Positions 1 through 64,000 of a DNA stretch of 64,000 nucleotides are shown here, one piece after another. The notes beneath the pieces were generated by a model that was not told the DNA's origin, ran no database searches, and worked only from the letters and a program-made list of their open reading frames with translations. A program made the position numbers and the translations under genes. This stretch comes from Pontibacter akesuensis (lineage in GTDB: Bacteria; Bacteroidota; Bacteroidia; Cytophagales; Hymenobacteraceae), in assembly GCF_001611675.1 (NCBI RefSeq), contig NZ_CP014766.1, positions 744,001 through 808,000 of the forward strand, given 5' to 3'. The stretch's first letter is position 1; each line of letters opens with the position of its first letter.

Positions 1-676
1 ATGGTCCGTCTCCAACTAGCCACAGGTGTGTGCTCGGTATTACTGTGACGATTTTCTTAAAAATCCGAAGAAGTCCTTTGTGGTTTTTTTCAAAGGAGAA
101 CCCACCTACATGTACTAAGTTTACACAACCATTCGGCCAAGCTGGAAATGGATTACTTGTTGCGGCTTTTTCTTCTAGTCCTATTGGAATGGTGATAATC
201 CTTTCTACTAGCTTTGGAAACAGCCTAACAAGGTCTTGCTTGGAATGTTCACTTACAGACGCGATAGCGTCTACTTGACTCAATAAAAATCCCGTATAAA
301 ATTTCTGGAGCGGGTTTCTTAAATAAGAACTTAAGGTACTCGCATTACGAAAGACAATGGGTTGGCGCCATCTATATAGTAACTTTGAAAAAACGGCATA
401 TTTTAATGTATCACCAGCATTTGCCTGAATAACATCAGGATTTTCCTCCGTTATAATATTAGCTAAAGAACGCCATCCTTTTTTATCCCACAATCGGGTA
501 CTAGCGTTTGCTTTAACAGGAACATAGCTCCTATTGAACTTGTTGGCATCACCACTGTCAAACAATGCAAATAATTTTGATGAATGCCCTTGTTGTTCCA
601 GATTGTCGGATAATTGCGCGGCAAACGTTTCAGCTCCTCTTGGTTGAGGTTTTTGTATTAACTGCAGTATCTTCAT
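1..676 (-). CDS. glycosyltransferase family 4, partial (C-terminus beyond window)
   Basis: About 225 residues are visible; the reading frame runs open off the left edge, so the C-terminal half is missing. The start MKILQLIQKPQPRGAE is the usual beginning of GT4 (GT-B fold) enzymes, with RGAE matching the G-G-A-E nucleotide-sugar loop. Later segments VSEHSKQDLVR and VHVGGFSFEKNHKGL are the typical inter-domain region and start of the second Rossmann domain. The donor-binding E-x7-E motif would lie beyond the window. The ATG at 676 was chosen because it puts the first beta strand at the N-terminus. It follows the GT4 gene at 760 by 83 nt on the same strand and probably adds one sugar of the surface glycan. 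Acceptor and donor cannot be told. Confidence 0.82.
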   Translation of the reverse strand, partial: MKILQLIQKPQPRGAETFAAQLSDNLEQQGHSSKLFALFDSGDANKFNRSYVPVKANASTRLWDKKGWRSLANIITEENPDVIQANAGDTLKYAVFSKLLYRWRQPIVFRNASTLSSYLRNPLQKFYTGFLLSQVDAIASVSEHSKQDLVRLFPKLVERIITIPIGLEEKAATSNPFPAWPNGCVNLVHVGGFSFEKNHKGLLRIFKKIVTVIPSTHLWLVGDGP

Positions 677-759
677 AGGAGTTTTCAGTGCTTCACAAAA
701 GCAACTAAAGGCATATAACTTGAGTGATAAATTTAGGTGGAGTAGAAACATCCAAATTT

Positions 760-1905
760 CTAATGCAACTGTGCACTTAGGTTCTTGTAGAGCTCCAGCA
801 TTTGATGATGAACTGAATCTAAATTGAAATTAGCTTCAAAATTTTCACGACTTCCTTTTGCATAAGTTTGGCACAACTCAGGAGAATTATAGAAGAGCAA
901 GATCTTCTCAACAATAGAATCTACATTATCTGAATCAAAAAACGCAGCATTTTTTCCTTCAACTACTACTTCCCGAAGTACATCAATATCGTTGCAAACA
1001 ACAGGAAGACCTGCAGCTTGTGCTTCAATTACAGCTCCACCTAAGCCTTCATAATAGGATGAAAAAGCGAATATGTCACAGCTACTTAGTATTTCAGGTA
1101 CATTATGTCGATATCCTGCAAGGCATACGGTAGATTCTAAATTATTTTGCTCAATAAAAGCTTTCATTGCTGCTGTACAGCTACCATCTCTTCCTAATAC
1201 TAGTAGCTTTATATTCTTATACCCCCTCGCCAGAAGGGTGTTCATAGCCTTTATTAATTGTATCTGTCCTTTTTGGAACTCGTGCCTGCCTGTATTAACG
1301 ATCACAAAGTCAGACTCCTCAAATCCAAACTCAGCCATTGCCACCTTCTCAGCTTTTTGCTCTGCATTTCTTCCCCTATAGATAACAGTTATTTGGTCAG
1401 ATGGCAGGTTTAACTGCTGTATATAATGCTGTTTTACTGCTCGTGTGATGCTATGAAAATGATCTACATACTGCTTAGCTGTCAGCTTATCAATCATCTT
1501 GTAATAATGTAATCCTAACTTGTTAACTCTTGGATCTAAAAATCTGTGACTGGCATATGTAGTGTTTACTAAACTTTCTAAATGTGTAAATTTCACCTTC
1601 AACTTGCATAGCCTAACTCTTATATTAGACCGAAAAAGAACTGAATGAACAACTGTAAAATTTGAGCCCTTTATATGATCAGCTATAAAATTAACTTGAT
1701 TGACGAACTGAAGAGTATTTATAAAATGAATAGTATACCCTTTAGAAATCATATCCTGCTGTACACCAATATCTCTTTTATCTAAACAAATAATCTCGAA
1801 TGGGACCTTCTCGTGGACTAAAAATTCACATAGTACCTGGGTTGATTTTTCCGCACCTCCAGAACCTAGTGAATCAATGACTATCAAAATTTTTAATCTA
1901 CTCAT
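760..1905 (-). CDS. glycosyltransferase family 4
   Basis: A complete 381-residue GT-B glycosyltransferase. The N-terminal Rossmann domain begins LKILIVIDSLGSGGAEKS (GGAE loop at about residues 16-19). The C-terminal donor domain has VNTGRHEFQKGQ, then SSYYEGLGGAVIEAQAAG, the E-x7-E-bearing region that binds the nucleotide sugar in GT4 enzymes. There is no signal peptide or clear membrane helix, so it should act on the cytoplasmic face of the inner membrane, building the lipid-linked glycan. It lies downstream of other sugar genes on the same strand but is separated from them by a plus-strand acetyltransferase and a 414-nt gap, so it may have its own promoter. Substrate not predictable. Confidence 0.88.
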   Translation of the reverse strand: MSRLKILIVIDSLGSGGAEKSTQVLCEFLVHEKVPFEIICLDKRDIGVQQDMISKGYTIHFINTLQFVNQVNFIADHIKGSNFTVVHSVLFRSNIRVRLCKLKVKFTHLESLVNTTYASHRFLDPRVNKLGLHYYKMIDKLTAKQYVDHFHSITRAVKQHYIQQLNLPSDQITVIYRGRNAEQKAEKVAMAEFGFEESDFVIVNTGRHEFQKGQIQLIKAMNTLLARGYKNIKLLVLGRDGSCTAAMKAFIEQNNLESTVCLAGYRHNVPEILSSCDIFAFSSYYEGLGGAVIEAQAAGLPVVCNDIDVLREVVVEGKNAAFFDSDNVDSIVEKILLFYNSPELCQTYAKGSRENFEANFNLDSVHHQMLELYKNLSAQLH

Positions 1906-2319
1906 CTTTTGTGGTAAAGGCTATAAGGCTACAGCCATAGGATTTATAAACTGTTTATTTTGCACACTTTTATATTAACAACAAAAGGGGATAACGACAG
2001 TGCAGTACGTTTTAGAAGATATTGGCTGAAAAAATGTCGGCATATTAAAACAGGAGTAGCAGGTACTTAAGTTTGTAGCCTATTAGATTAGTTATGTAAT
2101 TAAATGAACTCATATTTGTCTATATATTTAAAGTAAAAGCTATAGAAACTTTAACCACTGCACAATCATATAATTTGGAGGAGCTTATTTCCTTTGGGCA
2201 CAAAGTTAGCTAAAGAACTTCTTCATTCGAATTATCTAGGCATTAAAACCACCCCCTAACTTCAATTCAGATGAGTAGACAAATAATTTACTAAATTTGT
2301 CAATTAATTTTACTCTATA
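1906..2319. other. 414-nt AT-rich intergenic region between divergent genes
   Basis: Separates the minus-strand GT4 gene from the plus-strand acetyltransferase. No coding potential was seen. A TANNTTTG-type box reads on the minus strand at 2201-2208 (TAACTTTG), far from the GT4 start, and one on the plus strand at 2292-2299 (TAAATTTG), close to the acetyltransferase start. Neither has a convincing -33 TTTG. Confidence 0.5.
2292..2299 (+). promoter_or_regulatory. candidate -7 promoter box TAAATTTG
   Basis: Matches the Bacteroidota -7 consensus TANNTTTG and ends 20 nt before the ATG of the acetyltransferase at 2320. No good -33 TTTG is visible at 19-21 nt upstream, and the surrounding AT-rich DNA makes chance matches likely. 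Confidence 0.35.
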
Positions 2320-2844
2320 ATGAAGCGAATTGTTAATCTCCTTAAAAAAATACCTAGAGGCATCTACTTGAAATCAGAAATGATAATTCATTGGTGGCTG
2401 TTTAAGATTTCAAAAAATTGGGTTATACTGGACCGCATCAGCTTGGGGCTAAGGCCTGCAATTTGGAAACTAATTGGATGCCACATAGGAAAAAACGTAG
2501 CCATTGGCTATGATGTATATTTTGACGTACACAATGCTTCTTTAATCTACATCGAAGATAGTGTCTGGGTAGCCAGTAGATGCCTTATTCTTTGTCACAA
2601 ACGGGATCTGACAAATTACCATAAGTACGATGATTACAACAGTCTTGGTTATAATAAACTCCCGGTAACCCTCAAAAAGGGTTGTGTAGTTGGAATGGGA
2701 TCTATTGTTATGCCTGGAGTAACGATTGGTGAAGGTGCTATTATAGGCGCAGGCTCACTTGTTGTGAATGACATTCCTGCTTGGACTATAGCTGTAGGTA
2801 ATCCTGCAAAAGTTGTGAAGGTGCTAGAAGAACGAAAAAGCTAA
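2320..2844 (+). CDS. WcaF/LbH-type acyltransferase (O-acetyltransferase)
   Basis: A 174-residue left-handed parallel beta-helix acetyltransferase. Hexapeptide repeats run from about residue 55 (GCHIGKNVAIGYDVYFD) to the C-terminus (GCVVGMGSIVMPGVTIGEGAIIGAG), followed by the closing VGNPAKVVKV segment common to WcaF/NodL/maltose O-acetyltransferase relatives. It should move acetyl from acetyl-CoA to a sugar hydroxyl in the cytoplasm. The usual catalytic His may be in ILCHKRD at about residues 90-96. It is the only plus-strand gene in the first 20 kb, inside an otherwise minus-strand island, so it is transcribed independently or was inserted separately. Acceptor sugar unknown. Confidence 0.85.
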   Translation: MKRIVNLLKKIPRGIYLKSEMIIHWWLFKISKNWVILDRISLGLRPAIWKLIGCHIGKNVAIGYDVYFDVHNASLIYIEDSVWVASRCLILCHKRDLTNYHKYDDYNSLGYNKLPVTLKKGCVVGMGSIVMPGVTIGEGAIIGAGSLVVNDIPAWTIAVGNPAKVVKVLEERKS

Positions 2845-3138
2845 ACAGGCATCCATTGACTCACTTTATATTATATTACGCCACTAACTATTGTACTTAA
2901 TCCCCCCATCAACTCAACTTCAAGTATAGTTAGTAAATAAAAATTTCATAACGTACGAAAACAATACTCTATATGCACAATAGCATTATGCATATAGTTT
3001 ACTAGTTATGCATATCCTTAAATTTATACATAGAACTAGAGAGTTTATTCAGTTTTGTTAATACACCTGATTTGTATCAATCTATTATATTTCCTTTTCT
3101 AGCTAGCATATGCGGTGAAAAGCTTTATTTTTTTGTAG
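2845..3138. other. AT-rich convergent intergenic region with repeated TATGCAT words
   Basis: Lies between the convergent acetyltransferase and polysaccharide deacetylase genes. Variants of the self-complementary word ATATGCATAT recur between about 2970 and 3020. No hairpin with a T tract typical of an intrinsic terminator was found. Confidence 0.4.
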
Positions 3139-3933
3139 CTACGACCTTACTCTGCTTACTATCCTATAAATATCTTTTCTGAAAGGCAGAAGTTTTGAAT
3201 GCCAACCGCTGAGAATAAAGCGCAACTTATTAATACTTGTCTGGTCTGTTACACTTAACCTTGAAATGCGGTAAGGATTACTAATGTTACTTCGTAACTT
3301 GTGGTCAAACAGAAACATAGCTTTCACGCCCTCCTCTATTGCAATTCTTTCTGCGAGCTCGCTCGAGTTACCATTTGGGTAAGCAAAATATTCATACCCA
3401 GCTAGCCCATGCTTCTGAAAGAAAGCTTTAGAATTATGAAATTCCTGCTTCAGTTCTTCAGCAGTACACTTATCAAACATGGGATGCGTATGGGAATGAT
3501 TCGCTATGATAACTCCAGCTTCTTGCATTTCTCTTAGCTGATCAGTTGTTAGCTGCACTTGCTCAAGCGCCGGTTTGTCTGATTTTTCCCTAAGTTTCTT
3601 TAGATACTCAACTCTCTCATTGTTTGTCCAACCTTTAACTTGCCAAACTTTCTTTTCTCCTTCAGTGTCCCCGAGAAGATACACAAGTTCATCCCACCAA
3701 AAAGGTTTGTTCGTATCAATTAGCTCAGTTATGATAAATAAAACAGCAGGTATTCTGCTCTGCTTTAGCAGAGGGAACATATAGCTATAAAAAGAGACGT
3801 CCCCATCATCGACGGTGACAGCTACTTTTTCTTTTTGAAACAACTCAAAATGCTTCAACAGATTGTTCTTCTGCTTAATCTTGTGGTAAGTAACTATTTT
3901 ACGAGAGGACAGTATCTCATCAATTTTATTCAT
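3139..3933 (-). CDS. polysaccharide deacetylase (NodB/CE4 family)
   Basis: 264 residues with the CE4 metal-dependent deacetylase motifs in order: motif 1 VDDGD at 41-45 (TFDDG-like, catalytic base and metal Asp), motif 2 NHSHTHP at 145-151 (the H-x3-H zinc pair), and motif 3 FAYPNGNS at 183-190. No signal peptide is visible, so it probably acts in the cytoplasm on a nucleotide- or lipid-linked sugar rather than on exported polymer, removing N- or O-acyl groups. It is 68 nt upstream of the next hexapeptide acetyltransferase on the same strand. The presence of deacetylase and acetyltransferase genes side by side fits glycan tailoring. Substrate is unknown. Confidence 0.88.
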   Translation of the reverse strand: MNKIDEILSSRKIVTYHKIKQKNNLLKHFELFQKEKVAVTVDDGDVSFYSYMFPLLKQSRIPAVLFIITELIDTNKPFWWDELVYLLGDTEGEKKVWQVKGWTNNERVEYLKKLREKSDKPALEQVQLTTDQLREMQEAGVIIANHSHTHPMFDKCTAEELKQEFHNSKAFFQKHGLAGYEYFAYPNGNSSELAERIAIEEGVKAMFLFDHKLRSNISNPYRISRLSVTDQTSINKLRFILSGWHSKLLPFRKDIYRIVSRVRS

Positions 3934-4001
3934 TCTGAACTATTATCAGTTAGTTTAAACAAGATTACATAATACGGTACTTTGTAAAACTTGAAGGGGT
4001 G

Positions 4002-4547
4002 TTAAATATTTTTGATATATCCTCCACTACCCTTCATGCTCACAACTTTAGCAGGATTACCTACTACAACCGCATGATCGGGGACATCAAAATTAACAAA
4101 TGATAACGGTGCTATCAGCACATCATTTCCTATCCTAATATTTCCCACAACTACAGCGTTCGCTCCAATCCAAACTCTATCTCCTATTATAGGGCTGCCT
4201 TTCTTAGCTCCCCTGCTCACATGCCCGATTGTTACTCCTTGCGCAACATTACAGTTCTCGCCTAGTATAGCATGCTGGTTTATTACTATCGACCCATAGT
4301 GTCCTAAAAACAGGCCGCTTCCAACCTTACAAGTATGAGGTATTTGAAACCCATACTTAACCTGCATTCTACTAAAGAAAAATCTGGCTATAAAACCGAG
4401 GGGGTGTAAAGGGCTATAAAAATTACACATCCTGAAAAGGTACATAAACTTAACTCCCGGTCCTGCAAAAAGCTTTGATATGAAATTCGCTTTTTCTCCT
4501 TTCTTTCTATATCTGTAATAGTCGGAACTAAACTTATTTTTTGTCAA
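4002..4547 (-). CDS. serine acetyltransferase-like hexapeptide acyltransferase
   Basis: 181 residues of the CysE/LbH_SAT type: an N-terminal helical segment, then hexapeptide repeats with GSGLFLGHYGSIVIN, GVTIGHVSRGAKKGSPIIGD and the C-terminal VVGNPAKVVSMKG. The GH-containing loop is the acetyl-CoA/catalytic region of this family. In polysaccharide clusters such CysE relatives acetylate sugars rather than serine, which is the likely role here. The start is a TTG at 4547, since an in-frame stop lies just upstream and the next Met is at residue 35. It lies between the deacetylase gene and the gene at 4671. Confidence 0.83.
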   Translation of the reverse strand: MTKNKFSSDYYRYRKKGEKANFISKLFAGPGVKFMYLFRMCNFYSPLHPLGFIARFFFSRMQVKYGFQIPHTCKVGSGLFLGHYGSIVINQHAILGENCNVAQGVTIGHVSRGAKKGSPIIGDRVWIGANAVVVGNIRIGNDVLIAPLSFVNFDVPDHAVVVGNPAKVVSMKGSGGYIKNI

Positions 4548-4670
4548 TGATTAAGTTTTATTAGGTTTGAACGGCTCTAAATATTAGAGTCAGCTGTGTA
4601 AAAGCTTCTATTAGTAGATTACAAGTTGATTAACATAATAAAAACTGATAGCCTTCTTTATACAGATAGT

Positions 4671-5864
4671 TTATAAAGCTCGACTTTCATTTTTAGAAAG
4701 TATGTGTTTTACTACATATGGATGTGAGAGTTCATCAGGTGTCCCAGAAGGTTTTATGTACTTCTCTCTATATTCATTGTAATTAGGAGCAGTATTCAAG
4801 TTTAAGTATGTTACATCAAAGCTTTCCATTTTGATTATTGGCGCATCTAACATACTTGAAACTAGCTTTATTGCATCTATGATTCTCTCTCTTCTAGCAA
4901 ATAATACGCTTTCTATTAATAGAACAGGCTTATTATAGATAGTAGCAAAATTAACTGCTGCACTATAATGAGTTACTACTAGGTAAGAGCTTCTCACCAG
5001 AGCCACGCTTTTACCTATAACAAATTGTTTTCCAGGGAACCTTTGAGCATAATTAGGGTATTTCTCTGATTCAGGATGACCTGCAATAACAACCGTTTTA
5101 TTATATTTCTCTGATATATTATTTAAGAATGTATTCAGGCTTTTGTAGTAGCTCTCTATATTCTCATGCTCTTCCTTTACATCTTTGAAATCTGGATGAT
5201 AAAAGATCATTTGATCCAAGAAAACAATAGCATCCTCTAAAGCTGAATCTACCTGCACTTTTTTATTGATAAGATGGATGTTGTAATCATCAGCATGAGT
5301 TAAGATAACTTTCTCTTTAGGAAAATTATGTGGTATTAATTTCCTATTTGAAACCATCAAATAGTCAGGTTCATAAGCTTTTAGTTTTGTAGCTTTACCA
5401 TATTTTCTAATAATTTTTTGAATTGCATACATGAATAAATTACTAAATGGCTTATAAAGCTTAAAGAATAATACTGTTCCAAAAATAGACGCTAATATAT
5501 TTTGCTGTGTTCCTGTTACTAAGCTAACTTTATTTGTTAGTCGCCCAACCCACACAATATCTTTTCTACTTTTTACTACTTTGAAAAGGATAGGGTAGTA
5601 GTACATTAATCCTAATTGGGAAAAAAGTATTGGCTCATCTTCTAATTCACCAATTTTTGTCTTAAGATGTTTTAGGTTTTGAATGATAGTTAAGTACTGA
5701 GTGGCTTCAGGCGCCACATTTATATCGATATTAGCAACACCAAATAAGCTGCCTAAAAACCAAACTTCTACTTTATGCCCAAGCGCCTCTAACTGCTTAA
5801 TTTGATATGTCTCAATCATACTGTTACGAAGAAGACGCAACTCAAGGAAAACTATTTTGCCCAT
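4671..5864 (-). CDS. unrecognised sugar-cluster protein, possible GT-B-type glycosyltransferase
   Basis: 397 residues, no signal peptide. I do not recognise a named family with certainty. The N-terminus (KIVFLELRLLRNSMIETYQI) could be the first strand of a Rossmann domain. A late segment, LVVTHYSAAVNFATIYNKPV, resembles the conserved S-x-A-x3-A-x2-Y-x-K-P-V-L block of capsule-synthesis and polysialyl/CMP-sugar-using transferases, where it lines the donor pocket. Given its position beside a nonulosonic acid operon and an ABC flippase, a transferase for the CMP-activated sugar is a reasonable hypothesis, not a demonstrated one. It starts about 105 nt downstream of the flippase gene stop. Confidence 0.6.
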   Translation of the reverse strand: MGKIVFLELRLLRNSMIETYQIKQLEALGHKVEVWFLGSLFGVANIDINVAPEATQYLTIIQNLKHLKTKIGELEDEPILFSQLGLMYYYPILFKVVKSRKDIVWVGRLTNKVSLVTGTQQNILASIFGTVLFFKLYKPFSNLFMYAIQKIIRKYGKATKLKAYEPDYLMVSNRKLIPHNFPKEKVILTHADDYNIHLINKKVQVDSALEDAIVFLDQMIFYHPDFKDVKEEHENIESYYKSLNTFLNNISEKYNKTVVIAGHPESEKYPNYAQRFPGKQFVIGKSVALVRSSYLVVTHYSAAVNFATIYNKPVLLIESVLFARRERIIDAIKLVSSMLDAPIIKMESFDVTYLNLNTAPNYNEYREKYIKPSGTPDELSHPYVVKHILSKNESRAL

Positions 5865-5969
5865 ACGGTCAATAATTAAAACATACTTTTAATTAGCAAA
5901 AAGTATATTTTCGAAACTAAATGAAGTGTTAAGTCTAAAAATTTACAGGAATAAGCAGGAGATTTATAC

Positions 5970-7769
5970 CTATAAACTATTCATTTCAACAAGGCTATTG
6001 AACTTAGTTGAGGACTGTCTTAGTTCATCAAATGTACCTATACTCTCTACTGTCCCATCTTTAAGATATATAATTTTATCAGCATCCTTAACAGTTGATA
6101 ATCTATGAGCAATTATTATTATCGTATACTTTCCTTTTAGCAAACTAATATTTTCTTGTATACTTTTCTCAGTTTCTGAGTCTAATGCAGAAGTCGCCTC
6201 ATCTAGAAACAGAAAATCCACCTCTTTATATAACTCCCGTGCTATAGATAGCCTCTGCTTTTGTCCTCCGCTTATCATTACTCCGTTATGTCCTAGCGGT
6301 GCATTAAGCTTTTCAGGCTGTTCCATTACAAAATCAAATATTGCTGCCAACTTCAAAGCATTCTCAAATCGGCCAATGTTAGATTCATTTGGTTTATCCC
6401 AAAAAGTTACATTATTAAAAATTGTATCATTAAATATAACTGGCTCCTGAGTAATGTATCCTATTCTTTTCTGAAGAGTAGCCATATTAAGTCCATTTAC
6501 ATCTGTACCGTCAATATGATACATTCCATATTTTACTCTCAGCAAACCGCACAGAATATTCATTAATGTAGTTTTGCCGGAGCCACTTTCCCCTACTATT
6601 GCTACTGTTTCATTCTTTTTGATAATCAATGAAATATTTTTTAACACATGCTCCTGCTTGTAAAAGAAATCTAAATCATTTAGCTCTATTTTATTTTCAA
6701 ATGAACGTAATTCAATACTTCCATTACTCTCCTGATGAGCAGCTAAATCACCCGTGAATTCAGTCATGTTATCCAGAGATCCTGAAACAGACAAGAAAGT
6801 ATTCCAGTGAGTTTGTACTGCCATAAGAAAAGTTAAGGCACGGTAAAAAAAGAGCAAGCTTAAAATAATCAAACCTAAGCTACCTCCTAGAACCTTCATC
6901 TGGATAAGTATAACTGAAACTACAACGAGCATTATAACTGGCTCACGCATAGCAACAAGCACAGCAGCCAAAAATCCAAGCCTTCTTTGAGTCTCTTCTA
7001 TATAGTTTATCGAATTCTTTAGCTTTTCACTGAAGACTCTGACTAAGCCCGATGCTTTCAAATATTTAAAGTTAGCTACTTTTTGAATCAAGAGTCCCTG
7101 AAAAGCATGCGATTCTTTAGTTAAAAGCTTAGACTGAACCTTAGTACTTTTATAGAATCTGTCAAACACTATATTAGTAAGCGCCCCTCCAAACATAACT
7201 AAAAGCGCAAACTGGGCATTTGACATAAAAGCCAACACCATATATACTGCTACCAGCGCTCCATTCTGAAATGCACTAAAATATGATCGGTAAGCTTGCA
7301 TTACCCTCTCAACTTCACCGCTTATTGTGTTCTGAATTCTTCCTGCATCACTGTCAACGAATGAGTTATAACTGTATCCAGAAAGTAAATCAATATTAGA
7401 GAACCTGATTTTCCTAATAAATATCTGTTGTAAGATTACTTTATAGTAACCTTCAAAAAATTTCACCACTCCCTTTAGCGTGAAGAAAGTTAATAGTATT
7501 ACTAAGACAGTCTGTAATGTGAGGAGAATACCTAATGCCTCTAACCCTTCCACTAGAAAAGCCAAATTGCCCATTTGTTCAGGATTAACATTTTCTCCTT
7601 CTCCACCAACCATCTGTAGTAGCGGAATAAACATTGCTAAGCCAAATCCATCTAAGACTCCTACTAAAAGGCTTAACCCTAAAGAAACAAAAATTCTATA
7701 GCCTAAATGCTTATGGAAGTAAGTGAAGCTACCGAAGTACTTTTGTATTATTATTTTCAACTTGTTCAC
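5970..7769 (-). CDS. ABC transporter, fused permease-ATPase (PglK/MsbA-type flippase)
   Basis: A 599-residue half transporter. The N-terminal six-helix membrane domain spans about residues 25-330; the ATPase follows with Walker A GESGSGKTT (393-401), Q-loop Gln441, signature ISGGQ (499-503), Walker B FLFLDE (519-524) and H-loop AHRLSTV (554-560). Such proteins act as homodimers that flip lipid-linked oligosaccharides, as PglK does in Campylobacter and MsbA for lipid A. Its place in a glycan gene cluster supports oligosaccharide flipping across the inner membrane. The start codon appears to be GTG at 7769. No wzx/wzy pair is seen in the window, so this is the obvious exporter candidate. Confidence 0.88.
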   Translation of the reverse strand: MNKLKIIIQKYFGSFTYFHKHLGYRIFVSLGLSLLVGVLDGFGLAMFIPLLQMVGGEGENVNPEQMGNLAFLVEGLEALGILLTLQTVLVILLTFFTLKGVVKFFEGYYKVILQQIFIRKIRFSNIDLLSGYSYNSFVDSDAGRIQNTISGEVERVMQAYRSYFSAFQNGALVAVYMVLAFMSNAQFALLVMFGGALTNIVFDRFYKSTKVQSKLLTKESHAFQGLLIQKVANFKYLKASGLVRVFSEKLKNSINYIEETQRRLGFLAAVLVAMREPVIMLVVVSVILIQMKVLGGSLGLIILSLLFFYRALTFLMAVQTHWNTFLSVSGSLDNMTEFTGDLAAHQESNGSIELRSFENKIELNDLDFFYKQEHVLKNISLIIKKNETVAIVGESGSGKTTLMNILCGLLRVKYGMYHIDGTDVNGLNMATLQKRIGYITQEPVIFNDTIFNNVTFWDKPNESNIGRFENALKLAAIFDFVMEQPEKLNAPLGHNGVMISGGQKQRLSIARELYKEVDFLFLDEATSALDSETEKSIQENISLLKGKYTIIIIAHRLSTVKDADKIIYLKDGTVESIGTFDELRQSSTKFNSLVEMNSL

Positions 7770-7972
7770 GCGCTACTTTAAAATCACCTGAGTACATCTA
7801 TTAAACCTTATAATGGTACAGTTATCATCAAAAATACTATAAACTGTACCCTCTCACTGCCTGATAATGTTGGAATTATGAAATTACCAAATTCTTAATA
7901 ACCATGTGTCAACATATAGCTATTGTTCTGTATCTACCTAATTATAACTTTAAATTTAAACCTATAACCACA

Positions 7973-8665
7973 TCATACATTAGAAATATAAACTATATTA
8001 GAATATATATATTCAAATACATTTTTATTCCCTTCTGCATTCAAATGGTATCCATCCTTTAGGAAAAGATTATTCTCACCTGATTGTAAAGGATCAATCA
8101 AGGAAATAAATTCATATTCATTTTTAAGTCTTTCAAAAACCGAATTGTAGATCTTGACCTGCTCAGTTATTCTAGGATTCTTAATTATCATGTTTTGGCT
8201 AGGCTGAGCTATCTTGATGACAAATACTCCACCTACTTTCAGTGTAGCACATCTATCAAAATAATTACGCAGGTTTGCTTCAAATTTGGCAGGCGATACA
8301 TCTGCATGTATAGCTTTTCTTCTACCATATTTACTAATTAAAATCCATATCTTAGAAGATAAGGATTTTGGGAACACATTTATGGCTCTAACAAATATTG
8401 AATCCCTCTTTAAAAACCGGGGAGCACAGTCTACAATGCCTATTTGAAGTATGACTATGTTAGGAGTATATAGTTCTAAGTAGTCACCTCTGGTAGGGCT
8501 CACTAGCGCATCTGTGTTTATGCCCCTGACAAATTGCGGGATAACGAAAAAATCAGGAAAAGATTCCACTAGCTTATAGTACCAGGTGTCTTCAAATTTC
8601 ACGTCATCTCGTGGCAGACCAAGAGAATCCCCAACACATAAAATTCTATTTTTACTCAGTTCCAA
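7973..8665 (-). CDS. SGNH/GDSL-family hydrolase or sugar O-acyl transferase
   Basis: 230 residues with block I GDSLG (12-16, nucleophile Ser14) and block V DGYHLNAEG, supplying catalytic Asp and His about 25 residues from the C-terminus. The block III Gly/Asn region (about VILQIGIVD) is present but weak. No signal peptide is seen. Members cut or transfer ester-linked acyl groups; in polysaccharide clusters they remove or add O-acetyls. The start is a TTG at 8665, 7 nt after the stop of the upstream gene, because stops block every earlier in-frame start. Last gene of the tight minus-strand operon that begins at legB. Confidence 0.75.
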   Translation of the reverse strand: MELSKNRILCVGDSLGLPRDDVKFEDTWYYKLVESFPDFFVIPQFVRGINTDALVSPTRGDYLELYTPNIVILQIGIVDCAPRFLKRDSIFVRAINVFPKSLSSKIWILISKYGRRKAIHADVSPAKFEANLRNYFDRCATLKVGGVFVIKIAQPSQNMIIKNPRITEQVKIYNSVFERLKNEYEFISLIDPLQSGENNLFLKDGYHLNAEGNKNVFEYIYSNIVYISNV

Positions 8666-8672
8666 ACTATAG

Positions 8673-9614
8673 TTATTTTAACATTGTACTGTAAATACTT
8701 TTTGAATTATGAACGTGCTCCTGATAAGATACTAATCTTGATGTATCGTTTTTCACAAAAGCTGTTACCTGCTTATATACTCCAGGCTTATATTTTTTAT
8801 CGATAGTATCATCAAATTCATAAGCCTCAACAGAAATACTCCCCAACGCTTGTATATTAAGCCCCTCTAAAGGTTTAAGGTAAATTCTTCTTTTGCGTGT
8901 CAGCAGCTCTAGTGACCACCTACCTGCGCTTTCCCAATTGGCTGCATAGGAGAATAGCACCCCTTTTTCAGTTATTCCTGCTCCAACAAAGTTAGATGGA
9001 GAATGCCACGAGATGTTACCTGCCTGCGCGTAAGCTTGCCATTGCTCAGGTTTGCCTGCCAGAAAGAACGCCAGGTCAACTACATGAGTAGAGTTTGCAA
9101 AGAACCAATTCTCTTTCACACCAGCAGCTTTCTCAAGTGGTTCAATCCGGTGAGCCCATTCCGTAAACTCAAACTGCATGCTCATAAGCCCTCCATCTTC
9201 CTCTATAAGCTTTTCTGCTTCCAACACCGATGTATAGTACCTCCTATTGTATGCTATGTAAATTTCACTAGCATAACTTTTAATTTCTTCTTCGTGCGCT
9301 ATCAACTCTTCAATACTTATTGCTGCGGGTTTTTCCACCAATATTTTACGAACTCCCGCATTTAACAAGAGCAATAGTGTCTTCATTAAAGACTCTGTAC
9401 CTGTCGCGATTATAGCCTGCGTATTAGGAGCAACATTCCCTTCTGCAATGTACATCTCTATACCGCCAGTTACAGGAGAGACTCCTGTTGCTTGCTCAAA
9501 CTTCTCTGCAGAACTCTGCCCCCTGCCAACTACACTGAAGGTTACTTTCATATCCTGCAATACTTCGGCATAGGCTACGGCCATAGGACCTGTCCCAATT
9601 ATTAGTGTTTCCAT
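8673..9614 (-). CDS. Gfo/Idh/MocA-family oxidoreductase
   Basis: 313 residues. The N-terminal Rossmann fold has the nucleotide loop GTGPMAVAYAE (7-17), then LVEKPAAI, the E-K-P motif whose Lys is catalytic in the Gfo/Idh/MocA family. The C-terminal domain carries YNRRYY and HVVDLAFFL (substrate-side His and Asp). Enzymes of this family oxidise or reduce sugar hydroxyls with NAD(P). Neither it nor its neighbour is part of the minimal nonulosonic acid pathway, so it may alter a side carbon or make an acyl precursor. 22 nt separate it from the second Gfo/Idh gene upstream. Confidence 0.83.
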   Translation of the reverse strand: METLIIGTGPMAVAYAEVLQDMKVTFSVVGRGQSSAEKFEQATGVSPVTGGIEMYIAEGNVAPNTQAIIATGTESLMKTLLLLLNAGVRKILVEKPAAISIEELIAHEEEIKSYASEIYIAYNRRYYTSVLEAEKLIEEDGGLMSMQFEFTEWAHRIEPLEKAAGVKENWFFANSTHVVDLAFFLAGKPEQWQAYAQAGNISWHSPSNFVGAGITEKGVLFSYAANWESAGRWSLELLTRKRRIYLKPLEGLNIQALGSISVEAYEFDDTIDKKYKPGVYKQVTAFVKNDTSRLVSYQEHVHNSKSIYSTMLK

Positions 9615-9636
9615 ATTGGTAATCGGTGTTTTGTGA

Positions 9637-10605
9637 TTAGGTAATTGGGCACGTGTCTGTAAGCTGCCCCGACAATTGCTGATACTTTTCTAGTAATACT
9701 TCAAGGTATGGAACATGCGCTTGATACGCCTCTTCGTATGTAGGTAAGTCACAAGTTCCTTTTTTGAAAAGTTGTTCTGCCAGCCTTGTTGTAAGAGTGC
9801 TTTGATATTCTACTGTATATTCTGAAACCACTGCTTTGTTTTCATGATTGAAGCTCACTACCTCGTTGCCTGCTCCCTCAGTAACAATCCATCTATATTT
9901 ATCTGCTGAGATACTGGTGGTTAATATACCTGGAGTTCCCCTATCAGAAGTGATTGTAAATAAGCTCCCATTCTCTAGAGTGCCCTTGATGGTTCCAACA
10001 AATTCAATGTGCCCAGATCGTTTACTATCTAAAACTTCGTTCTCTACCCACACCGCATCCAGTGTATCCACCGATGAACCGGATAAGTATGAGACTAGGT
10101 CAATAAAATGTATTCCATTACAGGCTAAACCCCAGTTCATGCCATAGGTATGAAGGGTTATACTAGTACCTACACTCTGTATCTCTTGTTTGATTTGCTG
10201 AAAGTGCCTCATCATTCTTCTTGGATGATTCACCCAAGTGGCGACTCCCTTGTCTAACAGCATTGCTCTAACCTCATCATAGGATTTCTGTTTTTGAAAC
10301 AGCACCTTTTCCAAGATTAAAAATTTAACAGCATGATCTTCAAGTAGCTTTGTTACTACACTTTCTCTAACACCTGCATTTGTAGCAATGATCGCTATAT
10401 CTATATTGTTAGGCAGCTTATCCCAGTTAGATACAAAATATACCTTGTGCATATGTTCAACCTCTCCAGACCGTTGCTGTGCTATTCTCAATGACTCCAC
10501 TGATGGGTCAATCACAAATATATTTTGGGGTTTGTTGTACTTTAAAAGCCCTTGCAGATGCCTGCTACCAAGTTGTCCTGCACCAACTATTAGATTGTTT
10601 TTCAT
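9637..10605 (-). CDS. Gfo/Idh/MocA-family oxidoreductase (second copy)
   Basis: 322 residues. The dinucleotide loop GAGQLGSRHLQGL lies at about 8-20 and ILEKVLFQ at about 97-104 replaces the canonical E-K-P with E-K-V. The C-terminal half contains NHPRRMMRHFQ and GIHFIDLVSYLSG, the His/Asp pair typical of the substrate domain. It is distinct in sequence from the neighbouring Gfo/Idh protein, so this is not a recent duplication. It follows the CMP-sugar synthetase gene by 1 nt and is therefore almost surely co-transcribed and translationally coupled with it. The altered E-K-V motif is worth noting but the catalytic Lys is kept. Confidence 0.8.
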   Translation of the reverse strand: MKNNLIVGAGQLGSRHLQGLLKYNKPQNIFVIDPSVESLRIAQQRSGEVEHMHKVYFVSNWDKLPNNIDIAIIATNAGVRESVVTKLLEDHAVKFLILEKVLFQKQKSYDEVRAMLLDKGVATWVNHPRRMMRHFQQIKQEIQSVGTSITLHTYGMNWGLACNGIHFIDLVSYLSGSSVDTLDAVWVENEVLDSKRSGHIEFVGTIKGTLENGSLFTITSDRGTPGILTTSISADKYRWIVTEGAGNEVVSFNHENKAVVSEYTVEYQSTLTTRLAEQLFKKGTCDLPTYEEAYQAHVPYLEVLLEKYQQLSGQLTDTCPIT

Positions 10606-10606
10606 A

Positions 10607-11287
10607 TTATTTGAGATCCTTAATGAGTAGCTCTGCTAGGTTAAAATCTACCAGATCATCGATGTCAACAGAAGAAGCTTTATTCATTAAATATTTTTGT
10701 TTCTTTAGTCCTGATAGCCCTACTTCTTTAAATTTTGAGACTTTTATAATATAGATCGCTCCGTTCAGCTCATATACCGTTGGACAGTCTTGTCTTCTCG
10801 TGAATTTTCCCTCTTTTGAACTCTCGAGATAACCATCAACCCCTTCCTCAAATAGAACATAATATGGGTTTGCATCTGTTTCTTTAACCGAAACTATTAT
10901 TTCTGTTGTATCATTTATCAAGCCCATTGCTTCTTTGAGATGGCTTGCAGTCCTAAGAGGTGAGGTTGGCTGTAGCAGGACTATATAATCGTACACATTA
11001 CCCAAACTTTCATAAAAAGCAAGGGCATGCATCAGGACCTGCTCAGAAGTTGCGCTATCTGTGCTTAACTCTGGAGGCCTGATAAAAGGCACTGACAATC
11101 CGTACGCACGAACTACTTCTGCTATTTGTAGATCATCTGTAGAAACACATATATTTAAATCTTCACTTACTCCTCTTGCTGCATCTACAGTGTATAAAAT
11201 GAGAGGTTTCTCGTTGAGAAGCTTAATATTTTTACCTGGCAACCCTTTAGATCCTCCTCTTGCAGGTATTAGGTACAAAATTTTCAT
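10607..11287 (-). CDS. legF: CMP-nonulosonic acid synthetase (acylneuraminate cytidylyltransferase)
   Basis: 226 residues of the NeuA/LegF/PseF family. The CTP-binding loop PARGGSKGLPGKN is at 8-20, followed by LLQPTSPLR (about 105-113) and the C-terminal VDIDDLVDF stretch with metal-binding acidic residues. It activates a free nonulosonic acid with CTP to give the CMP-sugar donor. The surrounding LegB/LegC/LegG/LegI set points to legionaminic acid rather than neuraminic or pseudaminic acid, hence the symbol. Immediately downstream of the CBS-nucleotidyltransferase gene with no gap (11288/11287). Confidence 0.88.
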   Translation of the reverse strand: MKILYLIPARGGSKGLPGKNIKLLNEKPLILYTVDAARGVSEDLNICVSTDDLQIAEVVRAYGLSVPFIRPPELSTDSATSEQVLMHALAFYESLGNVYDYIVLLQPTSPLRTASHLKEAMGLINDTTEIIVSVKETDANPYYVLFEEGVDGYLESSKEGKFTRRQDCPTVYELNGAIYIIKVSKFKEVGLSGLKKQKYLMNKASSVDIDDLVDFNLAELLIKDLK

Positions 11288-12334
11288 CTAGAATTTTATA
11301 TGGTGTATGTCTTCCTGAGCTTTTTGGAAATCTTCAGGCTTGCCAATATCTAACCAGTACCCTCTCAATGGATAGGAGTTTACCTTCATGCCCTTCTTAA
11401 TCAACAGCTCCATTAAATCAGTCGTATTATAGAAGCTATCTCTAGGGATATACTCAAGAACTTCTTTCTTAAGTAGGTATATCCCACCATTTGAGTAATA
11501 TGTATAGGAAGGTTTCTCCTTAAAACTCTTGATGTTGTTATCTTCCGTTTCTAATACTGCGTAGGGCACTTTTACTGTATAAGGAATAGTGACTACAGAA
11601 ATAGCTGCATCTTTTTTAATGAAGTCAATAAAAAAGTCTTCATAATCAAGGTTGGTAAGCAGATCAGAGTTGGAAACCAAAATATAGTCATGTTGAAGAT
11701 CCTTAATTTTGCTAACAGCACCTAGAGTACCAAGTGGCGCATCTTCCCAAACGTATTTTATATTTATATACTTAGAGCTGCCATCAGCAAAGTATTCCTC
11801 CAGTTGTTCCCCTAAGTATCTCACAGATATCCATATATCGTCAATACCGAAGCTAACTAACCGGTCTATATTATGCTCTATGATGGGTTTATCTCCAATC
11901 TTAAGCAAAGGTTTAGGTGTCGTATCTGTATGAGGGCGTAACCGTTCTCCTCTTCCTCCCGCCATTAAGATAGCATCAATGGGCAGGTAGGATTTTAAAA
12001 ATCTAAAGTTTATAATATTAGCTATCCTTCCTTCCTTGCAAAGGACTGGTATTATTTTATAATTATTTTTACGATAGGTTATAACTTCATCAATCGTATA
12101 GTTGCCTCGCTGTACAAACTTAGGGTTCGGCTGCGTAAAGCTGTCAACTAAGTCTTCTAATGTCAACCCCTTCAAGAAGCCGCGGCGTATATCTCCGTCA
12201 GTTAAGGAGCCAAGTAGTCTTTCCTTCTCATCCACAACAAAAAGTATTGCATCGAGTGCCAGCTCATTTAACTGAACTAAAGCCTCTTTTAAAGTCGACT
12301 GGCTCTTTATGATATGCTTTCGGTAATCGATCAT
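11288..12334 (-). CDS. ptmE: CBS-domain nucleotidyltransferase (PtmE-like, glucosamine-1-phosphate guanylyltransferase)
   Basis: 348 residues. Two CBS domains fill about 1-115 (ILFVVDEKERLLGSLTDGDI is typical), followed by a sugar-nucleotidyltransferase domain with MAGGRGERLRPHT (123-135) and TPKPLLKIGD. This architecture is that of Campylobacter PtmE, which makes GDP-glucosamine at the head of the GDP-linked legionaminic acid route; relatives in other clusters make other NDP-sugars. Co-occurrence with legB, legC, legG and legI supports the PtmE assignment and a GDP-linked pathway. 2 nt after the PIG-L deacetylase gene. Nucleotide preference cannot be read from the sequence. Confidence 0.82.
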   Translation of the reverse strand: MIDYRKHIIKSQSTLKEALVQLNELALDAILFVVDEKERLLGSLTDGDIRRGFLKGLTLEDLVDSFTQPNPKFVQRGNYTIDEVITYRKNNYKIIPVLCKEGRIANIINFRFLKSYLPIDAILMAGGRGERLRPHTDTTPKPLLKIGDKPIIEHNIDRLVSFGIDDIWISVRYLGEQLEEYFADGSSKYINIKYVWEDAPLGTLGAVSKIKDLQHDYILVSNSDLLTNLDYEDFFIDFIKKDAAISVVTIPYTVKVPYAVLETEDNNIKSFKEKPSYTYYSNGGIYLLKKEVLEYIPRDSFYNTTDLMELLIKKGMKVNSYPLRGYWLDIGKPEDFQKAQEDIHHIKF

Positions 12335-12336
12335 GC

Positions 12337-13005
12337 TTATTTATCAATGTATTTTATTAGCTGGAAAGCCTCCGCATAATGCACTCCAACACTAGCCCCT
12401 CTAAAATGAGCCAGTGCTTTTATATTTTCTAATGATCGAGGAAAAGGGTGCTCGCCTAGCTCTGACTCATAAATCTTCATAATCTCAAGCTTCTGCTCCA
12501 AGTGCTCTGAAATATCTATGAAGTAGTTTGGCAAGAATGCTTTTTCTGGAAGCACTGGAGCAAACTCTGTCTCAGAGATACATTCATACATAAGCACACG
12601 CTTAATAAATGGATAACGGAATGATTTAGTGCAGGCCATCACAGCATCAAAAATAACTCTATGATCAGAGTGCGCGTCAGACCTGTTCAAAGAGTAGATG
12701 ATTTCAGGCTTAACCTCTTGGAAAATAGCGGATATTTCAGGTACCATTTTAATCAAGCTAGAGCTTGACAGCGTCATTGTAGGGTAATCGAGTTTGAATG
12801 TCTGCTTGACACCTAGCAGGTCTGCAACCCTTACAATTTCTTCCTGCCTTGTTCTAACCCTACTCTCCGAAAAACCATCCTTTTCGAATATATTGGTAAC
12901 GATCAACCAATATATTTCATCCCCATTTTTCTTATGCTTGAGTAAAGCACCGCCTACACCAAGAACTTCATCATCCGGATGAGCAGAAATAACTATTACT
13001 CTCAT
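12337..13005 (-). CDS. PIG-L/LmbE family deacetylase
   Basis: 222 residues with the zinc motif SAHPDDEVLG (7-16: His, Asp, Asp, Glu) and the distal RSDAHSDHRVI carrying the third metal His. The family removes N-acetyl groups from GlcNAc-type sugars (PIG-L, MshB, BshB). No signal peptide, so cytoplasmic. It is locked in the operon, 1 nt from legG upstream and 2 nt from ptmE downstream. Not needed for plain di-N-acetyl legionaminic acid, so it may free an amino group for a different acyl group, perhaps added by the nearby GNAT enzyme. That pairing is inference. Confidence 0.87.
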   Translation of the reverse strand: MRVIVISAHPDDEVLGVGGALLKHKKNGDEIYWLIVTNIFEKDGFSESRVRTRQEEIVRVADLLGVKQTFKLDYPTMTLSSSSLIKMVPEISAIFQEVKPEIIYSLNRSDAHSDHRVIFDAVMACTKSFRYPFIKRVLMYECISETEFAPVLPEKAFLPNYFIDISEHLEQKLEIMKIYESELGEHPFPRSLENIKALAHFRGASVGVHYAEAFQLIKYIDK

Positions 13006-13006
13006 T

Positions 13007-14176
13007 TTAGTAAGTTATATTTTTATAAATTAATGTGTCATTCACTTCAAGTTCTGCTAATATCTTAACGATCTTTTCTGAAGCATTACCGTCTCCATAT
13101 GGGTTGTACTTGGTGGCTACACCTGCAAGAAACTCATCATCAGTAAGCACTTTGTCTATAGCTCTTGATATTTCACTTTCTTCATTATTCACAAAAATAA
13201 CATTACTTCCGCATGCTCTACCACGTTGTCTACTTCCTATGTTTATTGCTGGTAAACCCAAAGACGGTGCCTCAAGCAAGCCTGAACTAGAATTGCCTAA
13301 AAGGCAAGTAGCATGCCTTAACAGGTTTACATAAGTAATTCTGTCCAAATTTTGAAAAAGCATAAACTGCTCAGGATACTTAGCTGAATAATCTTTATAA
13401 GCTTCAACAATTGCGTAGTTTCCAGGATCAGAATTTGGATAATTAATAAAGCACTTAACTCCTGATTTTTGTATTGCTATTAGCGTTTCTTGTATGTGCT
13501 TTTCTTGGTCCTCTACTTCTGTAATAATTGAATGTTGGATAAGCACAAAATAGGCCTCATCGACAACATTAAAATCTAGTCGCTTACTTAGCTCTTCTTT
13601 AGAGACGTAAGGAGTATTTACAAATCTATCTAAGGCAGGATTTCCTACAACATTAATCCTCCACTCATCCTCACCCAATCTAATCAGATTCTCTTTATGA
13701 GCCTCAAGTGATGGAAAATGTAAATGTGCAAACTTGCTTGCTGCATATCTTACAGAATTATCAATATTGCCATCTTTGGCAATATCTCCTCCAAAGAAAT
13801 GTGCAACTGCTATATTTAGAAAGGCTGCGGTCATCGTGACAGAAATAGCTTCTTCTCTATCACCTGCAACTAAAATAATATCTGGCTTTACCCTGAGAAA
13901 AGTTTGCGCTAGAGCAGGAATTTGATACCCAATTGAGGAAATTCTTCCAACTTTACTATTTGTGTCTAGTAAGTTGAAGATATAATCTTCAATCTTGAAC
14001 CCATCATTTTCAACATAGCGGGCAGTATATCCGAAGTTATCAGATAAATGAGGTCCGGTTACGACAATACTAAAGTCAAATCGATTATCGTTTGCTAGCT
14101 TCTCATAAACAGAAACTAATAAATCATATTCAGATCGAGCACCAGTGACAGCTAATACCTTTTTCCTACGTTCCAT
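13007..14176 (-). CDS. legG: hydrolysing NDP-sugar 2-epimerase (NeuC/LegG family)
   Basis: 389 residues of the UDP-GlcNAc 2-epimerase fold: KKVLAVTGARSEYDLL at the N-terminus, VAGDREEA at about 101-108, AHFFGGD, and the C-terminal GNSSSGLLEAPSLGLPAIN, which holds the nucleotide-binding Ser/Glu residues. NeuC/LegG releases the nucleotide while inverting C2, giving 2,4-diacetamido-2,4,6-trideoxymannose as substrate for LegI. The neighbouring LegB and LegC predict a 4-amino-6-deoxy substrate, favouring LegG over NeuC. Sits between the GNAT gene (2 nt) and the PIG-L gene (1 nt). Confidence 0.88.
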   Translation of the reverse strand: MERRKKVLAVTGARSEYDLLVSVYEKLANDNRFDFSIVVTGPHLSDNFGYTARYVENDGFKIEDYIFNLLDTNSKVGRISSIGYQIPALAQTFLRVKPDIILVAGDREEAISVTMTAAFLNIAVAHFFGGDIAKDGNIDNSVRYAASKFAHLHFPSLEAHKENLIRLGEDEWRINVVGNPALDRFVNTPYVSKEELSKRLDFNVVDEAYFVLIQHSIITEVEDQEKHIQETLIAIQKSGVKCFINYPNSDPGNYAIVEAYKDYSAKYPEQFMLFQNLDRITYVNLLRHATCLLGNSSSGLLEAPSLGLPAINIGSRQRGRACGSNVIFVNNEESEISRAIDKVLTDDEFLAGVATKYNPYGDGNASEKIVKILAELEVNDTLIYKNITY

Positions 14177-14178
14177 TT

Positions 14179-15144
14179 TTAATATATATCTGAATCCCCC
14201 ATAGAAAATTGCCAGTTATGGATCGTTTCAAAATGCTTTTCTTTCGACTCTAAGCTTCTAATTCCAAAGTATGTAATAGGTTTTTCCATAGTAAAGCCTA
14301 ATTTCTCAGCCATAATATACTTAGGGTCATTTTGAGACAGCCAAAGATTAACTGAAGTAATCATTGTTGTATTCTTAGCTTCATAGTAGCTAAGAACTTT
14401 AGATACTAAACTTCTTATTAGTTCTACATCAGTAGGCACACAGAGTTCAACAATGTCAATTTCAGTAACTTTATCTAAGCTAGTGGAGGTTAAAAAAGTT
14501 TTTGCTACAGCATAGTACCTTTCATCTTCAACATCAACTTCGAAAATTATATATTTATTGGATGGATTGTTAACGTACCTCCACTCTAAATATTCTTTTG
14601 TCCTATTTACTGATACTACGTCTTTCCTCAGATTGGACAAAAAACTACTGTAGTGTGAAGTAGTAAAATTTTCTATTACTTCTATATTTTCATCACTTCC
14701 TCTCCTAAAACTTTCTACTTCAAGTTTCAATGTTGGTATAGCAGCAAGATCTTTCCATTTTAAATTTTTTATGAATCCATAATGAGAGTTCCTATTAGGA
14801 AAACCCCATACAGCAGTCACATTAAATTTCTCCTGTATTGTCTTATAAAGGCTTTCTGCTAAAGTTGTAAATATACCTCTTCCCGCATAGTCTGGATGTG
14901 TCATGGTTGTCATAGAGAGTGAAGTCAAGCTTACATCTCCATTCACAATAAGCTCTACAGGGGAAACCGCATAATGTCCAGCAAGCGTTTCACCATCCCA
15001 CATGAGCTTAATCATAGGTTTGCTAACAGGATTATTCAAAAACCGCCACCTCCAGTATTCGACTGACATCTCCTGATTAAAGGCGAGTTTGAATAATTCC
15101 AGAATTTTAGGCTCATCACCTATTTTGTAATCAGTAACTTCCAT
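14179..15144 (-). CDS. GNAT-family N-acyltransferase
   Basis: 321 residues. The N-terminal half has GNAT features: EYWRWRFLNNP, a pattern common in sugar-cluster acyltransferases, and MTHPDYAGRGIFTTLAESL at about residues 82-100, which includes the acyl-CoA-binding G-R-G loop. A second W-R-Y-V-N-N-P segment in the middle (about 190) suggests a two-lobed, possibly duplicated GNAT. It is inserted between the synthase and epimerase genes with 3 and 2 nt gaps, so it belongs to the pathway. Either it acylates the sugar amino group with a group other than acetyl, or it provides the 5-N-acyl group on GDP-GlcN at the pathway start. Confidence 0.8.
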   Translation of the reverse strand: MEVTDYKIGDEPKILELFKLAFNQEMSVEYWRWRFLNNPVSKPMIKLMWDGETLAGHYAVSPVELIVNGDVSLTSLSMTTMTHPDYAGRGIFTTLAESLYKTIQEKFNVTAVWGFPNRNSHYGFIKNLKWKDLAAIPTLKLEVESFRRGSDENIEVIENFTTSHYSSFLSNLRKDVVSVNRTKEYLEWRYVNNPSNKYIIFEVDVEDERYYAVAKTFLTSTSLDKVTEIDIVELCVPTDVELIRSLVSKVLSYYEAKNTTMITSVNLWLSQNDPKYIMAEKLGFTMEKPITYFGIRSLESKEKHFETIHNWQFSMGDSDIY

Positions 15145-15147
15145 AGC

Positions 15148-16176
15148 TTATTGTATATGTGACCAATCAAGTATTTCTCCCGCTTGTAATGGTTTGACAA
15201 CTTTTCTACCTACTACTCTCGGAATATACATTGAAGAAATTCCACTACCAGGCCTTTTCACTTCTAAGTCAGACAAACCAATTTCATCGCCTACTTCTAA
15301 GTTGACCTTAACATGTAAACTTTTCCTTGCCAAATCCTTATTCTTCAACTCCGAAGATGTGGGCTCTTTCCTTCCATCACCATTAATAGCTTTTTCAATA
15401 TTTCTAATTGCTGACACCATCGCCTTCAACTCATCCGGTTCAAGTGACGCTTTGTGATCTGGACCTGGAAGATCTCTATCAAGAGTAAAATGTTTTTCTA
15501 TAACTTTTGCACCCAAAGCTACGGCCGCAACTGGTACTTCAATTCCCAAAGTATGGTCAGAATATCCGATATTAACTTTGAAGGCTTGCTGTATTGTTAG
15601 CATCGCATTTAAATTAACATCTTCATACTTTGTAGGATAGTCTGTGTTACAGTGCAAGACGGTGACCTTATCTAGATCTACTCCTTCCCCTTTTAGAACA
15701 CTTAAGGCCTCCTCTATTTCACCTAAAGTTGCCATACCTGTTGATATAACTATAGGTTTGCGCTTTCGGGCAATGTGCTGGAGGTAAGGGAAATTTGTTA
15801 TTTCACCAGAAGGTATTTTATAAAGATCTATTCCAAGTTGTTCCAAGAAATCTATGCTATCTTCATCAAAACCGGTTGATAAAAATTTAACTCCTTTTTG
15901 TTTTGCATATTTCAGCAACTCAACATGCATACTTTCTGTTAACTCCAGCTTTTTTAGCATGTTATACTGAGAATTCTCAATGCTATTACCACCTAGATTC
16001 TTCAATTGGTAATCAGCCTGCTTCGCTTCTTTGCTTACAAGTTTATCAGCCTTAAAAGTCTGAAACTTCACGTAGTCAACCCCAGCGTCAGCAGCAACAT
16101 CAATAAGTTGTTTGGCTAACTGAATATCACCATTGTGATTTACACCAGCTTCGGCTATTATTACTGTTTTATTCAT
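15148..16176 (-). CDS. legI: nonulosonic acid synthase (NeuB/LegI family)
   Basis: 342 residues. The NeuB TIM-barrel occupies about 1-270, with AEAGVNHNGDIQLAKQL at the N-terminus, KFQTFKADKL, LYKIPSGEITNFPYL, STGMATLGEIE, HCNTDYPT and GYSDHTLG. It ends in an SAF (antifreeze-like) domain from about 280 with GSGISSMYIPRVVGRKV. The enzyme condenses phosphoenolpyruvate with a six-carbon amino sugar to the nine-carbon acid. The overlap of 4 nt with the upstream acetyltransferase gene indicates translational coupling. Family members act on ManNAc, 2,4-diNAc-6-deoxymannose or the altrose isomer; the LegB/LegC context picks the second. Confidence 0.92.
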   Translation of the reverse strand: MNKTVIIAEAGVNHNGDIQLAKQLIDVAADAGVDYVKFQTFKADKLVSKEAKQADYQLKNLGGNSIENSQYNMLKKLELTESMHVELLKYAKQKGVKFLSTGFDEDSIDFLEQLGIDLYKIPSGEITNFPYLQHIARKRKPIVISTGMATLGEIEEALSVLKGEGVDLDKVTVLHCNTDYPTKYEDVNLNAMLTIQQAFKVNIGYSDHTLGIEVPVAAVALGAKVIEKHFTLDRDLPGPDHKASLEPDELKAMVSAIRNIEKAINGDGRKEPTSSELKNKDLARKSLHVKVNLEVGDEIGLSDLEVKRPGSGISSMYIPRVVGRKVVKPLQAGEILDWSHIQ

Positions 16177-16802
16177 TTTTTCAACTCTACGGCAGGATTC
16201 CCTACCAAAATTAAATTATCTGGCACATCTTTCACCACCACTGCACCAGCTCCGATTATAACATTTTTCCCGATAGATGTCCCTTGTTTTACCACAGCAT
16301 TTGCTCCTATAAAACTTCCTTCGCCAACACTTACATTACCAGCCAGCACGGCGCCAGGGGCAATATGTGCATAATCCCCAACTAAGCATTCATGCTCAAC
16401 AACTGCACTTGTATTTATTATAGCCCCCATACCTATACTTGCCATTGGGTTAACTATTGCTCCTCCGGAGATAAAACTTCCATTGCCTACAGTAGAAAGC
16501 TTTGAAACTGATGCAGTAGGATGAATGACTGATATGCTGTGCATTCCCTGCTCAGTAAGATGTTTTGTAAGATTTCTCCGAGCGGAGTTGTTCCCTATAC
16601 TCACAATAAAGCTTGCTTCTAAAGCGGCGAGTTTAGATAAAGTTGTTGCCTCCTGCTCATCTCCCAGATATACCAGATTGAAAGGGTTACATTTAGCCTC
16701 TACTTTGTCACAATATCCAACTATTTCGCCTCCCAGCATTTTTACAGTGTCTGCAATAACAAACGCATGACCAGAGTATCCGATGAGAACTATCCGCTGC
16801 AT
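16173..16802 (-). CDS. legH: NeuD/PglD-type sugar acetyltransferase (LegH candidate)
   Basis: 209 residues. An N-terminal Rossmann-like domain (VLIGYSGHAFVIADTV, substrate binding) is followed by a left-handed beta-helix with ASIGMGAIINTSAVVEHECL, AHIAPGAVLAGNVSVG and the closing VLVGNPAVELKK-like end. The His in VEHECL is the catalytic base position in PglD, which N-acetylates the C4 amine of UDP-4-amino-sugars. Placement 2 nt after the LegC aminotransferase matches the dehydratase-aminotransferase-acetyltransferase order of bacillosamine and legionaminic acid pathways. Confidence 0.87.
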   Translation of the reverse strand: MQRIVLIGYSGHAFVIADTVKMLGGEIVGYCDKVEAKCNPFNLVYLGDEQEATTLSKLAALEASFIVSIGNNSARRNLTKHLTEQGMHSISVIHPTASVSKLSTVGNGSFISGGAIVNPMASIGMGAIINTSAVVEHECLVGDYAHIAPGAVLAGNVSVGEGSFIGANAVVKQGTSIGKNVIIGAGAVVVKDVPDNLILVGNPAVELKK

Positions 16803-16804
16803 TG

Positions 16805-17962
16805 CTATAATCTAACGCTACTCGGAATATTTACTAACCGCTCTTCGATCCACGTACTCACACTTACATCGCCATGCAAATTATCCTGGAACATTGGCAG
16901 TTTGTGCATCAGAGTCCATGCAGGGCGCACCATAACGCCATTGCTGTTTGCCTCGGTTAAGAAAGCGTCTCTTGCTTCCTTACTTTCTAATAAAAGCACA
17001 TTCAGCCAATAGTTTGCTTTTGCATCTGACTCCTCTGTCACAAATTCCACTCCCTCAACTCCTTCAAAGAAGAGCTTATACTTGGTAGCCAATTCCCGCT
17101 TATTTTCTAAAAAAGCACCTAGTTGCTCAAGTTGAGCACAGGCTAGTGCGGCATTCAGGTTTGGCATGCGATAATTATAACCTATATGGTCGTGGTTAAA
17201 CTCCCATGCATGAGGAACCTTCGCTTGTGTTGTCAGGTGCTTTGCAAGCTTAGCTATAGCTTCGTTATTTGTTACCAGTGCACCTCCACCGCCACAGGTA
17301 ACAGTTTTATTGCCGTTAAAGCTAAACGTTCCGACTAAACCAGTGGTACCAGTATGTTTGGTTTTATGATAGCTACCCAAGGATTCAGCAGCATCTTCGA
17401 CGAGTGGAATATGCCACTCATCACATATTGCGGCTATTTTGTCTATATCACACGGAAAGCCAAAGCTGTGCATGGGCACGCAAGCAGCTATTCGTTTTCC
17501 CGTCTTCCTGTTGAAGGTAGCATTATTTTCCTTTCGCCCATTTTCCTGCAAGAAAGCTTCTAAACTAGCGGCAGATAGCCCTAAGTTATTTCTATCGATA
17601 TCTAGGAATACAGGTGAAGCTCCTAAGTAGCTAATAGCGTTGGCCGTAGCAATAAAGGTTAAGTCTTGTGAGATAACTTCATCTCCTTGGGTGACACCTG
17701 CAACGATTAGAGCCATGTGCAAGGCTGCTGTTCCGTTGACAGTTGCCACAGCATACTTTGCCCCGGTTATTTTCTGCATCATCTCCTCAAAGCGATTAAC
17801 ATATGCCCCTACTGAAGACACGAATGTTGAATCGATTGCATCAACAACATACTTTCTTTCATTCCCGACAAAGCGCGGCTCATGTAGGGGAATAAAATTT
17901 TGCCCAGGAAACAGCTCCTTGATATAGCTGATTATATTACTGTACTTACTTGATGACGTCAT
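16805..17962 (-). CDS. legC: LegC-type PLP aminotransferase (DegT/DnrJ/EryC1 family)
   Basis: 385 residues. IPLHEPRFVGNERKYVVDAI, VATVNGTAALHMAL (cofactor phosphate-binding), MHSFGFPCDID and VEDAAESLGS are typical of the family. The Schiff-base lysine is in FSFNGNKTVTCGGGG, where the N-G-N-K form is characteristic of LegC rather than of the S-x-H-x-x-K of most DegT enzymes. It transfers an amino group to the 4-keto-6-deoxy sugar made by LegB. Starts with ATG at 17962, 14 nt after legB ends. Confidence 0.9.
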   Translation of the reverse strand: MTSSSKYSNIISYIKELFPGQNFIPLHEPRFVGNERKYVVDAIDSTFVSSVGAYVNRFEEMMQKITGAKYAVATVNGTAALHMALIVAGVTQGDEVISQDLTFIATANAISYLGASPVFLDIDRNNLGLSAASLEAFLQENGRKENNATFNRKTGKRIAACVPMHSFGFPCDIDKIAAICDEWHIPLVEDAAESLGSYHKTKHTGTTGLVGTFSFNGNKTVTCGGGGALVTNNEAIAKLAKHLTTQAKVPHAWEFNHDHIGYNYRMPNLNAALACAQLEQLGAFLENKRELATKYKLFFEGVEGVEFVTEESDAKANYWLNVLLLESKEARDAFLTEANSNGVMVRPAWTLMHKLPMFQDNLHGDVSVSTWIEERLVNIPSSVRL

Positions 17963-17976
17963 AGTAATACTACAGT

Positions 17977-18975
17977 TTATATATTATAGATGTCTGCTTT
18001 GTACTGACGCAAGTTTTCCTTATTACGGAACCACTCAATCGTTTCGGCAAGACCTTCTTCCAAGGTATACTTCAAGCTCCAGTTCGTATTGCTCTTAATT
18101 TTAGCATTGGCGCCATACAAGCGGAATACTTCACTTTTTTCAGGTCTAAGGCGCACTTCATCCTGAATTATTCTAGCTTGTGGATTGATTTGATTGATCA
18201 GGCTCTGTGCTAAATCTCCAACAGAGATTTCAGACTCAGTTGCAATATTACAATCCTCGCCAATCAAGCTATCTGATTTCGCTATTTCAACAAATCCATT
18301 GGCTGTATCTTTCACAAACAGAAGATCACGTGTAGGCGTAAGATCGCCAAGTTTGATCTCTGTCTTTCCTTGTAACAACTGCGTGATGATAGTAGGAATT
18401 ACCGCTCTAGCCGACTGACGCGGCCCATAAGTGTTGAACGGCCTTACAATAGTTAGAGGCAGGTTGAAACTCCTGTAAAAGGAATCGGCAATACAGTCTG
18501 CTCCGATCTTAGAGGCTGAGTACGGTGATTGAGGCTGCCTAGGGTGCTTCTCGTCGATTGGAATATATTGTGCAGTACCGTAGACCTCTGAGGTAGATGT
18601 TACCAGAACTCGTTCTACGCCCAGATCTTTGGCTGCCTGAACAATGTTTAGTGTACCTTTCACATTGGTGTCAATGTAGCTGTCTGGTGAGTGATAGCTA
18701 AAAGGAATGGCAATCAAAGCGGCCAGGTGGAAAACAACCTCTATGTCTTTCATTGCTGTACGAACCCCATTAGGATCACGTACATCTCCAGCAAAAATTT
18801 CAATTTGGGATAGTTTCTCCTTAGGAAGTGAATCAAGCCAGCCCCAGCTATTGAATGAATTGTAATAGACAAATGCTCTTACACTACAGCCTTCCTCTAA
18901 TAATCGCTCTACTAAGTGGCTTCCAATAAAACCGTCTGCTCCCGTAACCAAAACTTTTTTATTGCTTATTTCCAT
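17977..18975 (-). CDS. legB: LegB NDP-N-acetylglucosamine 4,6-dehydratase
   Basis: 332 residues of the extended SDR family. The NAD loop VTGADGFIGSHL is at about 10-21, the S-T-S catalytic segment in VTSTSEVYGTAQY, and the Y-x3-K pair in YSASKIGAD. FVYYNSFNSWGWLD and PYSYHSPDSY-like blocks are diagnostic of LegB-type enzymes, which in Campylobacter use GDP-GlcNAc. First gene of the operon; about 135 nt upstream is a TACCTTTG promoter box. It makes the 4-keto-6-deoxy intermediate and so commits flux to the pathway. Confidence 0.92.
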   Translation of the reverse strand: MEISNKKVLVTGADGFIGSHLVERLLEEGCSVRAFVYYNSFNSWGWLDSLPKEKLSQIEIFAGDVRDPNGVRTAMKDIEVVFHLAALIAIPFSYHSPDSYIDTNVKGTLNIVQAAKDLGVERVLVTSTSEVYGTAQYIPIDEKHPRQPQSPYSASKIGADCIADSFYRSFNLPLTIVRPFNTYGPRQSARAVIPTIITQLLQGKTEIKLGDLTPTRDLLFVKDTANGFVEIAKSDSLIGEDCNIATESEISVGDLAQSLINQINPQARIIQDEVRLRPEKSEVFRLYGANAKIKSNTNWSLKYTLEEGLAETIEWFRNKENLRQYKADIYNI

Positions 18976-19110
18976 TTCTTATTGTTATATATGCGTCTGT
19001 TCAAGCAGCCAGTTAGGTAATATCAAAGCTTCAAAACCAATGCACCTTTTAAAATAAAGTTAAAGAACCATCACCGGATTTGGCAACAAAATAACAGTAC
19101 TGGCAAACCG

Positions 19111-19118
19111 CAAAGGTA
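19111..19118 (-). promoter_or_regulatory. candidate -7 box TACCTTTG for the leg operon
   Basis: On the minus strand this is an exact TANNTTTG, about 135 nt upstream of the legB ATG, so a transcript would carry a leader of roughly 125-130 nt. No clear -33 TTTG is found at the expected distance. It is the best promoter candidate for the operon. Confidence 0.4.
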
Positions 19119-19299
19119 CCTTTAACATCTGAGATATTTAGATATTACTGTAAAAATATCGTGGAATTAGCAATTTAGTAATAGCTTGTAGAGGTGTATT
19201 ACACAGATAAAGCCGATGAATGTTGAGTTCTGTCAAATATTGCTTTTAGAAACTGTAACTCCTTTAGCATAAGACTACGGTGCTTAAAAAACAATTACT

Positions 19300-19750
19300 T
19301 AGAGTTCTGACTCCTATCTGCAGTTATCAGCCCCTTTTATCGTATGCCAAAATTCTTAACAATGTGAGCATTGGTAAGGCTGCCTTTGTAGATGTAGACT
19401 CCGCTGCAGTAGTACTCCTTCATGATAGCCTCATAACGTCGACATACTTAGTGGAGTCTTCGGTAAAGATGTTGCCATTTGCCTGTGAAGTACGTGTGAT
19501 ATCACTTGGGTGAAGTACGTGTGATATCACTAGGGGTACACGATAGTGAATAATGTTATACATATAATAAACAGGCGCTAATACTATGGAGTCTCAGAAG
19601 TTCCTAAGCAATTTAGAGTCTATACATGTATTAATAATACTTGAGTCCGGACCGGTTTGCTACCAAACTCTCCCATACCACACATATAACCTGCCCCTGA
19701 TAAACTTCCGAAGTACCAGTCACCAAATAGGCTTTCTCATTTTTCCTGTT
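19300..19750 (-). pseudogene. decayed fragment of alanine dehydrogenase 3' region
   Basis: DNA alignment by eye shows clear homology to the intact gene at 24218-25444, in the same orientation. The best block, 19376-19425 against 24293-24342, is 45 of 50 identical. Similarity resumes around 19540-19570 (GTACACGATAGTGAATAATG-like) and 19660-19745 (ACCTGCCCCTG, TTCCGAAG), matching about 24440-24470 and 24590-24665. It is broken by small indels, stops and a tandem duplication, and covers roughly the last 150 codons. Many differences are G/C in the intact gene and A/T here, as expected of unselected DNA. No protein can be made. Confidence 0.85.
19486..19535. repeat. 25-bp tandem duplication inside the pseudogene
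   Basis: Two adjacent 25-bp units, 19486-19510 and 19511-19535, differ at a single base (CACTTGGG versus CACTAGGG). The intact gene has one unit at the matching place, so this is a slippage event after the copy lost function. Confidence 0.9.
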
Positions 19751-20170
19751 ACCGCTATGAGAAGCAATAGGCTAGACGCCTACTGCTTTAGTTTCTCATT
19801 CAGTAGTTCAGAGTCTTAGGCTTTGCAACCAATAATTTTGTGGCGCTACTTCTAATTCTATTGAAAAACAAACTACATCTAGTTCACCTGTGAGACTGTT
19901 TTTGCGCATCCAAATGTTTAAATTATTTCTAGTAAAAATACCCAAAAGTAGGTATAGGTTTGATCAATTTAAATTTAGATTATTGTATAAAATTTATAAT
20001 TAATTAAATCCATAAAGAATAATTTCTTTTGCACACTCAGTTACTTCTTTATTAGTTTTATCAATATTAAGCTTTTAGCTAAACAGCTGCTGCTCTTCTT
20101 CTAGGTCCCAGCTTTTGCATGGGTATTCTTATGCTTTTAAATCTATTTCATCTTTAACTCTATTACGCTT

Positions 20171-22672
20171 ATGATGCACTTATACCACCTCCAGAATTTA
20201 TATACAGTGTACAAAAGCAGGTACACCCGTTGGAAAATCAGCCTTTGGGGAATAGCTTTGCTGATTTTAGTTCAATCCACTTATAACATAGCACATGCAC
20301 AGACGGAAGGGTTATTTGACACCTACACTGTGGTGCCGAATGCGACATTAATATCTGCCGGCTGCGTCCAAATCACCAAAATTAGAGAGTATAAGCAAGC
20401 TGGATCTGCTTGGAACAACACTGCTATAAATTTAAATAATAGCTTTGACTTCACTTTCGAAACTCAGCAGTGTGGAGGAGCTGATGGCATGCTCTTCATA
20501 CTTCAAAATGATGGGTTATCTGCACTAGGGGGGAGAGTGGATCTTGCTACTCAGGAGGCGCTAGGAGGTGATTTAGGTTACTACTTTTCGCCGGATGGAA
20601 CGTTCGACCAATCATTGGGAGTAGAGCTTGACATCTGGAATAATGGCGGTTGGAATATCACAAACGGGTATTGGGATAAGTCGGGAAGCCACATGGCTTT
20701 AGTTAAAAACGGCTCTCCCAGGCCTCTTCCTCTAACTTCTACAACTGTGGCTTATGCTGAAGTGGATCCGAAGCTTTCTACACCCACGGCATGCCCTAGT
20801 CGTTTGCTTAGAGTTACCTGGAACAGTGCTACAAAAGTAATGGAAGTTTATTTAGATGGAATTCTAAGGTTCTCTTATGTAGATGATGTTGTTGCTAAAA
20901 TATTCGGGGGTAATCCAATCGTGTACTTTGGCTTTGCGGGTGCTACCGGGGCTTCTACATCCACACAGACTTTCTGCAATAGAGGCCTATATTATAAGTC
21001 AGTAGCGATTACAGAATTAAGTTCCCGCTCCTACTGCGCAGGTGCTACAATAGAAGTTCCTGTTACAACCACAGGATCATTTGGTTCAGACAATCTGTTT
21101 ACTGCCCAACTATCTGATGCTGCTGGTTCCTTTACAACTCCTATAACATTGGGGCAACTCAATAGTGCTTCTCCGGGAATAATTCAAGGTATTGTCCCAC
21201 AAGGAACGCCAGCCGGAACAGGGTATAAAGTTAGGGTAGTTAGCTCTGAGCTTTCCAGCGAAGGCATCGTTTATGAGCATAACTTAACTATAAACGGTTT
21301 GTCAACAGTAGCCGCCATAAGTGGTGATGGTGCTGTATGCGTTGGCTATACAATGAGACTAAGCAATGAAACGGCAGGTGGTAAATGGAGCAGCGATGAT
21401 TTGTCGATAGCAACAGTCAATGAAATAACGGGTGAGGTTACTGGTGTGTCTGCTGGTAATGTGAACATCAACTACACTGTATCAAACAGCAGCAACACAG
21501 GCTGTGAAACCAGTGTAAGTAAAGCAATAGCTGTACAGACTTTGGATGAGGGTAAGATTATGGCATTTGATAAAAGCAATGCCCCTGCCACAACAGTTGC
21601 CATTGGTACCGCCATAGCACCGTCTAGTTCTCAATATAGTTTGGCTAATTCAAACGCAACATCCTTCGAATGGGCAGTGACTTACTCTGAGAACGGCAAT
21701 CCTATAAGCATAACTGCTAAAGGAGGCTCCGTAACTCCATCTGGGAGTTCTTCTGCCGGAACTGTGACTGTGATATGGCCCACAGATGAAGCCAGGATAT
21801 ATAAGATTACAGCAACTTATAGGAACTCCTGCATCAAGACAACCGAGATACTTGTTGCGGTATATGACCCTAATGGTGGCTTTGTAACAGGTGGAGGTTG
21901 GTTTGATTCGCCAAGCGGCGCCTATACACCAGGGAACACTACAGATGAAGATCTTATTGGGAATGCTAATTTTGCCTTCGTCTCTAAGTATAGAAAGGGA
22001 AGTTCCACTCCTGAAGGAAACACTGAGTTTCAATTTAATGCAGGAAACCTTAGGTTCAAGAGCAGCGCCTATGCCAAAGAGTCGTTGGTGGTGGGTGGCG
22101 CCAAAGCCAAATATAGTGGAAAAGGCACCGTAGCCAGCGAGCCAGGCATTGAATATTATTTCTTTGTGTCAGTTATAGATGGCGATATCAACAACACGGG
22201 TAAAGATAGGTTTAGAATCAAAATCTGGAGAATGGTAGATAATGGAGAAGTAGTTCTTTACGATAATAATTCAGGGGCTGGAACTGATGAGGACCCTTCT
22301 ATTGAAAGAACAGCAATTGGTGGCGGCTCCATTATGATTCATGAGGTTAAGAAGGTAAGTACTGGCGTTGTTGCTAAGAACCTTTCGATTAGCGGAAGTG
22401 CACTTCCAGAGGCAGCAGGACTCCACAACTATCCTAACCCATCTGTTGGTGCAACTACTATTGCTTTCACTGTTGAAAAGGAGGAGAACTTTACACTAGA
22501 GGTGTATGACATGAGAGGATCACTAGTGAGAAAAATTGCAACTGGAAAAGCAGAAGCAGGTAAGTATTATGAGTATGAGTTCAATTCTTCTAAAATGGCA
22601 GACGGTGTTTATCTTGCCAGATTGGTTACAAGCTCAAGAACCCAAAGTCATAAAATGATTATCAAGAACTAA
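20171..22672 (+). CDS. secreted L-type-lectin-like protein with T9SS type A sorting domain
   Basis: 833 residues. A signal peptide with a long N-region ends near residue 43 (ALLILVQSTYNIAHAQ). Residues about 48-285 look like a bacterial L-type lectin/ConA-like domain: GADGMLFILQND, SLGVELDIWNNG and VYFGFAGATGAS are its usual strands. A Big-2/Ig-like module follows near 390-455 (SGDGAVCVGYTMRLSN, ATVNEITGEVTGVSAGN). The last 80 residues are a T9SS type A signal: NYPNPSVGATTIAF, LEVYDMRGSLVRKI, DGVYLARL and a Lys-rich end. It should be exported through T9SS and attached or released at the cell surface. Composition matches the AT-rich island. Carbohydrate binding is inferred from the fold only. 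Confidence 0.85.
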   Translation: MMHLYHLQNLYTVYKSRYTRWKISLWGIALLILVQSTYNIAHAQTEGLFDTYTVVPNATLISAGCVQITKIREYKQAGSAWNNTAINLNNSFDFTFETQQCGGADGMLFILQNDGLSALGGRVDLATQEALGGDLGYYFSPDGTFDQSLGVELDIWNNGGWNITNGYWDKSGSHMALVKNGSPRPLPLTSTTVAYAEVDPKLSTPTACPSRLLRVTWNSATKVMEVYLDGILRFSYVDDVVAKIFGGNPIVYFGFAGATGASTSTQTFCNRGLYYKSVAITELSSRSYCAGATIEVPVTTTGSFGSDNLFTAQLSDAAGSFTTPITLGQLNSASPGIIQGIVPQGTPAGTGYKVRVVSSELSSEGIVYEHNLTINGLSTVAAISGDGAVCVGYTMRLSNETAGGKWSSDDLSIATVNEITGEVTGVSAGNVNINYTVSNSSNTGCETSVSKAIAVQTLDEGKIMAFDKSNAPATTVAIGTAIAPSSSQYSLANSNATSFEWAVTYSENGNPISITAKGGSVTPSGSSSAGTVTVIWPTDEARIYKITATYRNSCIKTTEILVAVYDPNGGFVTGGGWFDSPSGAYTPGNTTDEDLIGNANFAFVSKYRKGSSTPEGNTEFQFNAGNLRFKSSAYAKESLVVGGAKAKYSGKGTVASEPGIEYYFFVSVIDGDINNTGKDRFRIKIWRMVDNGEVVLYDNNSGAGTDEDPSIERTAIGGGSIMIHEVKKVSTGVVAKNLSISGSALPEAAGLHNYPNPSVGATTIAFTVEKEENFTLEVYDMRGSLVRKIATGKAEAGKYYEYEFNSSKMADGVYLARLVTSSRTQSHKMIIKN

Positions 22673-22677
22673 GTATA

Positions 22678-22751
22678 ATAAAGCTAACACACCCACTTTA
22701 CAAGGCTGCCTCTGTGCTCTGCTTCTTATGTGGAGGGTGTGTTAGCTTTAT
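22678..22751. terminator. long stem-loop between convergent genes
   Basis: Arms 22678-22694 and 22735-22751 are 17-bp perfect inverted repeats (ATAAAGCTAACACACCC) around a 40-nt loop, starting 6 nt after the lectin-like gene. There is no strong T tract, so termination is inferred from position between convergent genes. Confidence 0.65.
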
Positions 22752-22886
22752 AAACAAGGGGTTAGTTAATTGTTCGAGGGCCGCAAGCATGTTCTTAAAG
22801 TTATAAAAAATAAACCAATACACAGAAGCACCCGGCAACCCTATAGACATTATACAGGTGTCATGAGAAATCTAGCGCACTAAAGC

Positions 22887-24005
22887 CTACGTTTTTAACC
22901 CTAGAGAATTGAAAAGCTTATCCCATTTCTTCATTACTTCTCCAATTTCGAACCTTTTAACATTAAGCCTTCCTCTTTGCCCCATCTCCATTCGCATAAT
23001 TGGTTTCTCAATCAAGCTACAAATAGCCTCGGCAAAAGAAGCTTTATCATTGAGCTTGATAAGAAAGCCATCTCCTTCATCATGTATTATATTCCTAGGC
23101 CCATATGGGGAATCATAACTAACTACAGGTAATTCATTCCGCATAGCTTCCAATATTGCCATGGAAAAACTTTCTGTTCTTGAAGTTAGAGCAAATATAG
23201 AAGCCTTGGCCAACTCTAGTTCTACCTCGTTTGTGATACCAGTTAAATAGACAGCATCTTCTAAAGCTAGCTCAGTTATTTTATTCTTCAATTTCAGTAA
23301 CTGAGATCCTTCTCCAACTATCTTTAATTTCCATTCAGGATGAACTTTATATACCTCGAAAAAGATTTCAATCAAATGATCATACTGTTTTATAGGCGTA
23401 AGCCTTCCAATTGAAATAATAACTTTTTCCCGGCTTTGAAAGAAACTACTTTCAGTTGCTTCTAATTTTATTGGGTTGGGTATTTCTACACTTTTGCCTT
23501 CTGGCCCAAACTTAATTTCATCTTTGTTAAGTGCTACATATGCATCATAGAATGTCAAAAAACACCTTTTGAAATTTTCATATATACTCCTAATGGATAG
23601 GGATACAGGAGTACATAAAGGTTCATATTTCGACAGATGCTCTTCTTTTATAGACTTCGTGGCTTTTCGTAAGAACGGAAACAAAAAGTACTCCAAGCCG
23701 CAATTGGCAACAAGCACCACATCAGGCTTAGAATTGTTGATAAACTGGAACAGCCTTATGAAGTGGAGCGGCAGTAATGACAAATTATAAAACGACCTTA
23801 AAGATCCCTTCGACTTATAAGGTATATCTAAATCAATTAATTTTACTGTTCTTTCGAGGGTATAAAAGGGTGCCCTTCCTCTTTGAGCGTAAGTAGCAAT
23901 TTCAACCAAATACCCTCTTTGAACCCACGCATTAGCCTTATCAGTTAGCACCCGCTCCAAACCTCCCGCAACGGCAATTTGATTTGTGTAATACACTATT
24001 TTCAT
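22887..24005 (-). CDS. glycosyltransferase family 4
   Basis: 372 residues. The N-terminus KIVYYTNQIAVAGGLERVL has the GG-x-E-R-V acceptor/donor loop common in GT4 enzymes. The second domain starts VIISIGRLTPIKQYDHLIEI, and the C-terminal SRTESFSMAILEAMRNELPV contains E-x7-E for nucleotide-sugar binding. It is AT-rich like the polysaccharide island, and no signal peptide is seen. It stands alone, convergent with the lectin-like gene and 212 nt from alanine dehydrogenase, so it is the last gene of the island on this side. Confidence 0.88.
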   Translation of the reverse strand: MKIVYYTNQIAVAGGLERVLTDKANAWVQRGYLVEIATYAQRGRAPFYTLERTVKLIDLDIPYKSKGSLRSFYNLSLLPLHFIRLFQFINNSKPDVVLVANCGLEYFLFPFLRKATKSIKEEHLSKYEPLCTPVSLSIRSIYENFKRCFLTFYDAYVALNKDEIKFGPEGKSVEIPNPIKLEATESSFFQSREKVIISIGRLTPIKQYDHLIEIFFEVYKVHPEWKLKIVGEGSQLLKLKNKITELALEDAVYLTGITNEVELELAKASIFALTSRTESFSMAILEAMRNELPVVSYDSPYGPRNIIHDEGDGFLIKLNDKASFAEAICSLIEKPIMRMEMGQRGRLNVKRFEIGEVMKKWDKLFNSLGLKT

Positions 24006-24217
24006 GAGTGTATAAGGTTTTGGAAGTTATTTTTGCAAAATGCTTTTTGAAGGACTATTTAATCAACAATAAAAATCTATAGTTCATGCCTCACTAATAC
24101 ATGAACCTGCAAGCACACCTGTGTATAATACTCTTAGCAGATTTCCTTCCCAGTTGCATTGATAAAGATAAGTATAGCAGCAGAGATCTAAAAGTAAGAT
24201 CTTTCGTATTATAACTC

Positions 24218-25444
24218 CTAATTCCGCACCGCAATCATAAGCCCCAACTCCTTGTACCGCATACCAAATTTCTTAGCAATATGGCCGTTGGTGAGGCTGC
24301 CTTTGTAGATGTAGACGCCGCTGCGGTAGTGCTCGTTCATGAACAGTACTTCGTTGATGCCACCATACTTGGAGTACTCGGTGAAGATGGGGGTAAAGAT
24401 GTTACTAAGGGCCTGTGAGGCCGTACGGGGCACCCTGGATGGGATGTTGGGTACGCAGTAGTGGATGATGTCATACTTGCGGTAGGTGGGGCGGGAATGC
24501 GAGGTGATTTCTGATGTCTCGAAACAACCGCCTTGGTCAATGCATACGTCGATGATGATGGAGCCGGGGCTCATCTGGGCCACTACGCCTTCTTCCACCA
24601 CGCACGTAATCTGCCCTTCCTCCGAAACAAAAGCGCCTATCACCACATCGGCCTGCTTAATTTCACTGTACATCACTGCTTTGTCAAGAGTGGACGTGAA
24701 AATCTGAGAGCCGACGTTGTGCTTCAGGCGACGCAGTTTATAGATGTGGTTGTCAAAAACACGTACCTCTGCTCCCATACCCAAGGCTGCCCGGGCGGCA
24801 TATTCGGCCACAGTGCCAGCGCCAAGTATAACTACTTTGGTAGGAGCCACACCCGTGATACCTCCAAGTATAATTCCTTTGCCTTCGTTGCTGCTGCTCA
24901 AGTATTCTGCGGCTACCAGCATCACAGTACTACCGGCAATTTCGCTCATAGCACGCACTACTGGCTTCGCCTCGGATTTGTCGCGCAGCAGCTCGAACGA
25001 GATGGCGTTAATCTTTTTGCGCAGCAGCGCGTTGATGTAGTCGGATGTCAGGTTGCCAAAGTGAAGGGCGGAAATCAGCGTCTGGCCGGGGCGCAGGTAC
25101 TCGATCTCGTCGTAGGTGGGTGGAGCGATCTTCAGGATAATGTCAGCCTCGTATACTTCGTCGGTGGCGTACACTATTTTGGCGCCTGCCTCGGAATATT
25201 CGTGGTCGGAGTATTTAGAGGGACTGCCGGCTCCTGTCTCTATGCGGATCCGATGGCCTTGGTCGGTGAGTTGCTTTACAGCGTCAGGTGTGAGACCTAT
25301 ACGGTTCTCCTGGAACGACGACTCCTTCGGGATGCCAATAAATAAGTTGCGGCGCCTGTCTTCCACCGCCAGCATTGACTCTTTGGGATACAGCGCCTGG
25401 CTTGTGGCTATCTTTCCTAACTCTACGGCAAACTTCTCCGTCAT
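24218..25444 (-). CDS. ald: alanine dehydrogenase
   Basis: 408 residues. GIPKESSFQENRIGLTPDAV near residue 37 and the pyridine-nucleotide loop VVILGAGTVAEYAARAALGM at about 210-230 identify the alanine dehydrogenase/NADPH transhydrogenase alpha family, catalysing NAD-dependent interconversion of alanine and pyruvate. The protein has about 35 extra residues at the N-terminus compared with classical 370-residue Ald, and a C-terminus ending AKKFGMRYKELGLMIAVRN. It marks the return to GC-rich core DNA. A decayed piece of a second copy lies 4.9 kb away, which makes this a likely site of past rearrangement. Confidence 0.88.
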   Translation of the reverse strand: MTEKFAVELGKIATSQALYPKESMLAVEDRRRNLFIGIPKESSFQENRIGLTPDAVKQLTDQGHRIRIETGAGSPSKYSDHEYSEAGAKIVYATDEVYEADIILKIAPPTYDEIEYLRPGQTLISALHFGNLTSDYINALLRKKINAISFELLRDKSEAKPVVRAMSEIAGSTVMLVAAEYLSSSNEGKGIILGGITGVAPTKVVILGAGTVAEYAARAALGMGAEVRVFDNHIYKLRRLKHNVGSQIFTSTLDKAVMYSEIKQADVVIGAFVSEEGQITCVVEEGVVAQMSPGSIIIDVCIDQGGCFETSEITSHSRPTYRKYDIIHYCVPNIPSRVPRTASQALSNIFTPIFTEYSKYGGINEVLFMNEHYRSGVYIYKGSLTNGHIAKKFGMRYKELGLMIAVRN

Positions 25445-25515
25445 ACTTCGTTTGTTACAAACTATCCAATATTATTATACTGCTCCATCCGGCATAGCAG
25501 ACATTCAACTGCGTA

Positions 25516-25546
25516 AAGTCCCCCTTCGAAGGGGGCAGGGGGATGA
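25516..25546. repeat. palindromic repeat, left copy next to the DUF559 gene
   Basis: A 31-bp sequence beginning AAGTCCCCCTT and ending AGGGGGATGA, itself partly palindromic (CCCCCTTCGAAGGGGG). It directly abuts the stop codon of the DUF559 gene and is matched in inverted orientation at 25935-25965 (28 of 31 positions) and again, slightly shorter, at 29540-29568. Confidence 0.9.
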
Positions 25547-25912
25547 TTACACCTGCGAATCAGCTACAAAAGCTCTAATCGTGCGCTCCACGTTTGACAA
25601 ATCCTTCATTACCTCCTCATCTGTAAAACGCAGTACTGTAAACCCTAAGTTAGACAGTACTTCATCCCGTTCCTGGTCTTCTACTGTTTTGAAATTATGT
25701 GAATAGCCATCTACCTCTATTATCAGCTTCAACTCTTTACACATAAAATCGGCTATATAATTCCCGATTGGTCGCTGACGTAGAAAACCATATCCAGTCT
25801 TTCCTTTGCTCAATACTTCGCACCACAACCTGATCCCTGCTTTGGTAGCGTCAGAACGAAGACTTCTGGCAAAAGGCTTTAGGTGCTTGTTGTAAAAATT
25901 ATTTTGCTCCAT
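25547..25912 (-). CDS. DUF559 endonuclease-like protein
   Basis: 121 residues from the ATG at 25912. The core FLRQRPIGNYIADFMC and LKLIIEVDGYSH is that of DUF559, a small protein family in the PD-(D/E)xK/Vsr-like endonuclease superfamily, where the Asp, the Glu-Val-Asp-Gly segment and following residues form the presumed metal site. No partner methylase is present. The gene ends exactly at one inverted repeat and starts about 20 nt inside the other, so it looks like the cargo or the enzyme of a small repeat-bounded unit. Biochemical role of the family is unknown to me beyond the nuclease fold. Confidence 0.85.
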   Translation of the reverse strand: MEQNNFYNKHLKPFARSLRSDATKAGIRLWCEVLSKGKTGYGFLRQRPIGNYIADFMCKELKLIIEVDGYSHNFKTVEDQERDEVLSNLGFTVLRFTDEEVMKDLSNVERTIRAFVADSQV

Positions 25913-25934
25913 TGCGAAAGACAAGCCTAAGTTT

Positions 25935-25965
25935 TCATCCCCCTACCCCTTTCAAAGGGGGACTT
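25935..25965. repeat. palindromic repeat, right copy (inverted) next to the DUF559 gene
   Basis: Inverted relative to 25516-25546, three mismatches in 31. It lies upstream of the DUF559 gene and just before the end of tsaE, so it could also act as a stem-loop in either transcript. No clear target-site duplication is seen outside the two repeats. Confidence 0.9.
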
Positions 25966-25981
25966 TCTTCTTATATTAATT

Positions 25982-26428
25982 CTATACTTTGCTTATCCTC
26001 ACCGTTCTCTCCACGCCGTCCTCTCCTACTTCCAGCTCCAACAAAAGGTAATGTTCAGGCAGCAGGTTTGGGATCATTGAGGGCCATTCGATCAGGCATA
26101 GCTTACCAGATTCTAAATACTCGAGCACGCCAATGTCGAGCGCCTCGCGTTCTTCCTGTATCCTATAAAAATCGAAATGGTAAATAAGTTTCCCGGCGGC
26201 GCCTTCGTACTCGTTTACAAGGGCAAAGGTAGGGCTGCTGACGTTCTCCTGCACGCCCAACTGCCGGCAAAGTTCTTTGATTAGCGTTGTTTTTCCAGCG
26301 CCCATCTGCCCTTCAAACAATATGACAGGTGCTGTGACAGCCTCCCTTAGAAGCACAGAAGCCGCCGCTGGCAAATCTTCCAACGACGACATCTTGATTT
26401 GTGCTCGTTCAACTCCTGTGCTATACAT
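25982..26428 (-). CDS. tsaE: tRNA threonylcarbamoyladenosine biosynthesis ATPase TsaE
   Basis: 148 residues. P-loop FEGQMGAGKTTLIKEL is at about 38-53, followed by SSPTFALVNEYEG and HFDFYRI, both characteristic of TsaE, and LIEWPSMIPNLLPE near the C-terminus. TsaE is the ATPase that resets the TsaB-TsaD complex making t6A37 in tRNAs. The ATG at 26428 overlaps the porX stop by 8 nt; a second Met at residue 13 (26392) is the alternative start and gives the more usual N-terminus (SSLEDLPAAA). The porX-tsaE pairing suggests one transcript. Confidence 0.9.
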   Translation of the reverse strand: MYSTGVERAQIKMSSLEDLPAAASVLLREAVTAPVILFEGQMGAGKTTLIKELCRQLGVQENVSSPTFALVNEYEGAAGKLIYHFDFYRIQEEREALDIGVLEYLESGKLCLIEWPSMIPNLLPEHYLLLELEVGEDGVERTVRISKV

Positions 26429-27983
26429 TCTTCGGTGTTAGCGTTATAAACGGTATGATCACTTCCTCCAGCGATATCCCCCCATGCTGGAAGGTATCTT
26501 TGTAGTAGTTCACATAATAGTTAAAGTTATTCGGATAGGCGAAGAAGTAGTCCTCTATCGCAAATACAAACGTAGTGGAAACGTTGGCTTTAGGCAAGAA
26601 AAATCGCTCAGGTTTCGGCACCGTGAACACATCTTTGTCGGTATAGCCCAGGTTCTTGCCGTGCTTGTAGCGCAGGTTGGTGTTGGTGTTGCGGTCTCCG
26701 ATGATTTTAAAGGGCTTTTTCACACGTATGGTACCGTGATCGGTGGTGATGATGAGCTTGCCTTTTTTATCCGCAATGGCCTTCAGCGTATCAAACAAAG
26801 GCGAGTGCAGGAACCACGATTTGGTAATAGAGCGGTACGCTGATTCGTCCGGGGCCAACTCGCGCACCATATTGCTGTCGGTACGGGCATGGGAGAGCAT
26901 GTCCACGAAGTTATACACGATCACGTTCAGCTTGTTGTTGTCGAGGTTGCTGAACTTGCCGAGCAGGTCCCTTCCGGCGGCCACATTCGTAATTTTATGG
27001 TAACTGTGCTTGTCGGCCACCTTGTTCTGCTGAAACTGAATGTCCAGAAAATCGGCTTCGTGCAGGTTCTTGCCTTCTTCCTCGTCATCGCCTACCCACA
27101 TGTTCGGGTATTTTTTGGCAATTTCAGTTGGCAGCATCCCCGAGAAAATAGCGTTTCGGGCATAAGCCGTGGTGGTGGGAAGTATGGAATAGAACATTTC
27201 CTCCGAATCCACGGTGAAGTAGTCCAATATGAGCGGCTCCAATACCTTCCACTGATCGTAGCGCAGGTTGTCGATCAGCAGGAAGTATACGGGGCGCTCT
27301 GTTTCCTTCATGATCGGGAACACACGCTTCTTAAACAGCTGGTGCGACATCAGCGGCGCATCCTCGTCCTCGTCGTTTATCCAATCCTCGTAGTTGTCCA
27401 TGATAAAACGAGCAAAGTTGGAGTTCGCCTCGTCTTTCTGCATGTTGATGACGTCGGCCATACTTTTGTTTTCCGTCTCGTCGATCTCCAGCTCCCAGTA
27501 CACCAGCTTCTTATAGATATCGGCCCACTCCACCGAGCTTAGGCGCTCGCCAAACGACATGCCCAGCTGCCGGAAGTCACGCTGATAGCTCATATTCGTT
27601 TTCTCGCTCACGAGGCGCTTGTTGTCGAGCAACTTCTTTACGGACAGCAATATCTGGTTCGGGTTGAGCGGCTTGATGAGGTAATCGGAGATGCGGGAGC
27701 CAATGGCTTCCTCCATAATGTGCTCCTCCTCGCTCTTGGTGATCATGATGACAGGTACGGTGGGGCGTATGTTCTTCAGCTCTGTGAGTGTCTCCAACCC
27801 GCTTATTCCGGGCATGTTCTCGTCCAGAAACACGATGTCGAAAATCTTGTCTTTGAACTCCTCAATGGCGTCTGATCCGCTGTTTACTGGGGTAATGTCG
27901 TAGCCGCGGTCTTCCAGGAAAAGGATGTGCGGCTTGAGCAGGTCGATCTCATCATCGGCCCATAAAATATTGTATCTTTGCAT
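26421..27983 (-). CDS. porX: T9SS response regulator PorX (receiver plus PglZ/phosphatase-like domain)
   Basis: 520 residues. The receiver domain spans about 1-120 with acidic pair Asp10-Asp11, phospho-acceptor Asp54 in VFLDENMPG and a Lys in IMITKSEEE-like and YLIKPLNP positions. From about 200 onwards there is a PglZ/alkaline phosphatase-superfamily domain (LLIDNLRYDQW, LPTTTAYARNAIFSG, NFVDMLSHARTD, ITTDHGTI), the architecture of PorX, which with PorY and SigP regulates and directly supports Type IX secretion. PorY/SigP are not in the window. Presence fits the T9SS cargo at 20171 and the PorP/SprF-CHU_C pair near 58 kb. Confidence 0.93.
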   Translation of the reverse strand: MQRYNILWADDEIDLLKPHILFLEDRGYDITPVNSGSDAIEEFKDKIFDIVFLDENMPGISGLETLTELKNIRPTVPVIMITKSEEEHIMEEAIGSRISDYLIKPLNPNQILLSVKKLLDNKRLVSEKTNMSYQRDFRQLGMSFGERLSSVEWADIYKKLVYWELEIDETENKSMADVINMQKDEANSNFARFIMDNYEDWINDEDEDAPLMSHQLFKKRVFPIMKETERPVYFLLIDNLRYDQWKVLEPLILDYFTVDSEEMFYSILPTTTAYARNAIFSGMLPTEIAKKYPNMWVGDDEEEGKNLHEADFLDIQFQQNKVADKHSYHKITNVAAGRDLLGKFSNLDNNKLNVIVYNFVDMLSHARTDSNMVRELAPDESAYRSITKSWFLHSPLFDTLKAIADKKGKLIITTDHGTIRVKKPFKIIGDRNTNTNLRYKHGKNLGYTDKDVFTVPKPERFFLPKANVSTTFVFAIEDYFFAYPNNFNYYVNYYKDTFQHGGISLEEVIIPFITLTPKNV

Positions 27984-28207
27984 AGTTTTATACTTAGTTA
28001 GCGTAGTTATACACGTTGTAATTCTCTAATAAGTTAGAAGCCGAAGCGTTAAAAGGTTTTTGCAGGTTTAAAGCTGCCGTTTCCTCCATTGCTGCAGAGC
28101 GAATAGTGTCATTCTAAAATATATTTCGCTCCTGAACGGCAAACAGTGTGCCTGAAAATTTATCCCTGCTTCAGATTTATACTTACCATACGAAACCCTA
28201 TTGTTCA

Positions 28208-29437
28208 GTGAACAAGAAAAAAATATTCAACGACCCTGTCTACGGGTTCATCACGGCCCCAACAGAGCTTACCTTTGATATCATCGAGCACCCTTACTTC
28301 CAGCGCCTGCGCCGTATCAAGCAGCTTGGCCTGACGGAAATGGTGTACCCGGGGGCACTGCATACCCGCTTCCACCATGCGTTGGGAGCCATGCACCTGA
28401 TGGACACGGCCCTGCAAACGCTGCGCAGTAAAAATAACGAAATTAACGATACCGAATTTGAGGCATCGCTTGTCTCTATCCTTTTGCACGATATCGGCCA
28501 TGGCCCCTTCTCCCATGCCCTGGAGACGGCCATCTTCAAAAATGTACACCACGAGCACCTCTCGCTGCACATCATGCACATGCTTAACGCGCATTTTGAC
28601 GGAAGATTGAGCCTGGCCATCGATATCTTCAAAGATAACTACGAGCGTCGTTTCTTTCACCAGCTTGTTTCGAGCCAATTGGACGTGGACCGCCTCGACT
28701 ACCTGAACCGCGACAGCTTCTACACAGGTGTTTACGAGGGCAAGATAGGTGCTGACCGCATCATCAAGATGCTGGATGTGGCCAACGACAAACTGGTGGT
28801 GGAAGAAAAGGCCATTTATAGTATAGAGAATTTCCTGGTGAGCCGCCGCCTGATGTACTGGCAGGTATACCTGCACAAAACCGTGATCAGTGCCGAACAC
28901 ATGGTGCTGCGCGTGGTGCAGCGGGCACGGGAGCTGATGCAGAACGGTGTAGACGTACCCGCCAGCCCCTGCCTGCAGTTCTTCCTGGCCTCAGACCTGA
29001 CGATGGATGATTTTAAAAACGACAAGCGCATACTGGAGCGCTTCGTGTCGCTCGATGACCACGACGTATGGAGCGGCATTAAATTGTGGGCCACGCACCC
29101 CGATTTCATACTTTCGTACCTGGCCCAAAGTATCCTGAACCGTAAACTCTTCAAAGTATACATTTCCAGTAACTCCATTGAAGAGGACATGCTGCTGGGC
29201 ATCAGCGAGCTCGTGCAGGAGAAGTATAAAATATCCGAAGAGGACGTGAAATACCTTATGATCTCGGGCAAAATCAGCAACAACGCTTACGATGTGGAGG
29301 GCCAGACCATCGACATGCTCACTAAAACAGGCTACGTGGTGGATGTAGCCGAAGCCTCTGACCTGCCCAACATCCGGGCTCTGAGCTATAAAGTGGAGAA
29401 GCACTTCGTTTGTTACCCGAAGGAAGTGGCGCATTAA
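28208..29437 (+). CDS. HD-domain phosphohydrolase (dGTPase-like)
   Basis: 409 residues from a GTG at 28208 (VNKKKIFNDPVYGFI); a GTG at 28148 would add 20 residues with no family similarity, so the internal start is preferred. HD metal motifs are HTRFHHALG, LLHDIGHGPFSHALE and a distal SQLDVDRLDYLNRDS, as in the SpoT/dGTP triphosphohydrolase-like YdhJ/YfbR-related proteins common in Bacteroidota. It probably hydrolyses a nucleotide phosphate; the precise substrate is unknown. Divergent from porX with a 224-nt gap that has no convincing promoter pair. Confidence 0.85.
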   Translation: MNKKKIFNDPVYGFITAPTELTFDIIEHPYFQRLRRIKQLGLTEMVYPGALHTRFHHALGAMHLMDTALQTLRSKNNEINDTEFEASLVSILLHDIGHGPFSHALETAIFKNVHHEHLSLHIMHMLNAHFDGRLSLAIDIFKDNYERRFFHQLVSSQLDVDRLDYLNRDSFYTGVYEGKIGADRIIKMLDVANDKLVVEEKAIYSIENFLVSRRLMYWQVYLHKTVISAEHMVLRVVQRARELMQNGVDVPASPCLQFFLASDLTMDDFKNDKRILERFVSLDDHDVWSGIKLWATHPDFILSYLAQSILNRKLFKVYISSNSIEEDMLLGISELVQEKYKISEEDVKYLMISGKISNNAYDVEGQTIDMLTKTGYVVDVAEASDLPNIRALSYKVEKHFVCYPKEVAH

Positions 29438-29453
29438 GGTTACCCCTCCCCAG

Positions 29454-29477
29454 CCCTCCCCTAAAAACAGGGGAGGG
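29454..29477. terminator. GC-rich stem-loop after the HD-domain gene
   Basis: CCCTCCCCT and AGGGGAGGG pair perfectly around AAAAAC, 16 nt after the gene end. There is no T tract, so it may be a repeat rather than an intrinsic terminator. Confidence 0.5.
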
Positions 29478-29539
29478 AATTAGGCTGAAGCTCCGTCAGC
29501 GGTGGCTATTTGACTGGGGAATTATCAGCAAGAGTAAAA

Positions 29540-29568
29540 CATCCCCTGCCCCCTTCAAAGGGGGACTT
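29540..29568. repeat. third copy of the DUF559-associated palindromic repeat
   Basis: Reads CATCCCCTG...CCCCCTTCAAAGGGGG...ACTT, the inverse of the copy at 25516 with one G fewer. It has no DUF559 gene beside it, so the repeat exists as a solitary unit too. Confidence 0.85.
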
Positions 29569-29611
29569 GGCATAAGTTGCGGCTAGTTGAACTGATTCCA
29601 GTCCTTGGGTG

Positions 29612-29755
29612 GGGGTAGGGGCCCTCGAAAAAGAGCGACTTTGGAGTTTTTCGGTCCCGCGGGAGCGGGATTGCGAAGCGCAGCGAGCAAAGAAAAGGTC
29701 CTAGCGCAATGCCCTTACCGAGGGCCCCTACCCCAGCCGTGAGCGCTCCAAAGTT
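29612..29755. repeat. composite inverted-repeat element
   Basis: Outer arms 29612-29627 (GGGGTAGGGGCCCTCG) and 29719-29734 are perfect 16-bp inverted repeats. A second pair, ACTTTGGAG near 29638-29646 and CTCCAAAGT near 29746-29755, partly overlaps the outside, and a TCCCGCGGGAGCGGGA palindrome sits in the middle. About 140 nt, no coding potential; a miniature mobile element or structured RNA is possible. Confidence 0.75.
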
Positions 29756-29880
29756 AGAGGTGAAACAGTAGGTTTCTGGGAGCTGGAGGATAAGCAGCAG
29801 CTAGAAGGGATAGCTTAGGTTCAAGTTGCACCTAGCCTAAGCAGTTAAAGGCACAAGCGGACGCTTGCGCCATAGGCCAA

Positions 29881-29980
29881 ACATCCCGCCCATCCATTCA
29901 CCCCACAAATCCTGATTCAGACAATTTCTGGCTCCTCTCAGCCAAACTATATTCTAAAAATGGATGTGACGGGCGGCAAG
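29881..29980. repeat. CCTGATTCAGACAA-type dispersed repeat with flanking inverted arms
   Basis: Contains AATCCTGATTCAGACAA inside imperfect inverted arms (CCCGCCCATCCATT and AATGGATGTGACGGGCGG). I recall similar TTGTCTGAATCAGGATT words as repeats in other Bacteroidota genomes, but could not search. Confidence 0.5.
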
Positions 29981-29987
29981 ATTTTGT

Positions 29988-29995
29988 TAAGTTTG
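29988..29995 (+). promoter_or_regulatory. candidate -7 box TAAGTTTG for lpxD
   Basis: Exact TANNTTTG, 48 nt before the lpxD ATG. No clear -33 TTTG upstream. Confidence 0.4.
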
Positions 29996-30043
29996 CACCC
30001 CCATAGCATTAGCGTTTTTAAGTTTTTGCTCTAATTTTACAAA

Positions 30044-31066
30044 ATGGAATTTACTGTTCAACAGATAGCTGAACTGCTTCAGGGCACGGTAGAGGGAGAT
30101 AGTTCTGTCAAGGTCAGCACTTTAGCAAAAATTGAAGAAGCCCAGGCTGGCGCTCTTGCGTTTCTATCGAACCCGAAGTACGAGGCATATCTATACAGCA
30201 CCAGTGCCAGCGCGGTAATCGTTTCTGACAAACTGGAGCTTAAAAAAGCGACTGCTGCCACGCTCATCCGCGTATCAGATCCCTATTCCAGCTTTTCTAC
30301 CCTATTACATTACTACCACACCGCCCTACTAGCCTCTAAAACGGGCGTAGAAGAACCTTGCTTCATGGGCCAGGGCAGCCAGATAGGCGAAAACCATTAC
30401 CGTGGCGCCTTCTCCTACATCGGTGCGAACTGCAAGATTGGGGCAAATGTGCGCATTTTCCCGCAGGTATACATTGGCGACAATGTGCAGATAGGCGACA
30501 ACACCACCATTTTTGCCGGCGTTAAACTATACACCAACACCGTTGTGGGAAGCAATTGCACCATCCACTCCGGTGCTGTGCTTGGCAGCGACGGCTTTGG
30601 CTGGGCGCCACAGCCGGATGGCACGTACAAAGCAGTTCCGCAGATCGGCAACGTTATTCTGGAGGACGATATTTCTATTGGGGCCAATACCGCCATCGAC
30701 TGCGCCACCATGGGCTCTACGCTTATCCGAAAAGGAACGAAGATCGACAACCTGGTGCAGATCGCGCACAACGTGGAGATCGGTTCTGATACCGTTGTGG
30801 CCTCGCAAACAGGCATTTCAGGCTCCACCAGGGTCGGGAACAACTGCGTTATTGCAGGCCAGGTGGGCATTGTAGGGCATATTACCATCGCCAACAAAAC
30901 CACAGTCGGGGCGCAATCCGGCGTTTCTAAATCCATCAAGCAGGAAGGTACCATCATACAGGGCTCTCCCGCATTCGATTACAAGCAGAACCTACGGGCT
31001 ATGACGGTTTTCCGAAAACTACCTGATCTTCAGCGCGAAATCGAGCTGTTAAAGGAGAAGGTATAG
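30044..31066 (+). CDS. lpxD: UDP-3-O-(acyl)glucosamine N-acyltransferase LpxD
   Basis: 340 residues, the usual LpxD length. An N-terminal uridine-binding domain (1-100, with LAFLSNPKYEAYL) precedes a long left-handed beta-helix (about 105-300; GENHYRGAFSYIGANCKIG, HSGAVLGSDGFGWAP, QIAHNVEIG) and a short C-terminal helix. The His in QIAHNVEIG is the catalytic base. It adds the second hydroxyacyl chain to the lipid A precursor in the cytoplasm. First of a lipid A block; 185 nt separate it from lpxC-fabZ, which has its own promoter candidate. Confidence 0.95.
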   Translation: MEFTVQQIAELLQGTVEGDSSVKVSTLAKIEEAQAGALAFLSNPKYEAYLYSTSASAVIVSDKLELKKATAATLIRVSDPYSSFSTLLHYYHTALLASKTGVEEPCFMGQGSQIGENHYRGAFSYIGANCKIGANVRIFPQVYIGDNVQIGDNTTIFAGVKLYTNTVVGSNCTIHSGAVLGSDGFGWAPQPDGTYKAVPQIGNVILEDDISIGANTAIDCATMGSTLIRKGTKIDNLVQIAHNVEIGSDTVVASQTGISGSTRVGNNCVIAGQVGIVGHITIANKTTVGAQSGVSKSIKQEGTIIQGSPAFDYKQNLRAMTVFRKLPDLQREIELLKEKV

Positions 31067-31110
31067 CGCTACGGGCAGCAAAGTGGAATCCATTAGTTTC
31101 TGGATAAAAA

Positions 31111-31142
31111 TTGGCAATAGCTTATATAATATCTTAAGTTTG
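31111..31142 (+). promoter_or_regulatory. candidate lpxC-fabZ promoter (TTGG, 20 nt, TAAGTTTG)
   Basis: A -7 box TAAGTTTG at 31135-31142 preceded at 20-nt spacing by TTGG (31111-31114), one base off the -33 TTTG. The leader would be about 105 nt. Confidence 0.5.
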
Positions 31143-31184
31143 CAGGGCAAGGGCACCACCCAAGGCATGCTGCAACAATTACAA

Positions 31185-31204
31185 CGGCAGCTCTTTAGCT
31201 GCCG
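31185..31204 (+). promoter_or_regulatory. perfect hairpin in the lpxC-fabZ leader
   Basis: CGGCAGCT and AGCTGCCG pair around CTTT, ending 47 nt before the ATG. No T tract follows, so a role in leader folding or mRNA stability is more likely than termination. Function unknown. Confidence 0.5.
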
Positions 31205-31251
31205 CTCCTGTTATTCAAAGGCGAGTATTAAATACGACTACAGATACGTTA

Positions 31252-32646
31252 ATGAACGATAAACAGCACACCATTACAGCTCCGGTAACTGTATCGGGCA
31301 TTGGGTTGCACACCGGCGTGGTGTCTAATATGACGTTTAAACCGGCAGCCATCAACCACGGGTATAAATTTCAGCGCATTGACTTGCCGGGGCAGCCTAT
31401 CGTGGCCGCCGATGTGGAGAATGTGGTGGACCTTTCGCGTGGCACGACCATTGAGCAAAATGGTGCCCGCGTAAATACCGTGGAGCATACGCTGGCTGCG
31501 CTGGTGGGCCTGCAGATCGATAACGTGCTGATTGAGCTGGATGGTCCTGAGCCTCCGATTATGGACGGTTCGTCCATTGAGTTCGTGAAAGCCCTGCAGA
31601 GCATTGGCCTTCAGGAGCAGAACGCTCTCCGCAACTACTTTGAGATTCCCAAAGGCCTTAGTTATATTGATGAGGCACGCGGTGTGGAGATCGCTGCCCT
31701 GCCGCTGGACGACTACCGCCTGACGGTAATGGTGGATTATAACTCCCCTGTGTTGGGTAGCCAGCACGCCTCTATCACCGACATCAACCAGTTTGAAAAG
31801 GAGATTGCCTCCTGCCGTACGTTTGTGTTTTTGCATGAGCTGGAAATGCTCTACAAGCAGAACCTGATCAAAGGCGGCGACCTGGACAATGCCATCGTGA
31901 TTGTGGACCGTGTGGTGCAGGACGACGAACTGACGCACCTGTCGGCTTTGCTGAAGAAGCAGAAAGTGGAGGTGAAGAAAGAAGGCATCCTTAACAATAC
32001 CGAGCTGCGCTTCAAGAACGAACCTGCCCGGCACAAGCTGCTCGACCTGATAGGTGATTTAGCTTTGATTGGCCGCCCGATCAAAGGCCAGATCCTGGCT
32101 GCACGCCCGGGCCACGCAGCGAACATTGCTTTCGCCAGAAAGGTGAAAAAGATGATTCATGAGGCTTCTATCAAAAACGTGCCGACGTACGACCCGAAGA
32201 AAAAACCGGTGATGGATATCAATCAGATCGCAGCTACCCTGCCGCATCGCTATCCGTTCCTGCTGATAGATAAGATCATCCACCTAGACGAAACCACGGT
32301 TACGGGCGTTAAGAACATAACCATGAACGAGCCATTCTTCCAGGGCCACTTCCCGGGCAACCCCGTGCTGCCGGGCGTGATACAGATAGAGGCAATGGCT
32401 CAGACAGGCGGTATCCTGGTGCTGAACACCGTAGAAAATCCCGACGATTACTGGACATACTTCCTGGGCATAGATAAGTGCCGCTTTAAGCGCAAAGTGG
32501 TTCCGGGTGATACCATAATTTTTAAATGTGAGTTGCTGGCCCCCGTGAAACGCGGCATTGCCAAGATGAGCGGCCAGGCCTTTGTAGCCGGCCAACTGGT
32601 AATGGAAGCAGAAATGTCGGCAAGTATAGTAAAGAAAGACGCATGA
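31252..32646 (+). CDS. lpxC-fabZ: bifunctional LpxC deacetylase / FabZ dehydratase
   Basis: 464 residues, a fusion typical of Bacteroidota. LpxC occupies about 1-310: GIGLHTGV, VEHTLAALVGLQ (zinc His), ELDGPEPPIMDGSS, and LGLIGD-like KLLDLIGDLALIG plus RPGHAANIAF (zinc and catalytic His/Asp). FabZ follows from about 320: LPHRYPFLLIDKI, PFFQGHFPGNPVLPGV (catalytic His) and EAMAQTGGIL. It performs the committed lipid A deacetylation and dehydrates 3-hydroxyacyl-ACP, so links lipid A and fatty acid supply. Overlaps lpxA by 4 nt. Confidence 0.96.
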   Translation: MNDKQHTITAPVTVSGIGLHTGVVSNMTFKPAAINHGYKFQRIDLPGQPIVAADVENVVDLSRGTTIEQNGARVNTVEHTLAALVGLQIDNVLIELDGPEPPIMDGSSIEFVKALQSIGLQEQNALRNYFEIPKGLSYIDEARGVEIAALPLDDYRLTVMVDYNSPVLGSQHASITDINQFEKEIASCRTFVFLHELEMLYKQNLIKGGDLDNAIVIVDRVVQDDELTHLSALLKKQKVEVKKEGILNNTELRFKNEPARHKLLDLIGDLALIGRPIKGQILAARPGHAANIAFARKVKKMIHEASIKNVPTYDPKKKPVMDINQIAATLPHRYPFLLIDKIIHLDETTVTGVKNITMNEPFFQGHFPGNPVLPGVIQIEAMAQTGGILVLNTVENPDDYWTYFLGIDKCRFKRKVVPGDTIIFKCELLAPVKRGIAKMSGQAFVAGQLVMEAEMSASIVKKDA

Positions 32647-33434
32647 ATCAGCCATTAGCATACGTACACCCAGAGGCTAAAATTGCACAAAATGTAGTGA
32701 TAGAGCCGTTTGCCACCATTCACAAGAACGTGGAAATCGGCGAAGGCACCTGGATTGGCTCTAATGCCGTGATCATGGAAGGCGCACGCATCGGCAAGAA
32801 CTGCAAGATCTTCCCGGGTGCGGTGATTTCTTCAATTCCCCAGGATCTGAAGTTTGCCGGTGAGGTAACAACCGCGTTTATTGGTGATAACACTGTGATA
32901 CGCGAGTTTGTAACCGTAAGCCGCGGCACCATCGACAAGATGCGCACTGTGGTGGGCAGCAACTGCCTGGTGATGGCTTATGCACACGTAGCACACGACT
33001 GCACTATAGGTGACAGCTGCATCATTGGCAATGCCGTGCAGATGGCCGGCCATGTGGATGTGGGTGATTTTGCCATTATCAGTGCCACCAGCGCCATTCA
33101 CCAGTTCGTGAAGGTTGGCTCGCATTCATTTATCTCCGGTGGTTCGCTGGTGTTGAAGGATGTTCCTCCGTTTGTGAAGGCTGCGCGTGAGCCACTTTCC
33201 TATGCGGGCATCAACTCCATTGGCTTGCGCCGCAGAGGGTACGTGAGCGAGCAGATCAACGACATTCAGCACGTGTACCGCCTGCTGTTCCTGAACGGCC
33301 TGAACAATAGCCAAGCCCTCGACAAGATTGAAGTGGAGCTTTCACCGAGCCGTGAGCGCGACGAGATCATCAACTTCGTTCGTAACTCCGGCCGCGGCAT
33401 TATAAAAGGGTACTTCGCAAAAGATGCAAATTAA
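32643..33434 (+). CDS. lpxA: UDP-N-acetylglucosamine O-acyltransferase LpxA
   Basis: 263 residues: hexapeptide beta-helix from residue 5 to about 190 (PEAKIAQNVVIEPFATIHKN, IGNAVQMAGHVDVGD), catalytic His in AYAHVAHDCTIG, then the C-terminal helical domain with GINSIGLRRRGY characteristic of LpxA. First enzyme of lipid A assembly. Coupled to lpxC-fabZ by an ATGA overlap and to the following ABC ATPase gene by an 11-nt overlap. Confidence 0.96.
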   Translation: MNQPLAYVHPEAKIAQNVVIEPFATIHKNVEIGEGTWIGSNAVIMEGARIGKNCKIFPGAVISSIPQDLKFAGEVTTAFIGDNTVIREFVTVSRGTIDKMRTVVGSNCLVMAYAHVAHDCTIGDSCIIGNAVQMAGHVDVGDFAIISATSAIHQFVKVGSHSFISGGSLVLKDVPPFVKAAREPLSYAGINSIGLRRRGYVSEQINDIQHVYRLLFLNGLNNSQALDKIEVELSPSRERDEIINFVRNSGRGIIKGYFAKDAN

Positions 33435-34050
33435 CCTAACAGGCTTAGGTAAACGCTACAACTACGAGTGGATTTTCCGGAACCTGACTTACACCTTCAA
33501 GTCAGGCACCTCTTATGCCATATTGGGGCATAACGGTTCCGGGAAATCCACTCTTCTAACTATTATTGCCGGGCACAACCTGTCCAGCGAAGGAGAGCTT
33601 TCTTACGCCGTAAACGGCAAAACCATTCCACCCGAAGCGGCATACCGCCACTTGTCGCTGACGGCTCCCTACCTGGAACTGATCGAGGAATTTACCTTGC
33701 TGGAGATGCTGGACTTTCATACCCGCTTCAAGCCACTGCGCCAGAACCTCTCCACCGAAGCACTCATCGACCGCATGGGCCTTCTGAAATCGAAGCACAA
33801 GTATGTAAAGGATTTCTCGTCGGGCATGAAACAGCGCCTGAAGCTTGGGCTGGCTATTTACTCGGACACTTTCCTCCTGCTGCTCGATGAACCCACCACC
33901 AACCTGGATCAGGAAGGCGTGGCCTGGTATCAGGAGCATGTGGCGGAAAACAAGGCAGGTCGGCTGATCATCGTCGGCTCCAACATCCAGCACGAGTATG
34001 GCTTCTGCGATGAGCAACTGCGCATCTCTGACTATCACGTTGTTCGTTGA
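33424..34050 (+). CDS. ABC transporter ATP-binding protein
   Basis: 208 residues, an ATPase without a membrane domain. Walker A GHNGSGKST is at about 35-43, the signature FSSGMKQRL near 132-140 and Walker B LLLLDEPTTNLD near 152-163. It overlaps lpxA by 11 nt, so it is made with the lipid A enzymes, but no permease gene is adjacent. It may power a permease encoded elsewhere; lipid or envelope transport is a guess from the neighbours. Confidence 0.87.
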   Translation: MQINLTGLGKRYNYEWIFRNLTYTFKSGTSYAILGHNGSGKSTLLTIIAGHNLSSEGELSYAVNGKTIPPEAAYRHLSLTAPYLELIEEFTLLEMLDFHTRFKPLRQNLSTEALIDRMGLLKSKHKYVKDFSSGMKQRLKLGLAIYSDTFLLLLDEPTTNLDQEGVAWYQEHVAENKAGRLIIVGSNIQHEYGFCDEQLRISDYHVVR

Positions 34051-34074
34051 TCGTTTTTCGTTGCTCGCTTTTCG
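34038..34074. repeat. TCGTTGATCGTTTTTCG-type dispersed repeat
   Basis: T- and CG-rich stretch overlapping the end of the ABC ATPase gene; the same words recur inverted at 39921-39950 and partly near 34266-34280 (CACGAAAAACGAACG). Confidence 0.55.
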
Positions 34075-34313
34075 TATTTCGGGCTATAATAGAATTGATA
34101 TTTGGCGAAGTGTTCCCCTTTGCTATACTTATACTTCCTTACAGCAAAATTTCAACTTGTGGTAAACAGGAGGCCAGTTTTAAACTGGAGGAAGTATAAA
34201 CCAGCTTCTGTTGATGTGGCTCGCTGTTGATACACGTTCCCTTGGCTTCGCCCCGAAACACAAAACACGAAAAACGAACGTCAAAAACACTACCAATTTA
34301 GCCCGAAGCTGCC

Positions 34314-34321
34314 TAACTTTG
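34314..34321 (+). promoter_or_regulatory. candidate -7 box TAACTTTG for yebC
   Basis: Exact TANNTTTG ending 21 nt before the ATG; predicted leader about 15 nt. No good -33 box. Confidence 0.5.
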
Positions 34322-34342
34322 TAAACACACAAAACGCATACT

Positions 34343-35050
34343 ATGGGACGCGCATTTGAATTTAGAAAAGCCCGTAAGTTTAAACGCTGGGATAAAATGT
34401 CGAAGGCCTTTACGCGCATCGGCAAAGAGATTGTAATGGCCGTAAAGGAAAGCGGCCCTAGCCCTGATACCAATTCTCGCCTGCGTACGGCCATCCAGAA
34501 CGCCAAAGGCGTGAACATGCCGAAGGACCGTATTGAGGCGGCCATCAAGCGTGCATCCTCCAAAGAAGAGAAAGATTACGAGGAGATTGTATACGAAGGG
34601 TACGCACCGCATGGCATCGCCGTGGTAATTGAATGTGCCACCGATAACCTGAACCGCACCGTAGCCAACGTACGCATGCACTTCTCGAAGGGCGGCGGTT
34701 CACTGGGCAAAACCGGCTCGCTCGATTTCATGTTTGACCGCAAAGGCATCTTCAAAATACCGGCGGAGGGCGTGAACCTGGAAGAGCTGGAGTTAGAATT
34801 AATTGACTTTGGCGCAGAGGAAATTTACGAGCACGAAGGCGAGATCATCATTGAGACACCTTTCACCGAGTTCGGTAACATGCAGAAGGGCCTGGAGGAA
34901 AAGGGTATTGAGGTAGCCAGCGCCGATGTGCAGCGCATTCCTACTACGCGAACCGAATTGACGGAAGAGCAGGAAGAGGAAGTGCTGGGCCTGATTGAAC
35001 GCTTTGAGGAAGACGACGACGTGCAGGCGGTTTACCACAACATGGCTTAA
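34343..35050 (+). CDS. yebC: YebC/PmpR-family protein (transcription/translation regulator)
   Basis: 235 residues. The N-terminus GRAFEFRKARKFKRWDKMSK and AFTRIGKEI, then KAMPKD-like NAKGVNMPKDRIEAAIKRA and YEGYAPHGIAVVIECATDN are the three conserved blocks of YebC. The family was described as DNA-binding regulators and more recently as factors that relieve ribosome stalling at proline runs. Bacteroidota forms share this RKxRKFKRW start. Monocistronic, with its own promoter box and a clean terminator at 35072-35110. Confidence 0.93.
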   Translation: MGRAFEFRKARKFKRWDKMSKAFTRIGKEIVMAVKESGPSPDTNSRLRTAIQNAKGVNMPKDRIEAAIKRASSKEEKDYEEIVYEGYAPHGIAVVIECATDNLNRTVANVRMHFSKGGGSLGKTGSLDFMFDRKGIFKIPAEGVNLEELELELIDFGAEEIYEHEGEIIIETPFTEFGNMQKGLEEKGIEVASADVQRIPTTRTELTEEQEEEVLGLIERFEEDDDVQAVYHNMA

Positions 35051-35071
35051 TAATAGAAACAACTCATTTAG

Positions 35072-35110
35072 TGGCTGCTCATGGCGAAAGTTTGGGCAGC
35101 CATTTTTTTT
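35072..35110 (+). terminator. intrinsic terminator after yebC
   Basis: TGGCTGC (35072-35078) pairs with GCAGCCA (35096-35102), followed by a run of eight T. Confidence 0.85.
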
Positions 35111-35148
35111 AAAGCTCCCGCAGCTTTTACAACCATATTCTACACTTT

Positions 35149-36111
35149 ATGCTCCTATACATACTCTTTGTAGCTGGTTTTGTACTTCTGATTAAGGGTG
35201 CCGATGTATTGGTAGATGGTGCCTCCTCTATCGCCAAACGCTATGGCCTACCCGACATGGTGGTGGGGCTTACGATTGTCTCTTTCGGTACCTCCATGCC
35301 GGAGCTGATCGTGAACGTGCTGGCCAGTATACAGGGGCAGCCGGAGTTAGCCATCGGCAACGTGTTTGGCAGCAATGTCGCCAACCTGCTGCTTATACTT
35401 GGAGTAACGGCCATCATTTGTCCGCTGCCCATCAAGCGCAACACCATACTTACCGAGATTCCCTTTTCGCTGATCGCTACCCTTTTGGTTGGGTTCCTAG
35501 CAAACGCCACGCTGTTTCAGAGCAAAGAAGGCCTGTCAATCGGCCGCCTGGATGGAGCTATCCTGCTGTTCTTTTTCTTCCTGTTTATGGTGTATATCTA
35601 CAACATCGCCAAGACAAACAAAGACGAGGTACTGCCGGAAACCGATACGCCAATTATGCCCATCGGTAAGTCTGTATTTTACGTGCTGCTGGGCATGGGA
35701 GGCTTGTTTTTAGGAGGCAAATGGGTGGTGGATGGCGCCGTAAGTATAGCGCAATACTTTGGCCTGAGTGAATCCTTTATTGGTTTAACGGTGGTGGCCA
35801 TTGGTACTTCGCTGCCTGAACTCGTTACCTCTGCCATGGCGGCTTACCGCCGCAACATCGACATAGCGGTAGGTAATGTGGTGGGCTCCAACATCTTTAA
35901 CCTGCTCTGGATCCTGGGCATCAGCGCAATCATAAACCCGCTGCCTTTTGACGTGATGAGCAACTCAGACATCGTAATGATGATTCTTGCCAGCACGCTC
36001 CTGATTCTGGCCATGCCAATCGGCAAACGCAACGCCATCGACCGCTGGAACGGTGTGTTCTTCCTGATCGTTTACGTGGCCTACATCGTGTACCTGGTAA
36101 TGCGGGGATAA
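35149..36111 (+). CDS. CaCA-family calcium/sodium antiporter (YrbG-like)
   Basis: 320 residues with about ten membrane helices arranged as two inverted repeats. The two alpha repeats carry the ion-binding motifs SFGTSMPELIVN (about 47-58) and AIGTSLPELVTSA (about 222-234), and GNVFGSNVANLLLILG and GNVVGSNIFNLLWILG follow each. A loop of charged residues (KTNKDEVLPETD) separates the halves. Inner-membrane exchange of Ca2+ for Na+ or H+ is expected. Confidence 0.92.
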   Translation: MLLYILFVAGFVLLIKGADVLVDGASSIAKRYGLPDMVVGLTIVSFGTSMPELIVNVLASIQGQPELAIGNVFGSNVANLLLILGVTAIICPLPIKRNTILTEIPFSLIATLLVGFLANATLFQSKEGLSIGRLDGAILLFFFFLFMVYIYNIAKTNKDEVLPETDTPIMPIGKSVFYVLLGMGGLFLGGKWVVDGAVSIAQYFGLSESFIGLTVVAIGTSLPELVTSAMAAYRRNIDIAVGNVVGSNIFNLLWILGISAIINPLPFDVMSNSDIVMMILASTLLILAMPIGKRNAIDRWNGVFFLIVYVAYIVYLVMRG

Positions 36112-36118
36112 GTTTTGG

Positions 36119-36184
36119 AGTTCTGAGTTACGAATTTTGATAAAATGACTCATACTTGTAGCTCTGAACTCGTGACTCAGAACT
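36119..36184. repeat. inverted repeat between convergent genes
   Basis: AGTTCTGAGTTACGA (36119-36133) pairs with TCGTGACTCAGAACT (36170-36184), 14 of 15. It may serve as a terminator for both convergent neighbours or be a dispersed repeat; no T tract. Confidence 0.55.
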
Positions 36185-36206
36185 AACTACTGAGCGCCTC
36201 CGGCGC

Positions 36207-37481
36207 TTAATAATTCCAGGGATAGAGGTCTGGTTCTTTGCTGCGGCTCTTCATGCGGAGCGGATGTACGGCTTCAGTGTCTTCAAAATAGATGAAGGCG
36301 TCGTAGCGCTCAGGAATGATGGTGGGCACGTAGTTGCCGAACATTTCTATCTTCGGGTCATACACCACTCCGATGGCCCGGTGCCCGATGCGCCGTTGCA
36401 GTTCGGGCACGTTTTGCAGATCCCTTGAAAGTATGATTTTGTCGTCGGTGCTAATGTTGTGCAGCATGGCTTCCCAGCTTCCCTCGCGGGCAGGCGGCAC
36501 ATCCATTTTCTGCATCGGAGCACCCCAGGAACTGCCGGCAATCACGGTGCCCTGGTAGCCCCCGAATCCCACCAATTTGACGTTTTCGCGGCCATATTGC
36601 TCGCGTGCCAGTTGCCCGATGTTATACATGCCGTGGTCGCCCATTTCGGTGTAGCGGGCATCACCAATGTGAGTGTTGTGCTCCCAAACAATGGCCTTGG
36701 AGTCGGGTCCGTGGAATTCCAGCAGTCGGTCCAGCGTCTCCATCATGTGGCCGTCGCGCACGTTCCACGATTCCCCGCTGCCCTGTACCATGGCCCGGTA
36801 ATACTTCTCTGCATTGGCTGCTACCAGGGCATTCTGCTTCGTGTTGAATTCCTGTTCGGGGTCATCCGAAAAAATACGCTGCTGCTGTACTTTCTGCAGC
36901 ATCTCAATCACCTCCTGCTCGCAGTCGGTCGGCACGAAGGCCGTGGCCTGGGCATACTTCTGCGGGTCGCGGCTAAAGGGCTCGAAGCAGCTGATGGCGT
37001 TGCGTGTCGCCTCGGCTGCCTGCCCGTCGGTTTGCTCCAGGTACTTCACAATCTGGTCCAGCGACTCCCACAGGCTGTACACATCAAGCCCATAAAAACC
37101 GGCCTTCTCGCCTACTTTGTGCTGGTTATTATACTCGCGCAGCCACTCTACCAACGCGGCCACTTCCCAATTCGCCCACATCCAGGTAGGCCAACGGCGG
37201 TACACCTGCAGCACATCGGCAATCTTGCTGGCGGGTTGGTAGCCTTTTATCAGGCGGTTTACAGCGTACGATTCCGGCCAGTCGCCCTCCACGGCAATAA
37301 AGTTGAAGCCTTTCTCCTGGATCAGGCGGCGTGAGATGGCGGTGCGCCAGGTGTAGTACTCTGAGGTTCCGTGCGAGGCTTCGCCTAGCATCACCACCCG
37401 GGCGTCCCCAATCTCATTTATCAAAACGTCCAGATCCTTCTCTTTGGTAAGTGCGGTATAGTGGAAAGGTTTGTTTGCCAT
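36207..37481 (-). CDS. erythromycin esterase-like protein
   Basis: 424 residues. GEASHGTSEYYTWR (about 33-46) with the catalytic-type Glu and His, VEGDWPESYAVN, and WEHNTHIGDARYTEMG later in the chain are the conserved blocks of the EreA/EreB superfamily. The long form without signal peptide, close to the Bacillus YbfO/'succinoglycan biosynthesis' group, is often chromosomal and need not give macrolide resistance. True substrate unknown. Terminator of the downstream-lying DUF4197 gene is located between the two genes. Confidence 0.87.
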   Translation of the reverse strand: MANKPFHYTALTKEKDLDVLINEIGDARVVMLGEASHGTSEYYTWRTAISRRLIQEKGFNFIAVEGDWPESYAVNRLIKGYQPASKIADVLQVYRRWPTWMWANWEVAALVEWLREYNNQHKVGEKAGFYGLDVYSLWESLDQIVKYLEQTDGQAAEATRNAISCFEPFSRDPQKYAQATAFVPTDCEQEVIEMLQKVQQQRIFSDDPEQEFNTKQNALVAANAEKYYRAMVQGSGESWNVRDGHMMETLDRLLEFHGPDSKAIVWEHNTHIGDARYTEMGDHGMYNIGQLAREQYGRENVKLVGFGGYQGTVIAGSSWGAPMQKMDVPPAREGSWEAMLHNISTDDKIILSRDLQNVPELQRRIGHRAIGVVYDPKIEMFGNYVPTIIPERYDAFIYFEDTEAVHPLRMKSRSKEPDLYPWNY

Positions 37482-37562
37482 AGTTTTGTGCGTAAAGTAT
37501 AAAGCGGCGCGTTACTCTAAAATTTGCTGTATTGTACTTTCATTGAACGCTTTATGTTCCAC

Positions 37563-37599
37563 AAAAAAACACCCGCCCCATACTTGGATGGAGCGGGTG
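37563..37599 (-). terminator. intrinsic terminator for the DUF4197 gene
   Basis: CACCCGC (37570-37576) and GCGGGTG (37593-37599) form a stem with a partly paired CCAT/ATGG extension; on the minus strand the stem is followed by seven T. Confidence 0.85.
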
Positions 37600-37638
37600 G
37601 TACTAGCGGTACAAGTATAAATTAGGGTTAACAGCCTG

Positions 37639-38361
37639 CTATTGCTGGGCAAACACGCGGCGCAGCAGGTCAGTGGTGCGGGCCAGCGGGTTTTCGCGTA
37701 TCTTCTCCTCCTCCTGGGCTACCAGCACAAACAGGCCATCAATGGCTTTCTGCGTCGCATAGTCGTCCAGGTCCGGGTTTACTTTCTGAGTAAGCGGAAT
37801 TTTGTTGTACTGGTTCACGATATCAGTGTAGTAGCGGGTGGCATTCGTCTTCTCCAGCGACTTCACCATGATCGGGTTGAAGGCCGTGTAAAGCTGATCT
37901 GATGTGGTACGCTTCAGGTATTGCGTGGCAGCGTCCCTGTCGCCACGAAGTATGGCCCAGGCATCCTGAATGGTCATTTGCTTGATGGCACTTACGAAAA
38001 TCGGAATGGCGCTCTTTGCCGCATCCTCGGCACCGCGGTTCAGGGTCAGCACAAACTTATCCACCTGATCGCCCAGACCAACCTGGCGCAGGGTGTTCTC
38101 CACACGCTGCACATCCTCAGGAAAAGGAATTTTGATAAGCGGGTTGCCGAAATAGCCGTTGGTCTGCGAGGCTTGTCCCGCACCGTTGTTGATGCCTACC
38201 TCCAGCGCCTGCTTCAGGCCGGATGCCACCTCGCCCTGTGTCAGGGTGCCGGCACCACCAGCGGCAATCACACCATCCATCGTGCGTTGAATATCCGTTA
38301 CAGAACAAGCCGAGGCACTAAGTGCCACTGCAATCAGCGAAGTGTAAAGTAATTTCTTCAT
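37639..38361 (-). CDS. DUF4197 domain lipoprotein
   Basis: 240 residues. The N-terminus has a lipoprotein signal peptide with lipobox LSASAC, Cys19 the acylated residue. The remainder is helical and matches DUF4197 (GLKQALEVGINNG, AEDAAKSAIPIFVSAI, YYTDIVNQYNKIP, DGLFVLVAQEEEKIRENP). Function unknown; should sit in the outer membrane facing the periplasm. Divergent from cinA across a 143-nt gap. Confidence 0.88.
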   Translation of the reverse strand: MKKLLYTSLIAVALSASACSVTDIQRTMDGVIAAGGAGTLTQGEVASGLKQALEVGINNGAGQASQTNGYFGNPLIKIPFPEDVQRVENTLRQVGLGDQVDKFVLTLNRGAEDAAKSAIPIFVSAIKQMTIQDAWAILRGDRDAATQYLKRTTSDQLYTAFNPIMVKSLEKTNATRYYTDIVNQYNKIPLTQKVNPDLDDYATQKAIDGLFVLVAQEEEKIRENPLARTTDLLRRVFAQQ

Positions 38362-38504
38362 GTATTCTTTTTGTTAATTTACAGTTGATGCTAACACAGG
38401 CAAAGGTCTTAAATCTTGTGTCTTGCTACTTGCGTCTCTTTTAAGCAACATCTTTGCCTTTATCAGGTTTAACAGACCAATGCACAAATCAGACCAAAAT
38501 ATAT

Positions 38505-39764
38505 ATGAAAGCAGTTATTGCTGAGATCATCACCATCGGAGACGAGATCCTGTACGGCCAGATAGTGGACACCAACTCGGCCTGGATGGGCACAGAACTG
38601 ACAAAAATAGGCGTTCGGGTAAAGCAGATCACCTCTATCTCGGATAGCGAGGAGCACATTGTGCAGGCCCTGGATGATGCCAAAACCAGAGCCGACATTA
38701 TAATTATGACAGGCGGCCTCGGCCCCACCAAAGACGACCTGACAAAAACGGTGCTTACCTCCTACTTCCATACTTCTCTGCAGCTGCATGAGCCATCGCT
38801 GGCCGATGTGACGGAGCTGTTCAAGGCACGCGGAAAGGACATAACGGAGCTAAACCGGCAGCAGGCGTTTCTGCCGGAAGCCTGCACGCCTGTGCGCAAC
38901 GTGCTTGGCACCGCGCCGGGCATGTGGTTTGAGCAGGACGGAAAGGTGTTTGTGTCGATGCCAGGGGTGCCGTTTGAGATGAAGCGCATGATGACTGACA
39001 TCGTGCTGCCACAGCTGCAGGCATACTTCCAAACGCCGCAGATCATGCATAAAGTGGTGCAGACGATCGGCCTGCCGGAATCTATACTTGCCGAGCGCCT
39101 CGAGAACTGGGAAACAAATCTGCCCCCGCACCTCAAGTTGGCGTACCTGCCCCACCTCGGCAACGTGCGCTTGCGCCTCACCGGCCAAGGTACCGACAAG
39201 GAGCAACTGGAGCAGGAGCTGCAGCAGGAGGTGGATAAACTTGAAGAAATCATCCCAAACCACATTTTTGCGTATGGCGAGGTGAAGCTGGAGGAGGCTG
39301 TGGGACGGATGTTAAAAGAAAAGGGCCTGACCATTGCCACGGCTGAGAGCTGCACGGGTGGCTTCCTGGCGCACAAGCTCACCAGCATCAGCGGCAGTTC
39401 GGCTTACTACCAGGGCAGCGTTATTGCCTACCACAACGAGGTGAAAACGCGGGAGTTGCACGTGAAACCGGAAACCCTGCAGCAGTATGGCGCCGTAAGC
39501 GAGGCAACCGTGCGCGAAATGGCCGAAAACGTGCGCAGAAAATTTAGCACAAGTATAGGCGTAGCTACCAGCGGTATTGCCGGCCCGGACGGCGGAACAT
39601 CCGAAAAGCCCGTAGGAACCATTTGGATTGCATATGCCGATGAGAAGCAGACGGTGGCCAAGCTGCTGCACTTTAACAAAGACCGGCTGCTGAACATCGA
39701 GTACACCACTATGGCGGTGCTGAACCTGGTGCGGCAAAGTTTGAACGCAACGGTTGAGGAATAG
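38505..39764 (+). CDS. cinA: competence/damage-inducible protein CinA (nicotinamide mononucleotide deamidase-type)
   Basis: 419 residues from the ATG at 38505 (MKAVIAEIITIGDEIL); an in-frame Met 17 codons earlier has no family match. The N-terminal MoCF-like domain includes GDEILYGQIVDTNSAW and MTGGLGPTKDDLT; the C-terminal CinA amidase domain has ATAESCTGGFLAHKLT with the catalytic Ser and ATSGIAGPDGGTSEKPVGT. The two-domain form hydrolyses ADP-ribose and deamidates NMN in pyridine-nucleotide salvage. Confidence 0.93.
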   Translation: MKAVIAEIITIGDEILYGQIVDTNSAWMGTELTKIGVRVKQITSISDSEEHIVQALDDAKTRADIIIMTGGLGPTKDDLTKTVLTSYFHTSLQLHEPSLADVTELFKARGKDITELNRQQAFLPEACTPVRNVLGTAPGMWFEQDGKVFVSMPGVPFEMKRMMTDIVLPQLQAYFQTPQIMHKVVQTIGLPESILAERLENWETNLPPHLKLAYLPHLGNVRLRLTGQGTDKEQLEQELQQEVDKLEEIIPNHIFAYGEVKLEEAVGRMLKEKGLTIATAESCTGGFLAHKLTSISGSSAYYQGSVIAYHNEVKTRELHVKPETLQQYGAVSEATVREMAENVRRKFSTSIGVATSGIAGPDGGTSEKPVGTIWIAYADEKQTVAKLLHFNKDRLLNIEYTTMAVLNLVRQSLNATVEE

Positions 39765-39775
39765 GCTAAAATCCT

Positions 39776-39783
39776 TAACTTTG
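39776..39783 (+). promoter_or_regulatory. candidate -7 box TAACTTTG upstream of the E2 gene
   Basis: Exact TANNTTTG just after cinA, with TTGA at 39754-39757 eighteen nt upstream as a weak -33. Predicted leader about 165 nt. Confidence 0.4.
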
Positions 39784-39920
39784 TTTGCAAATTTGAAAAG
39801 ACACAAGTATCAGGATACAAGATACAAGACGTACATAAAGTATTGTAGCGCCTGGTAAAGCTGTGAAATCGCGCTGCCCTTTGTCAGATTTATTCTGACC
39901 TATACTTATAGCTGGAATCA

Positions 39921-39950
39921 AGAAACGATCAACGAAAAACGAATAACGAC
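39921..39950. repeat. CGATCAACGAAAAACGAATAACGA-like dispersed repeat upstream of the E2 gene
   Basis: Inverse counterpart of the sequence at 34038-34074; ends 5 nt before the ATG of the E2 gene, so it forms the 5' end of the translated message. Confidence 0.55.
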
Positions 39951-39954
39951 ATAT

Positions 39955-41313
39955 ATGGCACTTGTAGAAATGGTGATGCCCAAGATGGGCGAGAGTATCA
40001 TGGAAGGTACCGTTCTGAAATGGCTCAAAAGCGTGGGTGACACGATAGAGCAGGATGAGTCGGTGCTGGAAGTAGCAACCGATAAAGTGGACACGGAGGT
40101 ACCCGCCCTGCAGGGTGGCGTGCTGAAGGAGATACTGGTACAGGAGGGTGACGTGGTGGCCGTAGGCGCCCCAATCGCTATCATCTCCACCGATGGGGAA
40201 GACACAGGTTCTGCTGCCCCTGCTGCTTCTACTGAAACTCCCGCTGCCGCGCCTCAGGCTGCTCCGCAGCAAACGGAAGCCGCCGCTGCGCCTGCTCAGG
40301 CATCTGCCAAGCTAGACCAGCCGGCCACCGGCCGTTTCTACTCGCCATTAGTATTGAATATTGCGCGCGAAGAAGGCATTTCGATGCAGGAATTAGAGTT
40401 TGTGCCAGGTACTGGTAGCGAAGGCCGTGTGTCGAAGAAAGACATTATCTCCTACCTCGAGAGCCGCAAGAGTGGTGGCGCACAAGCTGCGGCAATCAGC
40501 ACTTCCGCCCAACAGGCACAGGCGCCACAGCAAGCTGCTACTTCGGCTCCGGCCGCACAGCCGCAGGCTGCTCCTCAGGTGAAACCAGCCGCTTCGTATG
40601 GTGGCAATGTGGAACTGATCGAGATGGACCGCATGCGCAAAATGATTGCCGACCGCATGGTGGACAGCAAGCGCATTTCTCCGCACGTTACCTCGTTTGT
40701 AGAGGCCGATGTAACGAACCTGGTGAACTGGCGCAACAAGTGGAAGAACGAGTACAAGAAGCGCGAGGGTGAGAACCTCACCTTCACGCCGATCTTCATC
40801 GACGCCATTGCCAAGGCCATCAAAGATTACCCAATGATCAACGTGTCCGTTGACGGTGGTACCATCATCCGCCACAAAGACATTAACATTGGTATGGCCG
40901 TAGCGCTTCCAAGTGGAAACCTGATCGTGCCGAACATCAAGAATGCAGACCAGCTGAACCTGAATGGCCTGACCAAGAAGGTGAATGACCTGGCTAACCG
41001 TGGCCGCATGAACAAGCTGACGCCGGACGACCTGGCAGGCGGTACGTACACCGTTTCGAACGTAGGCTCTTTTGGCAACGTAATGGGCACGCCGATCATC
41101 ATGCAGCCTCAGGTAGCAATTATGGCCGTTGGTGCCATCAAGAAAAAGCCAGCCGTGATTGAGACACCGGAGGGTGACCTGATTGGTGTTCGCCACTTCA
41201 TGTACCTGTCCCACTCCTACGACCACCGCGTGGTAGATGGCTCGCTGGGTGGCATGTTCGTGCGCCGTGTGGCTGATTACCTCGAGAACTTTGATGTGAA
41301 CCAGACAATCTAG
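39955..41313 (+). CDS. 2-oxoacid dehydrogenase E2 (dihydrolipoamide acyltransferase)
   Basis: 452 residues. The lipoyl domain (1-80) carries the lipoylated Lys44 in ATDKVDTEV. An Ala/Pro-rich linker (82-120), an E3/E1-binding domain (about 123-165; FYSPLVLNIAREEGIS, GTGSEGRVSKKDI), a second Ala/Gln-rich linker (170-212) and the catalytic domain follow, ending with SHSYDHRVVDGSLGG (His and Asp of the active site). DKVDTE favours branched-chain or 2-oxoglutarate type over pyruvate type, but this is not decisive. E1 and E3 are not adjacent. A good terminator follows. Confidence 0.92.
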   Translation: MALVEMVMPKMGESIMEGTVLKWLKSVGDTIEQDESVLEVATDKVDTEVPALQGGVLKEILVQEGDVVAVGAPIAIISTDGEDTGSAAPAASTETPAAAPQAAPQQTEAAAAPAQASAKLDQPATGRFYSPLVLNIAREEGISMQELEFVPGTGSEGRVSKKDIISYLESRKSGGAQAAAISTSAQQAQAPQQAATSAPAAQPQAAPQVKPAASYGGNVELIEMDRMRKMIADRMVDSKRISPHVTSFVEADVTNLVNWRNKWKNEYKKREGENLTFTPIFIDAIAKAIKDYPMINVSVDGGTIIRHKDINIGMAVALPSGNLIVPNIKNADQLNLNGLTKKVNDLANRGRMNKLTPDDLAGGTYTVSNVGSFGNVMGTPIIMQPQVAIMAVGAIKKKPAVIETPEGDLIGVRHFMYLSHSYDHRVVDGSLGGMFVRRVADYLENFDVNQTI

Positions 41314-41369
41314 TTCTCTGACAAAAGAATTTTAGACATAGGATAAAGGACTTCCTTTTATCTCGTAGC

Positions 41370-41405
41370 AAAAGCCTGCCTCGCTTAGAGACAGGCTTTT
41401 GTTTT
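41370..41405 (+). terminator. intrinsic terminator after the E2 gene
   Basis: AAAAGCCTG (41370-41378) pairs with CAGGCTTTT (41392-41400), then GTTTT. Confidence 0.85.
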
Positions 41406-41469
41406 GCCCTTCGCTGAACTGAAAGAAAATTTTCACATCTTCACATTTGCAAACCTTCACCTAATAAAG

Positions 41470-41985
41470 ATGAAAACCACCCTACCCTGGATCGTAGCCG
41501 CCCTGTTCCTGTTTCTGGCGCTATACTTTTACTGGCAGAAAAATGAGGCTGAGAGTCAGCTGGCGCTGGCGGATAATCCGATAGCTGAGGTCGATCGGGA
41601 ACTGGAGGATCAAACTGATACCATGGACTTAGGGGAAGACACCATTCTGCCCCCGGACACGACAGACCTGGTGCCGCCGGGCGGAGCCGCCTTTGTAGAT
41701 GAACTGGGCAGTCTTAGCCAAAGCGATGTGCAGCGCCTGCAGCAAAAAGGGCTGGAGAGCCCGGAAGCAAACCTGAAAAACGACCTCAACAGCAAGCAAC
41801 GTCAACTGATTCCTGCTGAAGGTACGATGGGTGGCACCATGGCGATCCGCGACAGTCGCATCCTCAACGACCGCTACGCCATGGCCTATTATGAGGATGG
41901 CCACTCCGGCGGTTATATGCTCCTGAAGTATACGGTAAGCAACGGCACCATCAACTGGACAGTAGTGGACAACTCGAAGCTTTAA
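41470..41985 (+). CDS. hypothetical membrane-anchored protein
   Basis: 171 residues from ATG 41470; a Met 22 codons earlier lies too close to the terminator and adds no plausible signal. One N-terminal membrane helix (PWIVAALFLFLALYFYW, residues 5-21) is followed by an acidic, Asp/Glu/Gln-rich periplasmic region and a C-terminal beta-rich part (GGTMAIRDSRILND, YMLLKYTVSNGTINW). I do not recognise a family. Lies 50 nt ahead of another unrecognised exported protein; both may form one transcript. Confidence 0.72.
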   Translation: MKTTLPWIVAALFLFLALYFYWQKNEAESQLALADNPIAEVDRELEDQTDTMDLGEDTILPPDTTDLVPPGGAAFVDELGSLSQSDVQRLQQKGLESPEANLKNDLNSKQRQLIPAEGTMGGTMAIRDSRILNDRYAMAYYEDGHSGGYMLLKYTVSNGTINWTVVDNSKL

Positions 41986-42035
41986 ACTTTAGCATAATAG
42001 TTGAGTAGAGGAAGTATGAACAAAATCGCCGCCCT

Positions 42036-42635
42036 ATGATGCTACTGCACACGTTTATTTCCCTGCTGCTCTCGCTTATACTTGTTGCTGATAATCCGCT
42101 TAAACTACAGCAGGACCTGCAGCGGAACCTGCAGCAATTACAGCAAAGCAACAGCCACTTCATAAGCGACAACAGCCTGCTGGACCCGTCGATACAAACG
42201 GTGGCAAACGACCTGCAGCTTTTTGGGCTGGTAGCAAACATCAACCTGGAAAATGCCATCCATAGCCAGCAACAGCAGGGACCGCACCAGGTGCAGCAAT
42301 GGACCTTCACCGACGGGGCTATCCGCCAGATTACCCAAATTGAAAGCAACATTGTACTTGATACTGTGGTGACGCAGCGCTACCTCAACGGCCGCGCACC
42401 TACCCAGCAGCGCATCAATAACAAGTTTACGTTTCGCACCTATGTTGTTTCCACCGATGAGGCGCCAAGTAAGTTGTACTACCTGACCGAAGAAGAGCAG
42501 GGCTTGCTGGCCTATACTTCCGGCGAGAAACAAGTGCAGATCACCTATACTTCCCCAAAGCAGGGCCTAAGCGACATACTGCCCAGATATCAGCGGGAGG
42601 TGAAGCAATTGGTAGAATTTCTGGTTCAGCGGTAA
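42036..42635 (+). CDS. hypothetical exported protein
   Basis: 199 residues with a signal peptide (LLHTFISLLLSLILVAD) and then a Gln/Leu-rich segment (QQDLQRNLQQLQQSNSHF) and a beta-rich remainder (QQWTFTDGAIRQITQ). No family recognised. A second Met one codon later is the alternative start. It ends just before a strong bidirectional terminator. Confidence 0.72.
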   Translation: MMLLHTFISLLLSLILVADNPLKLQQDLQRNLQQLQQSNSHFISDNSLLDPSIQTVANDLQLFGLVANINLENAIHSQQQQGPHQVQQWTFTDGAIRQITQIESNIVLDTVVTQRYLNGRAPTQQRINNKFTFRTYVVSTDEAPSKLYYLTEEEQGLLAYTSGEKQVQITYTSPKQGLSDILPRYQREVKQLVEFLVQR

Positions 42636-42670
42636 TCCTGTTTATACTTTCAAACTAAATTTACAAGTAT

Positions 42671-42708
42671 AGAAAACGCCTGCCACACTAATGCGGCAGG
42701 CGTTTTCT
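42671..42708. terminator. bidirectional intrinsic terminator
   Basis: AGAAAACGCCTGCC (42671-42684) pairs perfectly with GGCAGGCGTTTTCT (42695-42708) between convergent genes; A/T runs lie at the stem ends for both strands. Confidence 0.9.
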
Positions 42709-42732
42709 ATAATTGGAGTAAAGGCATTTCTT

Positions 42733-43659
42733 TTAACTCGCTTGCTGCTGTTGCTCCCCATTTCCTGCGATTCGTACCGGAATATCTTTTTGATAGTCGT
42801 ATAGTTTGATCTCCTGTATGTTGGCAGGCAGTCCGAATCCGTTGTCGAGCAGTGCCTTGGTTACCTCCTGCATAATTTTTCCTTTCAGTAGCACCGTCCC
42901 CTTTTTATAATCATCGGTTTCGGTCCAGAAGAACACGCGCAGGTTCACCGTGTTGGTTCCCAGTTCGTCTACAGTGGCATAAGGTGGATCTTTCTCCAGC
43001 ACGCCCTCCACGCCTAAAGCCGTTCGCTCGATCAGGTCGATGGCATCCTGTATGGGGTTATTGTAGTCGATGCCTACCACAAAATCCATCCGGATGAGCC
43101 CGTTGTGGGTGAGGTTTGTAACGGATGAGGTAAGCAGTTTTCCATTTGGAATATAGATATCGCGGCTGTCGAAGGTGCGCAGGTGCGTGGTGCGCAGATC
43201 CAATGCCATAACCTTGCCCACCATCTCCTCCACTTCAATAGAGTCTCCCACCTCAAACGGACGGTTAAAAGCCAGTATCAGGCCGGCCAGGAAGTTCTCA
43301 GCAATATCTTTAAATGCAAAGCCCAGCACTACCGCCGATACACCGGCACTTGCCAGTATGCCACCCGCCACGCCGCTTAGCCCCAGGGTCTGTAGCACCA
43401 GCAGCAAGCCGATGATGACAATGGCCCATTTGGATACCAGCGCTATGTACTTCGTGGTGATTTCGTCGTGCGATTTGCCACTTAGCTTCCCTACAATTAT
43501 ACTTCGAATTTTGTTGGCCAGCCACAGCGCAATGAACAGGATGAGGAACGCAAAGAGAATATTGGGAAGCAGGAAAAGGAATTTTTCCCAATATGTTTCT
43601 AACACCGCAGACAAGCCGGAGGCGGAATCACTAATATCAAAATTGTCGTTTTCTTGCAT
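42733..43659 (-). CDS. small-conductance mechanosensitive channel, MscS family
   Basis: 308 residues. Three N-terminal membrane helices (about 20-125), the pore helix with GGILASAGVSAVVLGFAFKD (Gly/Ala-rich TM3, 95-115), the beta domain motif NFLAGLILAFNRPFEVGD, and a C-terminal alpha/beta domain. Opens under membrane tension to release osmolytes. Monocistronic, minus strand, convergent with the exported protein at 42036. Confidence 0.93.
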   Translation of the reverse strand: MQENDNFDISDSASGLSAVLETYWEKFLFLLPNILFAFLILFIALWLANKIRSIIVGKLSGKSHDEITTKYIALVSKWAIVIIGLLLVLQTLGLSGVAGGILASAGVSAVVLGFAFKDIAENFLAGLILAFNRPFEVGDSIEVEEMVGKVMALDLRTTHLRTFDSRDIYIPNGKLLTSSVTNLTHNGLIRMDFVVGIDYNNPIQDAIDLIERTALGVEGVLEKDPPYATVDELGTNTVNLRVFFWTETDDYKKGTVLLKGKIMQEVTKALLDNGFGLPANIQEIKLYDYQKDIPVRIAGNGEQQQQAS

Positions 43660-44059
43660 AGCTTTTAGTATAATGATGCAGCAGCTGTTCCTGGTTAGTA
43701 TAGCTACAAACGGAATCAGTAGCGGGCAGTTTCAGGAGACAGGTTACGTGCCACCCTTGGGGCGCCGCTTTCTTTTGTAACAGCAAACGCGCCCAGGTGT
43801 TGTACATCAGCTGAATTTATACTTGTACTGGGCGCTTCTCCCGTTTTACCCGCCAGGAAAAGCTAGTGACAGGCTGCTGCAGTAAATCTGTCGTACTCGC
43901 GGCGGCTGTGTTAGGGCAAGTCAGCCAAAAGGCAACATCCCCTGTCCTATCCTGCCATATTGACATAAATAGAGGAGCATTTTCCCCTTGGCACATCCCT
44001 TGATAAAAGAGAAGTATCAAACAGGATTTTAAAACAAGAACTATAAATAAAACTATAGA
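43660..44059. other. 400-nt region between mscS and dnaK
   Basis: Must contain the dnaK promoter. No TANNTTTG box or inverted CIRCE-like repeat was found in the 150 nt before the ATG. Short open frames here are not supported. Confidence 0.5.
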
Positions 44060-46003
44060 ATGGGAAAGATAATTGGTATTGACTTAGGAACAACGAACTC
44101 ATGCGTGGCCGTAATGGAAGGTAATGAGCCGGTTGTAATTCCTAACAGCGAAGGCCGCCGCACAACTCCGTCTATCGTTGCTTTTTTGGATAACGGAAAC
44201 GGCGAGCGTAAAGTAGGTGATCCGGCCAAGCGCCAGGCGATCACAAACCCACAGAACACGATAGCTTCTATCAAGCGCTTCATGGGCCACAGCTACAATG
44301 AAGTAAGCGAAGAGTCGAAGCAGGTGTCTTACAACGTGGGTCAGGGCAGCAACAACACCGTACGCGTAAAGATTGGCGACAGAGACTATACACCACAGGA
44401 GATCTCTGCCATGGTGCTTCAGAAAATGAAGGCGACGGCAGAAGAGTACCTGGGCACAACGGTAACTGAAGCGGTTATTACGGTACCAGCTTACTTCAAC
44501 GATGCACAGCGCCAGGCTACGAAAGAAGCCGGTCAGATTGCAGGCCTTGAAGTGAAGCGTATCATCAACGAGCCAACAGCAGCAGCGCTTGCCTATGGTT
44601 TGGATAAGAAGAGCGTAGACCAGAAGATTGCGGTGTTCGACCTTGGTGGTGGTACGTTCGATATTTCCATACTTGAACTGGGTGATGGTGTATTCGAAGT
44701 GCTTTCTACAAACGGTGACACGCACCTGGGTGGTGACGACTTTGACGCCGTGATCATCAACTGGTTGGCTGAAGAGTTTAAGAACGACGAAGGCATTGAC
44801 CTGCGCAGAGACCCAATGGCCCTGCAGCGTTTGAAAGAAGCTGCTGAAAAGGCGAAGATCGAGCTTTCATCTTCTCAGGAGACAGAGATCAACCTGCCAT
44901 ACATTATGCCGGTTGACGGTGTGCCGAAACACCTGGTGCGCAAGTTAACACGTGCTAAGTTCGAGCAGCTGTCTGATGACCTGATCCGCCGCTCTATGGA
45001 GCCATGCCGTCAGGCCCTGAAAGATGCCGGTCTTTCTACTTCCGACATCAACGAGGTGATTCTGGTAGGTGGTTCTACCCGTATTCCGAAAGTGCAGGAA
45101 GAAGTGGAGAAGTTCTTCGGCAAGAAGCCTTCAAAAGGTGTAAACCCGGATGAGGTAGTGGCCATTGGTGCCGCGATTCAGGGTGGTGTGTTAACGGGTG
45201 AGGTTAAAGACGTGCTCCTGCTGGACGTAACGCCACTTTCACTTGGTATCGAGACAATGGGCGGTGTATTTACCAAACTGATCGAGTCTAACACCACAAT
45301 TCCAACGAAGAAGTCGGAGACATTCTCCACTGCGTCTGACAACCAGCCGTCGGTAGAGATTCACGTATTGCAGGGTGAGCGCCCAATGGCGAAGGATAAC
45401 CGTACCATCGGCCGCTTCCACCTGTCTGATATTCCACCAGCACCGCGCGGTGTGCCTCAGATCGAAGTGATTTTTGACATCGATGCGAATGGTATTTTGC
45501 ACGTAACGGCGAAAGACAAGGCCACTGGCAAAGAGCAGAAGATCCGTATTGAGGCTTCTTCTGGCCTGAGCGAGCAGGAAATCGAGAAAATGCGCCAGGA
45601 GGCAGCAGCTAACGCAGAAGCTGACAAGAAGGCGAAGGAAGAAATCGAGAAGCTGAACACAGCTGACTCCATGGTATTCCAGACAGAGAAGCAGCTGAAA
45701 GAGTATGGCGACAAACTTTCTGCAGGCAACAAGTCGAACATTGAGTCTGCCCTGGGCCAGCTGAAAACAGCACACGGCGCCAAGGACATCGCTGGTATCG
45801 ATGCCGCACTGGAAGCCTTGAACAACGCCTGGAGCGCAGCTTCGCAGGAAATGTATGCCGCTACGCAAGGTGATGGCCAGGGTGCCCCAGGTGCTGATGG
45901 CAATGGCCAGGCGAATGCAGGTGCCAACGCCGGTGGCGCAGCCAATGATGGCGGTGTAACCGACGTGGACTACGAAGAAGTAGACGGCAGCACAAGCAAG
46001 TAA
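44060..46003 (+). CDS. dnaK: chaperone DnaK (Hsp70)
   Basis: 647 residues, standard length. Nucleotide-binding domain signatures: [17 protein letters not shown] (4-20), [13 protein letters not shown] and [16 protein letters not shown]. The substrate-binding domain starts near 390 ([14 protein letters not shown]), with the helical lid to about 600 and a Gly/Ala/Asn-rich C-terminal tail ([16 protein letters not shown]) before the DVDYEEVD end. No grpE or dnaJ beside it. Unlike its neighbours, no TATACTT/AAGTATA word was noticed inside it. Confidence 0.98.
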
Positions 46004-46025
46004 TTTAACAACCTGATTCATATAG

Positions 46026-46056
46026 AAAAGCCCCGCTGGTTTCAGCGGGGCTTTTT
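46026..46056 (+). terminator. intrinsic terminator after dnaK
   Basis: AAAAGCCCCGCTG (46026-46038) pairs with CAGCGGGGCTTTT (46043-46055), followed by T. The same 30-nt sequence appears at 47441-47470. Confidence 0.92.
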
Positions 46057-46175
46057 TGTTGCTACACCTGTAGAACATAGTTAGCAGTGCACTATAATTA
46101 TTTCTATATTCGCACCTTTGAATTTATACCCCTTTTTTCTTCATCTTTCTACCATTTCTTATCGAGTACAAGCTA

Positions 46176-47420
46176 ATGAAACACTTTTACTTTACCATTA
46201 CATTACTTTTTGTTTGCAGCCTGGCCTTTGCCCAAAAGAACTTCCAGAGCGGCTACATTATCCAAAATGGCGATACCCTTCGGGGCTTTATGGATTATCG
46301 GGGAGACGTGCGCAATTCGCAGGAAGCCATTTTTAAGCAGAACGAAAGCGCAGCCGCGCAAACTTTTACGCCCGATCAACTGCAGGGCTATGGATTTGAT
46401 AAGGAGCAGAAAATGTTTGAGTCGCACCTGGTGCCTGCCACTACGGAAGGAGCCGCGCCGCAACGGCTGTTCCTGAACGTTATAGCTAAAGGCAAAGCCA
46501 GCCTCTATTACTACCGCGACGCTTTTCAGAAGGAAAACTACTATTTAGCAAAGGACAATGGCGAACTGTTGGCGCTGAAACAGCAAATTCGCTTCGAAAC
46601 AGATCCGGCTACTGGCAGGAAGCGCAAGGTAACTGACAAAAAATTCTTAAATGTGTTGACTGTTGCCTTAGCAGACTGTCCTAGTATGTCGCGCCAGCAG
46701 TTACTGAACGCTAACCTTGCTCATAAATCTTTAATAGGCATTGTAGCGAAGTATAACCAATGTGTCGCACCATCCGAGGTAGCGTATGCTCAGCAAAACA
46801 AAAAGTCTGTCATTACCGTTGCGCCTGCCTTTGTCTATGCCCTGTCAAATGTATCTATCTCAGGAGACAGTAAATTAGCAGCACGAGATTTTGAGAACAG
46901 CACGGCGCATTACGGAGGTGGTATTAGCGTTAATTTCACCTTGCCTAACCTAAACGAGAAGCTGTCTGTTCAAACAGATTTATTGTATGCTCCCCATAAG
47001 TTTTACTCCTATCAATATGAAGAAAACTGGGCGGGAAGAAAAACATCCAGCGAGGCAACGTTTGATTTAGCTTATCTTAAACTTCCCGCGCAACTGCGTT
47101 ATACTTTCCCAAAAGGTAAAATTCGCCCTTTCTTGAATGCAGGCCCCGTTTTTAGCTACTTAATTAGGTTCAAGGATACAAACATCATTAACAGCTCCTT
47201 TTCATCCACAAGCTATACAGAAGAAACAACAGCATTGCCCGAAGATGGTAGCAAGCCTTACTCATTTGGACTAACTTCCGGTGTGGGTTTATCATACATG
47301 TTGAATGGAAAAATACTTTCTTTAGAGGCGAGATATGAGGTAACGGAGGGATTCTCTGGAGTAAGCGACGCTGAAACAAAATTACAAAGTACCTATATCA
47401 TGCTGAGCTACGGCTTTTAA
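46176..47420 (+). CDS. outer-membrane beta-barrel protein (porin/PorT-like)
   Basis: 414 residues. A signal peptide (TLLFVCSLAFAQ, cleavage after about residue 19) precedes a beta-rich domain (GYIIQNGDTLRGFMDYRG) and a C-terminal half with repeating amphipathic strands ending in aromatic residues (SVQTDLLYAPHKFYSYQYEE, LPAQLRYTFPKG, LSLEARYEVTEGF) and a final Phe, as in outer-membrane barrels. Resembles the porin-family/PorT-type barrel domain common in Bacteroidota. Transport role unknown. Flanked by two identical terminators. Confidence 0.78.
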   Translation: MKHFYFTITLLFVCSLAFAQKNFQSGYIIQNGDTLRGFMDYRGDVRNSQEAIFKQNESAAAQTFTPDQLQGYGFDKEQKMFESHLVPATTEGAAPQRLFLNVIAKGKASLYYYRDAFQKENYYLAKDNGELLALKQQIRFETDPATGRKRKVTDKKFLNVLTVALADCPSMSRQQLLNANLAHKSLIGIVAKYNQCVAPSEVAYAQQNKKSVITVAPAFVYALSNVSISGDSKLAARDFENSTAHYGGGISVNFTLPNLNEKLSVQTDLLYAPHKFYSYQYEENWAGRKTSSEATFDLAYLKLPAQLRYTFPKGKIRPFLNAGPVFSYLIRFKDTNIINSSFSSTSYTEETTALPEDGSKPYSFGLTSGVGLSYMLNGKILSLEARYEVTEGFSGVSDAETKLQSTYIMLSYGF

Positions 47421-47440
47421 GAATAAAGTACAGTCAATAA

Positions 47441-47470
47441 AAAAGCCCCGCTGGTTTCAGCGGGGCTTTT
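47441..47470. terminator. bidirectional intrinsic terminator, identical to the one after dnaK
   Basis: AAAAGCCCCGCTG and CAGCGGGGCTTTT around GTTT; sits between the barrel gene and the convergent lipoprotein pseudogene. Confidence 0.9.
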
Positions 47471-47504
47471 CTGTTCTAGGTGAAAATTTAGCAGCAACTG
47501 CTTT

Positions 47505-47936
47505 TTACAGTTGTTCCCACTTTCCTTCACAGTTAACGAGCGGTCTTTCATCTTGTACCAGAAAGAAATTCACAACTATTGAATCTCCTGCTTCTGCAAC
47601 AAATGGTTCGGTTTCAACTGGTAAATAACCCTAAGAAATAGCTTTTGATTGGCTCCTCACATCAAATGGCTTAACCTTAAACAAGTAAGCGTCAGAACCA
47701 GTTTGCTGCGAATAACAGCCAAGTCTCACTATTGAAATCAGCGAAGATTCATCCGATCTTCGTGTAGTTACTACTCCAGTAATTACGGCGCTGTCAGCTG
47801 CTTGCAGGCTCTTGCTTTTATACTTTTCAAATGTGTAGCCTCCATTGTTATAAGTAGGCTTCACCACAGTTTCTAAGCTAGAACATCCACTCAATGCAAG
47901 AATTAGCAGCAATACATAGTTTGAGACAGCTTTCAT
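47505..47936 (-). pseudogene. small lipoprotein gene interrupted by an in-frame TAG
   Basis: The first part (47634-47936, 101 residues) has a lipoprotein signal peptide with lipobox LALSGC and a beta-sandwich-like segment (AADSAVITGVVTTR, GSDAYLFKVKPFDV) like a carboxypeptidase-regulatory domain. A TAG stop at 47631-47633 is followed without any frame change by 41 sensible codons (GYLPVETEPFVAEAGDS, VVNFFLVQDERPLVN) to a TAA at 47505. Single-base change from a sense codon is the simplest cause; the remaining 101-residue product could still be made, and a sequencing error is possible. Confidence 0.75.
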
Positions 47937-48019
47937 AACTTGTTATTGTTTATCATTCGCATCCGGCACCGTTTTCGTTCTGAAACTGGATATTACCATC
48001 TGTATCTTCTCCTGTTTAC

Positions 48020-48745
48020 TCAAAGGCACATACCTTTCAGAAATTCGTCAGTTGGCTTGCCGTTAATCTGAACCGCCTTATTAGCTGCATACCCGTCTGT
48101 ATGCTCCTGTATTACTCCTACTTCAGGAATCCAATATACAGTTGATGCGTGTTTGCCCTGTTGCGCTACAATTTCATACTTGAAAAAGCAGCCAATTTTA
48201 TCTTTTGATCTGACATAGGTTCGGTTTCCATAGGCCTTGGCCGGATCAATCTTTAGGCTGCCATCCGGTAATTTCTTCATCGCCCCACTCCTATCCGGAG
48301 AATCCTGTAGGTTGGTATACAGCACTTTTTCTCCGTTTGCATTGGCCTTAAAGAGCTTTGAGCCTTCCGAAATATAAACAGCAACGTCGCTAATCCTATA
48401 GCAGTAGGGAGTACCATCTGTCTGATATTTAACAAATGATTCATTTACATCCGTTAGCTGGAGCAGCATTGTGTTTGAAAGGCTGTACAAGGAATCTATA
48501 CTTATGCATTTAATAGAATCAATGACACTATTCCGACTAACAGCTTTACCTTTCAGCTCAATTATTTTGTCAGGCACGTGCAGGAACAGCGAGGAGGTAG
48601 TCCGTTCAGAACTGGAGTTGCCATTGACATAGTCAATCAGAAAATAATTGTTATCTCTCTGATAGGCTACATCATTTGTTGGCTGAGCGATGGAGTAGCA
48701 GCCACATAGAAGTAGAAAGAATATGCTAATTATGGCTATCCGCAT
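48020..48745 (-). CDS. hypothetical lipoprotein
   Basis: 241 residues. The signal peptide has a lipobox LLLCGC (Cys16) giving a probable outer-membrane lipoprotein. The rest is beta-rich without a recognised domain (SSLFLHVPDKIIELKGKAV, FFKYEIVAQQGKHASTVYW). It starts 1 nt after purE ends on the same strand, so may be part of the purK-purE transcript, although function is unrelated. Confidence 0.7.
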   Translation of the reverse strand: MRIAIISIFFLLLCGCYSIAQPTNDVAYQRDNNYFLIDYVNGNSSSERTTSSLFLHVPDKIIELKGKAVSRNSVIDSIKCISIDSLYSLSNTMLLQLTDVNESFVKYQTDGTPYCYRISDVAVYISEGSKLFKANANGEKVLYTNLQDSPDRSGAMKKLPDGSLKIDPAKAYGNRTYVRSKDKIGCFFKYEIVAQQGKHASTVYWIPEVGVIQEHTDGYAANKAVQINGKPTDEFLKGMCL

Positions 48746-48746
48746 A

Positions 48747-49274
48747 CTAATCCAGATCCCGATCCCCGCGCTTCAATTCATCCACCGAGCGCATCACCTT
48801 ATCTTTCAGGCTGCTTTTATACTTCTCAATTCTATCCGCCACGGCAGCATTGGTAGTGCCGATGATCTGGGCGGCAAGTATACCGGCGTTCAGGGCGCCA
48901 TCCAGCGCCACGGTGGCTACCGGTACACCACCCGGCATCTGAAGTATGGACAGCACTGAATCCCAGCCATCGATAGAGTTACTCGACTTAACCGGCACAC
49001 CGATAACGGGAAGTGTGGTTAAGGAGGCAACCATGCCGGGCAAATGCGCTGCGCCGCCGGCTCCAGCTATAATTACTTTCAAGCCGCGCTTACGTGCATT
49101 TTCGGCATACTCAAACATGCGGTGCGGCGTGCGGTGCGCTGATACAATTGTCAGCTCGTGGTGCACGCCCAGCAGTTCGAGTATCTCGGCGGCGGCATCC
49201 ATTACGCGCAAATCCGATTGGCTGCCCATGATAATGCCGACTAAGGGTTGTTGTGAGGTGGTTTCTCCGGCCAT
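48747..49274 (-). CDS. purE: 5-(carboxyamino)imidazole ribonucleotide mutase PurE
   Basis: 175 residues, class I PurE. IIMGSQSDLRVMDAA with the catalytic-loop Ser-Asp, SAHRTPHRMFEYA (catalytic His) and IAGAGGAAHLPGMVAS are the family blocks. Converts N5-CAIR to CAIR in purine synthesis. 2 nt after purK, forming the purKE operon. Confidence 0.97.
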   Translation of the reverse strand: MAGETTSQQPLVGIIMGSQSDLRVMDAAAEILELLGVHHELTIVSAHRTPHRMFEYAENARKRGLKVIIAGAGGAAHLPGMVASLTTLPVIGVPVKSSNSIDGWDSVLSILQMPGGVPVATVALDGALNAGILAAQIIGTTNAAVADRIEKYKSSLKDKVMRSVDELKRGDRDLD

Positions 49275-49276
49275 TT

Positions 49277-50407
49277 TTATGCTTTTACTTTAATTACGTT
49301 CTTGATTTGAGCGGCACGCTGCTGTGCCTCCTCTATATTTTCCCCAAGTATGGTGATGTGTCCCATTTTGCGGGCGGGGCGGGTATACTTCTTTCCGTAA
49401 AGGTGAATGTACACACCTGGCACCGCCAGGGCCTCCTGTAGTCCCTCGTAAGCGGCCTCGCCATCAAAACCGGGTTCCCCCAGCAGGTTCAGCATCACGG
49501 CGGCACTTTGAATATCAGTCGCGCCAAGTGGCAGGTTCAGTATGGCGCGCAGGTGCTGCTCGTACTGCGAAGTATAGTTGGCCTTGATGGTGTGATGGCC
49601 GCTGTTGTGCGGGCGCGGGGCCACTTCATTCACCAGTATCTGCCCGTCCTTTGTCTGGAACATCTCCACGGCAAGTATACCCACCATGTCAAACGCCTCA
49701 ATTACGCGGGTGGCAATTTCGATGGCGTGGCGCTGCAGTTTATACGGTACATTGGCCGGCGCGAAAAGTGAATCAACCAGGTTATGCTCCGGGTGAAAGC
49801 TTAACTCCACCACCGGGAAAGCCGTTACTTCGCCGTTGGCATTGCGGGCTACAATCACGGAGATCTCCTTCTCAAAGTCCACCAGTTTCTCCAGCACTGT
49901 TGGCTCCTCAAAGGCTTTGCTCAAATCGGCTTCGCTTGTCAAACGGGTTACCCCTCTCCCATCATAGCCTTCGCGGCGGAGTTTCTGGAAAGCAGGCAGA
50001 AAGTCAAGCTGCTGCTGAAGCTCCTGTTTGTCTTTCAGAAGTATAAAATCGGATGTCGGGATGTTGTGCTGGCGGTAAAACTCCTTCTGCAGTCCTTTGT
50101 CCTGAATGGTGCGCACGGTTTTGGCATCCGGGTATACTTTCACGCCCTCCTGCTCCAGTTTCTCCAGCGCATCGGCATTCACGTGCTCTATCTCGATTGT
50201 CAGAATGTCGCAGTTCTTGCCGAATTCATATACCGTATCGAAATCGCGGAAGCTGCCTACGTAAAACTCGTGGCAAATGTCTTTGCAGGGTGCGTTTTCG
50301 TCGGGGTCCAGCACCAGGGTATAGAGGTTAAAATCGAGCCCGGCCTGCATGAGCATGCGCCCCAACTGGCCGCCGCCAAGTATACCTAGCTTTACTTCTC
50401 CTTTCAT
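49277..50407 (-). CDS. purK: 5-(carboxyamino)imidazole ribonucleotide synthase PurK
   Basis: 376 residues from ATG 50407 (MKGEVKLGILGGGQLGRMLM); the frame is open for 101 codons upstream but that extension has no family match and crosses the promoter. ATP-grasp features: DILTIEIEHVNADALE, RREGYDGRGVTRL and VNEVAPRPHNSGHHT. Makes N5-CAIR from AIR, ATP and bicarbonate. The promoter box is at 50437-50444. Confidence 0.96.
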   Translation of the reverse strand: MKGEVKLGILGGGQLGRMLMQAGLDFNLYTLVLDPDENAPCKDICHEFYVGSFRDFDTVYEFGKNCDILTIEIEHVNADALEKLEQEGVKVYPDAKTVRTIQDKGLQKEFYRQHNIPTSDFILLKDKQELQQQLDFLPAFQKLRREGYDGRGVTRLTSEADLSKAFEEPTVLEKLVDFEKEISVIVARNANGEVTAFPVVELSFHPEHNLVDSLFAPANVPYKLQRHAIEIATRVIEAFDMVGILAVEMFQTKDGQILVNEVAPRPHNSGHHTIKANYTSQYEQHLRAILNLPLGATDIQSAAVMLNLLGEPGFDGEAAYEGLQEALAVPGVYIHLYGKKYTRPARKMGHITILGENIEEAQQRAAQIKNVIKVKA

Positions 50408-50436
50408 ATTTGTAACGGTTTGGGTTGATCTTCCTT

Positions 50437-50444
50437 CAAAAATA
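50437..50444 (-). promoter_or_regulatory. candidate -7 box TATTTTTG for purKE
   Basis: Minus-strand TANNTTTG 29 nt before the ATG, with TTTC 22 nt upstream as a weak -33. Leader about 22 nt. Confidence 0.5.
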
Positions 50445-50570
50445 AGCATTCTATCCGGAGCCGGACGAAAACCTTTAAAACAATATTCGCCGTATAGCCC
50501 CTTATTTTTGAATTGCATCAGCAAAGACCTATATTTAAAGCTACGCCACATTTGGGTTTGATTTATACTT

Positions 50571-51194
50571 ATGGAAATTATACTTGCCACGCTTTCTGCC
50601 CTTTTCTCAGTTGTTAATCCCTTCGGCGCCATGCCCGTTTTCCTTACCCTCACCCAGGACGACACCGAAGAACAGCGCAACCAGCAGGCCCTGAAAGCAT
50701 GCTTGTACATGGTCGGTATTCTGGCGATTTTTTTTCTGGCAGGGCAGTATGTGCTTAACTTCTTCGGTATCCGTATTCACGATTTGCGCATTGCCGGTGG
50801 CCTGATGATCATGCGCTCGGGCTTTGAGTTGCTGGCACCGGGAGCGAACAAAAAGAAAATAGCCCCCGATGTGGTGGAGGAAGGCCAGTTGAAGGACGAC
50901 ATTTCCTTCACCCCCCTGGCCATGCCGATGCTTTCCGGTCCCGGAGCCATCGCGGTAAGTATAGGTTTGTTCACCACCTCTCTTTCTTATATGGACATGA
51001 TAATGATCCTGATCGGTATCCTGCTTTTGGCCATTTCCGCGTATATCATACTTCGCTTCTCGTACCAACTCACTCGTTTCATGGGCAAAGCCGGACTAGC
51101 CGCACTCTCGCGTATTATGGGCTTTATCGTGCTTTCCATTGGCGTTAACTTTATCGTGTCGGCCCTCACGGCACTGTTCTTTACAGAGCGGTAA
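50571..51194 (+). CDS. MarC-family integral membrane protein
   Basis: 207 residues, six predicted helices. VNPFGAMPVFLTLTQDD near the N-terminus and FTPLAMPMLSGPGAI in the middle are the MarC signature blocks. Function of the family is not established (not a multidrug transporter as first proposed). A paralog of the same length starts 320 nt downstream. Confidence 0.9.
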   Translation: MEIILATLSALFSVVNPFGAMPVFLTLTQDDTEEQRNQQALKACLYMVGILAIFFLAGQYVLNFFGIRIHDLRIAGGLMIMRSGFELLAPGANKKKIAPDVVEEGQLKDDISFTPLAMPMLSGPGAIAVSIGLFTTSLSYMDMIMILIGILLLAISAYIILRFSYQLTRFMGKAGLAALSRIMGFIVLSIGVNFIVSALTALFFTER

Positions 51195-51513
51195 CTGTCA
51201 GGAAATCCAGCGTAGCATTAATCCAGACATCTCACAGGTCTTGCACTTTAGCAGGCTAAGCCACCTTGTGTCCTTCTAAGGCAGATAGCCTCGCACAACA
51301 TGCTTCTAGGGCAGGTATAACTTGAGGTGGATTTGCTGCTGCTACTGAATTGTTTCCATTCATCGGCTATTCCCGTGGCTGGGTAGCGAGCCTGTACAGG
51401 AGGGCGAAAACATCTCCTAATTCCAGCCGATAGAAAATTAATTATACTACAACATCTCCCTAACACTCCCATAACCTCCTCTTTCTACTTTTGCTGCCGA
51501 CTTAAAACACCTT
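51195..51513. other. 319-nt spacer between tandem marC genes
   Basis: No gene, terminator or promoter recognised with confidence. A 74-codon minus-strand frame here is Cys-rich and looks random. Confidence 0.5.
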
Positions 51514-52134
51514 ATGGAGATTATCCTGGCTACATTTTCGGCACTGTTCACCGTAGTAAATCCTTTTGGCGCAATGCCGGTTTTCCTGACATTAACGCAG
51601 GACGATTCTCCGTCCTTCAGAAATCAGCAAGCACTGAGAGCCTGCATCTACATGGCGCTGTTGCTCACAGTTTTCTTTTTAGCTGGCCAGTATGTGCTTA
51701 ACTTTTTCGGGATCAGGATACATGATATTCGTATTGCAGGTGGTTTGATGATTGTGCGGGCAGGGTTTGGCTTACTCACCAGCAAAGCGCACAGGGGTAA
51801 AAAAGTATCGAAAGGAGTGCTACAGGAGGGGTTAGAGAAAGACGATATTTCTTTTACACCCCTGGCCATGCCCATGTTATCAGGTCCTGGCTCTATTGCA
51901 GTAAGTATAGGCATGTTCACGCCAGCCCTCTCCTATCAGGATATTGGTTTGACGGTGGCAGCAATCGCCTTGGTGGCAGCAATAACCTTTGTCATACTTA
52001 TTTTTTCGCACCAGCTGATCAATTACATGGGCAAAGCAGGCTTATCGGCTTTATCACGGATTATGGGGTTTATCGTACTTTCCATTGGTGTTAACTTTAT
52101 CTCCACCGGCATACTGGCCTTGTTAGGCAGGTAA
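51514..52134 (+). CDS. MarC-family integral membrane protein, tandem paralog
   Basis: 206 residues, with the same start MEIILATFSALFTVVNPFG and the same FTPLAMPMLSGPGSI and LSALSRIMGFIVLSIGVNF blocks as the gene at 50571. The middle cytoplasmic loop differs most (SKAHRGKKVSKGVLQ against NKKKIAPDVVEEG). Tandem duplication old enough for divergence; no sign of decay. Confidence 0.9.
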   Translation: MEIILATFSALFTVVNPFGAMPVFLTLTQDDSPSFRNQQALRACIYMALLLTVFFLAGQYVLNFFGIRIHDIRIAGGLMIVRAGFGLLTSKAHRGKKVSKGVLQEGLEKDDISFTPLAMPMLSGPGSIAVSIGMFTPALSYQDIGLTVAAIALVAAITFVILIFSHQLINYMGKAGLSALSRIMGFIVLSIGVNFISTGILALLGR

Positions 52135-52179
52135 CCATAATGCTTAGGTTTCCGGTTACCATCGGCTCAGGATAATCCG

Positions 52180-52187
52180 TATATTTG
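52180..52187 (+). promoter_or_regulatory. -7 box TATATTTG directly before hemE
   Basis: Exact TANNTTTG separated from the ATG by CACC only, so transcription would start at or within a base or two of the ATG, giving a leaderless message. Confidence 0.5.
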
Positions 52188-52191
52188 CACC

Positions 52192-53232
52192 ATGCAACTG
52201 AAGAACGACTTGCTTTTAAGAGCTGCGAGAGGTGAGGCTGTAGAGCGCACTCCTGTGTGGCTTATGCGCCAGGCTGGCCGCATTTTACCTGAATACCGTG
52301 CTGTACGCGAGAGCCTTAGCGGTTTTAAGGAGCTGGTGGAAACGCCTGAGCTTGCTGCTGAGGTCACCATCCAACCTGTAGATCTGCTGGATGTGGACGC
52401 CGCCATCATTTTCTCCGACATCCTGGTGGTGCCGGAGGCCATGGGCTGCACCTATGAGATGATAGAGAAGCGCGGACCTATTTTCCCAAACACCATCCGC
52501 ACCGAGGCTGACCTGAAGCGACTTCGCGTGGCCGACCCGCACGAGCACCTGCATTATGTGCTCGATGCTATCAAGGTAACCAAGAAGGCATTAAACGGCC
52601 GTGTACCCTTAATCGGTTTTGCCGGGGCTCCCTGGACAATCCTGGCGTACATGGTGGAGGGCAGCGGCTCCAAAACGTTCTCTGTTGCCCGCGGCATGCT
52701 GTACACCAACCCTAGAATGGCGCACCAGCTGCTGCGCATGATCACCGATACCACCATTGCCTATCTGCAGGCCCAGGTGGAGGCGGGTGCCAACCTCATT
52801 CAGGTGTTCGACTCGTGGGCAGGCATCCTTTCGCCGGCGCTTTACCGCGAATTCGCCCTGCCCTACATCTCTGAAATCTGCAATGCCATCCGCAATGTGC
52901 CGGTAACGGTGTTTGCCAAGGGTGCTTTCTTTGCGATGGAAGATTTCAGCAAGCTCAACTGCGAAACCATTGGCCTGGACTGGAATACTGATATAAACTG
53001 GGCGCGACAGCAGGTTGGCCCAAATAAAACCCTGCAGGGTAACATGGACCCTTGCCTGCTGTACAGTTCATTCGATAACATTGAGCGGGAGACAATAAAA
53101 ATGCTGAAGGAGTTCGGCCCCGAGCGCCACATCGCCAACCTGGGCCACGGCGTTTACCCCGACACAGACCCGGAGAAAGTGAAGTGCTTTATCCAGACTG
53201 TAAAAGCATACGGCGGTACAATTAACAGTTAA
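52192..53232 (+). CDS. hemE: uroporphyrinogen decarboxylase HemE
   Basis: 346 residues. [16 protein letters not shown] (19-34) is the substrate-binding signature with two Arg residues; [13 protein letters not shown] holds the catalytic Asp; [20 protein letters not shown] follows. Converts uroporphyrinogen III to coproporphyrinogen III in heme synthesis. Monocistronic, ends at a strong terminator shared with trkH. Confidence 0.97.
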
Positions 53233-53250
53233 CACTTATCACCTCATTAT

Positions 53251-53289
53251 AAAAAAGGGCCTGCTATCAAGTATAGCAGGCCCTTTTTT
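53251..53289. terminator. bidirectional intrinsic terminator between hemE and trkH
   Basis: AAAAAAGGGCCTGCTAT (53251-53267) and its perfect 17-bp complement (53273-53289) around CAAGT, giving T tracts on both strands. Confidence 0.93.
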
Positions 53290-53341
53290 ACTTAATCAGC
53301 ATACGTATAGCTCATACTGATAAATGATAATTGATAACTGA

Positions 53342-55141
53342 TTATCCTACAGCCAGGTGCGTTGCCGGGTATTTGTAGGCAATAGACGCTGCCCGCGTAC
53401 TTAAGGCGAGCGCCAGTGTCAGCGTTCCCACCCTGCCCAGGTACATGGAGGCGATAATTACAAACTTGCCCGCATCCGACAAACCAGCCGTAATGCCGGT
53501 GCTAAGGCCTACGGTAGCGAAAGCCGAAACCTGCTCAAAAGCGAGATCCAGAACCTCAAACTGTGCATCGGTAATGGTGAGCGTGAACAGGAACAGCATG
53601 TTGAACCCTACTGCGAAGGCAAAAACCGTAAAGGCCTTGTAAGCCACAGAATGCGGAATGGTACGATGCCCGATCTCCATGTTCCGCTTGTTTCGGATAG
53701 TGGTTACAACCGCGTACAAAATCACCACAAAGGTTGTGGTTTTGATGCCGCCGCCCGTAGATCCGGGTGAGGCCCCGATGAACATCAGGAAGATAAACAT
53801 CAGCAGCGTGGGCGTGGTAAGGGCCGAGACATCAACGGTGTTGAAGCCTGCGGTGCGTGTGGTAACAGACTGAAAAAACGAGGCAATCACGGCTTCCGCA
53901 AAATTCATATGCGACAGCGTGTTAAAGTACTCCAGCAGAAAAAACCCGACGGTGCCGATGGTTATAAGTATAGCAGTTGTATACACGACCACACGCGTCA
54001 TCATTTTCCAGTTCTTCCAGGGAGCCGCCATCCGCCTGCGCATGGCCGACGGTGAAAAGAGATCCAGAATGGTCGGAAATCCCAGGCCTCCCAGAATAAT
54101 GAGCACTGTAACCGCAAGGTGCAGCAAATAGGAAAAACGAACAGGCTGGGTGTACAACCCTTCCGGGAAAAGCGAGAAACCTGCGTTACAGAAAGCCGAA
54201 ACAGAGTGAAAAACGGAGAAGAAGATTTTACTACCAAGGCTGGTGAACTGCATCTCCGGCTCCCACATAAAGAATATCACCACAGCACCCACGCCCTCGA
54301 TAAAAAGCGTCAGAAAAATGAGTTTACGCAACAGCCCTTTGGTGGAAAACAGCGATTCGCTTTCCAGCAGTTCATACATGGCCACGTGCTGCTTAATGCC
54401 CACTCCCTGCTTCATTAAAGAGGCAAAGAACGTGGCAAAGGTAAGTATACCCAAACCGCCCATCTGGATCAAGAGCAGCAGCACCACTTGCCCGGCAAAG
54501 GTAAAGTACGTGCCGGGGTCTACCACGGCCAGGCCCGTTACGCAGGAGGCGCTCGTAGACATAAACAGCGCATCAATGAAGCGCATACCATCCGGTGCGT
54601 TCGTCATTTTGGGGAGCATGAACAGCCCCGAGCCAAGCAGCACCAGAAACACAAAGCTTAGCAGGAACGTAATGGAGGGCTTTAGCTGAACCGTACGCAG
54701 GTGAATTTTGGTTTCCAGCAACTCCACAATCAGGAACACCAGCATGTACAGCGATACCAGCACCCGGTAAATCTCCACCGACAGCGGAATGCCTATTCCC
54801 TCAAATATATTGTAGATGATAGGGTAGCCCAGAATATAGGTGCAGAATTGGTTGACGAAGACAACGCCCATCAACAGGCCCTCAAACCATGTACGCCGCA
54901 GGAACTTCTTCCGCTCAAATGTGTACAGGATGCGCAGGAAGTAGATGAGCACGAAAATTGCCAGGATGGCGTCAACGGCATAGAACAGCTGGCGCAGTAT
55001 GGCGGGGTCTTCCACCACTCCATGGGCATACAAAACCAGCCCGACCGCCAGGATAGTTAGCACGTAAGTGGACCGGCGCATAATTTTATACGCCACCAGC
55101 TTACTGTCGTACAGGATACGGTTAAGCGATTCTGTGTTCAT
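53342..55141 (-). CDS. TrkH/KtrB-family potassium uptake protein
   Basis: 599 residues. After an N-terminal extension of about five hydrophobic helices (residues 20-145) comes the four-fold M1-P-M2 repeat of TrkH/KtrB: SASCVTGLAVVDPGTYF, SAFCNAGFSLFPEGL, TTRTAGFNTVDVSAL and AFATVGLSTGITAG are the four selectivity-filter loops, each with its Gly. Takes up K+ (or K+/Na+) through the inner membrane. A TrkA/KtrA regulator is not adjacent. Its start overlaps the end of the heptose kinase gene by 20 nt. Confidence 0.9.
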   Translation of the reverse strand: MNTESLNRILYDSKLVAYKIMRRSTYVLTILAVGLVLYAHGVVEDPAILRQLFYAVDAILAIFVLIYFLRILYTFERKKFLRRTWFEGLLMGVVFVNQFCTYILGYPIIYNIFEGIGIPLSVEIYRVLVSLYMLVFLIVELLETKIHLRTVQLKPSITFLLSFVFLVLLGSGLFMLPKMTNAPDGMRFIDALFMSTSASCVTGLAVVDPGTYFTFAGQVVLLLLIQMGGLGILTFATFFASLMKQGVGIKQHVAMYELLESESLFSTKGLLRKLIFLTLFIEGVGAVVIFFMWEPEMQFTSLGSKIFFSVFHSVSAFCNAGFSLFPEGLYTQPVRFSYLLHLAVTVLIILGGLGFPTILDLFSPSAMRRRMAAPWKNWKMMTRVVVYTTAILITIGTVGFFLLEYFNTLSHMNFAEAVIASFFQSVTTRTAGFNTVDVSALTTPTLLMFIFLMFIGASPGSTGGGIKTTTFVVILYAVVTTIRNKRNMEIGHRTIPHSVAYKAFTVFAFAVGFNMLFLFTLTITDAQFEVLDLAFEQVSAFATVGLSTGITAGLSDAGKFVIIASMYLGRVGTLTLALALSTRAASIAYKYPATHLAVG

Positions 55142-56141
55142 ATGTTTCGAATAGCCTCACCTGATGTGCCTCTTCCAGTAACCGCGTCTTATCAATGGGT
55201 ACCACGCCTACCTGTTCGCACACCAACCCGCCGCCCAGGTTGCTTAGGCCAGCCATAAAAGGCAACGATGTTCTAAGGGCCATGCACAGTGCGGCTATAC
55301 TTATCACCGTGTCACCAGCACCGGAAACGTCTGAAATGGCACGGCGGTGTGCGCCGATGTAGGTCTTCTCCTCACCATCAGCCACAAATACGCCCCGCTC
55401 CGACAGCGTTACAAGCACCTGCTTTACCTGAAGCCGCTCCTGCAGTTCTTCCACGGCATCCTCAAAGGCCGGCAGGTTCTCATCTGCGAAGTCTACTTTC
55501 AGGCCCTCTTTCAGCTCCTTTAAGTTTGGCTTGAAAAGGGTACAACCGACATAGCTTAGGAAATTTTTCTTTTTAGGGTCTATCACGCTTGGAACACCCC
55601 GTTCGTTGGCCAGTTGCAGGAAGCGCTGAATGTTTTCTTCCGAAAAAACACCTTTGTCATAATCCTCAAAAATGACCACATCGGCTTTTGCCAGCAGCTG
55701 CACAAAGCGCTCCTCCAGATGGCGCTCCTCATACTCCGTCAGGTTATGCTCTATTTCAGAGTCAACACGCAGGAGCTGCTGAGCACCAGCTATGATGCGG
55801 TGTTTGATGGTGGTAACCCGCTCCGGGCTCTGTACAATCCCTGTAGTTGGAAGCGCGCGCTCCTCCATCAGCCGTAGATAATCCGCGCCATCCTGATCGT
55901 CGCCGATAACGGAGCAGAGCAGCGGCGTAGCCCCCATGGCCTGCACGTTCAGGGCCACGTTGGCAGCACCGCCCAGGCGTTTCTCCCGCTTCACAACATT
56001 TACAATGGGTACCGGAGCCTCCGGGGAAATCCGAGTTGACTTGCCCCACAGGTAAGAATCGATCATCACATCGCCCACCACCAGCACTTTCAGGTTGTTG
56101 AAGGCCTGGAATATGGCCTCTAAACTTCTCTGTTGCTCCAT
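55122..56141 (-). CDS. rfaE1: D-glycero-beta-D-manno-heptose-7-phosphate kinase (HldE N-domain type)
   Basis: 339 residues from ATG 56141. An earlier in-frame Met at 56228 lies inside the aminotransferase gene and adds an unrelated segment. PfkB/ribokinase fold: LVVGDVMIDSYLWGKSTRIS, GGAANVALNVQAMG, and the C-terminal ISDVSGAGDTVISI with catalytic Asp in GAGD. Phosphorylates heptose-7-phosphate for LPS core. The adenylyltransferase domain fused in E. coli HldE is absent, as is usual in Bacteroidota. The start overlaps the aminotransferase stop (TAATG). Confidence 0.9.
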   Translation of the reverse strand: MEQQRSLEAIFQAFNNLKVLVVGDVMIDSYLWGKSTRISPEAPVPIVNVVKREKRLGGAANVALNVQAMGATPLLCSVIGDDQDGADYLRLMEERALPTTGIVQSPERVTTIKHRIIAGAQQLLRVDSEIEHNLTEYEERHLEERFVQLLAKADVVIFEDYDKGVFSEENIQRFLQLANERGVPSVIDPKKKNFLSYVGCTLFKPNLKELKEGLKVDFADENLPAFEDAVEELQERLQVKQVLVTLSERGVFVADGEEKTYIGAHRRAISDVSGAGDTVISIAALCMALRTSLPFMAGLSNLGGGLVCEQVGVVPIDKTRLLEEAHQVRLFETYEHRIA

Positions 56142-57355
56142 TACTGCAGTTTTTCTAGGCTTTGCCTGATGCGGCGTAATGCTTCCGTCAGTTTTTCGTC
56201 GGAAGCGGCAAAAGAAAAGCGGATGCACTGCGGTGCACCAAAGGCGTCTCCGCTAACAAGGGCCACATGGGCATCTGTTAGTATAAAGAGGCTAAGGTCG
56301 CGGGAGTCTTTTATGATTTTGCCTTCGTATTGCTTGCCGAAATAATAACTCACATCCGGAAAAATATAAAAAGCGCCGTCCGGCAGGTAGGTCTTGAATC
56401 CGGTGATATCATTCATCAGGTGCAGCACCAGGTCACGGCGGCGGCGGTAGGCCTCAGTCATTTCCCGCGCACTTGCGTTCCCTCCTTTCAGGGCGGCAAC
56501 TGCCGCTTTCTGGGAGATGGAGCTGGTGCCGGAGGTAATCTGACTTTGCATTTTATCGCAGGCAGCGGCAATTTCCTTGCTGGCCGCCAGATAGCCCACG
56601 CGCCAGCCCGTCATGGCATAGCCTTTCGAGAAGCCGTTCACCGTAATCACGCGCTCCCGGATGGAGTCAATGCTGGCCAGGCTAAAGTGCTTGCCACCAA
56701 AGTTGATGTACTCGTAAATCTCGTCTGCGATGATGTATACCTGCGGGTGCTTCTCCAGCACACGCGCAATGGCTCTAAGTTCCTCTTCTGTAAACACGGC
56801 ACCGGTGGGGTTGCAGGGCGAAGAGTACATCACCAGTTTTGTGTCAGAGGTGATGGCTTCCTCCAGCTGCGCGGCTGTTACTTTATAGTCGTTGTCGAGG
56901 CGGCCCATTATCGGAACCGGTATTCCCTCGGCCAGCTTTACAATCTCCTCATACGACACCCAAAAAGGGGAAAAGATAATTACCTCGTCACCAGGGTTGG
57001 TAAGGCAGAGCACGGCATTGGCTATACTTTGCTTTGCCCCCGTGGATACAACGATGTTCTCAGGCGCGAAATCCAGGTTGTTGTCACGCTTAAACTTCTG
57101 CACAATCTCCTGGCGCAGTTCCGGATATCCGGCAACGGGCGTATAGAAGGTAAAGCCATCGTCAATTGCCTGCTTGGCCGCATCCTTAATGTACTGGGGC
57201 GTCTGAAAATCAGGTTCACCAAAGCTCAGGTTGATCATATCAAATCCCTGGGCAGCCAATTCGCGTGATTTCTTGGCCATGGCAATCGTCTGAGATTCGG
57301 CGAGTGCCAGTATTCTATCGGAAAGTATGGCTTTCGCCTCTTCTGTTTCTTGCAT
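56141..57355 (-). CDS. class I/II PLP aminotransferase (aspartate aminotransferase family)
   Basis: 404 residues. FGEPDFQTPQYIKDAA near 45-60, VVSTGAKQSIANA (cofactor phosphate), SPCNPTGAVFTEEEL, IADEIYEYINF (Asp and Tyr contacts) and VNGFSKGYAMTGWRVGY with the Schiff-base Lys identify the Ib aspartate/prephenate aminotransferase subgroup. Likely uses aspartate or aromatic amino acids with 2-oxoglutarate. Head gene of the three-gene minus-strand operon. Confidence 0.92.
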   Translation of the reverse strand: MQETEEAKAILSDRILALAESQTIAMAKKSRELAAQGFDMINLSFGEPDFQTPQYIKDAAKQAIDDGFTFYTPVAGYPELRQEIVQKFKRDNNLDFAPENIVVSTGAKQSIANAVLCLTNPGDEVIIFSPFWVSYEEIVKLAEGIPVPIMGRLDNDYKVTAAQLEEAITSDTKLVMYSSPCNPTGAVFTEEELRAIARVLEKHPQVYIIADEIYEYINFGGKHFSLASIDSIRERVITVNGFSKGYAMTGWRVGYLAASKEIAAACDKMQSQITSGTSSISQKAAVAALKGGNASAREMTEAYRRRRDLVLHLMNDITGFKTYLPDGAFYIFPDVSYYFGKQYEGKIIKDSRDLSLFILTDAHVALVSGDAFGAPQCIRFSFAASDEKLTEALRRIRQSLEKLQ

Positions 57356-57500
57356 AAGCAGTGCGTTAAGCTCGCAATTTACTTATAATGCCACAGACTT
57401 TCCAGCGATTGCCCTCATAATCCAAATCAGTTTGACAAAACCTCGGTAGGAGCAAGAAAAACGGCGGGAAGCAAGTATAGAGACGTAAAGGAGCGTAACA

Positions 57501-58502
57501 CTACCAGAGGTTTTGCGGACAGAGCACTCCGGCTTTGTTAAAGATGCGCATGCCCAGCACCACCTCATGGTTGCCGCTGCCCATTCCATTAATGGCAGGA
57601 ACTCCCTGGTCGTAGGCGTAGCCCAAGTCAAACACCTCGCTGATGGTGACACCCGCCAATACGGCGAACTTGCTCGTTTGCCGGTACGTGCCGCCTATCC
57701 ACACCCTGTTGTCATACACCGCGCGAAGGCTGAAATCCACGGAACCTGGAAGCGGCTGCTGCCACATCACCATCATGGAAGGAATCAGGTCTACCCTGTC
57801 TACCACGTTGAAGCGGTAGGCGCCTGTCAGAAAGTAGTGCTCGTACAGCAGGCTCCGCTCCTCTACCGAGTTATCGAAGTTAATTGAGTTTGCCAGCAGT
57901 TGTGCGGCAGAGGACCCGATGTAGAAATTGTCGCTGTACAGCCAGAGGCCGACTGAAAGGTTAGGTTTCACCATATTCCAGTCTGAATTGGCAGCATCGG
58001 CCTTGTTTGCGAACGTGAGCTCGTAGGAGCGCAGTTTCTGCTGAATCAGCCCTGCGCTAACCCCGCCCGACAGCCTTACGTTGCGGGAAAGGCCGATGTG
58101 GTAGGCGTAGGCAAGGCTTGCCTCTGTCCGGGCAAATGCACCATAGCGGTCGTGCACTGCCAGAATTCCGATGCCGTGGTGCGGCCGGAACTGCTCACTG
58201 ATGCGCCCTGAGTTGTTTCCGGCCCCAAAGGAGGGCATGGATTTGCCGGACCTTTTCATACCTCCCCTGGACGTGTTGCCGAGTGGCGCATGCGCGCTGA
58301 CGTAGTATGTTGTAGGCGCCCCCTCGATACCCGACATTTGCGATCTGCTTCCAAGCTTCACATCGGCATACTTCTCTATACCGGCTATGGCAGGGTTAAG
58401 CAGGTAATTGTTGATGGTATACTGGCTATACTGTGGCTTTTGTTGGCCAAGCACCAGGAAAGGGACAAAGGCAACGCTAATAAAGAGTAAAAGCTGTTTC
58501 AT
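57501..58502 (-). CDS. PorP/SprF-family T9SS outer-membrane protein
   Basis: 333 residues from ATG 58502. Signal peptide LLLFISVAFVPFLVLGQQ, then PQYSQYTINNYLLNPAIAGI, the conserved start of PorP/SprF proteins, and a barrel-like remainder with aromatic-ended strands. These proteins work with T9SS and are usually encoded next to a cargo having a gliding-type C-terminal domain, which they help anchor or export. That cargo lies 24 nt upstream. Confidence 0.92.
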   Translation of the reverse strand: MKQLLLFISVAFVPFLVLGQQKPQYSQYTINNYLLNPAIAGIEKYADVKLGSRSQMSGIEGAPTTYYVSAHAPLGNTSRGGMKRSGKSMPSFGAGNNSGRISEQFRPHHGIGILAVHDRYGAFARTEASLAYAYHIGLSRNVRLSGGVSAGLIQQKLRSYELTFANKADAANSDWNMVKPNLSVGLWLYSDNFYIGSSAAQLLANSINFDNSVEERSLLYEHYFLTGAYRFNVVDRVDLIPSMMVMWQQPLPGSVDFSLRAVYDNRVWIGGTYRQTSKFAVLAGVTISEVFDLGYAYDQGVPAINGMGSGNHEVVLGMRIFNKAGVLCPQNLW

Positions 58503-58526
58503 AGGCACGAAATCTCTGCAGTTCTT

Positions 58527-60605
58527 CTAATTAACAATATTCAGGTAGCCGGTAAACTTGCTCTTGCCGGGTATGGTGATCAGGTAAAAGTAGGTACTGA
58601 CGGGCAGCGGCGCATTCCGGTATGTTCCGTTCCACTCGCCCCGGTAGTTGGTTCGCTCATACACTAGGGTTCCCCAGCGGTTGTATATCTCCACCTTCGC
58701 ATCCGGGAAATACTCAATGTTTTCGATCTCCCAGGTATCATTTACCCCGTCGCCATTCGGTGAGAAAGCATTGGGAATGACGAGTAACTGGCGCACGGTT
58801 ACCACCACGCTGGTGGTATCCTGACAGCCCTCCTCGTTTTTCACGGTCAGCGTGTAGCGGGTAGTTTGCTCAGGAGTTGCAGTAGGGGTGGCACTTGTCG
58901 GGTTATCCAACCCAAGGGCAGGGCTCCAGCTATAGTTTGCCCCGCCGCTGCCAAGAAGCCGTGTGCTCTCCCCTGACTGTATTTCGATATCCTGCACACT
59001 GGCAACAGCCTGCGGCACAGGGAACACCAAAGCCTGCACAGGCACCCGGCTGCTCTCACAGCCATTCCGCACCAGCGACACATAGTAAGTTCTGGAGTTC
59101 TGCAAAGCAGGGGTTGTGAAAGTGGCATCTGTAGCACCCGCAAGCGCTGTGGCCGTGGTGGCGTTATCGTACCAGCGGTATTCGCCGTTAGCTCCCCCTC
59201 TGGCCGTAAGCGTTAAGCTACCAGGGCCGCATACACTCATATCCTGTACCTGAGGTGCCGCGGGAGCGGGCTTTACGTTCACTTTTATTTTGTTTGAGGA
59301 CAGGGTAGAGCCGCAATCATTCTGTACTGTCAGGGCGTACTCGCCGCTTTGGTTTACATCCAGGGTGTTTGCCCCACCGCTAATTTCCTGTCCGTTGCGC
59401 AGCCAGGTGTAGCTCAGGTTACTGTTTGCTGTTACACTTAATTTGACGCTGCCTCCTTCACAGAACTCTAAAGCACCGCTTGCCTTAATTTCCGGTGCCG
59501 CAGGTTTTGTATTGATATTTGCCTGCACCCGCACCCGCTCACTCTCGCATTCCCCATTCGTGATGGCCACATAGTACGAAGTTGACTCTGACAGGACAGG
59601 CGTAGTGAAGACCGCTTCATTTCCGACAGGAGTTCCACCGCTGGCACTTGTGTACCACCGGTACATGCCAGGGCTACCACCTGAGGCAGTAAGGGTTAAT
59701 GCTGACTTAGTACACCCCGTTACATTTTGTGCTACTGGCTTCACCGGCAGATTAAGTAGCTCCACGCGCTGCCCGTTGCTGCTGCTGCTGTAGGTGCCGC
59801 ACAGGTTGGTTATCTGCGCCGTATAGGTACCGGCTTCTTTGGCCACAAGCGTACGGGTGTTCCCGGCGATGGGATTTCCGTTTCTGAACCAGGCATAAGT
59901 CACATCCTTATACTCAGGCACCGACAGTGTTACGCTTCCCCCGGTGCAAAACACCAGTGAGCCCGCAGCCTGCACCTCAAAAGAAGCAATGGGCTCTAAT
60001 ATTTTAAACTCCACCCTGTTGGAGCTTGTAACCAAACCACAAAAGTTAGATAGCTCTACCGTATACACACCTGCTTCTGTAGCTGTAAACTCATTGGACT
60101 CGCTGCTTACAGGTATGCCGTCTTTCTTCCATACATAGGATGCCCCCTCCTGCTCAGGTATAGATAACTTCAGGCTTCCCTGCTGGCATACAATCAGAGG
60201 ATCGGTATACTCTATTTTGGGTCTGTTGAGCTTAGTCGCAACCGATACCTCCAGATCATCCGACTTACCGGTGCAGCCATTGACATCCACCACCTCCACG
60301 CTATAAATTCCTGATTGAGACACGGTAATGGAGCGTGTGGTAGCGCCTGTGCTCCATTTATAGCTTCTACCTTCCGTTGCAGTCAGCAAAACGCTTCCGC
60401 CGGCACACAGTGTGGTTGGGCCGTTGGTTGTGATGGTTGGTTTAGTAGGAGAAGTACAAAGGGGATTAGTTTGTGCGGATAAATTTACTGCTTCACGACC
60501 ATACGCAACTGGTGCAGTAAGTAGTGGAAACAGCACAAGAACAAAAAGCAGTAAATATATTGGCCAGCGTGTTAGGCTGTCTGGGCCTAAGGGTGAGGCT
60601 TGCAT
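58527..60605 (-). CDS. T9SS type B cargo with Ig-like repeats and gliding-motility C-terminal domain
   Basis: 692 residues. Membrane-type signal peptide near 13-36 (IYLLLFVLVLFPLLTAPVAYG). About seven Ig-like/PKD-like repeats, each with the pattern FCxGGSVxLS, YxWxxNGxxI and GxYxxxxxNxCG, run from 50 to 600. The end carries the CHU_C/T9SS type B signal VIPNAFSPNGDGVNDTW, VEIYNRWGTLVYER and STYFYLITIPG. Secreted through T9SS in partnership with the PorP/SprF protein beside it; probably a cell-surface adhesin or scaffold. Confidence 0.92.
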   Translation of the reverse strand: MQASPLGPDSLTRWPIYLLLFVLVLFPLLTAPVAYGREAVNLSAQTNPLCTSPTKPTITTNGPTTLCAGGSVLLTATEGRSYKWSTGATTRSITVSQSGIYSVEVVDVNGCTGKSDDLEVSVATKLNRPKIEYTDPLIVCQQGSLKLSIPEQEGASYVWKKDGIPVSSESNEFTATEAGVYTVELSNFCGLVTSSNRVEFKILEPIASFEVQAAGSLVFCTGGSVTLSVPEYKDVTYAWFRNGNPIAGNTRTLVAKEAGTYTAQITNLCGTYSSSSNGQRVELLNLPVKPVAQNVTGCTKSALTLTASGGSPGMYRWYTSASGGTPVGNEAVFTTPVLSESTSYYVAITNGECESERVRVQANINTKPAAPEIKASGALEFCEGGSVKLSVTANSNLSYTWLRNGQEISGGANTLDVNQSGEYALTVQNDCGSTLSSNKIKVNVKPAPAAPQVQDMSVCGPGSLTLTARGGANGEYRWYDNATTATALAGATDATFTTPALQNSRTYYVSLVRNGCESSRVPVQALVFPVPQAVASVQDIEIQSGESTRLLGSGGANYSWSPALGLDNPTSATPTATPEQTTRYTLTVKNEEGCQDTTSVVVTVRQLLVIPNAFSPNGDGVNDTWEIENIEYFPDAKVEIYNRWGTLVYERTNYRGEWNGTYRNAPLPVSTYFYLITIPGKSKFTGYLNIVN

Positions 60606-60790
60606 AGACGCTTAATATGTGTGGTACAGATTGTACGTTTTACTTGATAGAATATGATTTGTTACATATTAAGCTATAAATTTCAATGTTTAAACTAATT
60701 TAAAGCTAATTATAGTTTCACCTTGCAAGTAAATAATAGCTTAAGCAGCAGAGGGATGAGCAGGAATTATCAGCCAGAAGGGCATAAAAA

Positions 60791-60818
60791 AAGGCTGCAG
60801 TGGATTTCTGCAGCCTTA
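60791..60818 (-). terminator. intrinsic terminator for recR
   Basis: AAGGCTGCAG (60791-60800) pairs with CTGCAGCCTT (60808-60817); on the minus strand the stem is followed by a run of T (plus-strand AAAAAAA at 60785-60792). Confidence 0.85.
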
Positions 60819-60836
60819 AACTAGTTTCTCGTGATT

Positions 60837-61448
60837 TTATACTTTACCGTAAGCCGTTCGTTCTACAATACTGCGGCCCAGCGTAATCTCATCTGTGTAC
60901 TCTAGTTCGCCGCCCACCGGCACGCCCCGTGCAATGGTAGTAATGCGCAGGTCAAAGTCACGGAGTTTGCGGGTGAGGTAGAAAGCGGTGGTATCGCCCT
61001 CCATGGTGGGGCTAATGGCCAGCAGAATTTCCCGCACTTCGGACTTTGGCAGTCGCTCCAGCAGCGAATCAATGTGCAGGTCGGATGGGCCGATGCCTTC
61101 TATCGGAGAGATAACGCCTCCCAGCACATGGTACAGGCCCTTGTATTGCGAAGTGTTTTCAATCGCGATCACATCCCGTATGTCACTTACCACGCACAGT
61201 ACAGCCTTGTCGCGCAGCGGATTGGCGCATATATCGCAAACGTCGGTATCGGAGATGTTGTGGCACTGCTTACAGTGCTTTACCTCGGTGCGCATTTTCA
61301 CCAGTGCATTGGCCAGCGAGAACGACTCCTCAGACTCCTCCTTTAGCAGGTGCAGCGCCAGGCGGAGTGCGGTTTTTCTTCCTATGCCGGGCAGCTTCGC
61401 AAGCTCTTCCACAGCATTTTCAATCAGTTTCGACGGAAAATTAATCAA
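60837..61448 (-). CDS. recR: recombination protein RecR
   Basis: 203 residues. The N-terminal helix-hairpin-helix is LPGIGRKTALRLALHLL; the C4 zinc finger has CKQC and CDIC; the Toprim domain holds VVSDIRDVIAIENTSQY and GVISPIEGIGPSDL; the C-terminal Walker-B-like end is LARGVPVGGELEYTDE-like. Acts with RecF/RecO in gap repair and RecA loading. The start is TTG at 61448, preceded by a purine-rich GGAGGAGAAGAG that could pair with 16S RNA. 16 nt after clpS. Confidence 0.95.
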   Translation of the reverse strand: MINFPSKLIENAVEELAKLPGIGRKTALRLALHLLKEESEESFSLANALVKMRTEVKHCKQCHNISDTDVCDICANPLRDKAVLCVVSDIRDVIAIENTSQYKGLYHVLGGVISPIEGIGPSDLHIDSLLERLPKSEVREILLAISPTMEGDTTAFYLTRKLRDFDLRITTIARGVPVGGELEYTDEITLGRSIVERTAYGKV

Positions 61449-61464
61449 TCTCTCTTCTCCTCCC

Positions 61465-61752
61465 CTATTCTATGTCAGCTGAAAGGTCCTTGTCGTGCAG
61501 GGCGATGCACATGCCCGAAAGCTCTTCGAAAGAGCCTACTTTCACCGTGCACTTCCCCTTGTAATGAATCAGCATCGTACACTGCTCTGCCTGCTCCGCC
61601 GTGTGCTTGCATACTTTCATCAGCGTGTCGATTACGTGGTCAAAAGTGTTCACGTCGTCGTTGTACACCACCAGGTTGCGCATGTCGGTGGTTTCCTCGA
61701 GCAACGCAACGTCAAGCTCTTCTTTATGAATAATATCTGTCTCCCAATTCAT
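61465..61752 (-). CDS. clpS: ATP-dependent Clp protease adaptor ClpS
   Basis: 95 residues. RNLVVYNDDVNTFDHVID contains the N-D-D-x-N-T N-degron pocket, HTAEQAEQCTMLIHYKGKC the second face, with a flexible N-terminus of about 20 residues. Delivers N-end-rule substrates to ClpAP/ClpC. Transcribed from a box at 61757-61764 with recR downstream. Confidence 0.94.
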   Translation of the reverse strand: MNWETDIIHKEELDVALLEETTDMRNLVVYNDDVNTFDHVIDTLMKVCKHTAEQAEQCTMLIHYKGKCTVKVGSFEELSGMCIALHDKDLSADIE

Positions 61753-61756
61753 AGTG

Positions 61757-61764
61757 CAAAATTA
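61757..61764 (-). promoter_or_regulatory. -7 box TAATTTTG directly before clpS
   Basis: Exact TANNTTTG separated from the ATG by CACT only, the same arrangement as hemE; predicts a leaderless or nearly leaderless clpS-recR transcript. Confidence 0.5.
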
Positions 61765-62138
61765 CTAAATTATAAGCAGTAATGGAAGCCGCGGCCTAAG
61801 TATAAACGGCTTCTGCCCCGGCTGCTTTACACTTCCGAGGCATAGGTTTTAACAAAGCGCGGCACGGTATGATTCCTGTAACTTTGCTATACTTTGATGT
61901 CTTCAGGGCAACTCAGATTGTTTAACCCGAGGCAGCAGCACGTAATTTTCTCATAATTCTTTGTACGACAAAGCTTCCCTGATGCATCGGGCTTAATATA
62001 GCCACTGGCAGCACAACCCGTTATTTTCCGGCAAGTAGCCAAGTTCTGAAAATGCGCTGATCACCTTAAAAAAGCCACGTAAAGACCGGCTATAGGTAAA
62101 TAAGAGGCTGCTTTGCATGCTCAAGACAGCGCCATGCG

Positions 62139-62169
62139 TTGACAAAAAGCTACAAATTACTTACTTTTG
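62139..62169 (+). promoter_or_regulatory. candidate promoter (TTGACA, TACTTTTG)
   Basis: TTGACA at 62139-62144 and TACTTTTG at 62162-62169 have a spacing typical of a promoter for the nucleotidyltransferase gene. They lie inside the long open frame beginning at 62117, arguing that the protein really begins at 62423. Confidence 0.4.
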
Positions 62170-62422
62170 TACCAGGCAGCCTATACGGCTGGCCTGGCAT
62201 ACTTTTTCGTTGCTTTTCCGTAAGGCTATAATTTACCACCATTCGGAATTCTCATTGACGCATAAAGCCAGCCCCCCTCTGCCCCTCCCGGCAAGCAGAG
62301 CGGTCAGTAAAAAAAAATTGTCGGACAGCAACAATGACTTAACCTATTGGTTATGCCAGCCTACTGAAGCGCGCCTGAAGGCGGTGGAGGCACTGCGGTA
62401 CCAATACAGTCTATTAGTACAA

Positions 62423-62866
62423 ATGGAGCTGACACACGATTTTCAAGAGTTCGTACAAAAGCTGAACGCCCGTGGGGCAGAGTACATCATAGCTGGTGGC
62501 TTTGCCGTGGCGGTGTATGGCTATCCGCGCTACACAGGCGATATCGATATCTGGATTAACCCCACTTCTGAAAATGCTGGGAAAGTACTGCAGGTGCTGC
62601 AGGACATGGGCTATTCCGACAAGGAAGTGAACCTGGAGGACCTCACTACCACGGATGTGGTGGTGCAACTGGGATTCCCGCCTAACCGCATTGACCTGGC
62701 CACCGGCCTGACAGGCATTACGTTTGACGCCTGCTGGAAGAACAGAGCCACCATGCCCTTTGGGGGCGAAATGGCGAATTTCATCAGCCTGAAAGATCTC
62801 AAAAAGAACAAAAAGGCTACTGCCCGCCAGCAGGACCTGCTGGACCTCCAAAACCTGCCCGAGTAA
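62423..62866 (+). CDS. nucleotidyltransferase-fold protein (DUF6036/AbiEii-like)
   Basis: 147 residues from ATG 62423 (MELTHDFQEFVQKL). AEYIIAGGFAVAVYGYPRYT (about 18-37) and GDIDIWINP form the G-G-x-A...D-x-D core of small nucleotidyltransferases related to AbiEii toxins and DUF6036. Both metal Asp residues are present. No antitoxin was recognised next to it. A frame starting 102 codons earlier has no match in its extension. 2 nt before the next gene. Substrate unknown. Confidence 0.8.
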   Translation: MELTHDFQEFVQKLNARGAEYIIAGGFAVAVYGYPRYTGDIDIWINPTSENAGKVLQVLQDMGYSDKEVNLEDLTTTDVVVQLGFPPNRIDLATGLTGITFDACWKNRATMPFGGEMANFISLKDLKKNKKATARQQDLLDLQNLPE

Positions 62867-62868
62867 GC

Positions 62869-63414
62869 ATGCCAGCCATATCAGCGGCTTTTCGGCAGGC
62901 GGTAATGAGCCTGGGCGACAAAGAAAAGGAAGCCATTATACTTAAAGCTGCTCGCCGCGACGCCGAGTTATACGACATCCTGGCATATGAACTGCTGGAA
63001 GAAGTGACGCTGGAGAAGGTGTATGAGGACGCCGCCGACAAGATTCACGCCCTGCTGATTAACGCCAGCGGCCGCAGCCTTAGCAAGGCACTGGTGAAAG
63101 CGCTACGCAAGGCAATAAAAGAGATTGCCCGTTTCAAGCGCATTACCAAAGACCCTAAAACCGAGATCGACCTGCACGTGTACACGCTGCGCCTGATCTT
63201 CGATAACTTCACCGGCCAGTTCGATAGCTTTTACAAAGGCTTTTTCACGGCCACTGCCCGCTTGCTGCTCCGCACCATTCAGCTTATCCGCAAGAACCTG
63301 CACGAAGATTATTATGTGGAGTATAAAACAGATCTGGATGACTTCCTGCAGCAGATCCACAGCCGCCCCAAGTACCTGACCGTGGCCCTGCCCCAGGAGT
63401 TTGAGGTGGAGTAA
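62869..63414 (+). CDS. hypothetical helical protein of Bacteroidota type
   Basis: 181 residues, almost all helix, no signal or membrane segment. KAARRDAELYDILAYELLEE and RKNLHEDYYVEYKTDLDDFL are its best-defined blocks; I recall similar conserved hypothetical proteins in Bacteroidota. No enzyme motif; the HEPN R-x4-6-H motif is not met. It starts 2 nt after the nucleotidyltransferase gene, so co-translation is likely, but it may be a core gene with an acquired neighbour. Confidence 0.75.
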   Translation: MPAISAAFRQAVMSLGDKEKEAIILKAARRDAELYDILAYELLEEVTLEKVYEDAADKIHALLINASGRSLSKALVKALRKAIKEIARFKRITKDPKTEIDLHVYTLRLIFDNFTGQFDSFYKGFFTATARLLLRTIQLIRKNLHEDYYVEYKTDLDDFLQQIHSRPKYLTVALPQEFEVE

Positions 63415-63418
63415 TTCT

Positions 63419-63668
63419 AATTTTGAATGAGTGAATTTTGAATTAATGAATAAGATCTGCAGGGAATGGATGCTTTATACTTGCTTCATTCTTTCTACCT
63501 TTCCAACGCACCTGCTGTTCCAAGCTGTCATCCTGGAAGGATCTCGTGGGCGAACTCCAGAAGCTGTTCCTTTTTACAGCCAAAATCTTCGTAAACAAAA
63601 AGAGACGGAGCTTATACTTCGCCTTGCCCCCTGAATTCACTCAAACACTCATTCACTCATTCAAAATT
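63419..63668. repeat. 250-nt unit bounded by 18-bp inverted repeats
   Basis: AATTTTGAATGAGTGAAT at 63419-63436 is perfectly inverted at 63651-63668. The inside holds CTGTCATCCTGGAAGGATCT, itself a partial palindrome, and no credible gene. Size and ends resemble a miniature inverted-repeat element; no target duplication is evident. Confidence 0.6.
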
Positions 63669-63670
63669 CA

Positions 63671-64000
63671 CTAGTTCAGCCCGAATACCTTTACTTCCTC
63701 CAGGTTAACCTCTGACACTTTCTCCAGTTTGCCGGCTTCGAAGACCCTGTCGTAATTCGCTATGGGGAAATCTTTGCCGTTATTGGGGGCTTTGTAGTTG
63801 TTGTAGTCCTGGAAGCGGATGTTGCCGATCTCGCGTGGGTTGGTGGCCTCGCGGAAGCGCGAACCGCCGCCGTTCTCCTCAAAGTTGTAGGCCAGGTAAT
63901 CCATGGTATGGCGCTGCTGGTGGAACCAGTATACGTACTCGTCCTCAAAGCCCTCTCCGCCACCCTCCTGCCTAAAGGTAACTTTTACCTTGTGGTAAGG
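63671..64000 (-). CDS. DUF6503-like protein, partial (N-terminus beyond window)
   Basis: The last 109 residues are visible; the frame is open to the right edge. HQQRHTMDYLAYNFEENGGG and NIRFQDYNNYKAPNNGKDFP, then NYDRVFEAGKLEKVSEVNLE, match my memory of the C-terminus of DUF6503 proteins, Bacteroidota exported or periplasmic proteins of unknown function sometimes mislabelled as aldolases. The beginning lies outside the window. Confidence 0.65.
   Translation of the reverse strand, partial: PYHKVKVTFRQEGGGEGFEDEYVYWFHQQRHTMDYLAYNFEENGGGSRFREATNPREIGNIRFQDYNNYKAPNNGKDFPIANYDRVFEAGKLEKVSEVNLEEVKVFGLN

Follow-up and report, generated by a model that had tools for sequence, protein, structure and literature searches.

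A twelve-gene operon of Pontibacter akesuensis, located in the stretch of 64,000 nucleotides analysed here (the window), encodes a gene set for legionaminic acid (Leg), a sialic-acid-like sugar of bacterial surfaces, together with a PIG-L deacetylase, a tandem-GNAT acyltransferase and an inserted GfoB-GfoA-SGNH module. From its sequence, it appears somewhat probable that this operon makes CMP-activated Leg with a swapped N-5 group, which GfoB-GfoA and SGNH would edit further. Gene content, gene order and domains, a near-exclusion of acylating partners, a co-variation of LegG with these partners and a block difference from relatives were observed directly.

Organization of the operon

According to the ORF list of the window, twelve ORFs, all on the minus strand, span positions 7973-18975, with intergenic distances, in ascending coordinates, of 7, 22, 1, 0, 2, 1, 2, 3, -4 (overlap), 2 and 14 nt; these coordinates bear out the tight minus-strand packing, with gaps of at most 22 nt, described in the initial annotation. 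The arrangement goes beyond chance, since four relatives keep most of the core genes in this order. A Bacteroidota-type promoter pattern had one match in the window and none at the operon start, with no excess over chance. The features are as follows (compared loci carry L numbers):

17977..18975, minus strand: LegB, 4,6-dehydratase, opening the operon (PF16363; 96% identity to L013, 92% to L014)
16805..17962, minus strand: LegC, PLP aminotransferase, DegT (PF01041; 93% identity to L013)
16173..16802, minus strand: LegH/NeuD-type N-acetyltransferase (TIGR03570 above cut-off; 91% identity to L013)
15148..16176, minus strand: LegI, NeuB-type synthase (TIGR03569 above cut-off; 64% identity to L013)
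14179..15144, minus strand: tandem-GNAT N-acyltransferase, putative acyl-swap partner (PF13527)
13007..14176, minus strand: LegG-2, hydrolysing 2-epimerase, NeuC (TIGR03568; tree and AU test)
12337..13005, minus strand: PIG-L/LmbE-type de-N-acetylase (PF02585)
11288..12334, minus strand: PtmE-type CBS plus nucleotidyltransferase (PF00571 and PF00483)
10607..11287, minus strand: LegF, CMP-Leg synthetase, CMP-sugar transferase (PF02348)
9637..10605, minus strand: GfoB, Gfo/Idh oxidoreductase, start of the inserted module (PF01408)
8673..9614, minus strand: GfoA, Gfo/Idh oxidoreductase, partner of GfoB (PF01408)
7973..8665, minus strand: putative SGNH/GDSL-type acylhydrolase or O-acyltransferase (PF13472, 27.2 bits, below the 32.9 cut-off)
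5970..7769, minus strand: ABC exporter/flippase-like protein, downstream of the operon (PF00005; 77% and 66% to relatives)
4671..5864, minus strand: 397-aa protein (no Pfam or PHROG match; relatives close to the L013 and L015 clusters)

Homologues of LegB, LegC, LegH, LegG, LegI and LegF are all present together according to their Pfam/TIGRFAM domains, and the PtmE-type gene with CBS and NTP_transferase domains inside the operon fits the GDP route; its nucleotide specificity is predicted only, and by analogy its product could be a GDP-sugar. By domains, seven of the twelve genes correspond to the GDP-linked Leg set, which supports the earlier assignment of a GDP-type legionaminic acid operon, with a predicted product. 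An ABC exporter/flippase-like gene lies directly 3' of LegF in L013 and L015, and the 397-aa protein, which like GfoA had no match in the PHROG search, may be a candidate CMP-Leg glycosyltransferase.

The operon shares LegB/C/H/G/I/F and the CBS-nucleotidyltransferase PtmE, encoded in one operon, with the Campylobacter GDP-linked CMP-Leg pathway, but adds PIG-L, the tandem GNAT, a divergent LegG, GfoB-GfoA and SGNH, and is not accompanied by a PtmA-like or true PtmF-like frame in positions 1-30000 of the window. Indeed, a PtmA profile from L033/L037 had no match in this interval, and the PtmF profile from the same loci matched nothing but GfoB (23 bits) and GfoA (12 bits), scores that reflect the general fold. 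The seed names PtmF and PtmA were assigned by domain, size and position, as in PMC4481668.

PIG-L deacetylase and its acylating partners

The PIG-L motifs HPDDE and DAHSDH (metal motif) are intact and invariant in six sequences. At E<=1e-15, all nine PIG-L matches, from 8 of 99 genomes (its own included), lie inside clusters with a NeuB-family gene. Among 80 named loci with a PIG-L relative, LegG lies within 3.5 kb in 50 and LegI within 10.5 kb in 54, while nine have neither partner nor LegI nor LegG nearby; relatives at about 35-37% also occur outside such clusters (L043, L046). Four classes of acylating partner were distinguished, namely formyltransferase, tandem GNAT, WbqC and ATP-grasp ligase; a methyltransferase frequently accompanies WbqC, and a HAD phosphatase the ATP-grasp ligase. 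Exactly one class is present at 44 of the 50 loci with PIG-L and LegG, two at one locus and none at five; column shuffles predicted 10.6 loci with two or more partners against the one observed, and none of 20000 shuffles was as low. A Roseivirga locus (L052) encodes a PIG-L and a LegG 58% identical to that of the window, and a recognised partner is absent from it.

In the window, GNAT is the sole partner class within 3.5 kb and adjoins LegG. Tandem GNATs of the same class occur near LegG and PIG-L in L032, L049, L050, L051, L054, L078, L096 and L118, and the family is also found without PIG-L (L038, L039, L040). By fold, the tandem GNAT model (pLDDT 91) comes closest to N-myristoyltransferases and Eis-type acetyltransferases among solved structures (TM-score 0.57-0.69). 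Double-GNAT enzymes such as Eis and NMT draw on acyl-CoA.

The four relatives mentioned above have a formyltransferase as partner, and the LegG and GNAT block of the window occupies its place, next to a PIG-L up to 95% identical to theirs. DNA homology to L013 ends at 12999 and restarts at 15443, so that LegG, GNAT and the final third of LegI fall in the gap. The formyl-type Leg operons found in other Pontibacter and in relatives (L013-L016, L048) have a near-identical gene order and a PIG-L 74-95% identical, but carry a formyltransferase and an ordinary LegG, whereas the window carries GNAT, LegG-2 and the GfoB-GfoA-SGNH insertion. Since PIG-L is common to the four relatives and GNAT stands where those have a formyltransferase, the five extra genes of the initial annotation are not five unrelated additions, but two modules, PIG-L with GNAT and GfoB-GfoA-SGNH. 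The proposed role of PIG-L and GNAT in producing a non-acetyl N-acyl group is likely.

It is very improbable that GNAT performs a housekeeping acetylation of GDP-GlcN or GlcN-1-P to GDP-GlcNAc, with PIG-L in salvage or proofreading and Leg5Ac7Ac as product, even though the Campylobacter pathway requires an N-acetyltransferase between its two segments (PMC4481668). Indeed, (i) the four relatives have a formyltransferase instead of an acetyltransferase at this place, (ii) WbqC, ATP-grasp, GNAT and formyltransferase are nearly mutually exclusive, (iii) to pair a deacetylase with an acetylase would achieve nothing, and (iv) the LegG type changes with the partner.

Co-variation of LegG with the partner

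On 38 shared loci, the LegG tree required five partner-class changes (200 shuffles: mean 15.6, minimum 12), versus 13 for the PIG-L tree, 15 for LegI and 16 for PtmE; the LegB, LegC, LegF and LegH trees, compared without shuffles, required 14-19 changes versus 6-8 for LegG on the same loci. Five loci without partner (L052, L071, L102, L105, L122), the double locus L074 and L047 (from the genome of L015) were left out of the trees, and L101, which has a very long branch, was also dropped from the later LegG tree and the AU tests. The LegG tree thus follows the partner, mainly formyl versus the rest, and the other pathway trees do so far less; LegI, which would also meet the altered sugar, shows no co-variation. 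As LegG adjoins the partner, joint movement by linkage may explain this pattern, but PIG-L, also a neighbour, does not move in this way.

In AU tests on 34 rows, in which 12 of 27 formyl rows were hand-chosen, forcing the window LegG with the formyl-type LegGs of its family was rejected (p-AU 1.2e-6); for PIG-L, grouping with the formyl-type group of the family was not rejected (p-AU 0.39) and grouping with the GNAT group was rejected (0.021). The window LegG shares 64% identity with a Taibaiella LegG versus 34% with the Pontibacter LegG of L013. A second LegG clade comprises 23 rows (nine WbqC, eight GNAT, four ATP-grasp and two first labelled as without PIG-L), in which GNAT, WbqC and ATP-grasp are intermingled. 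In this clade, L191 has ATP-grasp and HAD, PIG-L not being found nearby, and L192 has a PIG-L about 2.4 kb past LegG, with a formyltransferase-like frame (122 bits) close to that PIG-L and only a weak GNAT (45 bits). The window conforms to the pairing of a second-clade LegG with a non-formyl partner, the exceptions being L192 and two GNAT loci that carry an ordinary LegG (L054, L096).

The broader proposal that LegG tracks all four partner classes, drawn from 50 PIG-L-selected loci, was weakened, ordinary LegGs without PIG-L sharing the formyl-type clade. In a PIG-L-independent sample (at most the 30 best loci per search, most with 1.5 kb on each side), a formyltransferase and PIG-L were found within 1.5 kb of 3 of the 17 Bacteroidota LegGs at least 52% identical to a formyl-type LegG, among the matches listed. 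The formyl-type LegG is not specific, and the co-variation therefore sets ordinary and formyl LegGs against the other classes, rather than revealing four cognate LegGs.

The swap could be real and concern another atom or stage, either the C-4 amine that becomes N-7 or Leg itself, free or CMP-activated, once LegI has acted; this is rather unlikely. Variation at N-7 is also known among Leg and Pse sugars (PMC9676051, PMC6388019), and putatively pseudaminic clusters, judged by gene content (L017, L020, L044), have PIG-L and a short formyltransferase near a NeuB-family gene. However, another LegH would suffice for N-7 variation, no deacetylase being needed, and the window retains its LegH, which would set the 4-N group, the later N-7; moreover, the co-varying enzyme is LegG, acting before LegI, and the formyl-Leg reported in PMC6137143 is 5-N-formyl.

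GfoB-GfoA-SGNH module

GfoB-GfoA-SGNH is missing from the stretches of the four relatives and forms a separate inserted module, which recurs elsewhere with Leg genes; the three genes have this order in L031, L053 and L085. Residues E98-K99 and H165xxD168 of GfoB are invariant in five sequences, the EKP, NRR and NSxHxxD motifs of GfoA in ten, and Asp12-Ser13 and His206 of the SGNH protein in six homologues; no hydrophobic N-terminus was seen on reading the SGNH sequence. The GfoB model (pLDDT 89.6) matches general Gfo/Idh proteins by fold, and PDB sequence searches with GfoB and GfoA gave nothing useful. An identity of GfoA and GfoB with PtmF and PtmA, as these are identified here, was rejected: L031, L033 and L037 carry all four together, both Gfo/Idh proteins coexisting there with a PtmF-like Gfo/Idh protein of other domain make-up and a PtmA-like SDR.

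The module is probably involved in redox tailoring, perhaps epimerisation, and O-acyl tailoring. An oxidised side carbon is possible, and oxidation then re-reduction (epimerisation) fits two coupled oxidoreductases at least as well. For a related sugar, the 8-epimer is generated by oxidoreductases (PMC12053666), and the window, as would be expected of a nonulosonic acid epimerase pair, encodes two oxidoreductases together with Leg genes. The 8-epimerising enzymes of Acinetobacter (EpaA-EpaB; ElaABC; AciE) are likewise oxidoreductases altering a nonulosonic acid, but differ in their described families: EpaA fuses a cytidylyltransferase to an aldo-keto reductase, EpaB and AciE are related to each other and of short-chain dehydrogenase type, and the window pair is Gfo/Idh.

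Less probable, though deserving some weight, is that the module serves a different sugar in this surface glycan and reached the operon by chance insertion. Its absence from the stretches of the four relatives points that way, as do three genomes of one genus (L034-L036) that have GfoB-GfoA but lack Leg genes closer than about 9 kb; against it stand the conserved order of the three genes in L031, L053 and L085 and GfoB samples not selected by PIG-L, in which the pair lies inside or adjoining Leg genes in both plasmid matches and in two of five other genomes of the same taxonomic order, all five of which also have NeuB.

Proposed pathway

Substrates, step order, position, acyl identity and the redox and O-acyl roles are predictions in the following scheme. 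PtmE would supply a GDP-linked GlcNAc-type sugar, which LegB, LegC and LegH would convert into a GDP-2,4-diacetamido-trideoxy sugar. PIG-L would then strip an N-acetyl group. This would most likely be the one at C-2, which comes in with GlcNAc and corresponds to N-5 of Leg, and which could not be varied through a change of LegH. The tandem GNAT would add a different acyl group from acyl-CoA at the freed amine, and LegG-2, an epimerase version accepting the new group, would release the altered sugar, which LegI would condense with PEP before LegF makes the CMP sugar. GfoB-GfoA would probably oxidise then re-reduce a hydroxyl carbon, and SGNH would probably add or remove an O-acyl group.

5-N-formyl-Leg was reported for the haloarchaeon Halorubrum sp. 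PV6, in which a possible formyltransferase gene adjoins LegG (PMC6137143); this locus combines, as proposed for the window, a Leg pathway, a possible acyl-changing transferase by LegG and an altered N-5, with a formyltransferase instead of the GNAT of the window. 'PIG-L', 'LmbE' and 'deacetyl' do not occur in the main text of PMC6137143. A Halorussus plasmid, one record chosen out of 258 matches and different from the strain whose sugar was analysed, is annotated with neuC, PIG-L and neuB beside two formyltransferases. In Leg5GluNMe7Ac of Clostridium flagella (named in PMC13317340), a large group other than acetyl sits on N-5 of Leg, the kind of substitution that the WbqC and ATP-grasp classes are proposed to bring about; literature on WbqC/glycyl and N-methylglutam gave no useful lead.

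Significance

With confidence barely above even, we propose that the Leg pathway, across at least a dozen phyla, holds an interchangeable 'acyl socket', in which PIG-L would free one amine of a GDP-linked intermediate, one of several mutually unrelated partners would refill it and a second LegG lineage would accept larger groups, the Pontibacter block replacement being a re-plugging of this socket. The literature passages considered here give no explanation of non-acetyl groups on N-5 of Leg. The deacetylate-then-reacylate set could account for 5-N-formyl-Leg, and the kind of N-5 group could be predicted from the four gene classes. If the acyl socket is true, new legionaminic acids with acyl or aminoacyl groups on N-5 would be predictable from sequence, and it would also provide natural enzymes for nonulosonic acid analogues.

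Gene content of the operon

The legionaminic-type operon and three other features of the window are located as follows.

7973-18975, minus strand: twelve-gene nonulosonic acid operon
4671-5864: protein of 397 aa matching no Pfam or PHROG family; relatives are encoded close to the cluster in two same-genus loci (L013, L015)
26421-27983: PglZ domain fused to a response regulator
36207-37481: member of the erythromycin esterase family (PF05139, 402.8 bits)

All twelve frames of the minus-strand operon reported in the initial annotation are present, with spacings of -4 to 22 nt, and domain searches returned the domain assignments proposed there. From left to right, this strand encodes an SGNH enzyme, two Gfo/Idh oxidoreductases (GfoA, GfoB), LegF, PtmE, a PIG-L deacetylase, LegG, a GNAT, LegI, LegH, LegC and LegB. 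The SGNH enzyme matches Pfam under the family cut-off, and its GDS-type serine and C-terminal histidine are invariant in an alignment of six sequences. The legionaminic acid (Leg) operon is real and its combination of genes is new. The 397-aa protein is a candidate nonulosonic acid transferase.

Comparison with close relatives

A search of 99 lineage genomes, that of P. akesuensis included (E<=1e-15), gave nine PIG-L matches in eight genomes, all nine in clusters with a NeuB-family gene. In L013, L014 and L015 (same genus) and L016 (same family), the gene order is LegB-LegC-(LegH)-LegI-LegG-X-PIG-L-PtmE-LegF, where X encodes a formyltransferase of two domains, assigned from Pfam matches in the three loci so examined and, for L014, from its similarity; the L014 operon is devoid of LegH, and the first-position gene of L015 is merely 24% like LegB. 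No GNAT, Gfo/Idh pair or SGNH enzyme was seen in the 18-19 kb stretches of these four relatives.

DNA homology between the window and L013 extends over 10621-12999 and 15443-18963. None was found between 12999 and 15443, an interval holding LegG, the GNAT and the final third of LegI, or at 7770-10620, the site of GfoB-GfoA-SGNH. Protein identities to L013 are 96% for LegB, 93% for LegC, 91% for LegH, 64% for LegI, 34% for LegG, 95% for PIG-L, 84% for PtmE and 72% for LegF. The simplest account would be two events, the substitution of GNAT and LegG for LegG and formyltransferase, and the insertion of GfoB-GfoA-SGNH.

The genome of P. akesuensis encodes four PIG-L family genes, and no gene of Leg or pseudaminic acid (Pse) type is labelled near the other three (18-kb stretches). 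No PIG-L surrounds its second NeuB gene (19 kb), and a third NeuB match is weaker than the other two. The gene cluster immediately to the left of the window encodes a further member of the operon GNAT's family (G000:C1:740863-741447, locus L038; 22-26% identical), with no PIG-L within the stretch.

Distribution of PIG-L and its acylating partners

Named genomes were scanned with a six-sequence PIG-L alignment, and among the best 80 of at least 433 confirmed loci (L047 duplicating lineage genome G045, and several contigs being short), LegI lies within 10.5 kb of PIG-L in 54, LegG within 3.5 kb in 50, and at least one putative acylating partner (formyltransferase, short ones counted, tandem GNAT, WbqC or ATP-grasp) within 3.5 kb in 63; neither partner, LegI nor LegG is nearby in nine. 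For the 50 LegG-adjacent loci from these best 80, the partner is a formyltransferase in 24, WbqC in 10, GNAT in seven, ATP-grasp in three, WbqC with ATP-grasp in one and none in five. Pfam confirmed, in the members tested, WbqC (PF08889), the methyltransferase neighbours and the ATP-grasp with its HAD neighbour. Two partner classes co-occur in one of these 50 loci against 10.6 expected (0/20000 shuffles as low), a mutual exclusion stronger than shuffles give.

An ATP-grasp is encoded near LegG in L042, L064, L074 and L191, together with PIG-L in the first three, and has a HAD-type neighbour in L042 and L064 (by Pfam) and L191 (by profile); its role may be to join an amino acid to the sugar. 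In L052 (Roseivirga pacifica), PIG-L adjoins a LegG that shares 58% identity with the one in the window, and none of the acyl partner classes was recognised; this locus may conceal a fifth class.

Among plasmids, PIG-L matches were found in 149 records; of five loci opened, three (L032, L042, L044) are Leg- or Pse-like clusters and two (L043, L046) are not. The Sinorhizobium mexicanum plasmid, from another phylum, has nearly the same gene set as the window: PIG-L, LegG, GNAT, LegH and LegI are contiguous, with GfoB-GfoA-LegB-LegC-PtmE adjoining. No other plasmid record contained the GNAT. The GNAT search of 198 Bacteroidota genomes returned only the P. akesuensis genome and two weak matches (27-30%; L039, L040), with no PIG-L within their stretches.

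L018 (G019:C1:1836000-1855000), L017, L020 and L044, from same-order genomes and a cyanobacterial plasmid, are clusters whose gene content resembles that of pseudaminic acid loci; each has PIG-L a short distance from a NeuB-family gene. A short formyltransferase is encoded in L017 and L020 (PF21553) and in L044 (by annotation), and a hexapeptide protein instead in L018. The same acyl swap may exist for pseudaminic acid.

Co-variation of LegG with the partner class

Quick trees were compared for the 38 loci having all of LegG, PIG-L, LegI and PtmE. The LegG tree requires five partner-class changes (200 shuffles: mean 15.6, minimum 12); PIG-L, LegI and PtmE require 13, 15 and 16, inside the shuffle range (minimum 12 each). 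For LegC, LegB, LegF and LegH, the comparison is of raw counts only: 19, 14, 15 and 16 changes (42, 35, 38 and 36 loci), and 8, 8, 6 and 7 for LegG on the same locus sets.

An enlarged LegG tree, with 38 added LegGs lacking an adjacent PIG-L and four having one, contains a supported second clade of 23 rows (SH-aLRT 99), composed of 8 of the 10 GNAT rows, all nine WbqC rows, all four ATP-grasp rows and two rows labelled as without PIG-L. The remaining 68 rows comprise 30 formyl, 36 without PIG-L and two GNAT. From this make-up, ordinary LegG pairs with a formyltransferase or no PIG-L, and the second LegG with the other partners; exceptions are L054, L096 and L192, the last with a formyltransferase-like frame by PIG-L. 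In the initial LegG tree of PIG-L-selected loci, the rows span 14 phyla going by record names, many being metagenome bins whose individual placements may be wrong.

The LegG of the window falls in a group (support 99) with three LegGs of GNAT type from Bacteroidota. In quick trees, constraining it to the LegGs of its own family was rejected (p-AU 1.2e-6), and the same constraint on PIG-L was not (p-AU 0.39).

A putative N-acyl swap

From these data we infer a swap in which PIG-L, then the partner, then a matching LegG would act. The N-5 acetyl of Leg arrives with GlcNAc according to the pathway in PMC6137143; a deacetylase would be required for N-5 only, because LegH can set N-7. LegB, LegC and LegH would act before the swap and PIG-L would always meet acetyl; the trees of these four do not follow partner class. 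LegG would be the first enzyme obliged to tolerate the new C-2 acyl group, and a tolerant active site would be the sole explanation offered for the lack of co-variation of LegI.

5-N-formyl-Leg has been reported for Halorubrum sp. PV6, in which HrrPV6_1050, adjoining LegG by gene number, 'possibly encodes the N-formyltransferase' (PMC6137143); the main text of that article names neither PIG-L nor LmbE. In one Halorussus plasmid record, chosen from 258, neuC, PIG-L (34% identical to that of the window), neuB and two formyltransferases are annotated. The GNAT of the window is confidently modelled as a tandem GNAT (pLDDT 91), and its predicted structure suggests that it draws on an acyl-CoA donor, since the closest solved folds belong to N-myristoyltransferases and to enzymes of the Eis type (TM-score 0.57-0.69). 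Among the matches listed, titles and abstract openings of the open Leg literature on formyl groups, formyltransferase, PIG-L, LmbE or de-N-acetylase describe no such cassette, and the open full-text literature yielded nothing combining pseudaminic acid, formyltransferase and deacetylase; subscription journals lie outside both searches.

The GfoB-GfoA-SGNH module

The GfoB-GfoA pair is present in the window and in 14 further loci (L031-L037, L045, L050, L053, L066, L085, L093, L194), with a 16-nt gene overlap at predicted starts in nine of the 14. Leg genes share the stretch everywhere except in L034-L036, in whose genomes NeuB is located elsewhere. Five of these loci were selected via PIG-L (L050, L053, L066, L085, L093; 5/80) and L194 via LegG. 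In searches not selected by PIG-L or LegG, the pair lies in Leg clusters in the P. akesuensis genome and two of five others at order level, and with Leg genes in plasmids (GfoB 2/2, GfoA 3/3), neuB and neuC being about 9 kb or more away in one of the three GfoA records, a Mesorhizobium plasmid. The SGNH gene lies after GfoA in the window and likewise in L031, L053 and L085; in L050 it comes before GfoB.

Both the GfoB and GfoA sequence sets have conserved residues of what we take to be the catalytic type. A coupled pair of oxidoreductases would be fitting for an oxidation followed by a reduction at a single carbon; the reading of this module is the weakest part of the interpretation. A pair of oxidoreductases from other families is described as making 8-epipseudaminic acid (PMC12053666).

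The operon is best seen as a known pathway combined with a widespread, exchangeable N-acyl module and a rarer redox/O-acyl module.
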